NCBI GenBank assembly: GCA_013180625.2
Contig: SNVD02006942.1
Location: forward strand, 744,001 to 808,000
Length of the DNA: 64,000 nt
From: Boswellia sacra
Lineage: Eukaryota; Streptophyta; Magnoliopsida; Sapindales; Burseraceae
Direction: 5' to 3'
Shown: piece by piece, positions 1-64,000 of the stretch
Position numbering within the stretch: position 1 is the first letter of the stretch
How the letters are laid out: every line of letters begins with the position of its first letter
Notes under the pieces: model-generated
Told to the model about the DNA's origin: nothing
What the model saw: the letters and a program-made list of their open reading frames with translations, nothing else
Databases searched by the model: none
Made by a program: the position numbers and the translations under genes

Positions 1-345
1 ATAATAATAATAATAATAATATGATTGGCATATATATTTTGAAAATAATATTGTTAATATTGTAATAATTTAATTAGTAATTAATAATCTATATCAAGAT
101 TGTATATATTATACAAATTCAATTACTATAAAATACAAATATTTTATTTTGTTGTTATTATAACATGACTAAATTGATGTTAATATACTAAAAGATGTTA
201 ATTATTAAATAAAATGTAATTTTTGTTAAAGTATTTGCATTGTTTGTAAAATTATTAAGAATTTATATATATGAAAAGTTTAACAAATATAACATAAAAA
301 CTTTTTAACAGTCTTAAAATTTTAAAATTTTATAATTACACCCCA
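1..345. other. AT-rich intergenic DNA with (AAT)n microsatellite
   Basis: Bases 1-21 are an ATA/AAT trinucleotide repeat. The rest is AT-rich with no open frame or conserved motif I can recognise. Confidence 0.6.
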
Positions 346-545
346 AAACCATGCAGGGCGGAGCGGGTCAACGGGTCCCGGACCCAGACCCAAACCCAGA
401 CCCAGATCCGCCCCGGTCGGGATAACAAATTTTTACTCCAGACCCGCCCCCGCCCCATTGGTACGGGTCTGATCGGGACCCCGGACCTAACGGGCCATAT
501 GCCCAAGCTTATGAAGGATCTACTGTTCGGGTGAAGGGGCTCAGG
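346..545. repeat. GC-rich decayed repeat, possibly hAT-like
   Basis: A sharply GC-rich island in AT-rich DNA, built from runs of CGGGTC, GACCC and CCCAGA in both orientations. Such GGGTC-type ends are common in degenerate non-autonomous hAT elements of plants, and the unit at 45062 in this window has similar composition. No clear terminal repeats or target duplication were found, so the class is a guess. Confidence 0.35.
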
Positions 546-937
546 CCCAAGCGTAAATCCACTACCGTAAATACCTTGAGAATATACGAAGTATGAGAAT
601 AAAGATCAAATCAAAAATTCAGATAAAAAAAATTGACCTCCAACAAATGTTTTAAGTTTTAACTAAAACTTGGTTATTTGGATTAAAAAATAAAAATTTC
701 TGTAAATATATTTCGATAAAATCTTTATGTCTTCATCAACACAAACATACAGTAGTTTTCAAAATTCTCAATTTTCCTGGTAGATTAATCGAATAATTTT
801 TTTTTTTATAATTTTTAAAATAAATGTGGTTTTATTAAATCCATTTCAATTACATGTTAGCGTCAAATTATGGCAAACAAAACAAAAGGTTGGAAGAGAG
901 AGAAAAAAATTGTGCCAAGTAACGTTTCTTTAACAAA

Positions 938-947
938 ACTCCCGCCA
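938..947 (+). promoter_or_regulatory. possible E2F-like site upstream of LIG1
   Basis: The motif ACTCCCGCCA lies about 100 bp before the first LIG1 start codon. It resembles the CCCGCC core of E2F sites, which would fit an S-phase gene, but it is not a full consensus and could be chance. Confidence 0.25.
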
Positions 948-1044
948 TATCTTCCCACTTGATTCATTTTATTAGCTTTCTCAGCAACTCATCACTATCC
1001 ACAAACACACTCCCCATTTCCATTCTTATTCTTCTTCTTCTTGG

Positions 1045-4000
1045 ATGTTAACGCTCCGTTCATGCCGTCCTATTGGCTTCAGATTCATCTCCAACAATCC
1101 CTTCAAAGCAACTCCGCTCTCTCCTTTCTATTCCTCCATTAAAACCTTCTCTTACAGACCAAAACCCATCTCTCTCTCCTCCAACCAAAACTCCCACCCC
1201 AAAATGTCTTCCCGCCCCTCCGCTTTCGACGCCCTCATGGCCAGCGCACGGGCCGCCGCCGCCAAAAAGAAACCCCAACAACCCACTTCTTCATCCCCCA
1301 AGAAGCGTAAACACCTGGATGGTCAAAGTCAAAACCCTAAGACAACCAATTCATCAGTAACTGAAGAAAAGAATGAACAAGAAAAACCTGGTTCGGTCGA
1401 CGCCGAGCCGGACGCAGAACCGCAGAAGAAAGTGAAGCTAATGAGTGTTAATGAGAAGATTGCGGAGATTAAGAGTAAAATCGGGTTGTTGAAGAAGAAG
1501 GCGAATGATTACGATCCCAAAACGTTGGCGTTTTGGGAGAAAGGAGAGAGGGTTCCGTTCATTTTCTTGAGTTTGGCTTTTGACATGATAGCCAACGAGA
1601 CTGGGCGGATTGTGATTACTGATATTGTGTGTAATATGTTAAGGACGGTCGTGGATACTACGCCGGACGATTTGTTGCCGGTTGTCTATTTGGCGGCCAA
1701 TAAGGTGGCGCCAGCTCATGAGGGGCTGGAGTTGGGAATTGGGGATGCTTCTATTATCAAGGCGATTGCGGAGTCATGTGGGCGGACGGAGGCTCAAGTC
1801 AAGAAGCAGTACAAGGTAACAACTTATGTTTATCTGGGTTTTCTATTGTTACTGTTTAGTTTCGATTTCTCATGGTCACATACCTTTCGAAATTGAGTTT
1901 GCTAAGTGGGTTTGGGGTGTTCTGGGTTGGGTTGTATTTGTTGTATGATTGATGATTTCTTTTTTTTGACATATGGAAGGTGAAAAAAGAGCTCTAATAA
2001 ACTGAGCGATTTTGTCATTTGTTGTTGTTGGTTTGGCTTTACATTTTCTTTTCACGCTTGTAATTGGTAGGAAATGGGAGATTTGGGTCTTGTTGCCAAA
2101 GCAAGTCGTTCATCTCAGCAAATGATGTCCAAGCCCAGCGCATTAACTATTGCAAAAGTTTTTGATACATTTCGGCTCATCGCTAAGGTGCAAGCACTAT
2201 CTTCATTTTTTATTAAGTGAAAATTTTTAGCTTGGTTGTTGGAGGTGAGTTGGAAGCCTCGTTTGGTTTGGATGTTAACTGTGGCAGGTAGATTTATTTT
2301 GTAGTAACTTGATTACCATTGCTGTCCAAATGCCAGAATATCTTGATGATATTGTACCATTGTCTTAACATCATTTGGGATTAAAAAGGTTTGGAATATT
2401 TGTTGCAATTGTGATATGTAGGCATTATTAGATATTGCATATCCCACAGGTTTAAAATATGTGACTGCTGTGTTCTTTTATGAATCTAGTATTTTAGTTT
2501 TCAATTGAATTTAGAAATATATGATTAATTTTGAATTATTTTGAATTTTGAAAAGGATATGTGATTGAGATTGAGTGTAAATTGCATTGGAAAATGTGTA
2601 GCATAGAAAACAGGATTTGGATTCATAAAGGAGCAGAGTAGTTTTTGTTGGTTTCTTTATTCTGCTGGTATAAAATTTTGGTTTCTTTACGACATGTCCT
2701 TATGACCTGCTCATATCTTTTTAGGATGCCGGAAAGGATAGTCAAGAGAGGAAAAAGAACAGAATCAAGGCCCTTCTTGTTGCAGCCACTGATTGTGAAC
2801 CTCAATATTTGATCCGTTTGCTTCAGGTTGTAATTTGGACATGTACAGGAAGTCAGCTTGTTAGCCGTTTCTTAATTTAAGCTTTCTTTGAATTCATCTT
2901 GCAGTCGAAGTTGCGAATAGGGTTAGCGGAGCAGACTCTTTTAGCTGCATTGGGACAAGCTGCTGTTTATAATGAACAACATTCTAAACCACCTCCAAAC
3001 ATTCAATCTCCTTTAGAGGAGGTGAGTTGGTGTTCTTTAGGAAAATGCTGCTACTCTAGCCAAGTAACAATTTAACCAGTGGAATTCAATTCTATTTTAT
3101 TTACGCTTTCTTTTCTTGCTCATTTTATCGTTGAATGTGGGATTTTCTTTAATACGAATCATCATGTTAGCATGATAAGGGGTTTTAGACTGTTTTTTTG
3201 ATGAGTTGTAATCCATTTTAATAGGTTATAATGTTACTTTTCCATTTTTTTGGTAGTTTATATTTCTGTTCCTGTAAATTATTTCACTGCTTTAAGAAGC
3301 ATTGCACTGTTTTGACAGCATGCCTACATGTATTTTATGGAGCTCAGAATTTATGGGTATGAATGTTTTTTTTGAAAAGTACTACACATTATGGTACTAA
3401 TAACATACATCATTGACTTCTGTTGAGATTAGATGTTGCTCACTTTGTTCACATTATTCTGTCATTATAAGAACTCTTAAAGTGTTAATTGTTAGTGATT
3501 TCCACCAAAGGAAGTATTTTCTCTTTGAAATTGTTTGGTTATCATTTTAATGATTGTTCTCTTCCATTTGGCATTCTGTTGCATTTCATCTGTACAGGCT
3601 GCAAAGATTGTTAAACAAGTGTATTCTGTACTTCCTGTGTATGATAAAATAGTCCCTGCTCTTCTTCGTGATGGTATATGGAATCTTCCAAATACATGCA
3701 ACTTTACACTGGGTGTCCCAGTTGGACCTATGTTAGCAAAACCAACCAAAGGAGTGTCTGAGATCATAAACAAGTTCCAGGATATGGAATTCACATCTGA
3801 GTACAAGTATGATGGAGAACGTGCCCAGGTATGATACCTAGCTATGACTTTTGGTTTCCTTTGTTTGCCATTTGTGATGGTATTACGTTATTGAATTTAT
3901 TTTGTTGTGCAGATACACTACCTGGAGGATGGTACTGTTGAGATATACAGTCGAAATGCTGAACGTAATACCGGAAAGTTTCCTGATGTCGTTCTTGCAG

Positions 4001-7000
4001 TTTCAAGGTATACAAGTCCTGTTCTTACCAGGAATGCCATTTCTTGTATGATTCAATGGTCATCTCTTTGCTATGTTTTTAGCATGATTGGTAGGAGAAA
4101 GAAATAGAATAGTTTATGAGGGGAAAGGAAAGAGAGGAAGGAGAAAGACGTTGACCTTTTGTTGGTAGGAAGGGGAGGGGAGGGAAATTGGAGGGGATGG
4201 TAAAATCAATCCCTTCAGAAGTGGATGGAACCCATAAAATTTAACTCATTTATCTTTTTCCTTCTTCTCCCCTCTCTGCCAATCACAAGATGTAATGCAG
4301 AGATACTCCCCTTTTTGTTTTTTTCTCTCCCCTATACCAATCATTGCCCTCCAATTTTCCATTCCTCTTGTGAAACAGCGCATTACGGAATTTTATCTAT
4401 GCAGAATACCAGTTTAGATTAAGCATCTTCACAGGGGAGATTGTGATTGAACTAAATTAAATATCCAAAATTGCACCATATCCCACAAATTTTGCTTCTC
4501 TTCTTCCTTACCTTCATTGGAGTGCTTGATTTAGGCTGGCAGGGTTTTATGACCTTCTGTAACTCTGTCTCGTCAAACTTTATATGAATACTGATGTACT
4601 TTATTTGTTTCATGCTGAATTTCTTTTATATGGCTTCAGACTTTTAAATGTGGTTTCATCTAGATGGTGTAACTTCGGGTTTGGTGCTCTTGGTTTATGT
4701 TCTGAATCTCACTATCATCTGAAGGTGACAAGCTATTTATAAACTGCTAACTTGTGAACATTTAGAACTTCTCTAGAGATTTCTTACTTTAAATATGGCT
4801 GTTAGTAACATGGTTACTACTGATTTTGTAATAACTATGTTTAGTTAGTTGTTGCTTAAATTTACTGCCTGTGTGCAGATTAAAGAAATCCTCTGTAAGT
4901 TCATTTGTTCTGGACTGCGAACTTGTTGCTTATGATAGGGAAAAAGAGAAAATTTTGCCCTTTCAGGTAATGAATTTTGAATCAAGTTTTACGTCACCAT
5001 AACGCATGCATGCAATTTTAATGATAAATTATTATTTCTAATAAACATTCATTTGAAATTTCAATCATGTAACCATTCTCTGCTGATTGCCAATTGCTCA
5101 AAATTGTATCCTTCCTATAGCATATAAGCTACTAAGTCATGTCCCCTAAAGGTTTCACCATCAAACATGGTATCACCATATGTCTAAAACATTTGCTTTG
5201 TAGTTCATTTACCTCATCTTCCCTGTAGTTTTTGAAGCGCCCGTGTTTTTTTTTTTTTTTAATAAAGCTATCTTGTCAGTTTTGGTTTAAATGATCTTTT
5301 CCTTGTGTTTGGCTATAGCAGGAATGGAAACCCTTGAATCTAAAGCCACTTGGCATTGCAACCTATTTTAATGATACACTTAGACTTATATTGACACAAC
5401 TGCCTCTATGTTCCAGTTTGATCATCCAAATATCACTCATGAAAAATCGTAGGAAGATGCAGGTTGGTTTTAAAAAAAAAAAAAAACTTCCATCATCATA
5501 GAAGCAGGCCTTGGGTTTGGATTTGAATTATGTTAATTCTAGTTAATTTCTTAAATGTGTCCATGCAATAGGAATGCAGATGGTCTGTACTTAAAAGTCT
5601 GAATGTGATATACTCAAATTTGATGATATATTGCTCTTTCTCTATTCTAATCTTGTTATTGTCATGTACTCATCATACAAGCTCAGCTACATGTACTTGT
5701 TTCATTGTAATACTAATAAGATATTTCACATGTCATTGGCTTATTTTATTTTTTAATTTCATATAAAACATCTTTTGTTGAGATGGATGATATTTTTATA
5801 CTGGATTTCTGTTGTAGATCCTTAGTACTCGAGCTCGCAAGAATGTGTCTGCGAGTGACATCAAGGTTGACGTCTGCATATATGCTTTTGACATGTTGTA
5901 TCTCAATGGCCAACCACTTCTCCAGGAACAACTAAAAGTTCGTAGAGAGGTATATTCTTTTGTTGCAACTCATTTGTCTTAGGACCTTTACACGATTTTT
6001 TTTTATTTTTTTAATTATTTTTATTTTCATTTTTTGGTAATGATAGCAATTTGTAGTGACGGGATGACAGCAACTTTTTCTTGCTTGGTTTACCATAGTG
6101 ATTGTTTATGGAAATATCACCATATTCCTTTGGGTTGTGCCTGATAATATCCACCACCCCTTTTATCTCTGTTGAGCTCTATATAATATGCTGAGTCAGA
6201 TATTATTAATGTGTTCATGTCTCTGAGCCTCTGACTTTTGCTCTTTGCAGAAACTTTATGAATCGTTTCAGGAAGAACCTGGTTTTTTTCAGTTTGCAAC
6301 AGCTTTAACATCAAATGATCTTGATGAAATACAAAAGTTTCTTGATGCTGCTGTCGATTCAAGGTATTTGTTTCATGCTTTATTGTTATTCTATGGAAAA
6401 AAACAGACATAACCTCACATGTGATAAGAGCATATCTATGGCTTTCAGCTAGTTGCATGTCGTATTTAGATTACTTTACATAGTGATTGTGCTGAAATTC
6501 AATCCTCTAAGTTATTAAAAGACTCCAGAGCATGTCATTACTGCTTGATGTTATGTGTTTTGTTTACTGAGTTGAATATAACTCAAAAGGCAGTTTGACT
6601 CATTCTTGAGTTGTTCAATAGACATATGTAAATGTATCAAAAGCTCAGTTACTTCAGAGTATACAGGTTTTGCAATGAAACAACATCATTTTCCTTCTTC
6701 TAATTCTTTCACTAAAACATGCTTTTTATAATTTTTTATGAAATCCAGAAACTCATTGCCTAGGGTTGGTCTAAATTGGTTTAGGTTCGTAATCAAATAG
6801 GACATAGCAACCATCCATCACCAATCACATTCCACATCCCATTTCACTTTTTCAATTCCTCCGGTGGCCTCCACTATGGAGGCATTCTAGCCTCAGACGC
6901 AGTTATTCAGTGAGGAAGAAGTTTGACCACTGGGATGTAGTCATCCTCCTACAAATCCCTCATGGAACTGTCCAAGATCCAATTCTGGATGTGAAAGGCT

Positions 7001-10000
7001 GTGGAACTTAACTAGTCTGAACCTAGGCAATGTTGAAACCCTTCCTGTTACCTATCTTAGTGAGATTTGGATGCTGTAATGTGTATGTGATGTGCATAAG
7101 ATAATCTTGTAAGTTGCTTTGACTATCTATATCATTGGGATCACCACATCTTTTATTTGATCCTTTATCAAACTTTGTTTTTAATGGTAATAATTTATCT
7201 TCATTTATAGTTCTGAGGGGTTGATTATCAAAACATTGAATCAAGATGCGACATATGAACCTTCAAAGCGATCCAATAACTGGCTAAAATTAAAGAAAGA
7301 TTACATTGAGAGGTAAAGTACAAGAAATATTAATTAAACAAATACTTCGAATATATGGCTTTTATTCATTTCCATGGCTGCGCCATGCAGTATTGGAGAC
7401 TCGCTGGATTTAGTACCGATTGCTGCATTTCATGGCCATGGGAAACGTACAGGTAATTGTTGTGGTTGAATGAACACACACACACGAGCGCGCGCGCACA
7501 CACACACACACATATATAAAAGATGCAGCCCTGAGTTCCACTCTTGATTGATTGATTTATTTATTCATACCCTAGTTTTCGCTTGAAGGTCGATGTATGT
7601 TGATCATGCTCTGATGTTTCTCCTTAGGTGTTTATGGTGCCTTTTTATTGGCATGTTATGACAGCAACAATGAAGAGTTCCAAAGCATTTGTAAAATAGG
7701 TGAGCAGAAATTTCGTTTGTATTGTTGTAAAATAGTCATTCGCCTCTTTGCCAGTTAATGCCTGTTATGACATTCGTCTTTGTTTCCCAATCTGTAATTC
7801 TTTCTCTCCCCTGGCATTGCTGGGTAGGCACTGGATTTTCTGAAGCAATGCTTGAGGAACGTTCTTCTAGTCTCCGTTCTAAAGTAATTCCAAAACCAAA
7901 GGTTTGTGTTCCTTGCTCATTTCTTCAATGAAACAACTCAAGAAATTGTTTTTTCATTGGGTTTCTTATGATAGACTTGCTAATTTTAATCTGTGCCAAT
8001 TCTAGACATACTACCGATATGCTGATACCATTAACCCAGATGTGTGGTTTGAGCCTGTTGAGGTAAATATATCATCTTATCTATATTTAAAACACCTTTA
8101 AGAATGCCTTTCACCTATTTTATGATGAACTTGGAATTTATGTATTATTATTTTTGGTTTTCTATCTGATTCTGTATTTGATTTTGTCTTGTCAAAACCC
8201 TGCCTATTGGTGAGTTAGCACCACCCCAACAGGTGTGGATGACACCATTTAGGTTTTTGAGTGCTTTACATGTCTAAATAGAATCCATATGGCAGCACTC
8301 TCTGATACACTTTTTGATCGGGTTCAAGTTTAAAAACTCCTAATTGAATAATCGATGAAGACTTAGCCATCCAATTTCATTTGAAAAACCTTACAAACAT
8401 GCAAAAATGTATGGGTGCACACACACACACACACAATAGTAGGAATTGACTAGTAAATTGTACTTAGTCTTCAGATGCTGTTCTCATTAGATGCTTGACA
8501 TTGCCATTTAGGTACACATGGTCGATCTTGATTTTTATGTATTTTAGGTACACCTTGATTGTTGATTTTCCATTACCGTTTATAAGTTTCATGATCAAGA
8601 TGGAAAAAAGTTACTTATGTACCAACTAAATAGTTTTGGTAGATGTGGAAACCCATGGAGTTTCTTGCTATGTTGTGGTCTCTTCTCTCTGAATTTTGTT
8701 CTTCTCCCTTAATGTTGCAATTTTCTAAATTTCTCTGCTCTTATGATTACTCCCTTCTATTCTCCTTGTCCTACATCATTAGCCTCCAGCCTCTACTTGC
8801 ATGCTAAGTATCAAGATTAAATGATAGCAGGAAATGATTTCATAGTTAATTTAGTTTGCTCCTGATAGGCCACCTATTAAGTTCACATATACTAGGCGTA
8901 ACAAGAAATAAGGGGAGGGGCAGGGTTGTTATTTGAAGTGTTAGCAGGGGTGGTCAGATTTACTTTTTAGTTGCTTTTTGTTTGCTTTTTGTTTTGCTTT
9001 ATTCGGGGTGTAGGCCGCGGAGTTAGTTACCCCGATTTTAGGAAAGAAAAGGAGAGGACAGGCTGGTATATAAGGTGAGAGAAGAGTAGAGTAGGGGTGA
9101 AGAATTTTCTGTTATTTTGGTAAGACCACTGAGTCTTTGGGAGAGCTTGCAGGCCTCTCGAACTGCCTGCTATTTACTTAATTCAATACAGCAATTTATC
9201 CAGAAATTCCCTTTCCTTGCTCTAGTTTCCTTTGTTTGTTCGTAAAACTCAATTACTAGTGTGTGAGTGTGTTGATCCAGTCAGTGTATAAGGAAGAGTT
9301 CTATCAAGTTTGGTATCAGAGCAGTTGAAATCCTGAAATGGCTAAAAAAGGGGAGGGAAGAATAGATGAGTTGGAAGAGAAAATTACCAGGTTCCAGGGA
9401 GACCTCGGGGCTGTTAGAGAAGGTCTGACTAGAGTTCAAAATCTGGAATAGAACATAGCAGTAATTTTGCAGAAGCTGGAATCGATGGAGGTGGATTCCC
9501 GAGGGAGCCCATTAAAATTCGAGGGAGATGAAGCTCAGTCCCGGAACCATGGTTGGAAGCTGGGTGAGAATCGCAGAGGAGAAATCAGAACTCGGCAGGT
9601 AGAGATGCTGACGTTTAGCGAGGGTGATCCAGATGAATGGGTATATCGAGTGGAACATTTCTTCTCGTTGAATCACATGGGTGAAGCTGAGAAATTAATG
9701 GCGGTTGCGGTCTCCATGGAGGGCGAAGCTTTTGCTTGGCATCAATGGGAAGACTCCAGACGACCATTCTGCTCCTGGGCTGAGTTCAAAGAATTGCTGC
9801 TGGAAAGGTTTCGGGATAACAAGGAGGGCTTATCGGAGCGATTCTTGGCTCTCTGACAGGAAGGGATGGTGCGGGAGTACTGGCGGCAATTCGAAAGAAT
9901 ATCGTCGACGATGGCCGACCTCCCGGATCATATATTGGAGGGGCAATTCGTTAACGGGCTGAAACCGGACATACGGCTGAGTTACGGGCCTTTCGGCCCA

Positions 10001-13000
10001 CGGGTTTGGGAAGAATAATGGATTTGGCCCAAAGACTAGAAATCAAAAACTCGGCCCTTAAGAGTTATAAAGCGGGTGGGCCTTTTGGGGAACGGAGGAC
10101 TGTGGCCCAACCCGTTACAGCCCAAATCAAAAACCCATCGACGACCCAGAATCATTCCTCAACATTTCCTAACTCGGGTGCGAGGAAAGGTGACATGCAT
10201 TTCCTGACAAACCGGAGATGATAGAGCTTTCGATGAATTCCGTGGTGGGCCTCACTTCTCCCAAAACGATTAAGCTGGTAGGAACAGTGGGAACAGAGGA
10301 GGTCATCGTTCTGGTCGACCCGGGGGCTACGCATAATTTTATTTCAAGGCAATTGGTGCAGAAATTGAATTTACCCTTTGACAAGACAGAAGGGTACGGG
10401 ATTCTCCTGGGCACTGGAAGGCCGATCAAAGGTGAAGGGGTGTGTAAGGGAGTTGCTCTGTCTCTGCAAGGTCTGGAGGTTGTGGAAGACTACCTTCCCC
10501 TTGAGCTTGGTGGATCGGATTTGGTGTTGGGCATGCAGTGGCTGGAGAATTTAGGTGTAATCCGGGTTGATTGCAAGGCACTGACAATGGAATTTGTAGT
10601 GGATGGTCGCAAGGTAACTCTTCAGGGGGACCCTAGTTTGTGCAGAACTCAAGTGAAATTGAAGAATCTGTTCAAGGCTGTTAAAGGAGGGGGACAAGGC
10701 ATCTTGTTAGAGTTGAGTACTCTGTCGGTTTCTAATACATGGGGTGAACCAGGAATTCCAGCAGATATAGGCCGATTGCTAGATACTTATGATTCGGTAT
10801 TTCATTTACCCGCCGGGTTGCCTCCGGAACGAAACCAAGACCATGCCATTATTCTCAAGGAAGGAAGTCAGCCAATTTCTGTTCGCCCTTACCGATATCC
10901 CCACATCCAGAAGGCTGAAATAGAACATTTAGTCCAGGAAATGCTTGCAGCTGGCATAATTCGTCCTAGCAATAGTCCATTTTCTAGTCCTGTCTTGTTG
11001 GTCAAAAAGAAAGATGGAAGCTGGCGGTTTTGTGTGGATTACAGAGCTTTCAACCAAGTTACAGTGCCGGACAAATTTCCAATCCTAGTGATCGATGAAT
11101 TATTAGATGAACTCCACGGGGCCACCATATTTTCGAAACTGGACCTAAAATCTGGCTATCATTTAATCAGAATTAGACAGGAGGACATCCACAAGACAGC
11201 TTTTCGCACCCATGACGGCCATTACGAATTTTTGGTTATGCCTTTTGGCCTCACCAACGCCCATTCTACGTTCCAATCCCTGATGAATGAAATTTTCCGC
11301 CCTTTCTTGCGAAAGTTCATCCTTGTTTTCTTTGATGACATTTTGGTCTACAGTGTAAGTTTGGCGGACCACGTGAAGCACCTTGAAGTGGTATTACAAA
11401 CTCTGGCAGTACATCAATTGTATGCTAATAGGAAGAAGTGTCTGTTTGCTCAGATTGAATTAGACTATCTGGGCCATGTCATTTCTCCAGAAGGGGTTTC
11501 AGTGGATCAATCAAAGATCCAGGTTATGTTGCAGTGGCCTAGGCCTCGGAATTTGAGGGAACTGAGAGGCTTCCTTGGCCTTACTGATTATTACAGAAAA
11601 TTCGTCAAGAATTATGGTAATATAGCTCAACCTCTTACTGAACAATTAAAGAAGGATAGATTCGGTTGGAATGCAGCAGCTGAGGAAGCTTTCAATCGCT
11701 TAAAACATGCTATGACTGAAGTTCCAGTTCTAGCTCTCCCAGATTTTTCTAAGCCATTTCTCCTCAACATTGATGCCTCTGGTGTGGGACTAGGGGCGGT
11801 TCTAATGCAAGATCAGCGACCCATAGCCTATTTTAGTCATATACTTCCTCCTAGTCAGCGGCTTAAATCTGTCTATGAGCGAGAACTAATGGCGGTAGTC
11901 TTGGCTATCCAAAAATGGCGGCCCTAACTCTTGGGTCACAAATTCATTGTACAGACTGATCAAAAAAGCTTGAAATACCTGTTAGAGCAGCGCCTCATCA
12001 GTGCTGAGCACCAGAAGTGGGTAACAAAACTGTTGGGGTTTGATTTCGAGATTCAGTATAAGCCGGGATTGGAAAATAAAGCTGCTGATGCCCTCTCCCG
12101 CCATCCTGAATTTGGTGCTATAGCCATCTCTCCTTCTTTCGACTTCCAAGAGATACAGCAAGCAGTGAATGATGATGCTGAGTTGAGCAAGATTAAAGCA
12201 GATATCCTGGCGGGAAACTCAGTTAAGGAGGGTTTTATAGTTGAGCACCAGAAGTGGGTAACAAAACTGTTGGGGTTTGATTTCGAGATTCAGTATAAGC
12301 CAGGATTGGAAAATAAAGCTGCTGATGCCCTCTCCCGCCATCCTGAATTTGGTGCTATAGCCATCTCTCCTTCTTTCGACTTCCAAGAGATACAGCAAGT
12401 AGTGAATGATGATGCTGAGTTGAGCAAGATTAAAGTAGATATCCTGGCGGGAAACTCAGTTAAGGAGGGTTTTACAGTAATCCATGGCGCATTATTGTAC
12501 AAGGGTCGAATTGTATTGAGCTAGCACTCTTCTCTAATTCCCAAGCTGCTCAAAGAATTTCATGACAGCTCCATCGGTGGCCATTCTGGGTTGCTTAAAA
12601 CTACTCAGCGGATTATCAAGGAGTTTTATTGGGTGGGAATGAAGAAAACCATCAAACGGTATGTGGAAGCTTGCCCAGTGTGCCAACAGAACAAGTATCT
12701 GGCTATGTCTCCAACAGGATTATTACAACCCTTACCACTGCCTACACAAGTCTGGGAGGACCTCACCATGGACTTCATTGAAGGATTACCGAAATCTGAA
12801 GGATTTGATACGATTCTAGTGGTGGTTGACCGGGTGAGTAAATTTGTCAATTTCATAGCTCTTAGGCATCCCTGCAATGCCCCAACTGTGGCTGCAGCAT
12901 TCCTCAAGGAAGTGGTGCGATTACATGGGATTCCTCGGTCCATTGTCACGGATAGAGACCGGATTTTTCTTAGCTTATTCTGGACTGAATTGTTCAAGCT

Positions 13001-15431
13001 TCAGGGCACCACTCTCAAAAGAAGCACTGCATACCATCTCCAATCAGATGGGCAATCCGAAGTTGTGAACCGCTGCCTTGAAACATACCTTCGTTACTTT
13101 GTATCCAACAAACCAAGACAATGGATCAAATGGCTCCCTTGGGCGGAATACTGGTATAACACTTCCTTTCACTCCTCTGCCAAATGTACACCATTTAAAA
13201 TTTTGTATGGCCGTGACCCTCCTCCATTGGTTCGCTATGGGCACGATTCCACCACTGTCTCCACTGTTGAACTTCTCTTGGAGGAAAGAGATGCTATATT
13301 AGAGGAGCTGAAACAGAATTTGAGCACAACACAAGCCAGGATGAAAAGTATGGCAGATGGTAAACGAAGGGAACTTCAATTCAGAGTAGGTGATCTGGTT
13401 TACCTCAAATTACAGCCATATAAGCAGCGGTCTTTGGCTCAACGTCGAAATGAAAAACTCAGCCCTCGCTACTATGGTCCTTTTCCGGTGGAAGCCAAAG
13501 TCGGTCAGGTTGCTTACAAACTTCACTTGCCAGACCACTCTCTTGTTCACCCTGTATTCCATGTGTCCCAACTGAAACCGGCAGTCAGTTCCGCAGACCA
13601 TGTCTCCCCTGTCATTCCTCCTCAACTTGATTCTTCCATGGAATTGAAAGTCGAACCTGCCAACATCCTCAATGTTCGACAGAAACATGGCCCTTCAGGA
13701 CTTCTCACCGAGGTGCTGGTCCAATGGAAGGACTTACCGGCTTTTGAAGCTACTTGGGAGCAGTTCGATTTGATTAATAATCAGTTTCCTGCTTTCCACC
13801 TTGAGGACAAGGTGCTGGCTTGGGCGGGGGGTAATGATAGGCCACCTATTAAGTTCACATATACTAGGCGTAACAAGAAATAAGGGGAGGGGCAAGGTTG
13901 TTATTTGAAGTGTTAGCGGGGGTGGTCAGATTTACTTTTTAGTTGCTTTTTGTTTGTTTTTTGTTTTGCTTTATTCGGGGTGTAGGCCGCGGAGTTAGTT
14001 ACCCCGATTTTAGGAAAGAAAAGGAGAGGACAGGCTGGTATATAAGGTGAGAGAAGAGTAGAGTAGGGGTGAAGAATTTTCTGTTATTTTGGTAAGACCA
14101 CTGAGTCTTTGGGAGAGCTTGCAGGCCTCTCGAACTGCCTGCTATTTACTTAATTCAATACAGCAATTTATCCAGAAATTCCCTTTCCTTGCTCTAGTTT
14201 CCTCTGTTTGTTTGTAAAACTCAATTACTAGTGTGTGAGTGTGTTGATCCAGTCAGTGTATAAGGAAGAGTTCTATCAGCTCCTTTTGTGACTGAAAACA
14301 ACAAAAAACCTAAATGATTGTGGTGAACTTTAATTGAATTGAGCTTTCAGTTTCATTCATGCAAGCTTTTGATTTGTTACAGTTCTTTTGATGTAAGGGA
14401 AATTTTATTACAGGTTTGGGAGGTGAAAGCTGCAGACTTGACTATTAGCCCTGTTCACCGTGCAGCAATTGGCATTGTGGATCCTGATAAGGTTGAATTT
14501 TTGTTGGACACTTGAATTCTTACAGATTTTTGTTTCACCTCCTTTTAGTTTTAGATTTGTTTTATATTCCAACTTTGTTTTCTTTCGGAATATATGGATT
14601 CTAAACTCATTCCACAAATCATGGAACGCATGTTCAGGCTACTAGCCACGACATGATATCGCTTTTTACCTTTTAACACTTAACCATTAGTCGCAACTTT
14701 TCCCCTCATGATTCCAGGCCACTGCATGTTAAAATGCCTGCGACTTCAATTGAAGCCAACCTGCAATTGCTTGAGATAGAAAATTGTGGTATTGATTAGT
14801 TTGGTGCATGCTGGTAGGGATTCTCTAAGCTGCTTTTGTGAGTTTAAGTATTAAGGTCATTGGCATCCACTTTTCCAGTCCTTAGTGTGTTACAGATTGT
14901 TTGCATTAGATGGAATCTGATGTTCTCATCTTATGGTTTGGTTGCTGTATGCACTGACAGTTGGAGCTGGTTCTGTGTTAGATTGTGAGGGTTGGCTGGA
15001 GTTGGCTCTAACTCCAGCCCAAAACTGTATGTGCGCATACACATTTTAAATAATGAAATCAGCTTTTGTCTGTACGCTTCCATCTCACTTAAATTTTCTT
15101 CTATGAGAAGGGCATTTCGCTTCGGTTTCCTCGTCTGATTCGTGTTAGGGAAGATAAGACTCCAGAGCAAGCATCATCATCTGATCAGGTGAAGATCAAT
15201 GCCAGTTGGTTGATAATTTGTTCAGATGATCTAAAAGATGACATGGAGGAAAAAATGATGGAATATTTGAAATGTTTATTCATGTTTTCCTTGTTCGGAA
15301 CCTATAATATATGCCCCGTTTGTTTTTTTACTTCTCATTTCTGTTATTCGCGCTTATTCCAGGTTGCGGAGATGTATACAGCTCAAAAGATCAATCACTC
15401 CAATAAACAAGATGACAATGAAGATGATTGA
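1045..15431 (+). CDS. LIG1: DNA ligase 1 (ATP-dependent), 17 exons, 785 aa
   Basis: ATP-dependent DNA ligase that seals Okazaki fragments and repair nicks. Exons read from splice sites and protein continuity: 1045-1815, 2071-2187, 2725-2826, 2905-3021, 3598-3828, 3913-4007, 4879-4966, 5818-5949, 6251-6363, 7211-7312, 7391-7452, 7628-7699, 7828-7901, 8006-8062, 14414-14491, 15111-15188, 15363-15431. All phases join into 785 aa, close to the plant family length. The nucleotidyltransferase motif KYDGER is at residues 439-444 with the catalytic Lys at 439; later conserved stretches include EGLIIKTL and [10 protein letters not shown]. There are two candidate starts: Met1 in a weak context (T at -3) followed by an Arg/Ser-rich presequence, and Met54 (base 1204) beginning [12 protein letters not shown] with A at -3. 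Arabidopsis LIG1 is known to use two starts for mitochondrial and nuclear forms. Intron 14 (8063-14413) is swollen by a retrotransposon. Very confident in identity; exon edges are predicted by eye. Confidence 0.95.
4105..4385. repeat. polypurine/polypyrimidine imperfect inverted repeat in LIG1 intron 6
   Basis: A purine-rich left arm (around 4118-4200, with GGAAGGGGAGGGGAGGG) is followed by a pyrimidine-rich right arm (around 4300-4370, with CCCTCCAATTTTCC). The right arm is roughly the reverse complement of the left, as in a degenerate MITE or foldback. No target duplication was identified. Confidence 0.35.
7474..7519. repeat. (AC)n(GC)n(AC)n(AT)n alternating purine-pyrimidine microsatellite
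   Basis: A continuous run of CA and CG dinucleotides ending in TATATA, within LIG1 intron 11. Alternating purine-pyrimidine DNA of this kind can adopt Z-form and is a polymorphic marker. Confidence 0.85.
8418..8437. repeat. (CA)n microsatellite
   Basis: A short CA dinucleotide run in LIG1 intron 14, upstream of the retrotransposon. Confidence 0.8.
8858..8862. other. target site duplication, left copy (GCTCC)
   Basis: GCTCC directly precedes the 5' LTR and is repeated exactly at 14279-14283 after the 3' LTR. This is the 5-bp duplication expected for a Ty3/Gypsy integrase. Confidence 0.95.
8863..9306 (+). repeat. 5' LTR of the chromovirus-type element
   Basis: 444 bp, starting TGATAGG and ending CTATCA. 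It contains a TATA box (TATATAA at 9067-9073) followed by a purine-rich likely transcription start region. It differs from the 3' LTR at five sites, all transitions. Confidence 0.95.
9311..9322 (+). other. primer binding site (tRNA-Met type)
   Basis: TGGTATCAGAGC lies four bases after the 5' LTR and matches the usual initiator tRNA-Met primer site of plant chromoviruses and Copia elements. Confidence 0.9.
9338..10217 (+). pseudogene. gag remnant of the chromovirus-type element
   Basis: The frame opens at an ATG shortly after the primer site and encodes a capsid-like gag region (WVYRVEHFF and [10 protein letters not shown] are recognisable). It is broken by TAG at 9449-9451, TGA at 9854-9856 and a frame change between about 9985 and 10005, after which [10 protein letters not shown] continues in another frame until a stop at 10219-10221. 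The CCHC zinc knuckle expected near the C terminus is absent, probably by deletion shortly before the protease. Confidence 0.85.
12005..12478 (+). repeat. 237-bp tandem duplication inside pol
   Basis: Two adjacent copies, 12005-12241 and 12242-12478, differ at about four positions (near 1.7%). The unit is exactly 79 codons, so the frame is kept. It covers the end of RNase H (motif [12 protein letters not shown]) and the linker before integrase. Confidence 0.95.
13822..13834 (+). other. polypurine tract of the chromovirus-type element
   Basis: A G-rich run (GGGCGGGGGGTAA) immediately before the 3' LTR, at the expected place for plus-strand priming. It contains one C. Confidence 0.75.
13835..14278 (+). 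repeat. 3' LTR of the chromovirus-type element
   Basis: 444 bp, same ends as the 5' LTR, followed by target duplication GCTCC at 14279-14283. Its TATA box (14039-14045) points at LIG1 exons 15-17. Confidence 0.95.
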
Positions 15432-18430
15432 GAGCTGGTTCTCACTCATTTTTAAGAGAGGTTTCTTGTGAAGTTTGCCATTGTTGGAACAAAATCCTTG
15501 TGAGGGTCATCCACTCACAACTGTCTTTGGGCCTGAAATCCCAAGTATGACTACCTAATCACCATTAGTACACATCAATGTGCAGGATCTTCAATGGAGG
15601 CGTTATGGCAGCATTCTAAACTAAATCTTGCTTATGTGGCAGTTCCTCAAAAATTTTCTACAATCTGAGGAAAATGTAGTTTGCTACAAAATGAGCTAAG
15701 CCTTTAACATGTTAGACTGTATACTTTTATGCTTTTCCTCAAGCCACTTGTACATATCATTGACCATGAGCATGCTTCTAACATGTGATTCTTCTGTATG
15801 GCTTCTATATTCCAGTGTTTACAGTTCTTTACATGAAAGCTATTATATGAACTGAAAAAATGTCCGTGAGACTTGTAATATTTGCATTTTCCCACTAGAA
15901 AAGATTAGAATGCATTGTTTTGAGCTCAAAGGCTTGTTAGTTGGTAATCTCATGCAGAATACGATTGTGGAACAAAGTTCTCTAGTAATTTGAGCTTTAT
16001 GTATAAAAACTAGTATTCCTTTTGTTTTCATGTTTATTATACATCATCCTATTCTTCGACGCCAGAAAGGGAATTTTCTACATCCCTTTCCCTTTCTGGT
16101 GCCAAGATAATAATGGCTCTTTATTCTGTCGTCAAAGATTCCTATTCATAGTTTAGAGGTTTTCCAAATATTAATGCTGCCTTATCCCTTTCATAGAAGA
16201 ACAAGCTTTTCGACCACATAGCTTATCTATCCTTGGTCATTTTACAAAAAATCTTGAGATGAGTTTGTGGTCTAGATTCTTTCTAACTGCTATTATGTTC
16301 ATTGATTATAGCTTCTGCTTTGGTTTTGATCATAGTAGTTTCTTTAGATTCCATTTAAAGTGACAGAAACTTTTACTTGCCAAGCCTAGAATGGTTCTTC
16401 TTTTAGCGGGTTGAAGGTTCAGGATGGATAATTGGTCAAGGTTAAGTATTCGATAAAGCAGGAAATAACAAGGTGAGAGCGAGGTGAATGTGCCCAGACG
16501 CTCATGAGTAGTAGTAGGTCAGGTCTAATCTTATGTCTTTTGGGTCAAAAATTAACAAATTAATTTCTAAGCCTCTGTGCCGTGTGGACCAGGGTAGACC
16601 AACCAAATGGTTTTCGGTTTTCAACCTAACATTGCATCCTGGTCTAGAGGTAAAGTCTCCCTTTCTCTTGCCTTTATCGTAAGTTTAGACTTAGCTTCCC
16701 TTCTTTAATATTATTATTTGTTCTTGGAATCAATAAAATATAGTAGATATTGGCTAAAGTTGCAGGGACGAGTCGTTTTTTTTCTGTCCTATGAATTACG
16801 GGGATCGCTTCAAGTTTCCTTGCACGTTGAATGCAGTCGTTTTCTCTAAATTTTCTGGGTTCTTCTAGTCTTTCTCTTAACATTCTAACTTAAAACTCTG
16901 AAAGCCTAGTCTGGACTTCCAACTCAGCTCAACCTGTCAAAACTCGTTCTTCAGCTTCTAACTCAACCTTTGAAGTGGCTGCTTCAGTGGTTGAATAGAA
17001 TTTCAGTTATATTTTGTTTGCCTGGTAGGGGCTAGAAAATTTAGCAAAAATATAATGCATGACATGTTTTTGGGCCAGTTGTTATATAACATAATTACAT
17101 ATTGTAATAAAAGGGAAAATTTGATTAACCTCGATATTGGAAAATGGTAAATTTGAATGAACTTTTTAAAAAAAAATTCCTTAAAAGAAACTTATTCGAA
17201 TATATAAGTGAAACAAAACCTCTTTCCGCATAAAGGTTTCCCTCCATGCGGCACAGACTTAAACCTGACCTTGGTAAATCTGTCAAATCAATGGAATATT
17301 TTAGAGTCTCTTGATACAAACTTTTTGATGAATCCACTCACTTAGATGGTGTACGTGGCTCCAGTTTATGTATATGGATGTTAACATCTGCATGACTCCG
17401 AATGATAACTAACAAAGCTTGGGACACATACATGAATCATGATACATCCCCGGATTGGAGGATCATTTGATTTTTGGTCTAACAAGGCCAATCCAGGCCC
17501 TCAGTGGACTACATGGTAAAAAATCAAAGCATCCATAGAAATGTTTGTGCATTCTATAGCTAACTTTTCCAAAGGAACATTAGCAGCTAAATTGCTTCCC
17601 ATTACTCTGCAGTTTGCAATGGTCATGTCATAGGCTTAACATTATCACCAGTGTCTGCCACAGTACTGCTGCAGTGTGACAAGATGAATGACATTATTGG
17701 CATTCTTGAAACGCTAAAAAATAAACGCATAAACAATTGAAGTGGGGAAGATAGAGAGAGAAGCTTTAGTAATTTAGTAGTAATATTAAATTAGAGAAGA
17801 GGGAAAATGATTTCGGGAAACATAAGATTACATAAATTAATCATTACTTCCTCTCAAAAAAGACTAATATAATCATACAATCACACCAGAAGTCGATCCT
17901 GATTCTGATTTGTGGGATCCACTCAATCCGACAAGCAGGGTTCTGAGACCTTCTGGTTGTTGGCCTTACCCAACAACTCCACACCCATCTATGATCTAAT
18001 CTAACCATTTCCATAAAAAATCTTTGATGTGATCTCACTCACTCGTTCAAGCAGACACCACTCCCACTCCCACTCCCACTCCCACACACAAACACAGCTC
18101 ACTTGCTAGCAGTAAACTAGTATTTTCAAGTTACATTTTACATTCCTTGCCATGATGCCAAGGCAAATTCGGAGAAAAAAGTGACCCACCCTGGGGCTCA
18201 GTGAACCTAAAAGATACAAAATTCTGATCCAGAAACACTAGCAGTAAGCAAAACAACTCTCCACTGAGTTAAACTTGGGATAATTTTTTTTTTTCTTAAG
18301 GGACAAACTTGAAACTTCCTGTACAAAAGCTAGATCAATCAGTCACATAACCCCACCTTAGAATTGCACCCTCACTATCCTATATAATCTATTAAAATTT
18401 GGCAAATAGAAAATCAAGCTATTTAGTAAG
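15432..18430. other. LIG1 3' flank and intergenic region
   Basis: The first several hundred bases are probably LIG1 3' UTR. A short minisatellite of CACTCC units lies at 18059-18087. The DUF1635 3' UTR probably occupies the last few hundred bases on the other strand. No further gene is supported. Confidence 0.5.
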
Positions 18431-19406
18431 TCAATGAAGCATAATCTTTTGGTACTTAGTCTCTGTAGGAGAGTCAGAGCCATTGCAAAGAACCCTCTTT
18501 CTGTTGACTTTACCACAGTTGTTTAGAATGTTGCAGCCATTGATGTTGATCAAGGAGTCTTGGTGGAGGAGCTGTGGTGGTGGGGGTGGTGGTGGTGGTG
18601 GGGGTGAAGGGATGGTCACTGGTGGGATCTCAAAGGACTCCAGTGGTGGTGGTGGGTGTCTCCATTGAGGAAGTGGTCCAGCCAAAAGAAGAGTCTGTAA
18701 AAGTGGTCCAGCTTTCATTACTGCCTGTAAAAGCTTTCCCTTTTCAGGTAACGGCTTCTCAGGCACAAGCTCAATTGCTGGTTCTGGAATAGATTGTTGT
18801 GGTTGTGCTTGTACTTGTGCATGTGCTTGTGCTAGTGGTGGTGGTAATTGAGGTGGGGGAATTGGGTCAATGACGGGAGATGAAACAATGCTTTCTTCAC
18901 AATCTGATGATGAGAAGCCATTGTTGGAGTCAATTCCTCTTCTGGGATCATCTTCAATGCTGGAAATTCCTGAGAGTGGAGCTGCTTGTTGTTGTTGTTG
19001 CTGTAGCTGTTGTAGCTGCTGTTGTTGCTGCTGCTGTTGCTGAAGCAAAAGCTTCTCATATAGAAGTCTTTGGTACTTTTCTTGAGCAGCATCTCTTTCT
19101 CTGATGACTTTGCTTAAGAGATCCTTGAGCTGGTGTAACTGATCATCTCTTTTTCTCAGCTCCTCCTGAACAACCATCCTTGTCTGCTCCAGCTCCAGAG
19201 TTGTGTACAAAAGTGAATGCCTTAGATCCTCCATACTCTGCATGACCAAAAAACACAACACCCAAATAAAACTTTAGAACCAAATTGCATAACAAACAAC
19301 ATATATTCACACATGGTTAAGTACTCTTCAAATTGTAAGAACATTTTGCTACCTTTCCTTGGCAGTAGTAAGCAAAACTAAGATGAGAATTACGCTGATT
19401 GTCCAT
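18431..19406 (-). CDS. DUF1635 family protein, 2 exons, 286 aa
   Basis: Exons on the minus strand: 19406-19353 (18 codons, MDNQRNSHLSFAYYCQGK) and 19237-18431, separated by a 115-bp GT-AG intron; both phases are zero. The start was chosen because exon 1 splices directly onto SMEDLRHSLLYTTLELEQTR, the hallmark of the plant DUF1635 family. Residues about 20-85 are a charged heptad-like coiled coil, 84-107 a glutamine-rich tract with interspersed Leu, then an acidic/serine patch (SSSDCEES), a Pro/Gln-rich middle, KLLQAVMKAGPLLQTLLLAGPLPQW, and a proline run of about ten residues. The molecular function of the family is not established; some members carry old names such as enabled-like or TOX/HMG-like, which are not supported by any HMG box here. 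Confidence 0.88.
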
Positions 19407-19429
19407 GTTTTTTAAGTAAATTAACCAAG

Positions 19430-19480
19430 AGAGAAAATTTTAAGAGAGAGTGGGGAGAGAGAGAGAGGGGGGTGGGATGG
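19430..19480. repeat. GA-rich tract upstream of the DUF1635 gene
   Basis: A GAGAGA-type purine tract in the likely 5' UTR or promoter of the minus-strand DUF1635 gene. Such tracts can act as GAGA/BPC-binding elements in plants, but they are also common simple sequence. Confidence 0.5.
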
Positions 19481-19996
19481 GGAGGTTTATGAGTGGTTCT
19501 TGTAGGTCTTATAATAATAAGTACAAGTAGCTGCTGCCTGCTGCTTGGTGTCACTGTTTGCTCTCTTTTTTTCTTTTGCTTTGGTTCGGTTGTTGCTTCT
19601 CAATTTGCTTTTCTCATTAGGGGTTAGACAAAAGCACAAAAGGCCAAAAGCCTAACAAGGCCAATTCCTATGTCCTAATTCCTATAGGGCTGGCTAAGCT
19701 AACCTCAATTCCTCTGAACTCTCCATAAATACTATCCAACGCAAGCAATGCTCTCAAATATCAGCGATAAAAGCGGGGTAAAAAACAAACAAACTACCAT
19801 TCTCTGTTATCCTTTTGTAACTACGAGTATCCAAAACCTATTCACTTGTAGAATTCAACAAATCTCATCCACAAAATTGTATCTTCCTCATACGTACATT
19901 TCCATTGTTAGGTTAGATTAAGTTTTATTATTTATATATATATATATATTCATTCTAGACACTGCATCCCATCCGAACCATATAAACAACAATTAG

Positions 19997-20330
19997 TATT
20001 CGATAAATAAATAGAAAAAATCCAAACTTTAAGTGTGGATTGTAAAAATGACTCTGTCCCTAAAACAAAAATTACTATTCGATAAATAAATAGGAAAAAT
20101 TAAAAAATTACCAAAAATTTAAGTGTGGGTTGTAAAAATGACTCTGTCCCTAAAAATTTGCATGTCATCCTTTGTCAAGTATTCGACATTGTCGGAGACC
20201 GTCCGACATATTTGTGATATACTTTTCAACACACTCGTTGGATAGGGTCATAACATACAATTTTTTAAGGACATGGTTATTTATCAAAGAGGGGCCCTAA
20301 TTTGTGGCATGTTTCTAATTTTTCCAAATA
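19997..20330. repeat. dispersed repeat, copy A
   Basis: The part from about 20090 to 20330 is clearly related to 37246-37492: both run from a TTTAAGT-TGGRTT-YAAAAATGA block through GGGTCATAAC-TACAA, then a TCAAGGA-like block and TTTATYAAAGA. Copy A also duplicates its first 75-80 bases (starts at 19997 and 20076). The class is unknown; it has the look of a decayed non-autonomous element. Confidence 0.7.
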
Positions 20331-23300
20331 AATAAGTAGATTATGGCAAGGATCAAATTGTATAGGAAATATCCCAGATAGTTTTCGTCCAAACTCGAAA
20401 TGCCATATGTGTTTTAATGAATATGTAAATCGAGTTTTCTGTTAAACAAAATTTATAACTAACTTAAAACAATCCTGTTATCAATAATTTTTTACTTTAA
20501 ACATAATTCTGTATAAGAAATCTAACTTGAAAACCTCATAAACTAGACTATGTACCACTCATAATAATAATTATTAGATAATTATAAAAAAAAACTAAAT
20601 GGAACTCGGTTTAGGTTAAGTGGTAACTGGGTTTATTTTGCTTGTGGTGAATGTTCTGTCACTCAATGAAAAATAAAATAAATAAGAAGAAGGAGTTAAA
20701 TATCTTGCACGTGGGCTGCCTCATTTATCGTAATGTTTTCTTGCTTCTAATTATATTCTCTCTGTTCATTTTGACTGGAGGCACTGTAACAACGGCAATT
20801 TGCATATGATTTTTTTTTTTTTTTTTGGTTTTTGTTTTTGTGTTCTTAAAGGAATTAGACTAAGTAGGTAGAAACTAGAAGAACCCGTGAAAAGAAATTT
20901 CTGTTGCCAACTTGCCAGGGAGAAACTTCTCACGTGAAAAGATACAATAATGTTTATAATCTTGCTCTAGATTATTAGTTTGAACGTTCTTCTATTTTCT
21001 ATTCGATTTTTTTTTCTTTTTGTATACTAGAATAATTCAAAGGTATTAATTTCATTTACTACTCCTCGTTCTTTTATTTTAAGATAAAAAATGCATTTTA
21101 TCTTTTCAAAAGTTATAATAACACAGAAGAACTTTTAATTTACGGAGGAGCAAAAATAGTTTTGCCGATTTTTAATCATAGGCATGTCAAAACCATTTGT
21201 TTTGCAGTTTTACTCTTTTTCATTAGTAAATGGTTCGACGGAATCTGTTAATATAATTCTTCTGACGACTTTAGAAAAAAAAAAAAACTAATGATAAGCT
21301 TTTATGAATAAAAGAAAATATAAAAACAATGATAAAAAATTTACCATATCTAAAAGCGAGTTTGTTGTTGAGTTTATTAGTAGTAGTAGTTAACAATGAC
21401 TTGATTATTCTAGTAATTGACCTGTGAAACGATATCCCAAGCAAAGCTTAAACGTTCTGTTGAAGAGTTTGTGCCCAAGAATCTTGAAAATGGCAACTAG
21501 TTTTAGAATAATGAAAATAAATTTTGTTTAATAATAGGAAAATATTATCAAAAGCTAGTGTTATGACATCAAAGTAATTAAAAGTAGCTCATATATATTA
21601 GGTATGATTTTTTTAACTTTTGCTTGGAAAATTGAGAGAATTTTTGTTTTGTTGTTTAAAAAATAGCCTTCCATTCCATTGAATTGAATAGTCAAGTAGC
21701 CGTGTTTGGTCTTTCTTTTGATATTCTCTGTTTGTTAGTGAGAGTAATTTTCTTGGTCCATCTCTTAATAAACTTGGCTCCTACTCTTCCAATTTCACGG
21801 TGATTTTTCTACAAATATCATAATTATATTGCTCTTCTTTTTTACTTTTTCAAATATATATAATTAATTAATATATCGTATTAAAAACGATATCGATCAT
21901 CGAAAATTATTGAAAAATATGTGTTTTTTATAAATTTTTTACATGAATCTAACAACTTTTTAAAATAATCGTATACACACATCACTCGCCAAATAATTTT
22001 ACAATATTTAAGAAGTAAGATTATATATATGGGTAGATTAATTAATTATTAGTGAAAGTTTTAGGCTTTTTAATTACTAATATCAATCACAGTGCATAGC
22101 AAAACTTTCAAGATATATAAAAACAAATAAATAATATATTAATTAGCTCCTATCAAATTTGAACGTTGAAATGCTCAATTATTAATCATAGGAATCAGGG
22201 TATCCAAACAAACCTAGCTTGAACTCACATTTTTCAATGATAATATTCGTTCCCCTTTGAAACCAAAACAAGAAGCCAACGACAATAAAACGGAAAGAAA
22301 GCTAAATTCTTCCAAAAAGTTATTAAAATTTTAGAATAAACTGAACACCATACTGTCACTACACATAGCTAGGAGAATTGATCATATTTATATTATTATT
22401 ATGTTGATGGTATGTCTCTTTTGACAAATTACCAAACATGAAAAACACATAAATTAGAAAATTAATAAATATTCTATCTACATTCAGATTTTAAACATCT
22501 TGTTTTTGACTTGTAGAATGTTTGCATGTGCATATGCCCCCATTTTTGTTCACAAAATTCGCAAACTCTACGCTATGATAATACCAAAATCTTGATTCTT
22601 TTTCTGTCTTCTTCGCATACTATGTACAAAAGGGTCAATGATGGAGTGTAATTGGTCGTAAAAGGGAGCCGGTAACCAAACTTTCCCACCACTATTTGCA
22701 CAAATAAAGATGATATGGACCCATGAACCCTCTTTCTCAACACTAAAGTCCTCCATGCGAGAAGGCACTGGCCTTCTATTTGACTATTTCAATACTTCAC
22801 ACTCATAAACACACATCTTAAACTACTAGAGGGAGACGTTTGATCAAACCAAGTCTTACCCCGTTAAAGTACTTGTTTATTATGATGTTACACTTACACT
22901 CACATCCAAAGTGTTTTACGAATCGAAACATATATAAAACGTGATAAAATTTGACTCTGTATGTGTAAAAAAACAATACGTAGTCAATATGTATGTGTTT
23001 TAAATACGAGATTAGGTAAAGCTTTGATGACGAGAGGGTTAATGTAGATATAATAAGATGGTAAATTAAATTAAGAGATAGTAGTAATAGTAGTAGGTGC
23101 TTTTGTGGTTGAGAGAAAAAAAGGAGTGGGAAAATGCAAATCGAAAGCGATAAAAATGTGGCGCCGGTGCCTTTAGGCTTTATGTCACATTCAAGAGCTA
23201 TAATGCGTCTAATTATGTTTGGAATTATGTTTTTAACTTTTTTCACATTAACCTGCATATCTGAGCTCATGCTCTCAACGGCCCTAGCTAGCAAACGCCA

Positions 23301-26300
23301 ATTTTTTAGCATTAAACTAAGCCTAGCTTAATGCAACGACGCTCACTTCTATAAGCTTTTTTAAATTACAAAAACCTCACTTTGAATTTTGGAATCACCC
23401 AAAAAAAAAAAAAATGAAGTAAGGATAACATAAATATGATATCTATTTATTTAAAGATATAATTTTGATTTAGGGTACATTGAAAATAGCATAACGATGA
23501 TGAAGATAGAAAATTAGAAAATTCCTCTCTCGTGAGAAACAACATTTTATTTGATGATTCAAACCAATGGAAAATCAAAAATCTCATTTTCTAAAGTCTT
23601 CAAATATCAATGGGTCAACATTAAGTAACATGTTTATGTCTGGGCATGAAAGCATGTAAATGGCAGCTTCAAATTTGCATGGGACTATGGGAGTTGTTGA
23701 TTTATGAAAAAAGGAACAAAACATGTTCTTTAATCTAATTAAATAATTTTCTTTCTGATATATTTATTTTGTATAATATATAGATACGTAGAAAACGCTT
23801 TCTTCAAGAACATTAAGAACTATAAATGATTGGGTATTTGGGTTGTTAATTACATGCCCTAATGAGCATGTAAATTATAAAAAATAAAATTAAAAAGGAA
23901 TTGTGAACATTTAAGAATATTTTTGGAAACGAGACATTCAAGTATATTCATATATTTATCCGAATCAAATTCACTTGAAAACACTTTCCAAGAAGTATTT
24001 ATGGGACCTTTTTTAAAGGGTTTCAAGTCATTTTTTTAAAGCCACTTATAAGTTATAACAGTTTCGTAAGATCAAATTAATAGTGTTTTTTTTTTTAAAT
24101 CTGTCTATTTCAATCAATAAAGTAAAAATATAAAAGTATTTTCAATGAGTGGAGATTATTATATAAGGATAAATAATATAAACATTAAATATACTTCTAA
24201 GATATCACATTTATATTATGAATTTCGTTTTCATCCCTAAGCTATCTAATTGTATCAGCTCAAACACATTTTATAAATTTTACACATCTTGTTTCTAGAA
24301 TCCCATCAACAAGGACTAGGAGTAGAATTTTTTTTTTTTGGTTAATCTTTATAAGAATTCTTACTTTCACCTTTTATAGTATTAAAACTTTATAGCTCGT
24401 AATAATTAATGCAGAAATTTTCTATGACTCAGAGCCTCTCCTACCCAATGGCATCAGAGTTACCATCTTTGTCACAGGCATGTTATGAGATGATAATGAT
24501 GATCATTATAATAATAATCATGATACCCATAACAATAATAATTCCAATAATAATTAAGAATGGACATGCCAAATTGCCACAAGATTAATAATTATATATA
24601 ATCATTATCTTAATAAATGAATAATATAACATGAGACATCTACCACGAGATGCAATCTCTCTGTCTCTGTCTCTCCCTCAATCTCTCTTCTTGTAGGATG
24701 TAGAAATAATCTCGAGATATATTCCCTTTTTACATTAAAGAGCAGACAAGCTGTATCATAACACAATCACTTTTACCAACACAACTACTCGTTTTACTGT
24801 AATTGATTTATACTTTTATACCAGTGTTTGTAATTTCTAATTTTTAATAAAAAATTAAAAATTGTTGTGTGAGGCTTTTTTGTGGGTGCCCATATCTTTT
24901 AAATAATATACAGAAAGGACCCACATTATCGTATCTCTATCTCAGGTTGTGGTGAAGTATTGATCCGGTTGGGAACATTGGCTACACAATTCTATTGTTA
25001 AAAGTGATTGTAAGTTTTATCTGAATTAAAAACCCCAGCAAAAGAAGCCACCCTTATTGATTTTTTTGTACACTTGCTTCAAAAGAAAAAGGAAACAAAT
25101 ATCGGTTTATCCACTTGTGTAGGAAATTTAGAAATCAACTTCAATTTGTGATATTTGGTCGGCCAAATTTGTGTTTCATGATTGTTATTTGTTTCCCACA
25201 TTACTTCTCTTTGATTTGCATTTATGACCAAATGTAAACAATGCCCACTTAGAAGTGTTTTTAGAATGTGTACCACTATTTTTTTAAATTATCTATACAA
25301 ACTGATGTTTCATGATTTGATTGGATGAGTAAACTTTAATATTTAATTACATTAATTAATGTAGATTATATGTCAATCATTCAATAATACCACATAAGTT
25401 ATATGAGTGAGTTTGTATAAATAGTTTGCAAGAGTGGGTTTGTATAAATAGTTTGTATGAGCAGCATCACACTTTTAGAATTATCATATTCGGAATCTTT
25501 TTTTTCATATTATGGCCATTTTCTCAATTCTCCGTCAAAAAATTAGACAAAATTCAGATGGTTTTAGAAATTCATTACAATTCCTAACCAAATTTCTGAA
25601 AATGCTGAAAATCTCTACAAAAGTTTATAACAAACAATAGTACTAGACTTATAATCTAAAAACGATCCAAAGTCTACAACTTGATGCGACAGTATACAAT
25701 ATGGCGAAAATTCGTCGGAGGAAGAAAAAACTAAAATGAATGATGAAAAATACATCTCCAATAAGATTTTGTCATATAAACTGTTACATCAGATCGTAGA
25801 CTTTAAATTATATTTGATTTGTAAATTTAGCATTATTATACTAGGAATCTATTTAATTAATAAAAAGAACTTGATTGAACTTTGGAAAGTGATTTGAATG
25901 TTACAACATTAATGGGGTATAACAAGAACAAAGAAGTCGAAGATGTATAATGAGAAAGAAATGCAAAGTAATAATGAAACTCAAAGTTGATTCTTATTAA
26001 AGTAGTAATAATAATGAAGTGTCAGGTAAAAGAAGCATAGCGGTTATTCAAAAGATGTAACTACCGAATTTCTTTTGGGACAGTTAAAGAAAAGCCACCT
26101 TCCTTACATTACATTATTTTTATTCCTTTGACTCCACACTTTTGAGTACAATGAAGGAGCTTTGCAATTGATTCATTTATCATCATGTTAAGTAAATATT
26201 AAAAAGGATTTTACTCCTATTATCTTTTTGATGCATCTCTACACTTGAAGCTATTGTGAAACCAACGAAGTCAAGGATAAATTTGTTATTTGTTGTTGTT

Positions 26301-26627
26301 GAGTTTAATATTTCGTTCAAATCGTCTTATTGTTGAAAACAAATGATTTAATCTTAGATGATGCCTTGAGGGAAGTAAAAATGTTTTTTTCTATATGAAA
26401 AAACGATAGAAAAATGAGATTTTTATGGACTATTATATAACATCAATCTCTTGAGAGAATGATTACAATAGGTTGATAACTCTATGGAATTGAAATTATA
26501 ACCCTATTTATAGAGAACCCTTGGAAATCGTTGACATTCTTAAAAAGTAAATAATATCAATTCGATGATAATCCGATATTTATATAATTATTGGTCTTTA
26601 GCAATAATTGAATCTATATACAAAAAA

Positions 26628-26935
26628 GTCAATGGTGTTATCCAATATTTATGAAAAATTGTTTTAAGTATCAAATTAAAAAGACCCATTTCAAGGCTTT
26701 AAACATGTTAAAATTTTATGTATGAGCTGTTGTTTTATGGATTAATATGAGATATACATACATATATATATATAAAACATGTTTCATTATATACATATAA
26801 GTCAATGGTGTTATCCAATAATTATGAGAAATTATTGTAAATATCAAGAGGCTTTAAACATGTTAAAATCTTATATATGAGTTGTCGTTTAATGGATTAA
26901 TAAGAGAAATATAGATATAACATGTTTTCATTGCA
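26628..26935. repeat. imperfect tandem duplication, about 173-bp period
   Basis: GTCAATGGTGTTATCCAATA begins at 26628 and again at 26801. Both copies continue through GGCTTTAAACATGTTAAAAT and a later GGATTAATA block with several small indels. Confidence 0.75.
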
Positions 26936-29474
26936 TGAATCTGTGAATAGGAATATAGAAATGGTATGCACTTTAAAAACATTTTAATTGTTTCGATAAT
27001 AAGAAAAATATTTATATCTATTTTTTCTAATCATTGAATTGATAAGATCATTTTTTTTAAAAATATCATTCAATAAAACTTTTGAAAAAAATATAATAAA
27101 AGAATTATCTTTAAACACATTAAACTATCAAATTGGTTGGAAGCCGGTGATGAAGCTTGGAGAGTGATGTAGAAAATGTTTTGTTACCAGAAACAAGAAA
27201 ATGAATGAAATGCTTCTCTCTATCTACTGCCATTGCTGCAGGAAAGCATTTTCTTCGTTGCCAAACAAAGGCTGCTGTATCCATGTGAGTGATTTTGTAC
27301 CCAACAAAATCTAGTCAACAGTGATGTGCTTTTGTTGGTTAGGCAATTAATTAATTAATTAATTAAAATTGCGAAGATATTATACTATATTAGAGCAAAT
27401 ATTTCGGGATTTAACATATCATCTACTAATCTTAATTGAATATCAAATCAAATCAAATCTAATCAAATAGAAATCTTTAATAAAACACATACAGTTTACA
27501 TCAAACCTAAAAATTTGGAATATACCTATATCTACGCCCCAGATTTAGTTTGAATCATTTTCACTACTCGTGCACTCCACCAAAATTCCATGAATGTGGG
27601 CTCCCAACCACCAATTCTGATATTATTCCAATAACTTTAAAACGTCACTAAACTAATTATAATATCAAGATAGTAATGTTTGTCAAATCATGTATCATGT
27701 ATTATGCAAATTTTTTGATATAAATCGATGTAATTTAGTTTATACAATTACATAAAAAATAAAAAAATTTAAAGAAAATATTAACCGATAATGGTTAAAA
27801 TTAACTATATATATATGCGTGGTTAGAATCTGTTGACTTAAATTTTTAATCAATATCTTGACATAAATTTATAGTCGTTCATCTCTTATATATATTACGT
27901 GTATAAATCGTAGGATGAATAAAATAAATGAACCCAAAACAAATTAAAGAAAAGGTTATACTATAAACGAATTGTTTGATTTAAGAAGTTTTACATTAAT
28001 TGAAACTTTTTTTTTTCTTTTTGTTCTATTTATTTTATTTTATCCTATCAAATTTTACATAATTTTACTTTGATAAAAAAACTTCTGTGAAATAATATTA
28101 GATGGGTTCTTTTTCTAATTAAAAAAACTTTTAAAAAATTAATGACTAATATGCATGCATGTGAGTGATTTTGTGGGGGGCAAAATCTCAGGTAAAGCGA
28201 TGGTGAATCACTTAATTGTGTTTCTTAGGCGCCTAGCAAAAGCAAATAACTAAACTGAATTCAAATCAAATCAAAGAGAGAAACTCTATACAATTAAAAC
28301 ACAATTAACATATAATTAGAAAGTAGTTAGCATAGAATTTAGAGGGATTGTAGCTAATTAATTAATTAAATCAAATAATTAGATTACGACTCACAATTGG
28401 TCTACATAAAGTGGCCTCCCAACCGGCTAATAGCTGTCGGATAAAAAATCATGGGTGCCAACTTTGAGTTACCGTGTGGGACCATTAAAAAAGATTACAA
28501 ATAAATAAATTAAAAAAATAAAAGATCGAATAATTAATTGGTCATCTCATTGCCTCTCGAATCTTTAGTTGGGTCGTCAATTCCATCTCAAATCATTTCA
28601 TTTTTTTTTTAATTTTTATTATTTTGGAATCCCAAGTGGTCGTTACAATAAAGTTAAAGCTCTAGTAACCAAGTTTGTGGTACATTATTTTATATTATAT
28701 TGTAAGATGATGTAGAATGAGGGAGTAATAGTGAAATCTTCTTCTAACATTGTTTTTATTGTGAAATTAATTATAGAATATGATAGAATGGATTAGATTG
28801 GAGGATATTAATGGGGCCTTGTGAACCAACTGCCACTTTGTATAATAAGTGTTTAAGATTCTGTGTTCTTTTTGGTACCAAGATATGGACTCAATTTTGT
28901 GTCAATTGATTCAGAGTTTTGTCGATGGGTTAACAAATTACAGCTCAAAGTTCTTTAAGTTGGGACTTGACTTTTGATGGGATTTACTATTAAGTTTATA
29001 AACTATATATTAAATGTCTTTATATTAAATTATGAAATCTAAAGAAAATTAAATAAAAAGGTTTAAGATATATATGGGATAATATATTTTGATATAAGAC
29101 TTTTAACATAAAATTAGACATAATTTTTTAGTTATTGATTCACAAAAATCAATGATTGAGATGATTGATGAGTTCATAGCGTCAAATATAATTTGTTGAT
29201 TTTCAATATTAACTATTGAATTTTATGAGATCAATGACCATAAATTTGTGTCAATAAATTGTGTTAAAAATTTATGATAAGAGATCCTCTCCCTATGTAT
29301 TTTACTTTTTTTTTAGTACAAATAGCTACAAGCTTTGCTATAACTTTTTACTACCATTCGACAGTTACTGAGGTTTTTGTTTCTGTCCAATGCATAATGA
29401 CGGAAGCTAAATTTAGTTGATTAATTCAATCAGTTTATCGATGGTCGGCAAGTATGATGGTTACACACATTCGT

Positions 29475-29562
29475 GCGCATGTCCCCACACATGTGTGTGC
29501 AGGCGCGTGCGCGCGCGCACACACACACATATGTATGTATGCGTGCGCGTGTGTATATAAAT
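29475..29562. repeat. alternating purine-pyrimidine tract (GTGCGC/CACAC/ATGTATG)
   Basis: Nearly continuous alternation of GT, GC, CA and TA dinucleotides over about 85 bp, including a GCGCGCGC core near 29510. This is a candidate Z-DNA-forming, length-variable locus. Confidence 0.75.
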
Positions 29563-32500
29563 AGTGGAAGAAAAAAGGGCCAAATTTGATGTAATTTATT
29601 GTAATCATTTAGACGTTTACTTATCAAATTCATAGAATAGAACGAAAGAGACGATCTCATAGATCTTAGTTTATAAAAGTGGGTTGGATGCACCGTTTTT
29701 TATTTTTTCATTGAGCGGAATCTAAGCCTATGTTTGAAAAATAGTTGTCCATGCATAGAATGTAAAATAGACATCAAAATAAAAAACTCCCGTAGGCCAA
29801 AATTAAAAAATAAGAGTTTGAAAAAATTGAACCAATGTGAGAGAACTTATCCGAAAATAGCACCATCATTATGCGATTCAAGAGTGCTCATCCTACAAGT
29901 GTTATAAAATAACGAATTAATCATTGTTTACAGATAAATATATTAGACGTGCTTGACCGGGAACTAGACAACTAGTTATCTTACAAATATTAATAAACAA
30001 AAATGAATTGATCATTGTTCAGAAGACATAACAAATGGGAAGTTAGGCATCCACAAAAGAGGATAGAAAACGAATTAATCATTAAATGTACGAAAATAAA
30101 AAAATGTATCTATCCGTATTTGATGTGTATTTTGACCGGAGGTGAGTTAGGCAAAGATATAATATTGACTTTATTCTACATACATTTGACTAGCAAGTAT
30201 AAATTTAATAATACAATGAATTTAGATTTTTTTAATATTATAAAAAGTTTATGATATTTTGTTGAGAAGATCTCGTTGATTAAAATAAAATAGACACATG
30301 AGTCCGTGATCTCACGCGGATACAGGTCTCAAAAAGTCTGATAAAACGACGGCCCATTTTGTCGCTTTTACTTGTGCTTTTGCGTGTGAGTGCTTGATTA
30401 GTGGTTATTGTTGGTTGGACTCTGCCATGTGGCCAATCTAATCTCTAGATTTTCAAAAAATAAATAAAAAGATAATATTACACAATTAACCCTTCATATA
30501 ATGGGTTGGTAAAAATTCATCAAAAAAAAAATAATAGTAACTACACTTTTAGTTGGATTTTGCTTGTAAAAAAAAATTGGTTGTAAACAAAAAAAAAAAA
30601 ATTTGTTTGTGCATTGGGATCCAGGCAGAGGAGGGATACATCGTCTAAAGCTCACGAGCATAGCCTTGACTCATCATGTTTTGTACTTCATTTTATATTA
30701 CAAATTTGAAAGTGCTTAACCCTTTCAATACACCAAAATCCTATTCTCCTTTAATCATGTAGCAAAGTTCCACCGTTCAAATTAGTTGCTAGACACGTAA
30801 ATAGATATGTTTGTTAATTTTAATTAATTGACGTTGTCTGTTCAAGAAGGGTTTACATGGAACAGACTTACTAAATCAGTAACGTGCATGAGTGATTAAA
30901 AAAATTAAGAAATAACAGACATTTAAATAACCTCATATAATAAGATGAAGATAAACGATCATGAGTGGTTGAAAGAATTAAACAAAAAATTAAAAAGTTT
31001 ACAACCTCTAACAAATAACTTAATATTAATGGCTGGTATAGCACTTTAATATTGTGAGATGGTATGTTGTATTTTTTTATTTGTTGATGAAAACATATCA
31101 AAATAATGTATGTCTTATTTAACATGAGATGATGATTTTACAAACAATTTTCATTAATAATGATGATCTAACAGCAAGTTTATCAAATATAGACTTTAGA
31201 GTTTCTAGTAACTTATTTAAAAAGTTTTTTTAAAAAAAATCTTTTAAAGTGAATTTGGTTAGATAATTGGAGAAAAGATTAAAATTTATTAAAAATCAAA
31301 ACATTCCCCAAGCTTGGTCATTATGCACCTAAAATGGGTATTTATCTAAAAGTGTTTTTGTATGAAAATGTTTTCCAAAAGTAAAAATAAATACTTGGAA
31401 GTATGAATTTACAAAAGTAATCTTTGTGTTCAAAAAAGCATCTGATGAATTGATGAGCTAATAACGAGGATAACACTAGGCTGGGCCACGACGAAGATTA
31501 GGGCTATTAGCAAATAGGAAATAGGATTTGGTGGGAATGATTTGATTATTGGGACTGAGGGATGTGATAGGCATCTTTCTATAAATAGGAAAATTTTCAT
31601 CAAATTATTGGACCCACACGGTTTTGCGTGTACTATTATAAATGCCATAACAAGAAGATTATGTGAAGAATAGAAAGGTTGCGGATCAAGAAACAAACAA
31701 CAATGAGGAAATTTCTTAAGTTTTTGGCCTTGACTACTAAGCTTAAGTCACATGGCACAAAAATTTGGTATTTGGTCACTTAGCGATGCTTTCATTTGGC
31801 TTTGAAAGTTCATTGAACTTATGTTGCTCAAAATCATAACATTTTGCAATGTTTTCAAATGGAGTTCAAGTCATATTCAATTTGACAATAATATGTTTGT
31901 AGATATTTGTAACCAAATGAGTAATATTACTATTAGTTAACCAGCTTGACAATAAATCCGTAATATGTTTTCAAAAACGAGTAATATCGGGTCAATAATA
32001 AATATTGGATTAGAATAGTAAATAATAATATATTGTTTAATATTGAAATTCAAATAAATTATCGGTTTGATAACGTAGTATGACAGATCTCAAATAAATT
32101 TAAGAGATGTTTTGATTTCGAGCAATTCGATATTTTCTTTAATTGCTTAGTTAAGTTAAAACTGAAGCATTAACAAATATGTCTCCAAATGAGTTTCAAG
32201 CACACCGAAATATGATTTTGGTTGTTTCAAGAGAGGTCAAGAATGTTACACTTGTTAACCCTAACCATTGACGAGTGAACCATCCGTTAACTTGTATGAA
32301 ATTCGATGACCAAATCTGTATCATCAACCCATCTCTTCTTCATGACAGTTGAGGCACTCATCAACTCATTTAACTTATTAATTGGTTGAATAAAAACAAA
32401 AAGGTAGATTAATTTAAAAAAAAAAGCCTCTAAACTTAATTGTGTACGGAATTAACCGATTTTATTTTTAAGTAATAACTTAAATTATTTTATGTTGTAT

Positions 32501-33288
32501 TAAACAAAAACAATAAAAAAGGGGAAAAGAAAAGCTTGATTAGATGTATTATAATGACTATTTTTAGTCTTTGACTTTTATGGTGGAAAGCAGCTCGGTG
32601 TCCTCAGCCAGAACCGGCTTTTTTCCATTGTTTTACTTTGGGTTGGGAATGGGCTCCTCTCACTAGCTCGGCAATTCCCAACTAATAGGCCTTGAGGACG
32701 AAAAGCTCAATACTGTTTGATCCATGAGCCCAAAAAAATAACTAATTAATTAAATTAAGAGTAAAGAAAAGAAAAAGGAAAAAAAAAAAAAAACTATTTG
32801 ACCTGTGACTTATGATTTTCATGTTGGATGACAATTTCTTTTCACCCTCCAAAAAGTACCATATCACTTGTTATGACTGGACAAACTTTCTATAAGCTTT
32901 CCTTACACAAAGAGAAACGCAAGCTGGCATCAGTTCAAATATTAATTAAAATGATTTGATGTAATATCCTCAGCTAAAAAAGTTGATAGCTTGGTATTAG
33001 AGAGATCTTAAGAAAGTTCAGCTGCAAAAAGTATGCTACAATCTGACAGATAAAATGAAGAGTGTTGACACAGTTGAAAAGAATTGTCAGTTTGCTTATG
33101 GACGCACTGGATGAGATAAACCAAACACTCATCATTGAAAGCTCTTTTGCATAAGTACAAAACAACAATCCTTCACTTACAATACAAACCAAATAGTCAC
33201 AGCAGTGTTAGATAAATGTCATAGAAATACCAATAACATAGGTTACAAGTTACTACAAGATGGGGTAACATATGGCTCTTTTCACTCT

Positions 33289-36200
33289 TTAGTCTCCTCT
33301 CCGCATTTTAACATTAAGTGGAACTTCTTTGTATGATTGAATTTTTTCAGCTGCTTTACGCGTTGGTCTTTCTATTGAACATCTTCGTAGAACTTGAGCC
33401 TTATTTCTTAGGCCACAAGTTTCTTCATTTGCAGAAGCTGAACCAGCTTGCTTGGAACCATCCTCCTGCATTGGATCATCAAGTGGTAATGCGACTGGGA
33501 ATTTAGTGTCTTCGATTTCAAACAAGTTTTCTGTCGGTTCTCGCTCTTGGGATTTGAACTTAGCAGATTGCCTTCTCAAACAACGCCTGCAAAAAGGAGA
33601 ACCAGAAGTTGTACTTGGAGCTAGTTCTTTTTTCCTTTCTTAAAGGAGGAGATGATTTAATCAAAGGAAACAAAACAGTACCTAGCACTTTTATATAACA
33701 GCAACTACATCCCTAATGCATATTGAGGAAATGATTATATCTTTGCATAGAGGTTGGCCAATAGTATGCCAATGATGCCCATCAAAGCAGGTTTACCAGT
33801 TTCAAGTAATGGAGTATTTTAACTTGCAATAGTTGATAGCAAATATGTCAACTAACCTTTTATTTTCAATCTTCTCTTTCTCCGAAACTTGCCTGTGTGT
33901 AGTAGAAGGGCCCATAGCTGCATTAATCACAAGTGGACAAGTTAAAACATCAGAAAAAGGGAGAAGAAAAGAAGTACCAGAAATCAGATGAGCCATTTCA
34001 AGTCCCAACAATTACATCTGCTTCTTGTGGTACGCCTTCTATTGTGATTACGAGGTTTGTCATTGTCATTAGCTTTAGGCAAGGATTCTCCTACCACATC
34101 CTCTCCTTCCTTAAACCAACAATGTAAAATTAGTGACAGAAATATGGAGAAATGTGGACAGTTTCAGAAGATATAGCAGACATAACACTAACACTGGCTT
34201 ACATACCTGAGAGCCAGTATTTGCACAGATGATATCTGTCTTTCCCTGAAAAAGAAAGAGAATTGTCTGATAATCAAACACAAAGTTTATTCAACTGCAA
34301 CTAAATAAAGCCCTCATTTAATATATTTATATATATCATGTTACTCGGATTCAGAATTTATTACTTGCATTGCTGGTTTAAATTGCCAGTTAAGCGAAAT
34401 TAGTATTAATGATTGAAGTATGGGCAATCTCTTATTGTTCATAGGTTCTTATGCTGCCTAGGAGGATGAGAGACCACAGGAAAGTTATCAGATATCAGAG
34501 GCTGAAGCTTCATGGAAAATTGACATTGAAATCAAGCATAACATGTCAATTAATACATAATATATTCTTAAAGAGGGATTCTTGTTGACCAGAAAGGTTT
34601 CTGATTCTAACATATCACAGTATAGTTTAAAATGATGTATTGAGGCATGCCGCACGCATATAATGATCACTGGTGATGGGTTTCTAGGATCTTGAGAGCT
34701 CAATCCAATTATGGCACTAGGAATGTCTATGCAAAATCCTTCTTGATTGGATAAATGCCCGAGATGTCACACTTAGTCGAGCATGCGACTCTTGGAGAAA
34801 GTGAAAAATACTACGCCGGCATGAAACTCCTCTACATTCATTTTATAATCCTCAAATGAGAGAATATGTACTTGGAAAGAAGATGCAGAAATCCCTGGGG
34901 ATGGAATGAAAATGTCCAGATAATTTCCCAAGAGAGCAGAAATCTCAAACTATGGCAGAATTTGCTTATTTCATTCATTACAGATTACTTGAGATTTTTA
35001 CTCTTTGAGTCATTTTTAAGAATGAATGTCATCATAAACAGCAATAGTATATAACTTTTCAAAGCTTACAAGTTCATTAAACTGTATATATTTTCCCTGG
35101 CTTACTTAATGTTGCTATGAAGCAAACCATAAAACTACTCTATGGAGAGAAGCTGTAGCATACATCAAAAGTTTGATTATTACAAAAGTTTTATCAAGAT
35201 AATCTTGCCTATACTGTGATGTGTACCGTGAAGACTTTGTGTCAATAAGGTTTAGGGCCAGGTCAAGTTAACTACGTTATGAAGACATATTAAAGATCAA
35301 AACCAACCTCATTTTCCATATTCTTTGCTTTAAGTAAAGCATCCTTGCATACAAGTTCATGCTGAAGTGCTTTCATCTGAATGGGCAGAATCGAATTGCT
35401 TGAGTCAGGAAAAAGAAAGAAGAGCTCACTAGTGACCTACTTGCAGATCAAAGGACTTGCAGTGATGCAAGAGTAGAGAATTAAAACTTACCTTCTCTCT
35501 CCCTAAATTAAGCTCCTGTAAAATAAGAAGAATACAGTAAAAACCACTGAGAATCATATAATTCTAGAACTGAACTACCTTACAGATAATGTGTAAAGAA
35601 ACTGACCCCCATCATCTGGCTGTTGGATTGAGCAAGATTCCAGTTCTGCAGCTGCAATTTCTGAAGGTTCATTCTTAGATTCTGCAACTCATTTCCACTC
35701 AATTCAATGATTTTACTGAAAAAACAAAATTAAGGAAATACCAATCTGTCCACATATTGCTTAAAAGCTTGAAATAGAGGAAACATAAGTAAATAAAATC
35801 TTTTTCTTGTGCTTTTGTTGCATTAATTTGCCTAAAAGAAGTATGACTCCACCACCTCCGCTCCAAATAAACCAAAGTGCATACAAGTTCTAGTAAGTGG
35901 AACATTTAATTATTTGGTTAAAGCTCAGAAAAAAGAGAATGAAAGACATAAAGTTCCAAGTCTTCAATTCTCCAAACAAGTTTAGTTTCACGAAAATTAA
36001 AACATAACAACAATTACATAACTGCAAAAGAAGAAGAACAACAAAAAGGATACTTTCTCTCATCAATAAGTTTCATCAACGTCAGCTTCTCCTGGTTCAC
36101 ATTTACAGAAAAGCAGAAAAATCAAATTAAGATAAAGTAAATCCACATCAAAGAAAAAAATTTGCACAAAATTTAAGAGCACCAAAGGTTAGAGCAACCA

Positions 36201-36695
36201 CTTGCTCTAAAAGACACCCCAGCAACTGTTAGAGAATTTTAATTTTTTTTTTAAAATCAGAACGGTTTGAACCTCCTAAAAAACAAAGGCTTATGGATAT
36301 GAACCGATATTTAATTATTTACAATTTTTAACACCAAAATTCAAACTATACCAAGAAAACTCCCAAGAACCATCTAATCTTAATTAATCAACAAATAGTT
36401 ACAAAAATCACTCAATTCGAAGTTAACTTTAAACCTAATAAACTGATGAAGAACTTCACTAGGTCACTCTAAACAACATGACAGTGACAAAGAAACTTAG
36501 AAAATAAACAATACCCAGATCAAATTATACCTGCATTAGTTTGCTAATGAGGTCCTCTGTGGCTGGAGAAACATGAGACTGTTTCTCTTGTTGTCTCACT
36601 CCTTTGGGTTGTGACTGAGAATTTGTAATGTCCGAGAGCCTCCTCCTCATGATACTACCAAAAGTTGACCTCTTTGCCATTCTTTCCCCTTTCAT
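33289..36695 (-). CDS. SGO: shugoshin (centromeric cohesion protector), 9 exons, 298 aa
   Basis: Protects centromeric cohesin from removal, mainly in meiosis, by recruiting PP2A. Minus-strand exons: 36695-36531, 36091-36054, 35715-35607, 35515-35492, 35376-35308, 34245-34207, 34109-34016, 33917-33857, 33586-33289; all phases join. Residues 1-55 hold the plant N-terminal signature KRSTFGSIMRRRLSDITN. About residues 56-135 form the coiled coil (IIELSGNELQNLRMNLQKLQ and MKALQHELVCKDALLKAKN). The C-terminal exon carries the basic shugoshin motif RRQSAKFKSQEREPTENLFE and the tail SYKEVPLNVKMRRGD. The start is the first in-frame ATG (MKGERMAKRS); the frame is open upstream but has no earlier ATG. 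At 298 aa it is shorter than many plant SGOs, the acidic/middle region being compact. Whether it is the SGO1 or SGO2 orthologue cannot be decided here. Confidence 0.93.
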
Positions 36696-36724
36696 ATCTG
36701 CTCCCTCTAGTTTAATTTCCTCCC

Positions 36725-36742
36725 TCAAGGCCAAGAACGCAT
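36725..36742 (-). promoter_or_regulatory. short upstream ORF before shugoshin
   Basis: An ATG at 36742-36740 opens a five-codon frame (MRSWP, then TGA) 30 bases before the SGO start. If it is within the transcript it could reduce translation. The transcription start is unknown. Confidence 0.4.
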
Positions 36743-37021
36743 ATGGGTTATCAACAAGGCGGGTTTTTGCACAAAATTGAATGATAATATAACAAGAAAA
36801 ATCGAAAGGAAACGAGGGAAACCCTAATCTCTTTTTCTTTTTGAGAAAAATTCTGAGTGTCTGCGTGACTGAGTCTCTACTTTGGCTGGAAAATAAAGAT
36901 TGGGAATCTGAAGAAAATGAGAGAAAGAATGGAAAAGAAAGGGAACGAAGAGAAAGAGAAAGCGAAGAGACAAACTATCCAATTCCAAAGGTAAAGTGCT
37001 TGGGATGGAGGTTCGGAGGTT

Positions 37022-37026
37022 AACGG
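37022..37026. promoter_or_regulatory. possible MSA-type (Myb3R) core upstream of shugoshin
   Basis: AACGG within TTAACGGCTT, about 330 bp before the SGO start. MSA elements drive G2/M genes in plants, which would fit a cohesion protector; a single five-base core is weak evidence. Confidence 0.25.
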
Positions 37027-37245
37027 CTTTCCGAAGCAAGGTGCGAAAAAGGCATTAAAGGGAGTACAGGCCTAATTTTAAATGTCCAAAGCTCGTTCCA
37101 AACCTCTTTTTGATGAGGTTTGGAATGTTTTCCGAGATTTGGCTCCAAGCTTGTACTAAACAACCACTTATACTTGTTCCTGCTGGTATTTTTTAAGCAA
37201 AAGTATTAGTGTGGAAGTAAAGGTGTTAAATGAGCTTTAGAAGGA

Positions 37246-37492
37246 AAATTAAAAAATGTCCAAGATTTAAGTATGGATTACAAAAATGATCACCTTAAAA
37301 GTTTGCATATCGTGACCCTTTATCGAACATCAACATTGTTGGACGCTTTAATACATTTGTTAGATACTGTTGAACACTATCCGATGAATATTGTTAGATG
37401 TCAAACAGGGTCATAACTTACAAATTTTCAAGGATATTGTCATTTATTAAAGAAGTCCTTAATTTAGGGCATTTTTTAAATTTTCCCTAATT
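37246..37492. repeat. dispersed repeat, copy B
   Basis: Related to 20090-20330, in the same orientation and with roughly 70% similarity by eye. It lies in the shugoshin upstream region. Confidence 0.7.
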
Positions 37493-38624
37493 AGAATGAT
37501 ATAATTTCTCATGACTTGAAAATTTTTTGGGCAATTATGATAAAGTAATATAATAGGATAAGTGTAAGATATGATATGATATTCCTACTAGGTATGAAAA
37601 TAAAGTCCATGGGGAGAAAGAGGACTCAATGCTACCATTTGTCTAGCACTAACTCTCTTTAACTAGACCTATATGATAAATCCTGCTAAACAATTCATAT
37701 ATTGATTTGAAAGTAAAACTCCTTAACAAATAGATGGGTATATTAAACATTAGTATATTATTAATATTTACAAATGTGTCCATTAATAACATAAGAATAA
37801 TACTATATATACAAAGTTGACATCCCAATTTTGTATCGCAATTAAGATGGCTATTGACATGTTAATACAAGTAACTTGCTACACCACATCTCTTGATTAA
37901 AAGTTAACATCCCAATTTTGTGTCCCAAGTAAGATGGCTATTGATATAACAATATAAGTAATTTGCTACACCACACCTCTTTATTATACATAATAAATCT
38001 TTTTTTATTAAAATAATATATTTTTATTATATATACCCACCTTAATATCAAATACAGCCTTATTAAAAATAAATTTATCAACCAATTATTTTTTAAATAA
38101 ACCCATCATCTTAATTTTCATATTTATCAAAATAACAAATGTCTTTTGTTAAAAAAAAAAAAAAGTTTCAGATTGCCTTTTGGAGCTTTACAAGTGCTAG
38201 CCGGATGATATCATAATATTGCATGTATAGTTTCGTACAAGAGTATATATAAATTACAAGAATCCCTTGACATATGTAGAACATGTCCAAGTCAGGGACA
38301 AAAACTTCACAAAGAAATCTGCTGTTAAATGCCACCGCAGCTGTTTAAAAAATCCGGCTGGTCATATCAAAAGAATATTTGTCACAAGACTTCCACGGCT
38401 AGACATCAGATTGCTTCCACAAGGAATTCCCTGCAAGCCAAATGCCAGAGAAGGTATTTCTACACTATCTTATGACTGTAAGCCAGCGATGCAATTTAAA
38501 GATATGGGCAAAGACAGTAATTACATGGAAAAGATGATGATTAATTTGTTAAATCTCTTATTTTCTAACACCATCAATAACTTGCCTCAGCAAATTGTTC
38601 ACTTCAAGGATGAACATCGAATAA
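37493..38624. other. intergenic region between shugoshin and ASAP1 genes
   Basis: AT-rich. It includes an 87-bp tandem duplication (37816-37989). A 121-codon open frame at 38267-38632 runs across the ASAP1 3' end on the opposite strand and matches nothing I know. Confidence 0.5.
37816..37989. repeat. two-copy 87-bp tandem duplication
   Basis: CATCCCAATTTTGT begins at 37821 and again at 37908. Both copies continue with AAGATGGCTATTGA and TTGCTACACCACA, diverging by about 15%. The left edge (ACAAAGTTGACATCCCAA) is imperfectly self-complementary, as in small foldback elements. Confidence 0.75.
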
Positions 38625-41600
38625 TTACTTAATGATGGGACCTTGGAGGAGATATGAAGCCTTGTTACGAACCTGCAAAGCAGAAAAGATACATATGAAA
38701 TTAAGTCACCAAAATATACAGATAAGAAAAAATTTTATTGCATACCCTCGATGCATAAGGCCTCAAATCCGTGCTTGAGATTTGACAAGAACAATTTCGG
38801 AGAAATACACCCCACATTTCATTTATTACCGACTTTTCTTCTATCTCTGGACATGACAAAAGCCAGTTCTCCGTCAAAACCAAGTAAATGTACATCCTGA
38901 AAAGATCACAATTTTTGTCTTTCACATTGATCGTAATAAGGAAATCCATGATTTCCACTTCATTGGTGGCCTGAGGAAATGACACAAAGTAAACCTGTTA
39001 GATTGTGTTTCATTTGACTCACAAAATGCATGCAACCACTCGACTGAAACTTGTTGCTTGACTATTTGACAAAACTAACTTAACAGTAAAGTTTTTCCAT
39101 GTGAGTGGATCTGCTTCAAATGCTTTTATGCTGACTTGAATGTGAATTTGTTGAAACTAAGCATGTTGCATCGATGCACATACACTTAGCTTCCAGAATC
39201 AAGGCCAGTTAACTTTTCATATACTTACCATGTGGTGTTCAGGAAGCTTAAAAGAATAATATAAAAAAAAATAATAATACAACAAAGCCCCTTTCTTTTC
39301 TCATCATTATCATGGTGTATTTGACCTGAAGCCATGGCTAGATTAGTTAACGCTACTCTTCCTTAACAAAATTAAGTGTTTGTGGATTGAAGTCATCAAG
39401 TGTTACAAAGCCAAGATAGATACCAACAGTGTTTAGGAAACAGTATTCTTTTGCTACTATGTAGACAGCACATGCTGCATGTTATGTCCTCTTATTCAAT
39501 AAGATTTTATACAGTTTACTATCGGAGGGAAAAAAAATTGCTTTTGTAATTTATGAAACATATTATTGCCTTCAACTGCACATTGAATACTTCCAACAAG
39601 TTTTCTTTCTTCACATGAAAGAAAACGTCATCTAGCATTTACACCCATATTTAAGCTAAAATGCAAAAAAAAATATCTGCTACCTTATTATCGAAACAGA
39701 GATCAAGAATTTGATAGGCAACTGCACTTCTGAGGTGATTACTACGATTATTGACTCCCCAAATACAGTCCACAATTCGCAAGCAGTTCAAGTCCCTAGG
39801 GACCCTACATTTACATTTACAATAAAAAGAATAATCACCAAGAAAGAGAAAGGAAGGCTGAAAAAATAAACAGCCAAAGGCAGGTTACAACTATCACTTC
39901 ACAGAAAAATGAGAATATTTTTCATGCTAATCAATGCTCAATAATACCATTAATCAAAGGCCAAATAAAAGTAGAAGAGATTTATGGAATTCAGCTATGG
40001 CGAAACCCTTACAGCATGTTGCAAGTATTCCTCCAGCATAGCATTAAAAGCAAAAAACAATAGATTGGGAACAATAACAATTTCATAGGCAAAAGGAATT
40101 TTTTAAAGCAAGATAAAATTACTGGTTTTGAAACAAAATCCAGCTTTTTACCCAAATAACCACATAACTTTCATCAATATAATTCAATAACTTTGTTCTC
40201 ACCAACACAACACAGCATGCCAGCAGCAATTGCTCCCATCATAACATCTTAAGAAAAAATTTTAAGCCAGCAAAACACAAATTTCACAACCAAAGCTACT
40301 TATATCCTTTCCTGTTCTGTAAATTTGGCAGGCAATCTGATGAACAGGCTTTTAATGTATGATCTGAAGCAACCCAAACAGGAAGGAAAGTACCCTGTGT
40401 CTCATGCTGCTAGTTTTGCACACACAGAGAAAGCGGTTTTTATTATATGAAACAAAGAAGTGACCACAAACAGATACCTTGTTTTTCTTGTAAATCCAAT
40501 AGGCCCTTGCCAAGAATATGAAATCAAGATGTTTGTGTTAAGATTTATATTTTATAGTAATAAGAGCATAAACATTTTACTAATATTCATGTTTCACAGA
40601 ATCCAAAAGTAAATTGCGATTACCTCTGAGCAAGAGATTTTGCTATTCTCTCACAGCTGGCATTCCATTCCTGGTCTTTGAAGTAACTGACAGCTGATTG
40701 CAGGCATGCATGTAAATGCACCAACAAACCTTCAAGCCGGCGGTCTAAAAATAGACAAATAACAACTTCTACTAACATTTCAGCTTCTTTAGCTGAAAAG
40801 ATTGACTTTTTATTCCTAAAAAGAAAAAATAATGACCTTGTCAATGGTTAGAAACAATATTTACAGGCTCCGACTTGTAAATCAACCATCAGAAACCTTA
40901 AATGCCACCTTCCAAATGGTCCTTTCATGTATATGTTGCATACCTTATTTGACAACAAGCAGTCGTAAACTTTATCCAGGCTATAAGATTTTGTGGCGGC
41001 CCTCTACAGCCAGAATCTGAATGGAAAATGTAATTGTGCTGTGAGTAAACTAGTAACAACAAAAAGGTGTTAAAATTTTCCAGGATATTTAATATGACAT
41101 ATTGTAGTCAATCTTAACACATGGAACATTAGAATAATGCAACTTATTTCAAATTTTCTACTCAAATTTGTATCCCAGGTGATGTGGAATTAATTAATGA
41201 TTTGCCAAGTGGATGATGTGATGATATATGAATTATCTGATAGCCATAAAATAATGACACATCTTTTGAAATGCATCTAACGTGAATAGGCCTATTTAGC
41301 ATTATTCAAAAGAGTAAATGATGAGTAAGTCTATTTAGCAAGATTTCTCTCGTAGATAAATGCATTTTGCAGCTGGCAAGAGGTAACAGAACTTACTAGT
41401 ATCAACTGATTCTGCAGTGGATGAAAAATCATATGAAAAACCATATGTTACAAGAGCTTTGTAAAGTTCAGAGTAGCTCGGAAACCAGTTAATTCTGACA
41501 GGCTGTGCACGTGCATCAACCTGATAAAGTGTGATAAAACATAAACAGGGCTATTCAGTTTTAAAGGACGTCGATTGAAAACATTACTGATTAGTTACCT

Positions 41601-43354
41601 CTTCTACTACTATATGAAAAAGATTTTACTTCCAATCAATAGAGATATAGATCAAGCACACCTCATTTTCATGTGAGAGAATAGCACACCAAAAGTCACA
41701 AGCGGATCCTCTTAGTTCTTCTTCTGAAGAATACAAGACTGGTAACACAAAGGATAAGCACATGATAAAGGTCATGTAAGTATTAGAAGAACAAGCTATA
41801 AATACTCACTCAGATTAAAGGTCCACTTAGCTATTGATTTTTCTACTTGACCACTTGCAAAAACCAATTTCGGGAGCCACCCATTAACCAATAAACCTTG
41901 AAGGAAAGAGTCTCCTGAAAAACAAGAACAATGAGAAAACTAGATAAATCTTTAGCCATGCACACCGCTTCCAACTGGCCAGAGTATGCTTTTTATGCTG
42001 AGGTAATGTACTTTTCTCTCTCTAGAAATTTCTGCCATTACTAAAACTGCATCAACAAGAACCTTGAAGAAATTGGCAATGCTGAACCACCTACTAGAGA
42101 CATGGAGTTATCTCCTAAAACTACCAATCAACTTAAGTATTGCCATAAGGTACATTGATTCTTAGACTAAAATGCAGTCTTTCAGAGTCTTTGTTAGAAT
42201 AAAACAACAAAATTTTTTAGCCGTCCATAGGAAACTAGATCACCAGCAACAATGTTGATGCCTTTAACATCAATTTTCATTGTTATTTTAGACAATAAGA
42301 CATCAAATTTTTACATTGAACAAGGCAACAAATGGTTTAACAGGTAATGGCTGCATGCACAAATTCGCTAAGTCTGTTTTACTTGGCCTGAAAGAGGTTA
42401 GCACAAAGAGAGCTGAAAACGCCCATTAGAAACACCCTACATTCTATCAAACTGAGAAAAGGATTGGATGCTGATGAATATGTTGCCATTTCAAACAAGA
42501 AGAAAGCGTATATGGACAAAAATAGAATAACCTTTTTCTGTAGTGAGTCCCACCAAAGAATTGACTTCATTATTCATAAAAGACTGCAATAGCTTACAGC
42601 TTTCCAGCTTAGGAACTAGACATTGTGGTGTTTTCTGCAACTGAGAGGAAAAAGAAAGAAATAAAATTAAATTGTAGACTCTTTCAGAACATTGAGAAAG
42701 CACTGAGTTAAGAAGTGATAAATATATTACACAAACCTGAGTTCCAAAAACCTGTAGACCCCAGTCGGCTATCTCTTCCTCACCGCTAATATCTTCCATC
42801 TAAATAGAAACACTTTCAATATTCAGTTACAATACGAAAAATGTAATACACCAACAAAATTAGAATAAGCAACTGTAAGAAAAATTATCGTGCCTGATTT
42901 TGGCAGCTATCAACGATTTTTGATAGCAAAGCTTCCTTGCCGCTGTCATCCTCATCTGAATTATAGTTTTTTTTAGTCTTGGCACGCTTTCTTTCCTTCT
43001 CAATACGTTTACTTTTCTGCTTATAGTAATCAGTCACAAGCTCGTCCAATCCAATAATCTTTTTCCTGGTTAACATTGGAAAGAAATGTATCATCCATGC
43101 ACAGCGAATCACATTCAACTAAATTGGGTTCTCAGTGAACTTAAAATAACGATTCTTAATAAAACTGAATATACATATATATATTGGTCATTTAAAAACT
43201 AAAAAAAAAAATCAAAAGAAGGTATAATCACCAAACCCCAACGAATCAAATCCCCTTTTAGAAACACTGACAAGCAAGAAACTAAAAACCCCAAATTTCC
43301 AGAAATAATATTTAACCAAATTTTAAAAAAAAAAAAGCTTTTTGAAGGAAAAGA

Positions 43355-43389
<35 letters not shown>

Positions 43390-43607
43390 TCAATAACAAG
43401 CAAGGGATTAAATTCAAAATACTAATAACAGAATTACAATAATAGTAACAATAATTAAGATAAAAATCCCGCACATTCAAATGAGAATTGTGAACAGTAA
43501 ATTAAAAATATTAAAAATAATAATAATAACCTTTTCTTGTTGTTAAGAATAGAGGAAGTAAGAAGCGGGTCTTCGGTTTCGAAATCGAGGGGTGCATCCA
43601 CATCCAT
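38625..43607 (-). CDS. ASAP1: CANIN-domain protein, ASAP1/NSE6-like SMC5/6 loader subunit, 12 exons, 459 aa
   Basis: Minus-strand exons: 43607-43531, 43065-42894, 42799-42737, 42634-42532, 41914-41810, 41738-41662, 41520-41397, 41016-40944, 40815-40624, 39804-39684, 38970-38746, 38672-38625. Phases join without a break into 459 aa. It resembles the plant protein known in Arabidopsis as ASAP1, which pairs with SNI1 (NSE5) as the NSE6 partner that recruits the SMC5/6 complex in DNA repair and meiosis. The N terminus is MDVDAPLDFETEDPLLTSS, then a basic region LDELVTDYYKQKSKRIEKER and an acidic SDEDDSGKEALLSKIVDSC; later conserved pieces are EEEIADWGLQVFG, LESCKLLQSFMNNE, INWFPSYSELYKAL and the C-terminal NEMWGVFLRNCSCQISSTDL. 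Intron 2 has a GC donor. Family assignment rests on recalled similarity, so function is inferred; the gene model itself is strong. Confidence 0.82.
43349..43389. repeat. (GA)n microsatellite in ASAP1 intron 1
   Basis: A run of GAGAGA with one AAAG interruption, in the first intron of the minus-strand gene. Confidence 0.85.
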
Positions 43608-43669
43608 GAGGACCTCTCTTTCTGTCTCTGTTTCGAATTCTACTGACTCCGACTCTCTCTGTCAGTGTT

Positions 43670-43681
43670 TTTGGCGCCAAA
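43670..43681 (-). promoter_or_regulatory. palindromic E2F binding site upstream of ASAP1
   Basis: TTTGGCGCCAAA is a perfect palindromic match to the E2F consensus (TTTSGCGCSAAA), 63-74 bp before the ASAP1 start codon. It suggests expression in S phase or after DNA damage. Confidence 0.65.
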
Positions 43682-45053
43682 TTCTGGAGAGATAAACGCC
43701 CACTCGAGGCAATCGAAAATTGAAAATTAACAAAATGGTTGCCCACGGAGGATGAATTTTTATATGCTTGGTGCTTGTGCCTCCACTGGGCTGGACTGGA
43801 CTGTGTGCTGTGGTGAAACAAGTAAGCCCGATTAAACACCAAGCAAGTCGGGAAAACTTTTGGACTAGGCCTTGTGTGCTAAATAAACCTTTCGATATAC
43901 TATGGATACCTACAAAGTTGATTTGGAAAATAATGAAGTATTATTTGCCTATTTTGGAATAAATTACTCCAAATGTGAATGTTTTTTGAAGTACAAATGT
44001 CAAATCAGCACTACATGGAATCTAACAAAATTATAGAATTTGATTATATAAAGGGAATTGATAGGTGAGAATTCAAGTAAGTGTTCACATAACGAATATA
44101 AATTCAGTAAATCTTGATAATGAATATTGTAAGTATGGATAATAACTAAAATCCAAACATCTAGATAAATTTTTATGAATTTATGTATAGTTTTAATTAA
44201 AAAATTAAGTTAATATTAGAATTCAAAAAAATAATATAAAATTAATTAATAATTATCAAATAGATAGAGTGATATATTAACTTTAAATTAATATTACATC
44301 ATTTAAGTATGGGGACCAATTGGTTCACTTAGACTTGGGGTCAAACCGAACCAGATCATAGACTATCTTTCGATTCGGCTTGATCCCAAACCGAATTGCA
44401 CCCCATGCTAACCCCAAACGATACCACATTTTATCCATTTGGTGCGGTTCGGCCTACGTCAATTTGGGCCTTGGCCTGTTATGAAGTCTTATTGATTTTT
44501 ATTTCTTTTTTTTGTTTGTATTGAACGTGTGTTTAAATTACACAAAAATAATTTTTTTTTTTTTACAATTTAGTCTATGCTGACAAAGAATTTCCAAAAT
44601 CATTCAATCTAATAAACAAAACTTTCACTTATAACAGAGCAATGAGCAAAATATTTCAATACAAATCATGAGGCGGTGAGGTGTAATTATATTTAAGGCT
44701 TTTTCTTTTTAAGTTTGAATTTTAAAATTAGTGTAAGCTAGCATTAAGTGCGATGGAGTCTATGTATAACTTTGTGCACTAACCAATTAAATTGTGCCAC
44801 ATGGGTTTTAATATTTTTTCACATGGATCGGTTTGTCCCTTTTTTTTCCCATATCTATGTTTGACATGAATGATTTTATGTAGGATTTTAAAATATGTAG
44901 CATTATACTTATATACGTAACTTTATATATAGATTTTGTTTACATAATATTCTTCTGTCTAAACAAATATTTCATCAAAATAATAAATCATCATTGACAT
45001 CAACATGTAAGCCTAATTGAAATGCATAAATAATAGGATGGTGAGAAGAATAC
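43682..45053. other. intergenic region with a decayed hAT-like fragment
   Basis: AT-rich. Around 44310-44465 is a more GC-rich piece with AACCGAACC, TTCGGCTTG and CCGAATTGCACCCCA, typical of degenerate hAT MITE ends (reverse complement TGGGGTGCAATTCGG). No gene is supported. Confidence 0.45.
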
Positions 45054-45061
45054 ATTTCACT
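45054..45061. other. 8-bp target duplication of the hAT-like element, left copy
   Basis: ATTTCACT precedes the TAGGGGTG end at 45062 and recurs at 55102-55109 after the CACCCCTA end. The 8-bp length is typical of hAT transposases. Confidence 0.8.
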
Positions 45062-45219
45062 TAGGGGTGTTCAAAATTACCCGACCCGATCCGATCCGAT
45101 CGGGTTTTTGTCTGGTTGGTCGGGTTACGATCGGGTCACAGTAATAAAAAATCCGAAATAGGGTTATAAACTTCGGGTTTTTTACAATCAGGTTTGGGAT
45201 CGGATTTAATTCATGTAAC

Positions 45220-45780
45220 TCAACATGTATGTATCGAGTGTCGAGTGGACAATGTCGAGTGGTCTGATATCGAGTGTCCGATGATGCATCCGATATGATT
45301 CGACAATATGTGTCGAGTGGTCAGACACTCGATGTCTTTGAAAATAGTCTTACATCGAGTGTCGGATGATGCATCTGACACGACTCGATAATATGTGTCG
45401 AATGTCGAGTGGACAGTGTTGAGTATCCGATTCATCATCCGACACTTTATGTTTTCGAAAATAGTCTGATATCGAATGTCGGATGATGCATATGACACGA
45501 CTCAACAATATGTGTCGAGTGTCGAGTGGACAGTGTCGAGTGTCCGATTCATCATTCGACACTGGATGTCTTGAAATATAGTATGATATCGAGTGTCAGA
45601 TGATACATCCGACACGACTCGATAATATGTGTCGAGTGTCGAGTGTCGGATTATCGATGTCTTTGAAAATAGTCTTATATCGAGTGTCGGATGATGCATC
45701 CGACACGACTCGACAATATGTGTCAAGTGTCGAGAGACGACTCGACACTTACATCTCGAGTGTTGAGTGGATCCGATAGA
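45220..45780. repeat. palindromic tandem repeat, about 117-bp period, inside the hAT-like element
   Basis: Five units share the word AATATGTGTCRAG, with occurrences of ATATG at 45306, 45391, 45508, 45625 and 45716 (periods 85, 117, 117, 91). Each unit has an inverted repeat; at 45684-45706 the arms GTGTCGGATG and CATCCGACAC are perfect 10-bp complements around ATG. Confidence 0.85.
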
Positions 45781-45902
45781 CCCGATCATATGGGTTATAT
45801 CTCGGGTTACCTGCTTCAAAAACCCGATTACAAGTTAAAAATGTCTAACTCGACCATGTATCAGGTTGAGTCGGGTTGGGCAAAACCTGATCCGACCCGT
45901 GT

Positions 45903-45907
45903 GCACC
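45903..45907. other. target site duplication of the Athila-like element, left copy (GCACC)
   Basis: GCACC precedes the 5' LTR and is repeated at 55093-55097 after the 3' LTR. It lies within the right terminal repeat of the hAT-like element, which shows the order of insertion. Confidence 0.93.
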
Positions 45908-47319
45908 TGATAAGTGTCTATTTATATATCATTTTCATATCAATTCGTCCATGTTTCTTTGCTATATTCCTTGGTATTTTTATGTTTTTGTGTGGTTTTG
46001 ATGTTTGTAGGAGTTTTGGAGCAACTTGCACAAAAATGGAGTAAAACCCTTCATTTTCACCTCTGCTAGTCAACCATCTTCTCGGATTTAATTGTATTGA
46101 TATACAATGAACCCGATGACATATCATATACCGTTGAAAAGCTCTCGAAGTCTACTTTTTGGAGAAATTTACGGTTTATGAATCCATTCAGTGTACCGAA
46201 AGTTGTAATCAAAACAGTGTGAGAAGTGTAGAAATGTAATTCCACACATCACTGTAGCATGTATAATACGGGACACTGTAGCACGTTACTGTAGCAGAGT
46301 ATTTAAACACATTTTAGGGTTTTATTTTCATAACTTGAAGAGGGGAGAACGTGGTGGAGGCTTCAGCTCTGGAATTCTTTCATCTCTTGGAGTTCTTGAA
46401 GGAGAAAGGAAGCTTGGAAAGAGGAAGAACTACAATCCAAAGAGAATTACATCAAATTTGCTAAGTTTTTCCCTTCCCTTTCATTTTCTGGAATGTCTCC
46501 ATGTTGTATTGTATTTACCACGTTCTTAAACATGTGTAACTGAATCTGAATTGGTTGAGGGTGATTTCAAAGCCCCTGATATGGTTTTTGTAGTTGATTG
46601 TGCAAGAAGTTGTTATCCAATTCTCTAATTGAAGTTGCTTGTATTTTCCCATGTCTAATGCTTATGATTGCTTGCTGGATTGTATTTGGGTGGCCAACTG
46701 AATATAATCTGGATATTGTCTATTGCTAGACTAGAAATCTTGATCCGTAATTGTCTTGAATTTCTAATCCTTAGTAGCAAAATTGTGATCAGAGATTGCA
46801 ATTGGAGAATACAACCTAAGTTAAATAATCCGAGCTTGTGTGTTTATTGCTTAGATCAACCTATCTTTCTTATCGTAATGCATCCATTGAATTAAATTTA
46901 GAGAGCTTGTTCTAGGTTGTTTAATGGATAGAGATTAAATAAAGAGCCTGTTTTATTTAACAACAAAGTAAGGAAAGATTGGGATAACAGAGCTTGTTGT
47001 TATCTACGGTTGATAATTTCAATGGTGTAATTGGATGACAATTCTGTGATTAATTCGCAAATCCATATCTTGTGGTAGAGAATAATCCCTTAACCAGATT
47101 TCTTTCATTGATTTCTCTCAATTGATTTAACTTTGCATTGTATTATTCTTCATTTGCTTTCGTATTTGAGTTTAGTTAATCAATCAACAAAACCCCCCAT
47201 TTATTTGTTTTCGCTTTCGAATAACAAATTCAATTAGAATCAATCCTCGTGGGAACGATATCTTACTCATCACTTTATTACTTGTGCGACTAGTATACTT
47301 GCTAGTTTCGAACGCATCA
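45908..47319 (+). repeat. 5' LTR of the Athila-like element
   Basis: 1412 bp, TG...CA ends. It matches 53693-55092 almost throughout. Short open frames inside it occur in both copies and look like chance. Confidence 0.95.
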
Positions 47320-47325
47320 AGTTTT

Positions 47326-47343
47326 TGGCGCCGTTGCCGGGGA
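47326..47343 (+). other. primer binding site (tRNA-Asp type)
   Basis: TGGCGCCGTTGCCGGGGA, six bases after the 5' LTR, is the primer site typical of Athila/Tat lineage Ty3/Gypsy elements. Confidence 0.9.
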
Positions 47344-47432
47344 TTGATTTTCTAATCGATTTGTTATTTTGTTTTCATTGTTGATTCATATTTTCTTTGT
47401 TTTTCTTTTCTGATTGTTTGTGTTTAGACAAC

Positions 47433-48320
47433 ATGGCAGTAAACTTCTATCAATTCAGTAGCGGATTTGAGCCACAAGTACCATGGAGAGTAAATGAGGT
47501 AAGCACTCCGAACATTGAACAACAACTTTCTGAGCTAACCTCTCTTGTGGAAAACATGGCTGTAGGAGATATGCAAAAATCTTATGAATGTGGGATATAT
47601 TCTACGATGGAGCATCCAATCGACATGTATCCAACTTTACAAGAAGAATATATGGAACAAGCCAATGCCATGGGTGGATTTCCAGGACAAACGAGGCAAT
47701 GGTATGATCCTTTCTCTAGCACTTACAATGCTGGATGGGAAGATCAACATAATTTCAGTTACTGGAATCATCAACCAATCACTCCAAATGTGATACCAAA
47801 TCGGCCACAAGGTTTCAATCAACCTAGAGTGCAGCAACCTTTTCAAATGCAACCACCACCAATGCCACATCCAGCACCGCAACCAGCTTCACAAAACTCA
47901 GGTATGTCTCTCCAGGACATTGTTAATGCACTTGCCACTAACACAATGCAATTCCAGCAGGAAACTGGGGCAAGTATCCAAAACCTGGCAAATCAAATGG
48001 GACAATTGGCCACTAGCATGAGCAAATTCGAGGGCCAAGGCTCAGAAGAATTATCTTGTCAAACGATGATCAATCCAAGAGAGAATTCTTGTGCGATAAC
48101 TTTGCAAAATGAAGAGCAATTAGATGTCCTGCCAAAGAAATCACAAACTGATGAAGGAGATGACACCACTTCCACCATGAACAAAACACTGACTTCTCAG
48201 GTAAATCCTATAACTCCCATTCCTTCATATGTTTCTCCTCCACTTTTTCCTAGTAGATTTGCACAATCGAGGAGAAACAAGAACAAGAAATCCTGGAAAC
48301 TTCTCACAAAATCGAGGTAA
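47433..48320 (+). pseudogene. gag C-terminal remnant of the Athila-like element
   Basis: Open frame of about 295 codons from the ATG at 47433, very close to the primer site. It corresponds to the C-terminal third of Athila gag: GGFPGQTRQWYDPFSSTYN, a Gln/Pro/Asn-rich middle, and LATNTMQFQQETGASIQNL. The N-terminal capsid part is missing. The zinc knuckle (about residues 52-66) is damaged: two of the expected Cys ligands read as Tyr. The frame ends in TAA at 48318-48320, and the protease continues in a different frame overlapping from about 48272. Confidence 0.82.
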
Positions 48321-49003
48321 ATATACCACTTCTGGATGCTATTGAGCAAGTACCTCGTTGTACAAAATTTCTCAAGGAGTTATGCACCAACAAGAGAAAG
48401 TTGAAGGGAAATGAGAAAGTAAGTGTGGGGGAAAATGTTTCAGCTGTATTGCAAAGAAAAATTCCTCCAAAATGCAAAGATCCAGGTACGTTCATCATTC
48501 CATGCACCATTGGTAATACCAAGTTTGAAAGAGCTATATTAGATTTAGGAGCATCTATTAATGTCATGCCATATTCTATTTATGCTTCTTTAAATCTTGG
48601 ACCTTTTGCGAAAACTGGTATTACCATTCAGTTTGCTGATCATTTTAATACATATCGCAAAAGAGTTGTGGAAGATGTGCTTGTGCAGGTGAATCAATTG
48701 GTTTTTCCAGCAGACTTCTATGTCCTTAAAATAGAGGATGAGACATCTCCTAATCCAACACCGATTCTTTTAGGGAGGCCATTCTCGAAAACTGCTAGAA
48801 TCAAGATTGATGTTCATTATGGCACTTTGACCATAGAGTTTGATGGCAAGGTGATATGTTTTAATATTTTTGAGGAAATGAGGTACTCTAATGACTTACA
48901 TTCTGTTTTTGCAGTTGACGTTATTGATTATTTGCCACAACAATGTTTTGAGTTAACTCGCAAGAATGGAGTGGATGTTGCTATTAGTGAACACATAAGA
49001 TAG
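48272..49003 (+). pseudogene. retroviral-type aspartic protease remnant (Athila-like)
   Basis: The frame is open from about 48272; the first internal ATG is at 48401. It contains the Athila protease stretch, with the active-site motif DLGASINVMP (Leu in place of the usual Ser/Thr, as is common in this lineage), then PADFYVLKIED and PILLGRPFSKTARIKIDVH. It ends at TAG 49001-49003. A frame difference separates it from gag. Confidence 0.85.
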
Positions 49004-49035
49004 AAAGTTTCAAAGAACCAAGAAAGCTGATACAA

Positions 49036-49449
49036 GTGTCTAAAGAAGTGGAGGAAGCTGTGACAAGCTTGGATGAGACTATAGCTATCACCACAAATAG
49101 GTATGATGTTTCGTACATTGAATTGCCTTTATCTAATGAGAAACTTCTTCCTTCTGTGATGAAAGTCAATACCTTGGAGCTTAAGTCACTTCCAGATCAT
49201 TTGAATTATGGATTCTTGGGTGAGAATGATACTTTGCGAGTTACAATGGAAATGGGCCTTGCACGAATACAAGAAGATAAACTCGTCCGAATACTTACAG
49301 ATCACAAAATAGCTATTGAGTGGACAATTGTTGAAATCCAAGGCCCATCCATATGCATTGACCGTATCTTGTTAGAAGAGGGATCCAAGCCCATTAGAGA
49401 AGCACAACAGAAATTGGATCCTCCCATGATGGAACCAACGTCGGGCTGA
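49036..49449 (+). pseudogene. pol linker remnant, truncated before reverse transcriptase
   Basis: 137 codons in a third frame. LELKSLPDHLNYGFLGEND and CIDRILLEEGSKPIREAQQK match the linker that leads into Athila reverse transcriptase. After KLDPPM the similarity stops and the frame ends at TGA; no reverse transcriptase, RNase H or integrase follows. The bases after the stop (AAGCGCTTATTGGGAGGCAA and context) resemble the segment that normally follows pol in such elements, so an internal deletion is likely. Confidence 0.8.
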
Positions 49450-49896
49450 GGACGTTAAACCAAGCGCTTATTGGGAGGCAACCCAATGTTTTTGAAAAAT
49501 AAAAAAAAAAAGAAGAAAAGAAAAATAAAATGAGGTAATAATGATCGATTTTTGTGTCTCGAGGAGATTCCTTTCGTAGGCCATCAAATTGATCAGGTTT
49601 TATCTCTCTTTGCCATCTGTCTTATTTGTTTTTATATTTTTTTACTTGTTTTTTGACTTTTGTTTGCTATTGTGTTGTTATCTCTTTTATGTGTCTTTAG
49701 TTTCGTTTCTGCTCTTTTCTTTTCCTTCCTTTTGTTTAATTTGATTATTCCGTACTTCGAATTCATTTGTGCAACAGCTTGAGGAAACATCCAAACGGGA
49801 GCTGAAGTCATTGCTCGAAGGTTTGAAACGTGCATATCTGGGAGAAGAACAAACCCGATCGCATTATCGGTAATATCTCTCCTTTTCTTCTCTTCA

Positions 49897-50451
49897 ATGG
49901 ATGCTGATATCTTTCTATCGAACCTTTGTAAATATTTCCCTTCACTTCCTCAAAATGCTGTGTTTAAAATTTATAAAGTACGGATGACTAGACTTTGGGC
50001 ATTGATGCTCCTAAATGTGCCTGCTGATATCCGATGGCTTATCGAAGCCAAGGTGAGATTGTCCGGTGAGCCGGACATTAATCTCGCAAAATACATGCCT
50101 GGTCTAGGAAAGAGCTACTACGCCAAGAGGCGAAGAGCGAAAAGGTTACAAGTATGTTATAAATGTGCTAGATGGAATTGTAACCAGACTTGTCGTTCAT
50201 TAGGTTTTGCGTCCAGGAATAGAGAAGATAAACTTTCATTTATTAAGAATGGTTTGAGTAATGAGTCGCTGGATAATGTTTTGTTAACTCTCGAGTCACA
50301 TTCTTGTGGACTTGTTCAGCGTGAATTGCTTAATCTATGGACACAATTTCGTGATGAATTGCAGTGTTATAGTCTAGGGAATCTGACTAAAAACGACCCT
50401 GTTTGCCAGTTTATAAGAAAACTGGATGGGAAGCAAATCCCCGACTCATAG
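49897..50451 (+). CDS. unknown retrotransposon-borne protein, basic patch plus four-Cys cluster, 184 aa
   Basis: Intact 184-codon ORF in the space between the pol deletion and the LOG gene. I do not recognise the family. Residues 77-83 are strongly basic (KRRRAKR), directly followed by C87-x2-C90-x4-C95-x3-C99, a plausible zinc-binding cluster; the C-terminal half is Leu/Ser-rich and probably helical. The N-terminal half has hydrophobic stretches (LWALMLLNVPADIRWL) but no signal peptide. The basic patch next to a Cys cluster suggests nucleic-acid binding or nuclear entry, which is inference only. It might be a derived env-position ORF, a replacement nucleocapsid-like protein, or a second captured host fragment. 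Confidence 0.6.
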   Translation: MDADIFLSNLCKYFPSLPQNAVFKIYKVRMTRLWALMLLNVPADIRWLIEAKVRLSGEPDINLAKYMPGLGKSYYAKRRRAKRLQVCYKCARWNCNQTCRSLGFASRNREDKLSFIKNGLSNESLDNVLLTLESHSCGLVQRELLNLWTQFRDELQCYSLGNLTKNDPVCQFIRKLDGKQIPDS

Positions 50452-50678
50452 AAGGCGTTTCAGCCGTTACTGGACGTAAAACCAGAGGAAGATGTGAGCC
50501 ACAATCACAACTACTTGTATATTTGAATGTGTGTTGTTGTTGTAGAATTTTTTTTTTCTTGTTTCGTTTGATCTGATTATCAATGTTGTTTTTGTGTTGT
50601 TGTTGTTTGTTGATTTTGTTTGTTTTAATTTCAAGTTTTCTTTTTGACAAACCATATGACTACCCTATGGCATAAGTA

Positions 50679-50931
50679 CACGTGGGAGACAAGTGTGGAG
50701 GTTTTGTCAACCTCCACCGAAAGTGGATCTCTATTTTTTATGCTTCACGTGGGAGACAAGTGTGGGGGTTTTGTCAACCCCCGCCGAAAGTGTATCTCCA
50801 TTTTCCATGCTTCACGTGGGAGACAAGTGTGTAGGTTTTGTCAAACCTCGCCGAAAGCATATCTCATTTTTTCAAATCTTGGGGCGATAAATCTGCATCG
50901 AGCAACCCCCACCGAAAGTATGTCCCCATGT
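50679..50931 (+). repeat. 67-bp tandem array with G-boxes and hairpins upstream of LOG
   Basis: Three units start at 50679, 50746 and 50813 (exact 67-bp period), and a shortened fourth runs to about 50931. Each full unit begins CACGTGGGAGACAAGTGT, so it contains a G-box (CACGTG). Each then has an inverted repeat around a loop, followed by CCGAAAG. Unit 1 pairs 50695-50703 with 50709-50717 (9 bp). Unit 2 pairs 50762-50770 with 50776-50784, with an A-T to G-C double change and one G-U type pair. Unit 3 keeps a 6-bp stem (50833-50838 with 50843-50848). Confidence 0.9.
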
Positions 50932-50957
50932 GTCAAAATTTGAGAGTTTTATGGGTG

Positions 50958-50965
50958 TATATATA
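50958..50965 (+). promoter_or_regulatory. TATA-like box upstream of the LOG ORF
   Basis: TATATATA about 98 bp before the LOG start and 140 bp after the third G-box repeat. The position fits a core promoter for LOG inside the element. Confidence 0.45.
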
Positions 50966-51062
50966 CATTCTGCATATTTTCATATGTCATTCCATAACCT
51001 GTCTTGCAATTGAAAAGCATAATATCTAACGTGTCTTACACAAGATTAGAGCACTTGTAGAA

Positions 51063-51713
51063 ATGGAGAAAACACCAATTCGGCGATTCCGCAATATATG
51101 CGTATTTTGCGGATCGCAATTTGGTAAAGATGGAGAGTTTACCACAGCAGCTCTTGATCTTGGTAGGACACTAGCTGCGAGGGATATTAATTTGATTTAT
51201 GGAGGGGGTAGTCTTGGGTTAATGGGGTGTGTGTCGACAGCTGCATCCCTAGGAGGGAGCAAAGTTCTCGGCATTATCCCTAAACCATTAGCTGTACGAG
51301 ATATCGTAGGCAACACAATCGGGAAGAGTTACAAGTTCTCTAGCATGCATGAGCGTATTGCACATATGGTTGTTAAGTCCGATGCATTTATAGCTTTGCC
51401 CGGTGGTTATGGTACATTAGAGGAGATATTTCAAATCACCTCTTGGGCACAGCTAAACATCCATCGGAAACCCATTGGTTTGTTAAATGTTAATAATTTT
51501 TTTGATGGTTTGTTGTCCTTTCTTGATCAAGCTGTAGAAAAAAATTTCATCTCACCGTCAGCAAGGCAAATGCTGGTTACAGCTTCAACTGCAGGAGAGT
51601 TAATTGACAAACTACAAGAATTCGTCTATTCACCTGATCCAACAATGGCTCGGATAAATTGGTTTGGAGAAGGCAACAAAAGGCGTCAACTGGATTTAAC
51701 CCTCCATCTGTAA
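51063..51713 (+). CDS. LOG-type cytokinin riboside 5'-monophosphate phosphoribohydrolase, intronless, inside an LTR retrotransposon
   Basis: 216-aa protein of the lysine-decarboxylase-like LOG family, which removes ribose 5'-phosphate from cytokinin nucleotides to release the active free base in one step, usually in cytosol and nucleus. Features: ICVFCGS at 12-18, YGGGSLGLMG at 46-55, MHER at 95-98, the family signature PGGYGTLEE at 113-121, and SWAQLNIHRKPIGLLN after it; length is normal for plant LOGs. Differences: the Lys usually following MHxR is Ile99, and the tail ends LDLTLHL, which fits an LxLxL (EAR-like) pattern. Plant LOG genes normally have several introns; this copy has none, as expected of a retrotransposed mRNA. 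The start has a good context (G at -3 and +4). It lies between the LTRs of the Athila-like element, downstream of a G-box/hairpin array and a TATA-like box. Enzyme activity is unproven. Confidence 0.9.
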   Translation: MEKTPIRRFRNICVFCGSQFGKDGEFTTAALDLGRTLAARDINLIYGGGSLGLMGCVSTAASLGGSKVLGIIPKPLAVRDIVGNTIGKSYKFSSMHERIAHMVVKSDAFIALPGGYGTLEEIFQITSWAQLNIHRKPIGLLNVNNFFDGLLSFLDQAVEKNFISPSARQMLVTASTAGELIDKLQEFVYSPDPTMARINWFGEGNKRRQLDLTLHL

Positions 51714-53680
51714 TCTCTATTTGCTGGTTTGCTTCGTTTTTGTTTGCTTTCTTTTTAGTGTGTTTATTTGAGATTTTTCATGTCGTTTCTTTTGAGCTTT
51801 TTCAGGTTATTTCTTTCGTCCCAGGTAATATTTTCTAATCTCGGTTTTTAGAGTGGTGGCTTAAAAAGTTCAAGTTCTCTTGAAACGCATTCTGGATCTC
51901 TTCAATCCATAATGGCTGAATAAGGAGGCTAACTTCTAAACTTTTTAGACCCATTCTAACTAACTTGTTTTTGTTTGCTGACTTGTTGAACTTTGTTATT
52001 TTATGAGTGAGTTTAGTTTTGCGTAATTTAGAGTTGTTATGTGTTTTTATCTTTATCAGTTTTGATTTAAAAAAAAAACAATTGTGGAAAAACCTGAGAA
52101 TGGCAGAATATGGGGTTTCTTTAACCCTTGAAACGCATTCTCTCTAAATAAATCTGTAGTTTGTTTATTTCATGTTGTTTGAAGTGTCTTGTTTCTTGTT
52201 TTGTTCTTTCATAATAAAGGTATATAGGCTGGAAACCTTAAGTCTGCGGGCTACTGGTCCTAAGGATTGTTGAAATATACAATCTTGACTCAGGTGTAAC
52301 AACGCCACGTACCTCTTTTCTTGCATTTTGTGGGTCGATGATAAGATAATGATTGAATTAAGAATAACTCTTGGAAAATGATAAATGATGCATGGATCTG
52401 TGTGCTTGAAATGTTTATTGGTTTTCGCTTTGCTTTTGATTCCTTGCGCAACATTGAGCACTGAGCTATTATCACTGAGTTATTTGTTCACTTAGAGAAA
52501 GTTTATGTAATTTAAATGTTTCTTCAGATTTCAATGAATTCTAGAACTTGTTTGATGGTCACTCGAGGCGAAATCCTAGACTGTGCAACATTGGGGAAAT
52601 GATTTAGGCCATCTTTGGACCGTTTGAGCCTTAATAGCCAACCTTAACTGAAATTGATCCCTAGTTACCCCTTTGAGCCTTTGTAAGCCTTTTTCTTTGT
52701 TAACTCACTAAAAGATTTCCTAACCTCAAATGAATTTGTTCCAAACAGTTTATCCCTTACCTATGAGCATGTAGATCATTCACAATTAAATTTTGAGCTA
52801 TGTTCTGGTTTTGGGAAGTTAGAGGAGGTTGGGATGTGTCATGAGCAATACAAGTGAGTTCTATTGTGTTTAAAAAAAAAAAAGAAAAACAGAAAAAAAA
52901 ACCAATCTGTACTTATCGTCCACATACTTACACATTGAGGACAATGTGTTGTTTAAGTGTGGGGGAGGGGAAGTGTAATAAAAAAAAAAAAAAAAGAAAA
53001 AAAAGAACAAAAGAAGAAGAATAAGAGATCTATACCCTTAAGTGTTCTTAAAAAGAATGAAACAACAAAGTGTGGGGGTGTAGTTTTCTTTTGTTTTCTG
53101 CAAAAAAAAAAAAAAAAAAGATTGAGTGTTCTAAATAAGTTTGGGGGAGTAACCTGGTGAATTGAAATGAAGTTGTGTTATAGGGTTGAGCTCTACATAG
53201 TCTTGAATGATTTATGTGTTTGTGGGTGATTTGAGCCAAATTATTATCCTTTATCATACCTTCACCCAAGCCAAACGTTACAAGCTTAATAAAGTCCTAC
53301 TTGATCCTTGGTGTTGTGCATGTCTACATTAGTGGAGAGTGACTTGAAAAGCAGGCCTATGGAGTTCATTTATACACACATCTTCAATATTAAATATGAT
53401 TCATTTTTATGCATAAACTCATCCGGGTTACAAGTGATTAGGTGAGAATGGCTCTACACACACACACTTGAGGAATTGAAGTGAAGCGAAACTAATTTTT
53501 GAGATAAAATTCTTGATCAAGTGCATTATTTTGAAGTTTTCCTTGGGTTATAATTAAGTACAATCTTTGAGGCCTATTTGCAAGATGAAGCATTTGTGTG
53601 TTTTAATTTTTTGTTGATTCTGTTTCGGTTTAGTTTTATTTCATATTGTCGTAGTTGCTCGAGGACTAGCAAAGTCTAAG
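51714..53680 (+). other. non-coding 3' tail of the Athila-like element
   Basis: About 2 kb between LOG and the polypurine tract with no supported ORF. It has several A-rich runs and repeated G-rich words (GTGTGGGGG-like at about 52958, 53068 and 53138), which resemble the terminal polypurine tract. CTTGAAACGCATTCT occurs twice (about 51879 and 52127), a hint of old internal duplication. Confidence 0.6.
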
Positions 53681-53692
53681 TGTGGGGGAATT
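53681..53692 (+). other. polypurine tract of the Athila-like element
   Basis: TGTGGGGGAATT directly before the 3' LTR, at the expected position for plus-strand priming. Confidence 0.8.
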
Positions 53693-55092
53693 TGATAAGT
53701 GTCTATTTATATATCATTTTCATATCAATTCGTCCATGTTTCTTTGCTATATTCCTTGGTATTTTTATGTTTTTGTGTGGTTTTGATGTTTGTAGGAGTT
53801 TTGGAGCAACTTGCACAAAAATGGAGTAAAACCCTTCATTTTCACCTCTGCTAGTCAACCATCTTCTCGGATTTAATTGTATTGATATACAATGAACCCG
53901 ATGACATATCATATACCGTTGAAAAGCTCTCGAAGTCTACTTTTTGGAGAAATTTACGGTTTATGAATCCATTCAGTGTACCGAAAGTTGTAATCAAAAC
54001 AGTGTAGAAGTGTAGAAATGTAATTCCACACATCACTGTAGCATGTATAATACGGGACACTGTAGCACGTTACTGTAGCAGAGTATTTAAACACATTTTA
54101 GGGTTTTATTTTCATAACTTGAAGAGGGGAGAACGTGGTGGAGGCTGCAGCTCTGGAATTCTTTCATCTCTTGGAGTTCTTGAAGGAGAAAGGAAGCTTG
54201 GAAAGAGGAAGAACTACAATCCAAAGAGAATTACATCAAATTTGCTAAGTTTTTCCCTTCCCTTTCATTTTCTGGAATGTCTCCATGTTGTATTGTATTT
54301 ACCACGTTCTTAAACATGTGTAACTGAATCTGAATTGGTTGAGGGTGATTTCAAAGCCCCTGATATGGTTTTTGTAAGTTGATTGTGCAAGAAGTTGTTA
54401 TCCAATTCTCTAATTGAAGTTGCTTGTATTTTCCCATGTCTAATGCTTATGATTGCTTGCTGGATTGTATTTGGGTGGCCAACTGAATATAATCTGGATA
54501 TTGTCTATTGCTAGACTAGAAATCTTGATCCGTAATTGTCTTGAATTTCTAATCATTAGTAGCAAAATTGTGATCAGAGATTGCAATTGGAGAATACAAC
54601 CTAAGTTAAATAATCCGAGCTTGTGTGTTTATTGCTTAGATCAACCTATCTTTCTTATCATAATGCATCCATTGAATTAAATTTAGAGAGCTTGTTCTAG
54701 GTTGTTTAATGGATAGAGATTAAATAAAGAGCCTGTTTTATTTAACAACAAAGTAAGGAAAGATTGGGATAACAGAGCTTGTTGTTATCTACGGTTGATA
54801 ATTTCAATGGTGTAATTGGATGACAATTCTGATTAATTCGCAAATCCATATCTTGTGGTAGAGAATAATCCCTTAACCAGATTTCTCTCATTGATTTTTT
54901 TAACTTTGCATTGTGTTATTCTTCATTTGCATTATATTTCATTTAGTTAATCAATCAACAAAACCCCCCCATTTATTCTGTTTTCGCTTTCGAATAACAA
55001 ATTCAATTAGAATCAATCCTCGTGGGAACGATATCTTACTCATCACTTTATTACTTGTGCGACTAGTATACTTGCTAGTTTCGAACGCATCA
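53693..55092 (+). repeat. 3' LTR of the Athila-like element
   Basis: 1400 bp, starting TGATAAGTGTC and ending AACGCATCA, followed by target duplication GCACC. It differs from the 5' LTR by a few substitutions and small indels, concentrated in its last 200 bases. Confidence 0.95.
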
Positions 55093-55109
55093 GCACCCCT
55101 AATTTCACT

Positions 55110-56134
55110 TATATAGAGCAAACACAATATAACATAATTATTGGATTAGCACAACAAATAGACATGTAGATATTATACAAATAAGATACTCTAAATAAAG
55201 TTCTTACATGAATTGCAACTTGCAAGATGCCATAGAATTCAAGTGATCTCCAATAAGGAGGCCCTAAGGTTATTTCCCTTTCCAATAGTAAATTCCACTC
55301 TTGATGGTTAACATAGCGTATAATAGTTATAGATGATTCCCTTAATCATTTAGAATTGAGAATAATTACAATCTGGAACGCTAAGTAGCATTATTCTCTT
55401 ACAAACGTGTGAAAATAAAGACAAATACATCAATGCATGTGATGGTTTAGCCCACAACCACAAGAATATTAAAGCATAGTTCTACTGATATTCTAGCAAA
55501 AAACAAAATTATTTTCTATACATCTGAATCTGGCTATAAAGTGGCCACGAATGACAATAGGGACAAAACTTTTTCTTTTTTCAAACATCTCTTTTTAAAG
55601 ATTGAACAATGGTAGGAACAACAAAAAAGAAGCCGAAGACTAAGGAGTCTCTCTCGTCTCCTGTGATCATGAGAGAAATGATGTGGACTAGCTCACCGTT
55701 GTTCATCTTCCATGTGAACTGTCCTTTAAAATAAATAATTATATGTACAGAACAGCAGACAAATGCACCAGCCCCACCCACCTAACCTGTGAGTGATTCA
55801 CTGTAGGATATTTTACTTCAAATTGAGAGGAGGCAAGCTCTTTTCCAACTAAAAATAATGCATAATGAAGTCAAAAGAGGTAGCTAGTGAACTTCTGTTC
55901 GATTTTACCTTTCATAGCTTAATTTCGTAGATAGGAATCTAATGCAAAATTTTCAACATTCCCAAGTAAGAAAGATGGACTAAATATTGCGATAATTAAA
56001 AAGCTGCCTGCCCATCACTCTAATTTGACATTATTCGTAAATTAAACACTTCTTCTGCATGGATCCTATTTAATCTAGGTACTACATTCTACCAATTACA
56101 ATTGCAGGCAGCAAATTAATTATATCTCAACAAT
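55110..56134. other. downstream flank of the MFS gene
   Basis: AT-rich; it probably includes the MFS gene 3' UTR on the minus strand. Nothing else is recognised. Confidence 0.5.
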
Positions 56135-57895
56135 TTAAAGTACTGTTCTCTCTGCTTTCTCTCTAAATTTCTTATATATATCACTCTTGTAAAATTCTCG
56201 AGTCCTAATCACCAATATGAATGAAACAATAGCTCCAAAGAATGTGACAGCCGCTAAGATGACAAAGGGCATTCTGTAACAGCGAGTCCCAATGCATGTC
56301 AATTCTTTCACTGATGATCTATTCAAACCTTTCTCTGCAAGTTCCTTCAGAGCTTGATGATCATAGAGCATCCCCGTGACCTTCACATTGAGCACATAAG
56401 ACCCAAGAGGGCTTGCCAATTGCCCACAATTGAACAATGTGGCGTAGTACTTCAGGCCAAAAAGCTCGGAAATGATAGTAAAAAGCAAAGGCAATTGTGC
56501 ACCAAATGAGAATCCAATGATCACAGAAGCCACGTAGACAGAACCTGGGACTGGAAAGGCGATCAAAAGGTAGCCAATGCATGACAATAAAAGGACCAAA
56601 GTCATCATAAGTGGCCTTGGCGTTTGATACTTTACAAGTAAATTTTCAGACACAAATCCGGCAAAGACCCTTCCGAAGTAGTTCCAAATGCTGACAAGTG
56701 ATACAAAGGATTTAATGGTGTGATGTGGGTAGCCAAGTGACTCTCCAATTTGGCCCAAGTTGTCCACGGCTGTTAAGCTTGACCCAAGCCCCCCAAATGT
56801 TGCAATAAACAATATCAACATGTCAATGCTTAGAAGTGCTTGCAAGATTGTGTAGTCTTCTCCCCTTGGTGGCTTGTCACAAATGGTGAGAAAACAAGAT
56901 TTAGGAGGCTCTGGCTCTATTTCTGGTGGTGCTGAATCATCAGATTGCGTTGGTGATTCAATTTTGGTTTCAGCTTCTGGTGGTATTTCAACACTTATCT
57001 CACTAGGAGGCTGGTTTTTGAGTTTCCAAAGCGTTAACTCCTCCTTGATAGCTATAGCTAATGGGACAAAGAGAAGGCCAACAGCGCCAGTGGCACTTGC
57101 TGCATAGGCTGCTTTGTTGAAAGACACTAGTTTTTGAACTATTGTCATTGTCATGAGAAACAATGCTAAAGCCAGTGATGCATAAAGGAATTGATAAAAA
57201 ATTTTAACTTCATTTGTTTGCGGAACAGCCTTAAGTGTCCTGATTGTGTACACAAACACCACCGATATTGCGGCCGGGAGCCAACCAATTAGAAGAATAA
57301 GAGATTTGGAGTCATTGCCATACAGGGCCAAGTAAACTTGCGTCAAAATAGCCCCACTAAGCCCTACAAAACCCTTCAAGAGACCTATCACGATGCCTCT
57401 GCTTTCCGGGAAGTTCTTAACACAAGTGGCAAAAGCTCCGGTGTTTGCAAAGTTCTGAGAATTGGCTCCTATGCAGATGTATAAACACATATGCCAAACT
57501 TTAGGCTTGGCAATCCTAGCGGTGACAGCGAGCCAGATCATGAAATATCCGGTGAAGTTCATGGCTGCACCAACTAGTAACACAAACCAAGTTGGGGTTA
57601 CCTCGGCAAGGAGGCCAGAGAGTACCCCAATATTGGCTCCAAAATCTTTGAAAAAGCCTATGAGATTTAGCGTTGTTTGATCATATCCAAGGGACTCTTT
57701 TATGTCTTTGGAATATGTACCAAAGAGATAAGTGGCACCAGCTCCTGCCATGATCAAGAAGGATGCAAAAACTTGGAACCATCTCCCTTTGACCATATAT
57801 ATCATGAAATGAAACCATTCTGTAACCCCACCTCCACCTCCACCTCCACGAGCTCCGCCATTCATGGTGGCGGTGGTTGGTGATGCCTTAACCAT
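56135..57895 (-). CDS. nodulin-like / MFS membrane protein, NFD4-type, 586 aa
   Basis: Single-exon ORF for a 12-helix-type transporter of the plant nodulin-like/major facilitator family (NUCLEAR FUSION DEFECTIVE 4-like). The start is the first in-frame ATG (MVKASPTT); the frame is open further upstream but has no ATG. Order: a Gly-rich N terminus; the nodulin-like domain from GRWFQVFASFLIMAGAGATY, with SLGYDQTTLNLIGFFKDFGANIG, ICIGANSQNFANTGA and NFPESRGIVIGLLKGFVGLS; a hydrophilic acidic, Pro-rich linker (SEISVEIPPEAETKIES onward) between the two halves; then a second half with FGGLGSSLTAVDNLGQIGESL and WNYFGRVFAGF. The C terminus is cytosolic and basic. The substrate is unknown for this clade. 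Family assignment is firm; a transport role is inferred. Confidence 0.93.
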   Translation of the reverse strand: MVKASPTTATMNGGARGGGGGGGVTEWFHFMIYMVKGRWFQVFASFLIMAGAGATYLFGTYSKDIKESLGYDQTTLNLIGFFKDFGANIGVLSGLLAEVTPTWFVLLVGAAMNFTGYFMIWLAVTARIAKPKVWHMCLYICIGANSQNFANTGAFATCVKNFPESRGIVIGLLKGFVGLSGAILTQVYLALYGNDSKSLILLIGWLPAAISVVFVYTIRTLKAVPQTNEVKIFYQFLYASLALALFLMTMTIVQKLVSFNKAAYAASATGAVGLLFVPLAIAIKEELTLWKLKNQPPSEISVEIPPEAETKIESPTQSDDSAPPEIEPEPPKSCFLTICDKPPRGEDYTILQALLSIDMLILFIATFGGLGSSLTAVDNLGQIGESLGYPHHTIKSFVSLVSIWNYFGRVFAGFVSENLLVKYQTPRPLMMTLVLLLSCIGYLLIAFPVPGSVYVASVIIGFSFGAQLPLLFTIISELFGLKYYATLFNCGQLASPLGSYVLNVKVTGMLYDHQALKELAEKGLNRSSVKELTCIGTRCYRMPFVILAAVTFFGAIVSFILVIRTREFYKSDIYKKFREKAERTVL

Positions 57896-57909
57896 TCTCT
57901 GCCTTCCTA

Positions 57910-58026
57910 TTACAATGTTAGTGTAAGAGAAAGCAAGCCAAAGAGGGGTAGAAGGGGTACTTTTGGGCTCTGTATGCAAATGTTTTGGAAGAGATCAGAA
58001 TCAAAGAAGAGAAATGCTAATAACAT
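57910..58026 (-). promoter_or_regulatory. possible upstream ORF of the MFS gene
   Basis: A 38-codon frame beginning at an ATG (58026-58024) and ending 14 bases before the MFS start. It is hydrophobic (MLLAFLFF). If included in the 5' UTR it could lower translation; the transcription start is not known. Confidence 0.35.
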
Positions 58027-61000
58027 TAAAAGTTTGATATCTTATGAAGGATGGATGATTTGATCTGAAGACTCTGCTATAAATACAGGCAAGATGATGA
58101 TGGTGGTGAGGGTAAGAGAGATTCTTCACTATGCAATAATTTGCCTTACGTGGAGCATATGCAGTTATGTAACCTCTTTGCGACAAGCAAGACAGTGTGG
58201 TGAAAAAATGACCTTTGTAACATCCTAAACATTAGCCTAGCAAGTAGAATGAAATGAAGTGAATTGGCTTCTGTGATCATCCATTTTTTATTTCAAACAA
58301 GAATTGAGGTTCGTATTAATGGTTAATCAAAAAATAGAAAAGGAAACAAATCTTGTTTTAATTTATATATGGATATTAATCATTCACGTGCGTTAAGGAG
58401 GATATGGTTCTAATTCAAGTCTTATCTAGCCCCATCCTATAATTGATTATCTAGTAAAATCAGTATTGTGGAGAGGGTTGAAACAGTCAACCTGTTTTCC
58501 AAGAATAAAATTTTGCATAATCTTACTCACAAACCAAAGAAAAGTTGAACAAAACTGAAATTATAAGCTTAAACATAGAGATGAGTAATATTACATCTAC
58601 AACTTATTTACAATCGATCTTTCTTATAATCTGAGTTGACAAAATATTACTGAGTAGACAATTATAATGTTTACTTATTCATTGATATTTTGCTACAACT
58701 TAGGTTATGAGAAAGATTGCTTGTAAATGAGTTGCAGGGATAGCAATACTCATATAGATAAACCAATGTTATAAGAAATTCGACTTATGTAAATTAGTGG
58801 ATGATCTTATAAAAGTCGCGTAAGCTAAGTTTTGAGCATTGCTTTCATGCACGATGTCGACAAAGTTATAGAATTGAACTACAAGCAAGCCAAATGAATG
58901 GCTAGCCACATAACATGTATTGTTGTTTTTCGGATTCAATTAGGATGGGATTTATCCGACGTTAGTTGTGCAATAGGTGGGCTTGTGCCATATAAGAGAA
59001 GGGGTCAATCCTTTCCTACAAGGGTTGTTTTAAAGGACAAACCTGTGGGTTAAACACAGAATAAGCAATAACTTATGGACACACTTTTGCAAATTACACT
59101 ATAAGGACAATGATCACGTGATTCATGTGATTTTATCAGTACACGCCTTTGGATATGCTAAATTACATTAAATTTACATATCTTATAGAACCAAAAAAGC
59201 GAGGCTGCAAGGATGAGTTGATAAGAATAATAATAGTTATTATCTTCAACAAATTAAATGCTAATTGAATGCTTAGGCTCTGTTTTCTTGTCTAGCTACT
59301 TTGCATCTTGGAACGCATATATTGGATTACCTTGGACGGCTTTAGATTGATGATTGTGTTGATCTTTTCTTTTTTTCTTTTCCACTTAATTTCCATTCAA
59401 TGATTCCCATTTATCGTCCTACATATTGGGTTGATTAGTTTGTATCTGATTCCAGCAAAGCTAGTAATATTAATGCCTCGCTATTTTGTTGACACGCTTG
59501 AGGAATAAAGTTGCATTTAGTGCATGGATTTTGATTAGACCGCACTAATTTTTTTATTTATAGAAATAATGAATAACTTTCAAAGTTATAATATCCTATT
59601 CCTATTTTCGATGAAGTATGATATATATCTCCCCTGTATCCCAAATCATGATAAGAGTAATATTTGCAAGTGCAGATTCTATATAATATGATCTATAATC
59701 TATCCTATTTCTTTATAACTGAACTTGATTTAATCGACAATGATCATACTCCGCTTGTTTAAAAATAATAAGAAATCAAGAGAAGAAAAGTTCATAATAT
59801 GCATATGCTAGAAAAGACATAAAAAATGTGCTTGGTTCATGGATGGCCACAAGGAAAGCTTTTTTCAATTCCAAGATAATTTTTTTTTTTGGAATTCCAA
59901 GATAAATGCTAATTCTAATTTCCGAACATCCTATCAACACATAATTGAAAAATGGTATTTTACTACAGTTTATTTGCAAGCGAAAGATTTTAACTCATGA
60001 TGAGAATAAAGTTTTTTTTTTTTAATAACTGTGGATATCCGGAGCCAAATGTCGAATCACACATCTTAAGCCTAATCACACATATTGAGTTTAAGCTTTG
60101 CCACTTAAACCAACCTTGAAACCTAAAGGCAAAGGGTTTGTTACCCCATGCGCGAGAACCAAGAAGGCAAAAGCCAACTAGCCATTTTCACACTTGCATT
60201 ATTCACTATTGAGTGTGGACTTAAATGGCTTGTGCTTCAAAGATTGATATTATAGAGTTCAAAACTGCAAATCAAATCCTGGGTGGAGAAAACCCAAGCT
60301 AGCCCACCACTTACATGGTGCTAGATTTTGCTTTGATGCGTCTTAGAGTCATGTTCCTGACATCTGGCATTGTTAAGTGTGCTGCTCCCACCATTATATT
60401 TTCATTTTAAAAGGTAGTGGGTACAGAGAGTTCAAACCTTCCCCATTTGTGTATAGAATTTAGATTGGCATTTCAAAGAGTGGCTGAACCTGAAATTCTC
60501 CTATCCAATTATAGTATTAGACTACTTCTATTCAGCAAAGACTTGAGAGTAAGAGATGACCGCAATCATCGCCTTGAAGAATTGAATTTATGTTGACCTG
60601 TGGTGGCATCAATGGGCTTAGCAGTGGGTGGCCCAACATGTTTGGTGTTAGCTCAGTATAAGCCCTGTTTGAGAGTAAGCTAAGTTAGAAACTTTTTCAC
60701 TCTCAATTAAAACAGCGGTACAAAATAAATAATGCTATGTTCTTTCTTGTTTTTAAATCTTATTTTCTGTGCTATACATTTTCAAATGTAATTTATATTT
60801 AATCTCAACCACATATTCTTTTCAAAATTCAAAATAATTCAAAATCAACCACATATGCCTAAATTCAATTGAAAACAAAAATACTGAATTCATAAAAAAA
60901 CACACCCTTAGATAACTCTGACAAATGTTAATACCCATAATAAGTTAAGACATAAAATAAGTAGATAGATCATGTCTAACTATTTATACTTTCTCATGTG

Positions 61001-64000
61001 TTTGATGCTAGTTAAGCTTATTTATTTATTTATTTATTTAGTTTTCAATATTAACTTACGTTCTCAATCAAAGTTTCGTTTTAATAACAATCCATAATGA
61101 TATTTCAATACACTTCGATTAAAAAGGTTAACAAAATCAACAAAACCTTGTGATGGGTTTGACTTGTAGAAGTTCTTCAACGACAACCCACAATAATTGG
61201 GAAAGGTAATCTTGTAGCCATTATTGCTCTCCCCATGTGATGTTCATCAAAAGAACAAACATTACATTGTGACAAACTTCAATAACATTTTAATTTTAGC
61301 GTTACAAAGAAACACTTATATCATGACATAGCACAATATTTCACATATATTTACTTTATAAACATGAGGAACATGACTCAGCTACAATTCTTTTTACTTA
61401 GGTAGTTTAAAATTAATCTTTTAATAAGAAAAAATTTTGAACTCGAAAATTGTACGTCATCTATAAATTTAATTAATAATATCATACCATATACTTAAAA
61501 AAACTAATCAATATAGTTTAGATGGATGCAACAACCACAAACTTGATATAAATTTATTCCCCTCTTATGATTCATTTGCTTAATAAATTGGTGTTTGTTA
61601 GTCTTCTAAATGATGGTCAACATTGAAAGCAACGGTACCATAGTGCCCATTTATGCAAATTTTTATTTTTTTAGGACTTCCACAACAATATCCATTACTT
61701 GGTTGCCTTGTGTCCATCTTGACTACATATAATCATTACCATCTCTTTCATATTCTTATGGTTTTCATCGCCAAGGGTGTGGGTAGTGCGTGGGGCAGTA
61801 AGTTGAAGAAAATAATTGTATTATGATCATGAGATTCATGAGATGTTAATAATTGTTATATATATAATTATTTACCATGTAAGTATTCATTTATATAGTT
61901 AATTATGCCGTTGAATAAAAAAAAGTTTATATCAAGCTGTACCAATAATATAATCCTAATTGCAACGTTTAATCTTTCAAATTTTTATTCTAAAGAATAG
62001 TAATAAAATAATAAAAAATTTCTAAGAACACTTTGTCAACTTGTAATGACGAATGAAGAATTTGCTTGTCAATTCTTATAGAAATCACTGACCAAATGAT
62101 ATGACCTCATCGACATCTTATATCTTAATAACCTTCCAGTGATAAGTTGGTAAAACGCATTTATTTTAGTTTCTCCACGGATCAAAAAACCTTTTTTTTT
62201 TTTAAGTTAAAAGCTCTTCTTAGTTTTACTTTTATTTTGTATTATTTGGTTGTCATATAAGAAGACCTTATAAAGGATTGAAAAAATTATTTTATATCTT
62301 TTTAAAGAAGCCTAAAACTGAGGCTTTTAGAAAAAGACCTTTTTTTAGCTTTTTAAAATTTTGAAATGTCAAAAATACCCTCATTTAATTTTAAATACTA
62401 TATCTTATTATTTTCTTATAATACAAGTCTATTTTAGTAATTTAAGTTTGATAAGTATTTCTATATTTATCTCATCAAATAACTAATAACTTTATAATAA
62501 AAACCTTACTTTTAGAAGCTCTATTGCAAAAAAGATCTACTTTAATAAACTCTATTTGAAGAAACCGAAATAAATAGACCTTTAGTTGGTTGGGCAATTT
62601 AAAAAAAAAAAAAACCGATTAGATTTCGATACACTACAACAGGGAGGATTATTTACAATTAATTAAAAAAAATTATCCCTCTTTCTTTTCAGGATAAAGA
62701 TTTCATTCTCATATCATCTTTTATCTCATGTTTCTTTCTTTGAACCTCGTTTAATTTTAAATTCCCTATGATACTTGAAAAATAATGTATTCATATTATT
62801 GTTACACATTCGACATTATTATCCCAAATGATAATGATGTATGCCAAATGATGATACATTAATTGAGGGTTATTGCAGCATTCATTATACCAAACGTTTG
62901 TAACCAAAACAGACTTGAAGGACTTGGGCCTTTGTTTGATTTTCCTGAAGATAGACTTCCCATTATGGAACGGTAATATTGTATGTACAAAATTTGTATC
63001 CCAACTTTATATTCTAAGTGAGGTTATTATTTAAATATCAATATACAGTTAATTAATTTAATTAATATACTTATTGAAATGAAAATTAAATCAATATTAT
63101 CCTATACCTATTGAAAATCTAGGTCCAGTTGACGAAAATGTCCTTATCCGTTTGTAAAAAAGTAAACGAAATTAGTAACGAGATGATACAAATACGTAAA
63201 TCTTAAGAACTCAAATGATACAAAAAGAAACTACATTTTTAGATGATATTATACCAAACCTTAGAAATAGTGTATGATATTACTCTCTTTTAAAATATTG
63301 TATATTTCTTAAATGAGAAATTAATTATATTAAACGAAATTTTGGTGTAAAAAAAGGATGAAAAGAAATTAGGATTTCAGGAATGTAATAAAACTTAGGT
63401 TTACATTAAGTAAAATTGTATTATATTAATGGCTGGCGGGAAAATAAAAAACCTACTCGGAGTTACGCCAGCAATCAAATAAAAAGGGTGTCAGTGTAAT
63501 TTTCTATTTTTCATTTGTTAGTATCAAGTTGGATTGGGCAAAAATACAGCCCAACACCGAGGGCTGAGACTGGGACAGACCCAAAGGACTTGGGCTTCTG
63601 TAACACTTGCCCAATTTGTAGTTTAGATCCCCAAGTTTAATATGGTGGCATTAGCATTTCTTAATAATTGATAGTGTTTTTGCTTGGTATCAAATTTCAA
63701 GAATAAAAAGTATTTAATTAGAGTTATATTTAGTATTTTTATGGTTTATATAATAAAATTCTTGCATTTAAATTTTTAGGATAGGTGTGTTGAATTGATC
63801 GGCGTTTAGGGTAATTTTTTTGGTGCAAATAGCTCCATCCTAAACAAAATATTTTGTATGTGTATTATATATATTATAGCATTAATTTACTTTAATGTAG
63901 AATTATATAGTTAGTATATATCTTTTTTTTTTGTTAATTCATGTTAGAGAAGATAAAGTATGAATTATAATATATTAGAGAACCATGTCCTCAATCTTGT
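58027..64000. other. intergenic region with no supported gene
   Basis: AT-rich DNA with short chance ORFs only. Around 60020-60200 is a piece (GTGGATATCCGGAGCC and context) resembling a degenerate dispersed plant repeat. A (TTTA)n microsatellite lies at about 61019-61040. I saw no RNA gene. Confidence 0.5.

Follow-up and report, generated by a model that had tools for sequence, protein, structure and literature searches.

An open reading frame (ORF) of the LOG type lying between the long terminal repeats (LTRs) of a retrotransposon raises the question of whether the gene is a chance passenger or a working part of the element, and, in the latter case, what it may do there. The locus lies in the window, that is, the whole 64,000-nucleotide stretch of Boswellia sacra DNA analysed here, to which all coordinates refer unless another source is named. 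The reading that we prefer, with a probability of about 0.6, is that of a non-autonomous, Athila-like Ty3/gypsy copy bearing a 3' cassette of two genes, a nucleic-acid-binding protein (NABP) and LOG, which would function as proposed below.

Architecture and age of the element

The LTR retrotransposon occupies 9.2 kb (45908-55092), with the NABP and LOG ORFs inside it. Its 5' LTR (45908-47319, plus strand) and 3' LTR (53693-55092, plus strand, preceded by a G-rich tract) are 98.1% identical across 1415 aligned columns in blastn, have TG...CA ends and are flanked by identical copies of the target-site duplication GCACC (45903-45907 and 55093-55097, unstranded); paired LTRs, terminal dinucleotides and duplication together identify an LTR retrotransposon. 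In a MAFFT alignment, the LTRs differ at 17 of 1397 columns (K2P = 0.012), while blastn, which places the gaps differently, counted 9 mismatches. At plant substitution rates of 6.5e-9 to 1.3e-8 per site per year, the insertion would be roughly 0.5-0.9 Myr old. Immediately left of the element, degenerate tandem repeats with units of 91-117 bp occupy 45262-45734, and about 1 kb from its 3' end lies a Nodulin-like/NFD4-type transporter gene (56135-57979, minus strand).

Directly after the 5' LTR follows TGGCGCCGTTGCCGGGGA (47320-47345, plus strand), presumed from its position alone to be the primer-binding region, and which we take to resemble that of Athila/Tat elements. Three further ORFs precede the cassette, all on the plus strand. 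The first (47397-48320) is a gag-like remnant that lacks a capsid domain and has no Pfam match; the second (48401-49003) is protease-like, with an Asp_protease_2 score of 23.6 bits, just below the cut-off of 24.3; the third (49036-49449) is taken as the N-terminal remnant of reverse transcriptase (RT), being 73% identical to L061:5934-6338, a stretch directly before the RT domain of another copy, in which RVT_1 starts at L061:6595. The gag and protease remnants that the first-pass annotation had placed upstream of LOG are thus present as ORFs, but with a sub-threshold Pfam score in one case and no match in the other. Since the protease frame spans 248 residues in the window copy and reaches as much as 721 aa without interruption in other copies, gag-protease is broken here. 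A Pfam scan of five ORFs of the window element detected neither an RT nor an integrase domain.

The NABP ORF (49897-50451, plus strand; 184 aa) contains a basic stretch and a four-cysteine motif. A spacer with a 67-bp tandem repeat in 2.9 copies (50679-50872, plus strand) separates it from the LOG-type ORF (51063-51713, plus strand).

Elsewhere in the window, a second LTR retrotransposon (8863-14278) has 444-bp LTRs that are 98.9% identical, encodes RT, RNase H and integrase, and gives a weak chromodomain match; a 237-bp tandem duplication (12005-12478; 98% identical, 79 codons) lies in its pol region between its two long ORFs.

A repeated family with pol-bearing relatives

The assembly searched comprises 638.6 Mb in 7431 contigs. 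It holds at least 150 LOG copies at 94-100% identity (14773 first-look candidates) and at least 150 NABP copies at 98-100% identity (13985 candidates), and the earlier view that a captured LOG has spread within an LTR element is borne out. Internal stops are absent from 142 of the 150 LOG matches listed and from 148 of the 150 NABP matches listed, both lists being ranked by score and hence biased toward intact copies. NABP sequence was present in 30/30 loci sampled by LOG (in L027 as a short piece only) and LOG sequence in 30/30 loci sampled by NABP; the window copy belongs to both samples, which share two copies (contigs C1363 and C3802). In the NABP-sampled loci, by comparison, LOG is mostly split over frames or carries stops. 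Two simple accounts can be set aside, a one-off insertion by the copy numbers of both genes and a lone capture of LOG by the NABP sequence adjoining it throughout the LOG sample.

Upstream of NABP, 27 of the 30 NABP-sampled loci have the deleted form with the RT remnant, and three (L035, L039 and L040) have the C-terminus of an integrase, as does L063, a wider stretch around L002. Contig C1363 (L061 plus L040) displays the order gag-protease-RT-RNase H-integrase with the extra ORFs 3' of the integrase, several of its frames being broken; before NABP-LOG it encodes gag (PF03732), RT (PF00078), RNase H and an integrase (rve 61.4 bits; H2C2 23.9, below the cut-off of 25.5). Inspection by eye of the integrase and protease matches listed placed none of them clearly next to a listed NABP; the pol-bearing partners were seen instead in the retrieved loci (L035, L039, L040, L063 and C1363).

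Comparison with L061 locates two deletions. Internal positions 1-108 of the window element align with L061 as far as 3484, and those from 112 onwards with L061 from 4262; the PF03732 gag domain of L061 sits in the missing stretch. The second deletion removes everything from RT to integrase, with a junction near internal 2115-2118 (window ~49434-49437) that cuts the RT remnant ORF. The window element is a deletion derivative that has lost both the gag capsid domain and the region from RT to integrase, and in which the NABP-LOG cassette was kept. L062, a further example of the deleted form, is bounded by a pair of LTRs belonging to this family (97.9% identical) and borders another copy; no target duplication was seen at its LTR ends. 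The integrase C-terminus, which matches Rhamnella protein P0188 at 69%, and the layout suggest an Athila-like Ty3/gypsy element, a label drawn partly from general knowledge.

Relatives occur outside this genome as well. Named LOG relatives among the best 120 hits come from Xanthoceras, Reevesia, Diplodiscus, Populus, Pterospermum, Melia and Rehmannia, and named NABP relatives among the matches listed come from Populus, Xanthoceras, Rhamnella, Gossypium, Citrus and Orobanche; among the matches listed, full-length frames of both at 50-73% identity are found in several eudicots. LOG and NABP relatives lie on contigs of equal size (P0010 and P0121 on 8723 bases, P0019 and P0154 on 2128, P0070 and P0186 on 2425), which hints that the two genes move as a pair in other genomes too, although equal length does not prove that they share a contig. 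In Rhamnella P0188, the integrase end runs into NABP, and in Gossypium P0234, NABP continues into a segment that shares 54% identity with LOG residues 157-184 (E 8.7e-07 in a two-protein comparison).

The LOG-type protein

The LOG ORF is a single uninterrupted frame of 216 aa that ends in KRRQLDLTLHL. It matches PF03641 at 5.9e-39 and contains PGGYGTLEE, an instance of PGGxGTxxE, and with both features it classes as a LOG phosphoribohydrolase; it matches Arabidopsis At2g37210 (PDB 2a33) at 1.7e-67 and is about 60% identical to plant LOGs by alignment. The first-pass annotation, which had described an open LOG frame with this signature between LTRs sharing a 5-bp duplication, is confirmed in that respect. 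Within 51305-51350, 56 of the 58 other locus rows (56 distinct copies) differ from the window copy by one extra and one missing base at two nearby places, and L055 has a larger insertion; the reading frame of the window LOG therefore departs from that of its relatives for about six codons immediately ahead of the MHER motif (GKSYKF, for example, versus GEELQV in P0010). The catalytic Arg and Glu fall outside this segment. The window ORF is open but has an altered segment, which we count against the preferred reading, and which also qualifies the earlier statement that the element had lost RT and integrase while keeping LOG and a second ORF open, otherwise upheld by the scan of its five ORFs.

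In CgLOG, according to the available text of PMC4979012, the catalytic pair is Arg99 and Glu122, and Lys100 and Glu125 are pocket residues named with the base and prenyl sites; Ala substitution of AMP-binding or catalytic residues nearly abolished activity, with the exception of S19A. The window LOG keeps the catalytic pair (Arg98 and Glu121) and, in the pocket, Met95, His96 and Trp128, while Lys is replaced by Ile99 and Glu by Gln124, leaving incomplete the Met, His, Lys, Glu and Trp set of the prenyl/base pocket in cytokinin-activating plant LOGs. Three protein homologue lists were used (the best 120 of 7837, 150 and 8000 hits). Element-type LOGs were defined as the 111 proteins of 205-235 aa among the best 120 hits, and the control comprised 120 host proteins of the LOG1/3 type only, a restriction that we count against the preferred reading. 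Both catalytic residues are retained in 101 of the 111, the pocket Lys in 9 and the pocket Glu in 8, versus 120/120 for each pocket residue in the hosts. The commonest replacement pairs at the Lys and Glu sites are Leu-His (35), Ile-Gln (33), Met-Gln (11) and Met-His (10).

The C-terminus differs as well: an LxLxL sequence lies within the last 12 residues of 94/111 element-type LOGs and a basic stretch precedes it in 95/111, whereas none of the 120 LOG1/3-type hosts has LxLxL in its last 20 residues or the basic stretch. The EAR motif, which recruits TOPLESS, has the form LxLxL, and the tail is a candidate for such a motif. Since 7 of the 9 Lys-bearing element-type rows lack the LxLxL end, the pocket change and the tail go together in most rows. 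In a quick tree of 62 rows, containing 38 element-type proteins, the window LOG and 19 of the 120 host proteins picked by the author, all 39 element-type rows grouped with two Xanthoceras pieces (SH-aLRT 92; starred level 95), and the 19 LOG1/3-type proteins with AtLOG8 were set apart from them (SH-aLRT 96); the program issued a long-branch warning, and the hosts in the tree were LOG1/3/4-like proteins and an AtLOG8 fragment. A Populus protein annotated 'LOGL10' (P0047) groups with the element-type LOGs.

Judged by these features, the LOG looks remodelled. The main rival for this part of the preferred reading is ordinary cytokinin activation, in which the element LOG would free the cytokinin base and more copies would mean more cytokinin wherever the element is active. 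The kept Arg98, Glu121 and PGGxGTxxE and the overall identity to plant LOGs speak for it, but the pocket replacements, in the window copy and across the element-type set versus hosts, and the loss of activity in the CgLOG substitutions make it doubtful. With Lys and Glu replaced in more than 90% of the 111 element-type LOGs, cytokinin activation is thus unproven, and the altered pocket weakens the earlier label 'cytokinin-activating'.

The second open reading frame

The second ORF, which the first-pass annotation had recognised as open and left unnamed, matches Pfam Viral_NABP PF05515 over 110 residues (E 1.7e-10, 41.7 bits, cut-off 23) and Carla_C4 PF01623 (E 3.3e-05, 24.2 bits, cut-off 20.9), and in an alignment of the window protein with 23 relatives, 18 of the 24 members match Viral_NABP and 19 Carla_C4. 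A basic, NLS-like KRRRAKR stands directly before a putative zinc motif (C87/C90/C95/C99), and a basic stretch likewise adjoins the zinc motif of carlavirus cysteine-rich proteins (PMC10141686, available text). The profiles and layout identify the ORF as a putative relative of the carlavirus nucleic-acid-binding/cysteine-rich protein. Viral relatives are reported to suppress silencing (PMC12172455 and PMC10141686, available text), and p12 of CVB is, in addition, a transcription factor that induces hyperplasia (PMC12172455, available text); by analogy, the element NABP may suppress silencing or act as a transcription factor.

The likeness could instead reflect convergence on a basic stretch plus zinc motif, or flow from retrotransposon to virus, in which case NABP would not be a virus gene. 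It is Pfam profiles that make the link to viruses, and two IMG/VR scans of viral contigs with NABP gave no confirmed relative, both of which we count against the preferred reading; moreover, the present data fit either direction of transfer. Convergence is opposed by the length and score of the Viral_NABP match, which covers more than a short zinc motif, and by its recurrence in 18 of the 24 aligned members, and we regard this alternative as rather unlikely. A PDB profile search with the NABP alignment returned zero matches at E up to 1.

The NABP stop codon is TAG in 58/58 locus rows. Beyond it, the frame at 50449-50523 (KAFQPLLDVKPEEDVSHNHNY...) agrees at 16 of 22 residues with the frame in which Gossypium P0234 continues, and 8 of the 10 variable sites past the stop are third codon positions. 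Readthrough of the stop is possible on these grounds, if unproven.

Selection on the two genes

LOG was judged in the NABP-sampled loci and NABP in the LOG-sampled loci, which avoids judging a gene in loci chosen for it. Besides the window copy, eight badly aligned or broken loci were left out of the variant counts (L042, L047, L054, L055 and L059 among the 29 NABP-sampled, and L015, L018 and L027 among the 29 LOG-sampled), 36 alignment columns flanking the compensated indels of LOG were excluded, and the null expectation was obtained by permuting the same base changes over the gene 2000 times. LOG variants found in at least two copies (24 loci) comprise 46 synonymous, 24 non-synonymous and 0 stop changes against 20.0 synonymous expected (omega-like 0.21; 0/2000 permutations as high), whereas single-copy variants comprise 23, 53 and 4, respectively, against 19.5 synonymous expected (omega-like 0.80). 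For NABP (26 loci), shared variants number 9 synonymous, 5 non-synonymous and 0 stop, with 3.8 synonymous expected (P 0.0025, omega-like 0.21), and single-copy variants 22, 52 and 4 (omega-like 0.83). Shared and single-copy classes differ by Fisher's test for LOG (p 7.8e-06) and NABP (p 0.013), and the synonymous excess of shared variants is not significant in either wrong frame or in the 50530-51050 spacer. The NABP shared variants are few (n = 14), which we count against the preferred reading, as we do the decay of many copies. Most loci are of the deleted class, but shared variants could partly stem from recombinational exchange with pol-bearing lineages, a further point against it, so that the selection signal cannot be assigned to the deleted class alone.

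These counts are most simply explained if each of the two proteins is important in the source lineages, with single insertions decaying afterwards. The first-pass annotation held that LOG would be a one-off passenger if other copies lacked it, or if all were broken with dN/dS near 1; what is seen is at least 150 copies and an omega-like value of 0.21. A neutral passenger, namely a captured LOG and a viral fragment open only because the insertion is young, would accord with the young LTRs, the near-neutral private variants, the many broken copies and the shifted segment of the window LOG, but it is improbable given the strongly synonymous inherited variants of both genes in the true frame only, the full-length relatives in several eudicots and the joint retention of the catalytic Arg and Glu in element-type LOGs.

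Across the NABP-sampled loci (L031-L060), diversity is about tenfold lower over NABP and the stretch past its stop (~49900-50500) and rises on both sides. Sampling by NABP score explains part of this dip, and recombination or selection may explain the rest.

Proposed role of the cassette

Under the preferred reading of a non-autonomous element with a functioning NABP-LOG cassette, pol-bearing relatives would mobilise the deleted derivative in trans. NABP would target nucleic acids inside the nucleus and most likely dampen RNA silencing, in the manner of its carlavirus relatives. The LOG descendant, by virtue of its catalytic pair, would still be a nucleotide N-glycosidase with a shifted substrate, and it may be nuclear through its basic and LxLxL tail; with both proteins at work, the host cell would be a more permissive environment for the element. 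We put forward, as a tentative extension in which our confidence is low, that a eudicot-wide retrotransposon lineage keeps a two-protein host-manipulation cassette, in which a virus-type nuclear silencing suppressor or transcription regulator is paired with a LOG re-tooled for a new nucleotide substrate and equipped with a nuclear, TOPLESS-recruiting tail, and which may be useful enough that a derivative without capsid, RT and integrase keeps both.

Both extra ORFs here have identifiable relatives and a purifying-selection signal, and one belongs to a viral counter-defence family. A standing question is made testable, namely whether suppressors of viral type and enzymes acting on hormones or nucleotides serve plant retrotransposons to pass silencing or alter the cells in which they replicate. 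Annotated LOG genes, such as the Populus 'LOGL10', may be retrotransposon genes with altered activity.

Comparison with known systems

LOG-bearing LTR elements are already known and are not new here, contrary to the first-pass annotation, which was aware of no described family. Steinbauerova et al. (2011) reportedly found two Athila-like elements with similarity to LOGL4, and are also said to have stated that extra ORFs mostly lack known relatives and any shown function. The extra ORFs of plant LTR retrotransposons are likewise described in the available text of PMC7264820 as mostly without known relatives or shown function. A YgdH/LOG domain is reported for consensus LTR retrotransposons from two Citrus species and, once a filter was switched off, from Populus trichocarpa, in line with Steinbauerova et al. 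2011, which that paper cites (PMC9289625, available text). These elements resemble that of the window in having a LOG-type coding sequence inside Ty3/gypsy, and their hosts, Citrus and Populus, also yield LOG or NABP relatives here; they differ in that no NABP partner, selection, pocket change or tail is described in the text available. Literature searches returned no report of a virus-type partner or selection signal in LOG-bearing elements, and full-text searches of the available collection of papers none linking the NABP family to retrotransposons; a paper surveying plant genomes for sequences of RNA viruses mentions a flexivirus replicase-like sequence, and the words 'nucleic acid binding' are absent from its available text (PMC3136472).

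Among elements with other cargo, orchid Gypsy elements with an AlkB RNA demethylase likewise carry a stable extra protein, thought to modify host or element RNA, but differ in domain and plant group (PMC9289625, available text). The extra ORF of sunflower Tekay elements resembles dsRNA-binding proteins and is proposed to modulate RNA silencing; these elements differ in belonging to the chromovirus lineage, and a viral family match is not described in the available text (PMC11728184). Carlavirus nucleic-acid-binding/cysteine-rich proteins share with NABP the Pfam families and the basic stretch beside the zinc motif (PMC10141686 and PMC12172455, available text). Unlike them, the element NABP is chromosomal, lies inside an LTR element and is repeated in the genome. 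Bs1 of maize contains host-derived coding sequence inside its LTRs; in contrast to Bs1, the LOG described here recurs in elements from many eudicots, with a signal of purifying selection.
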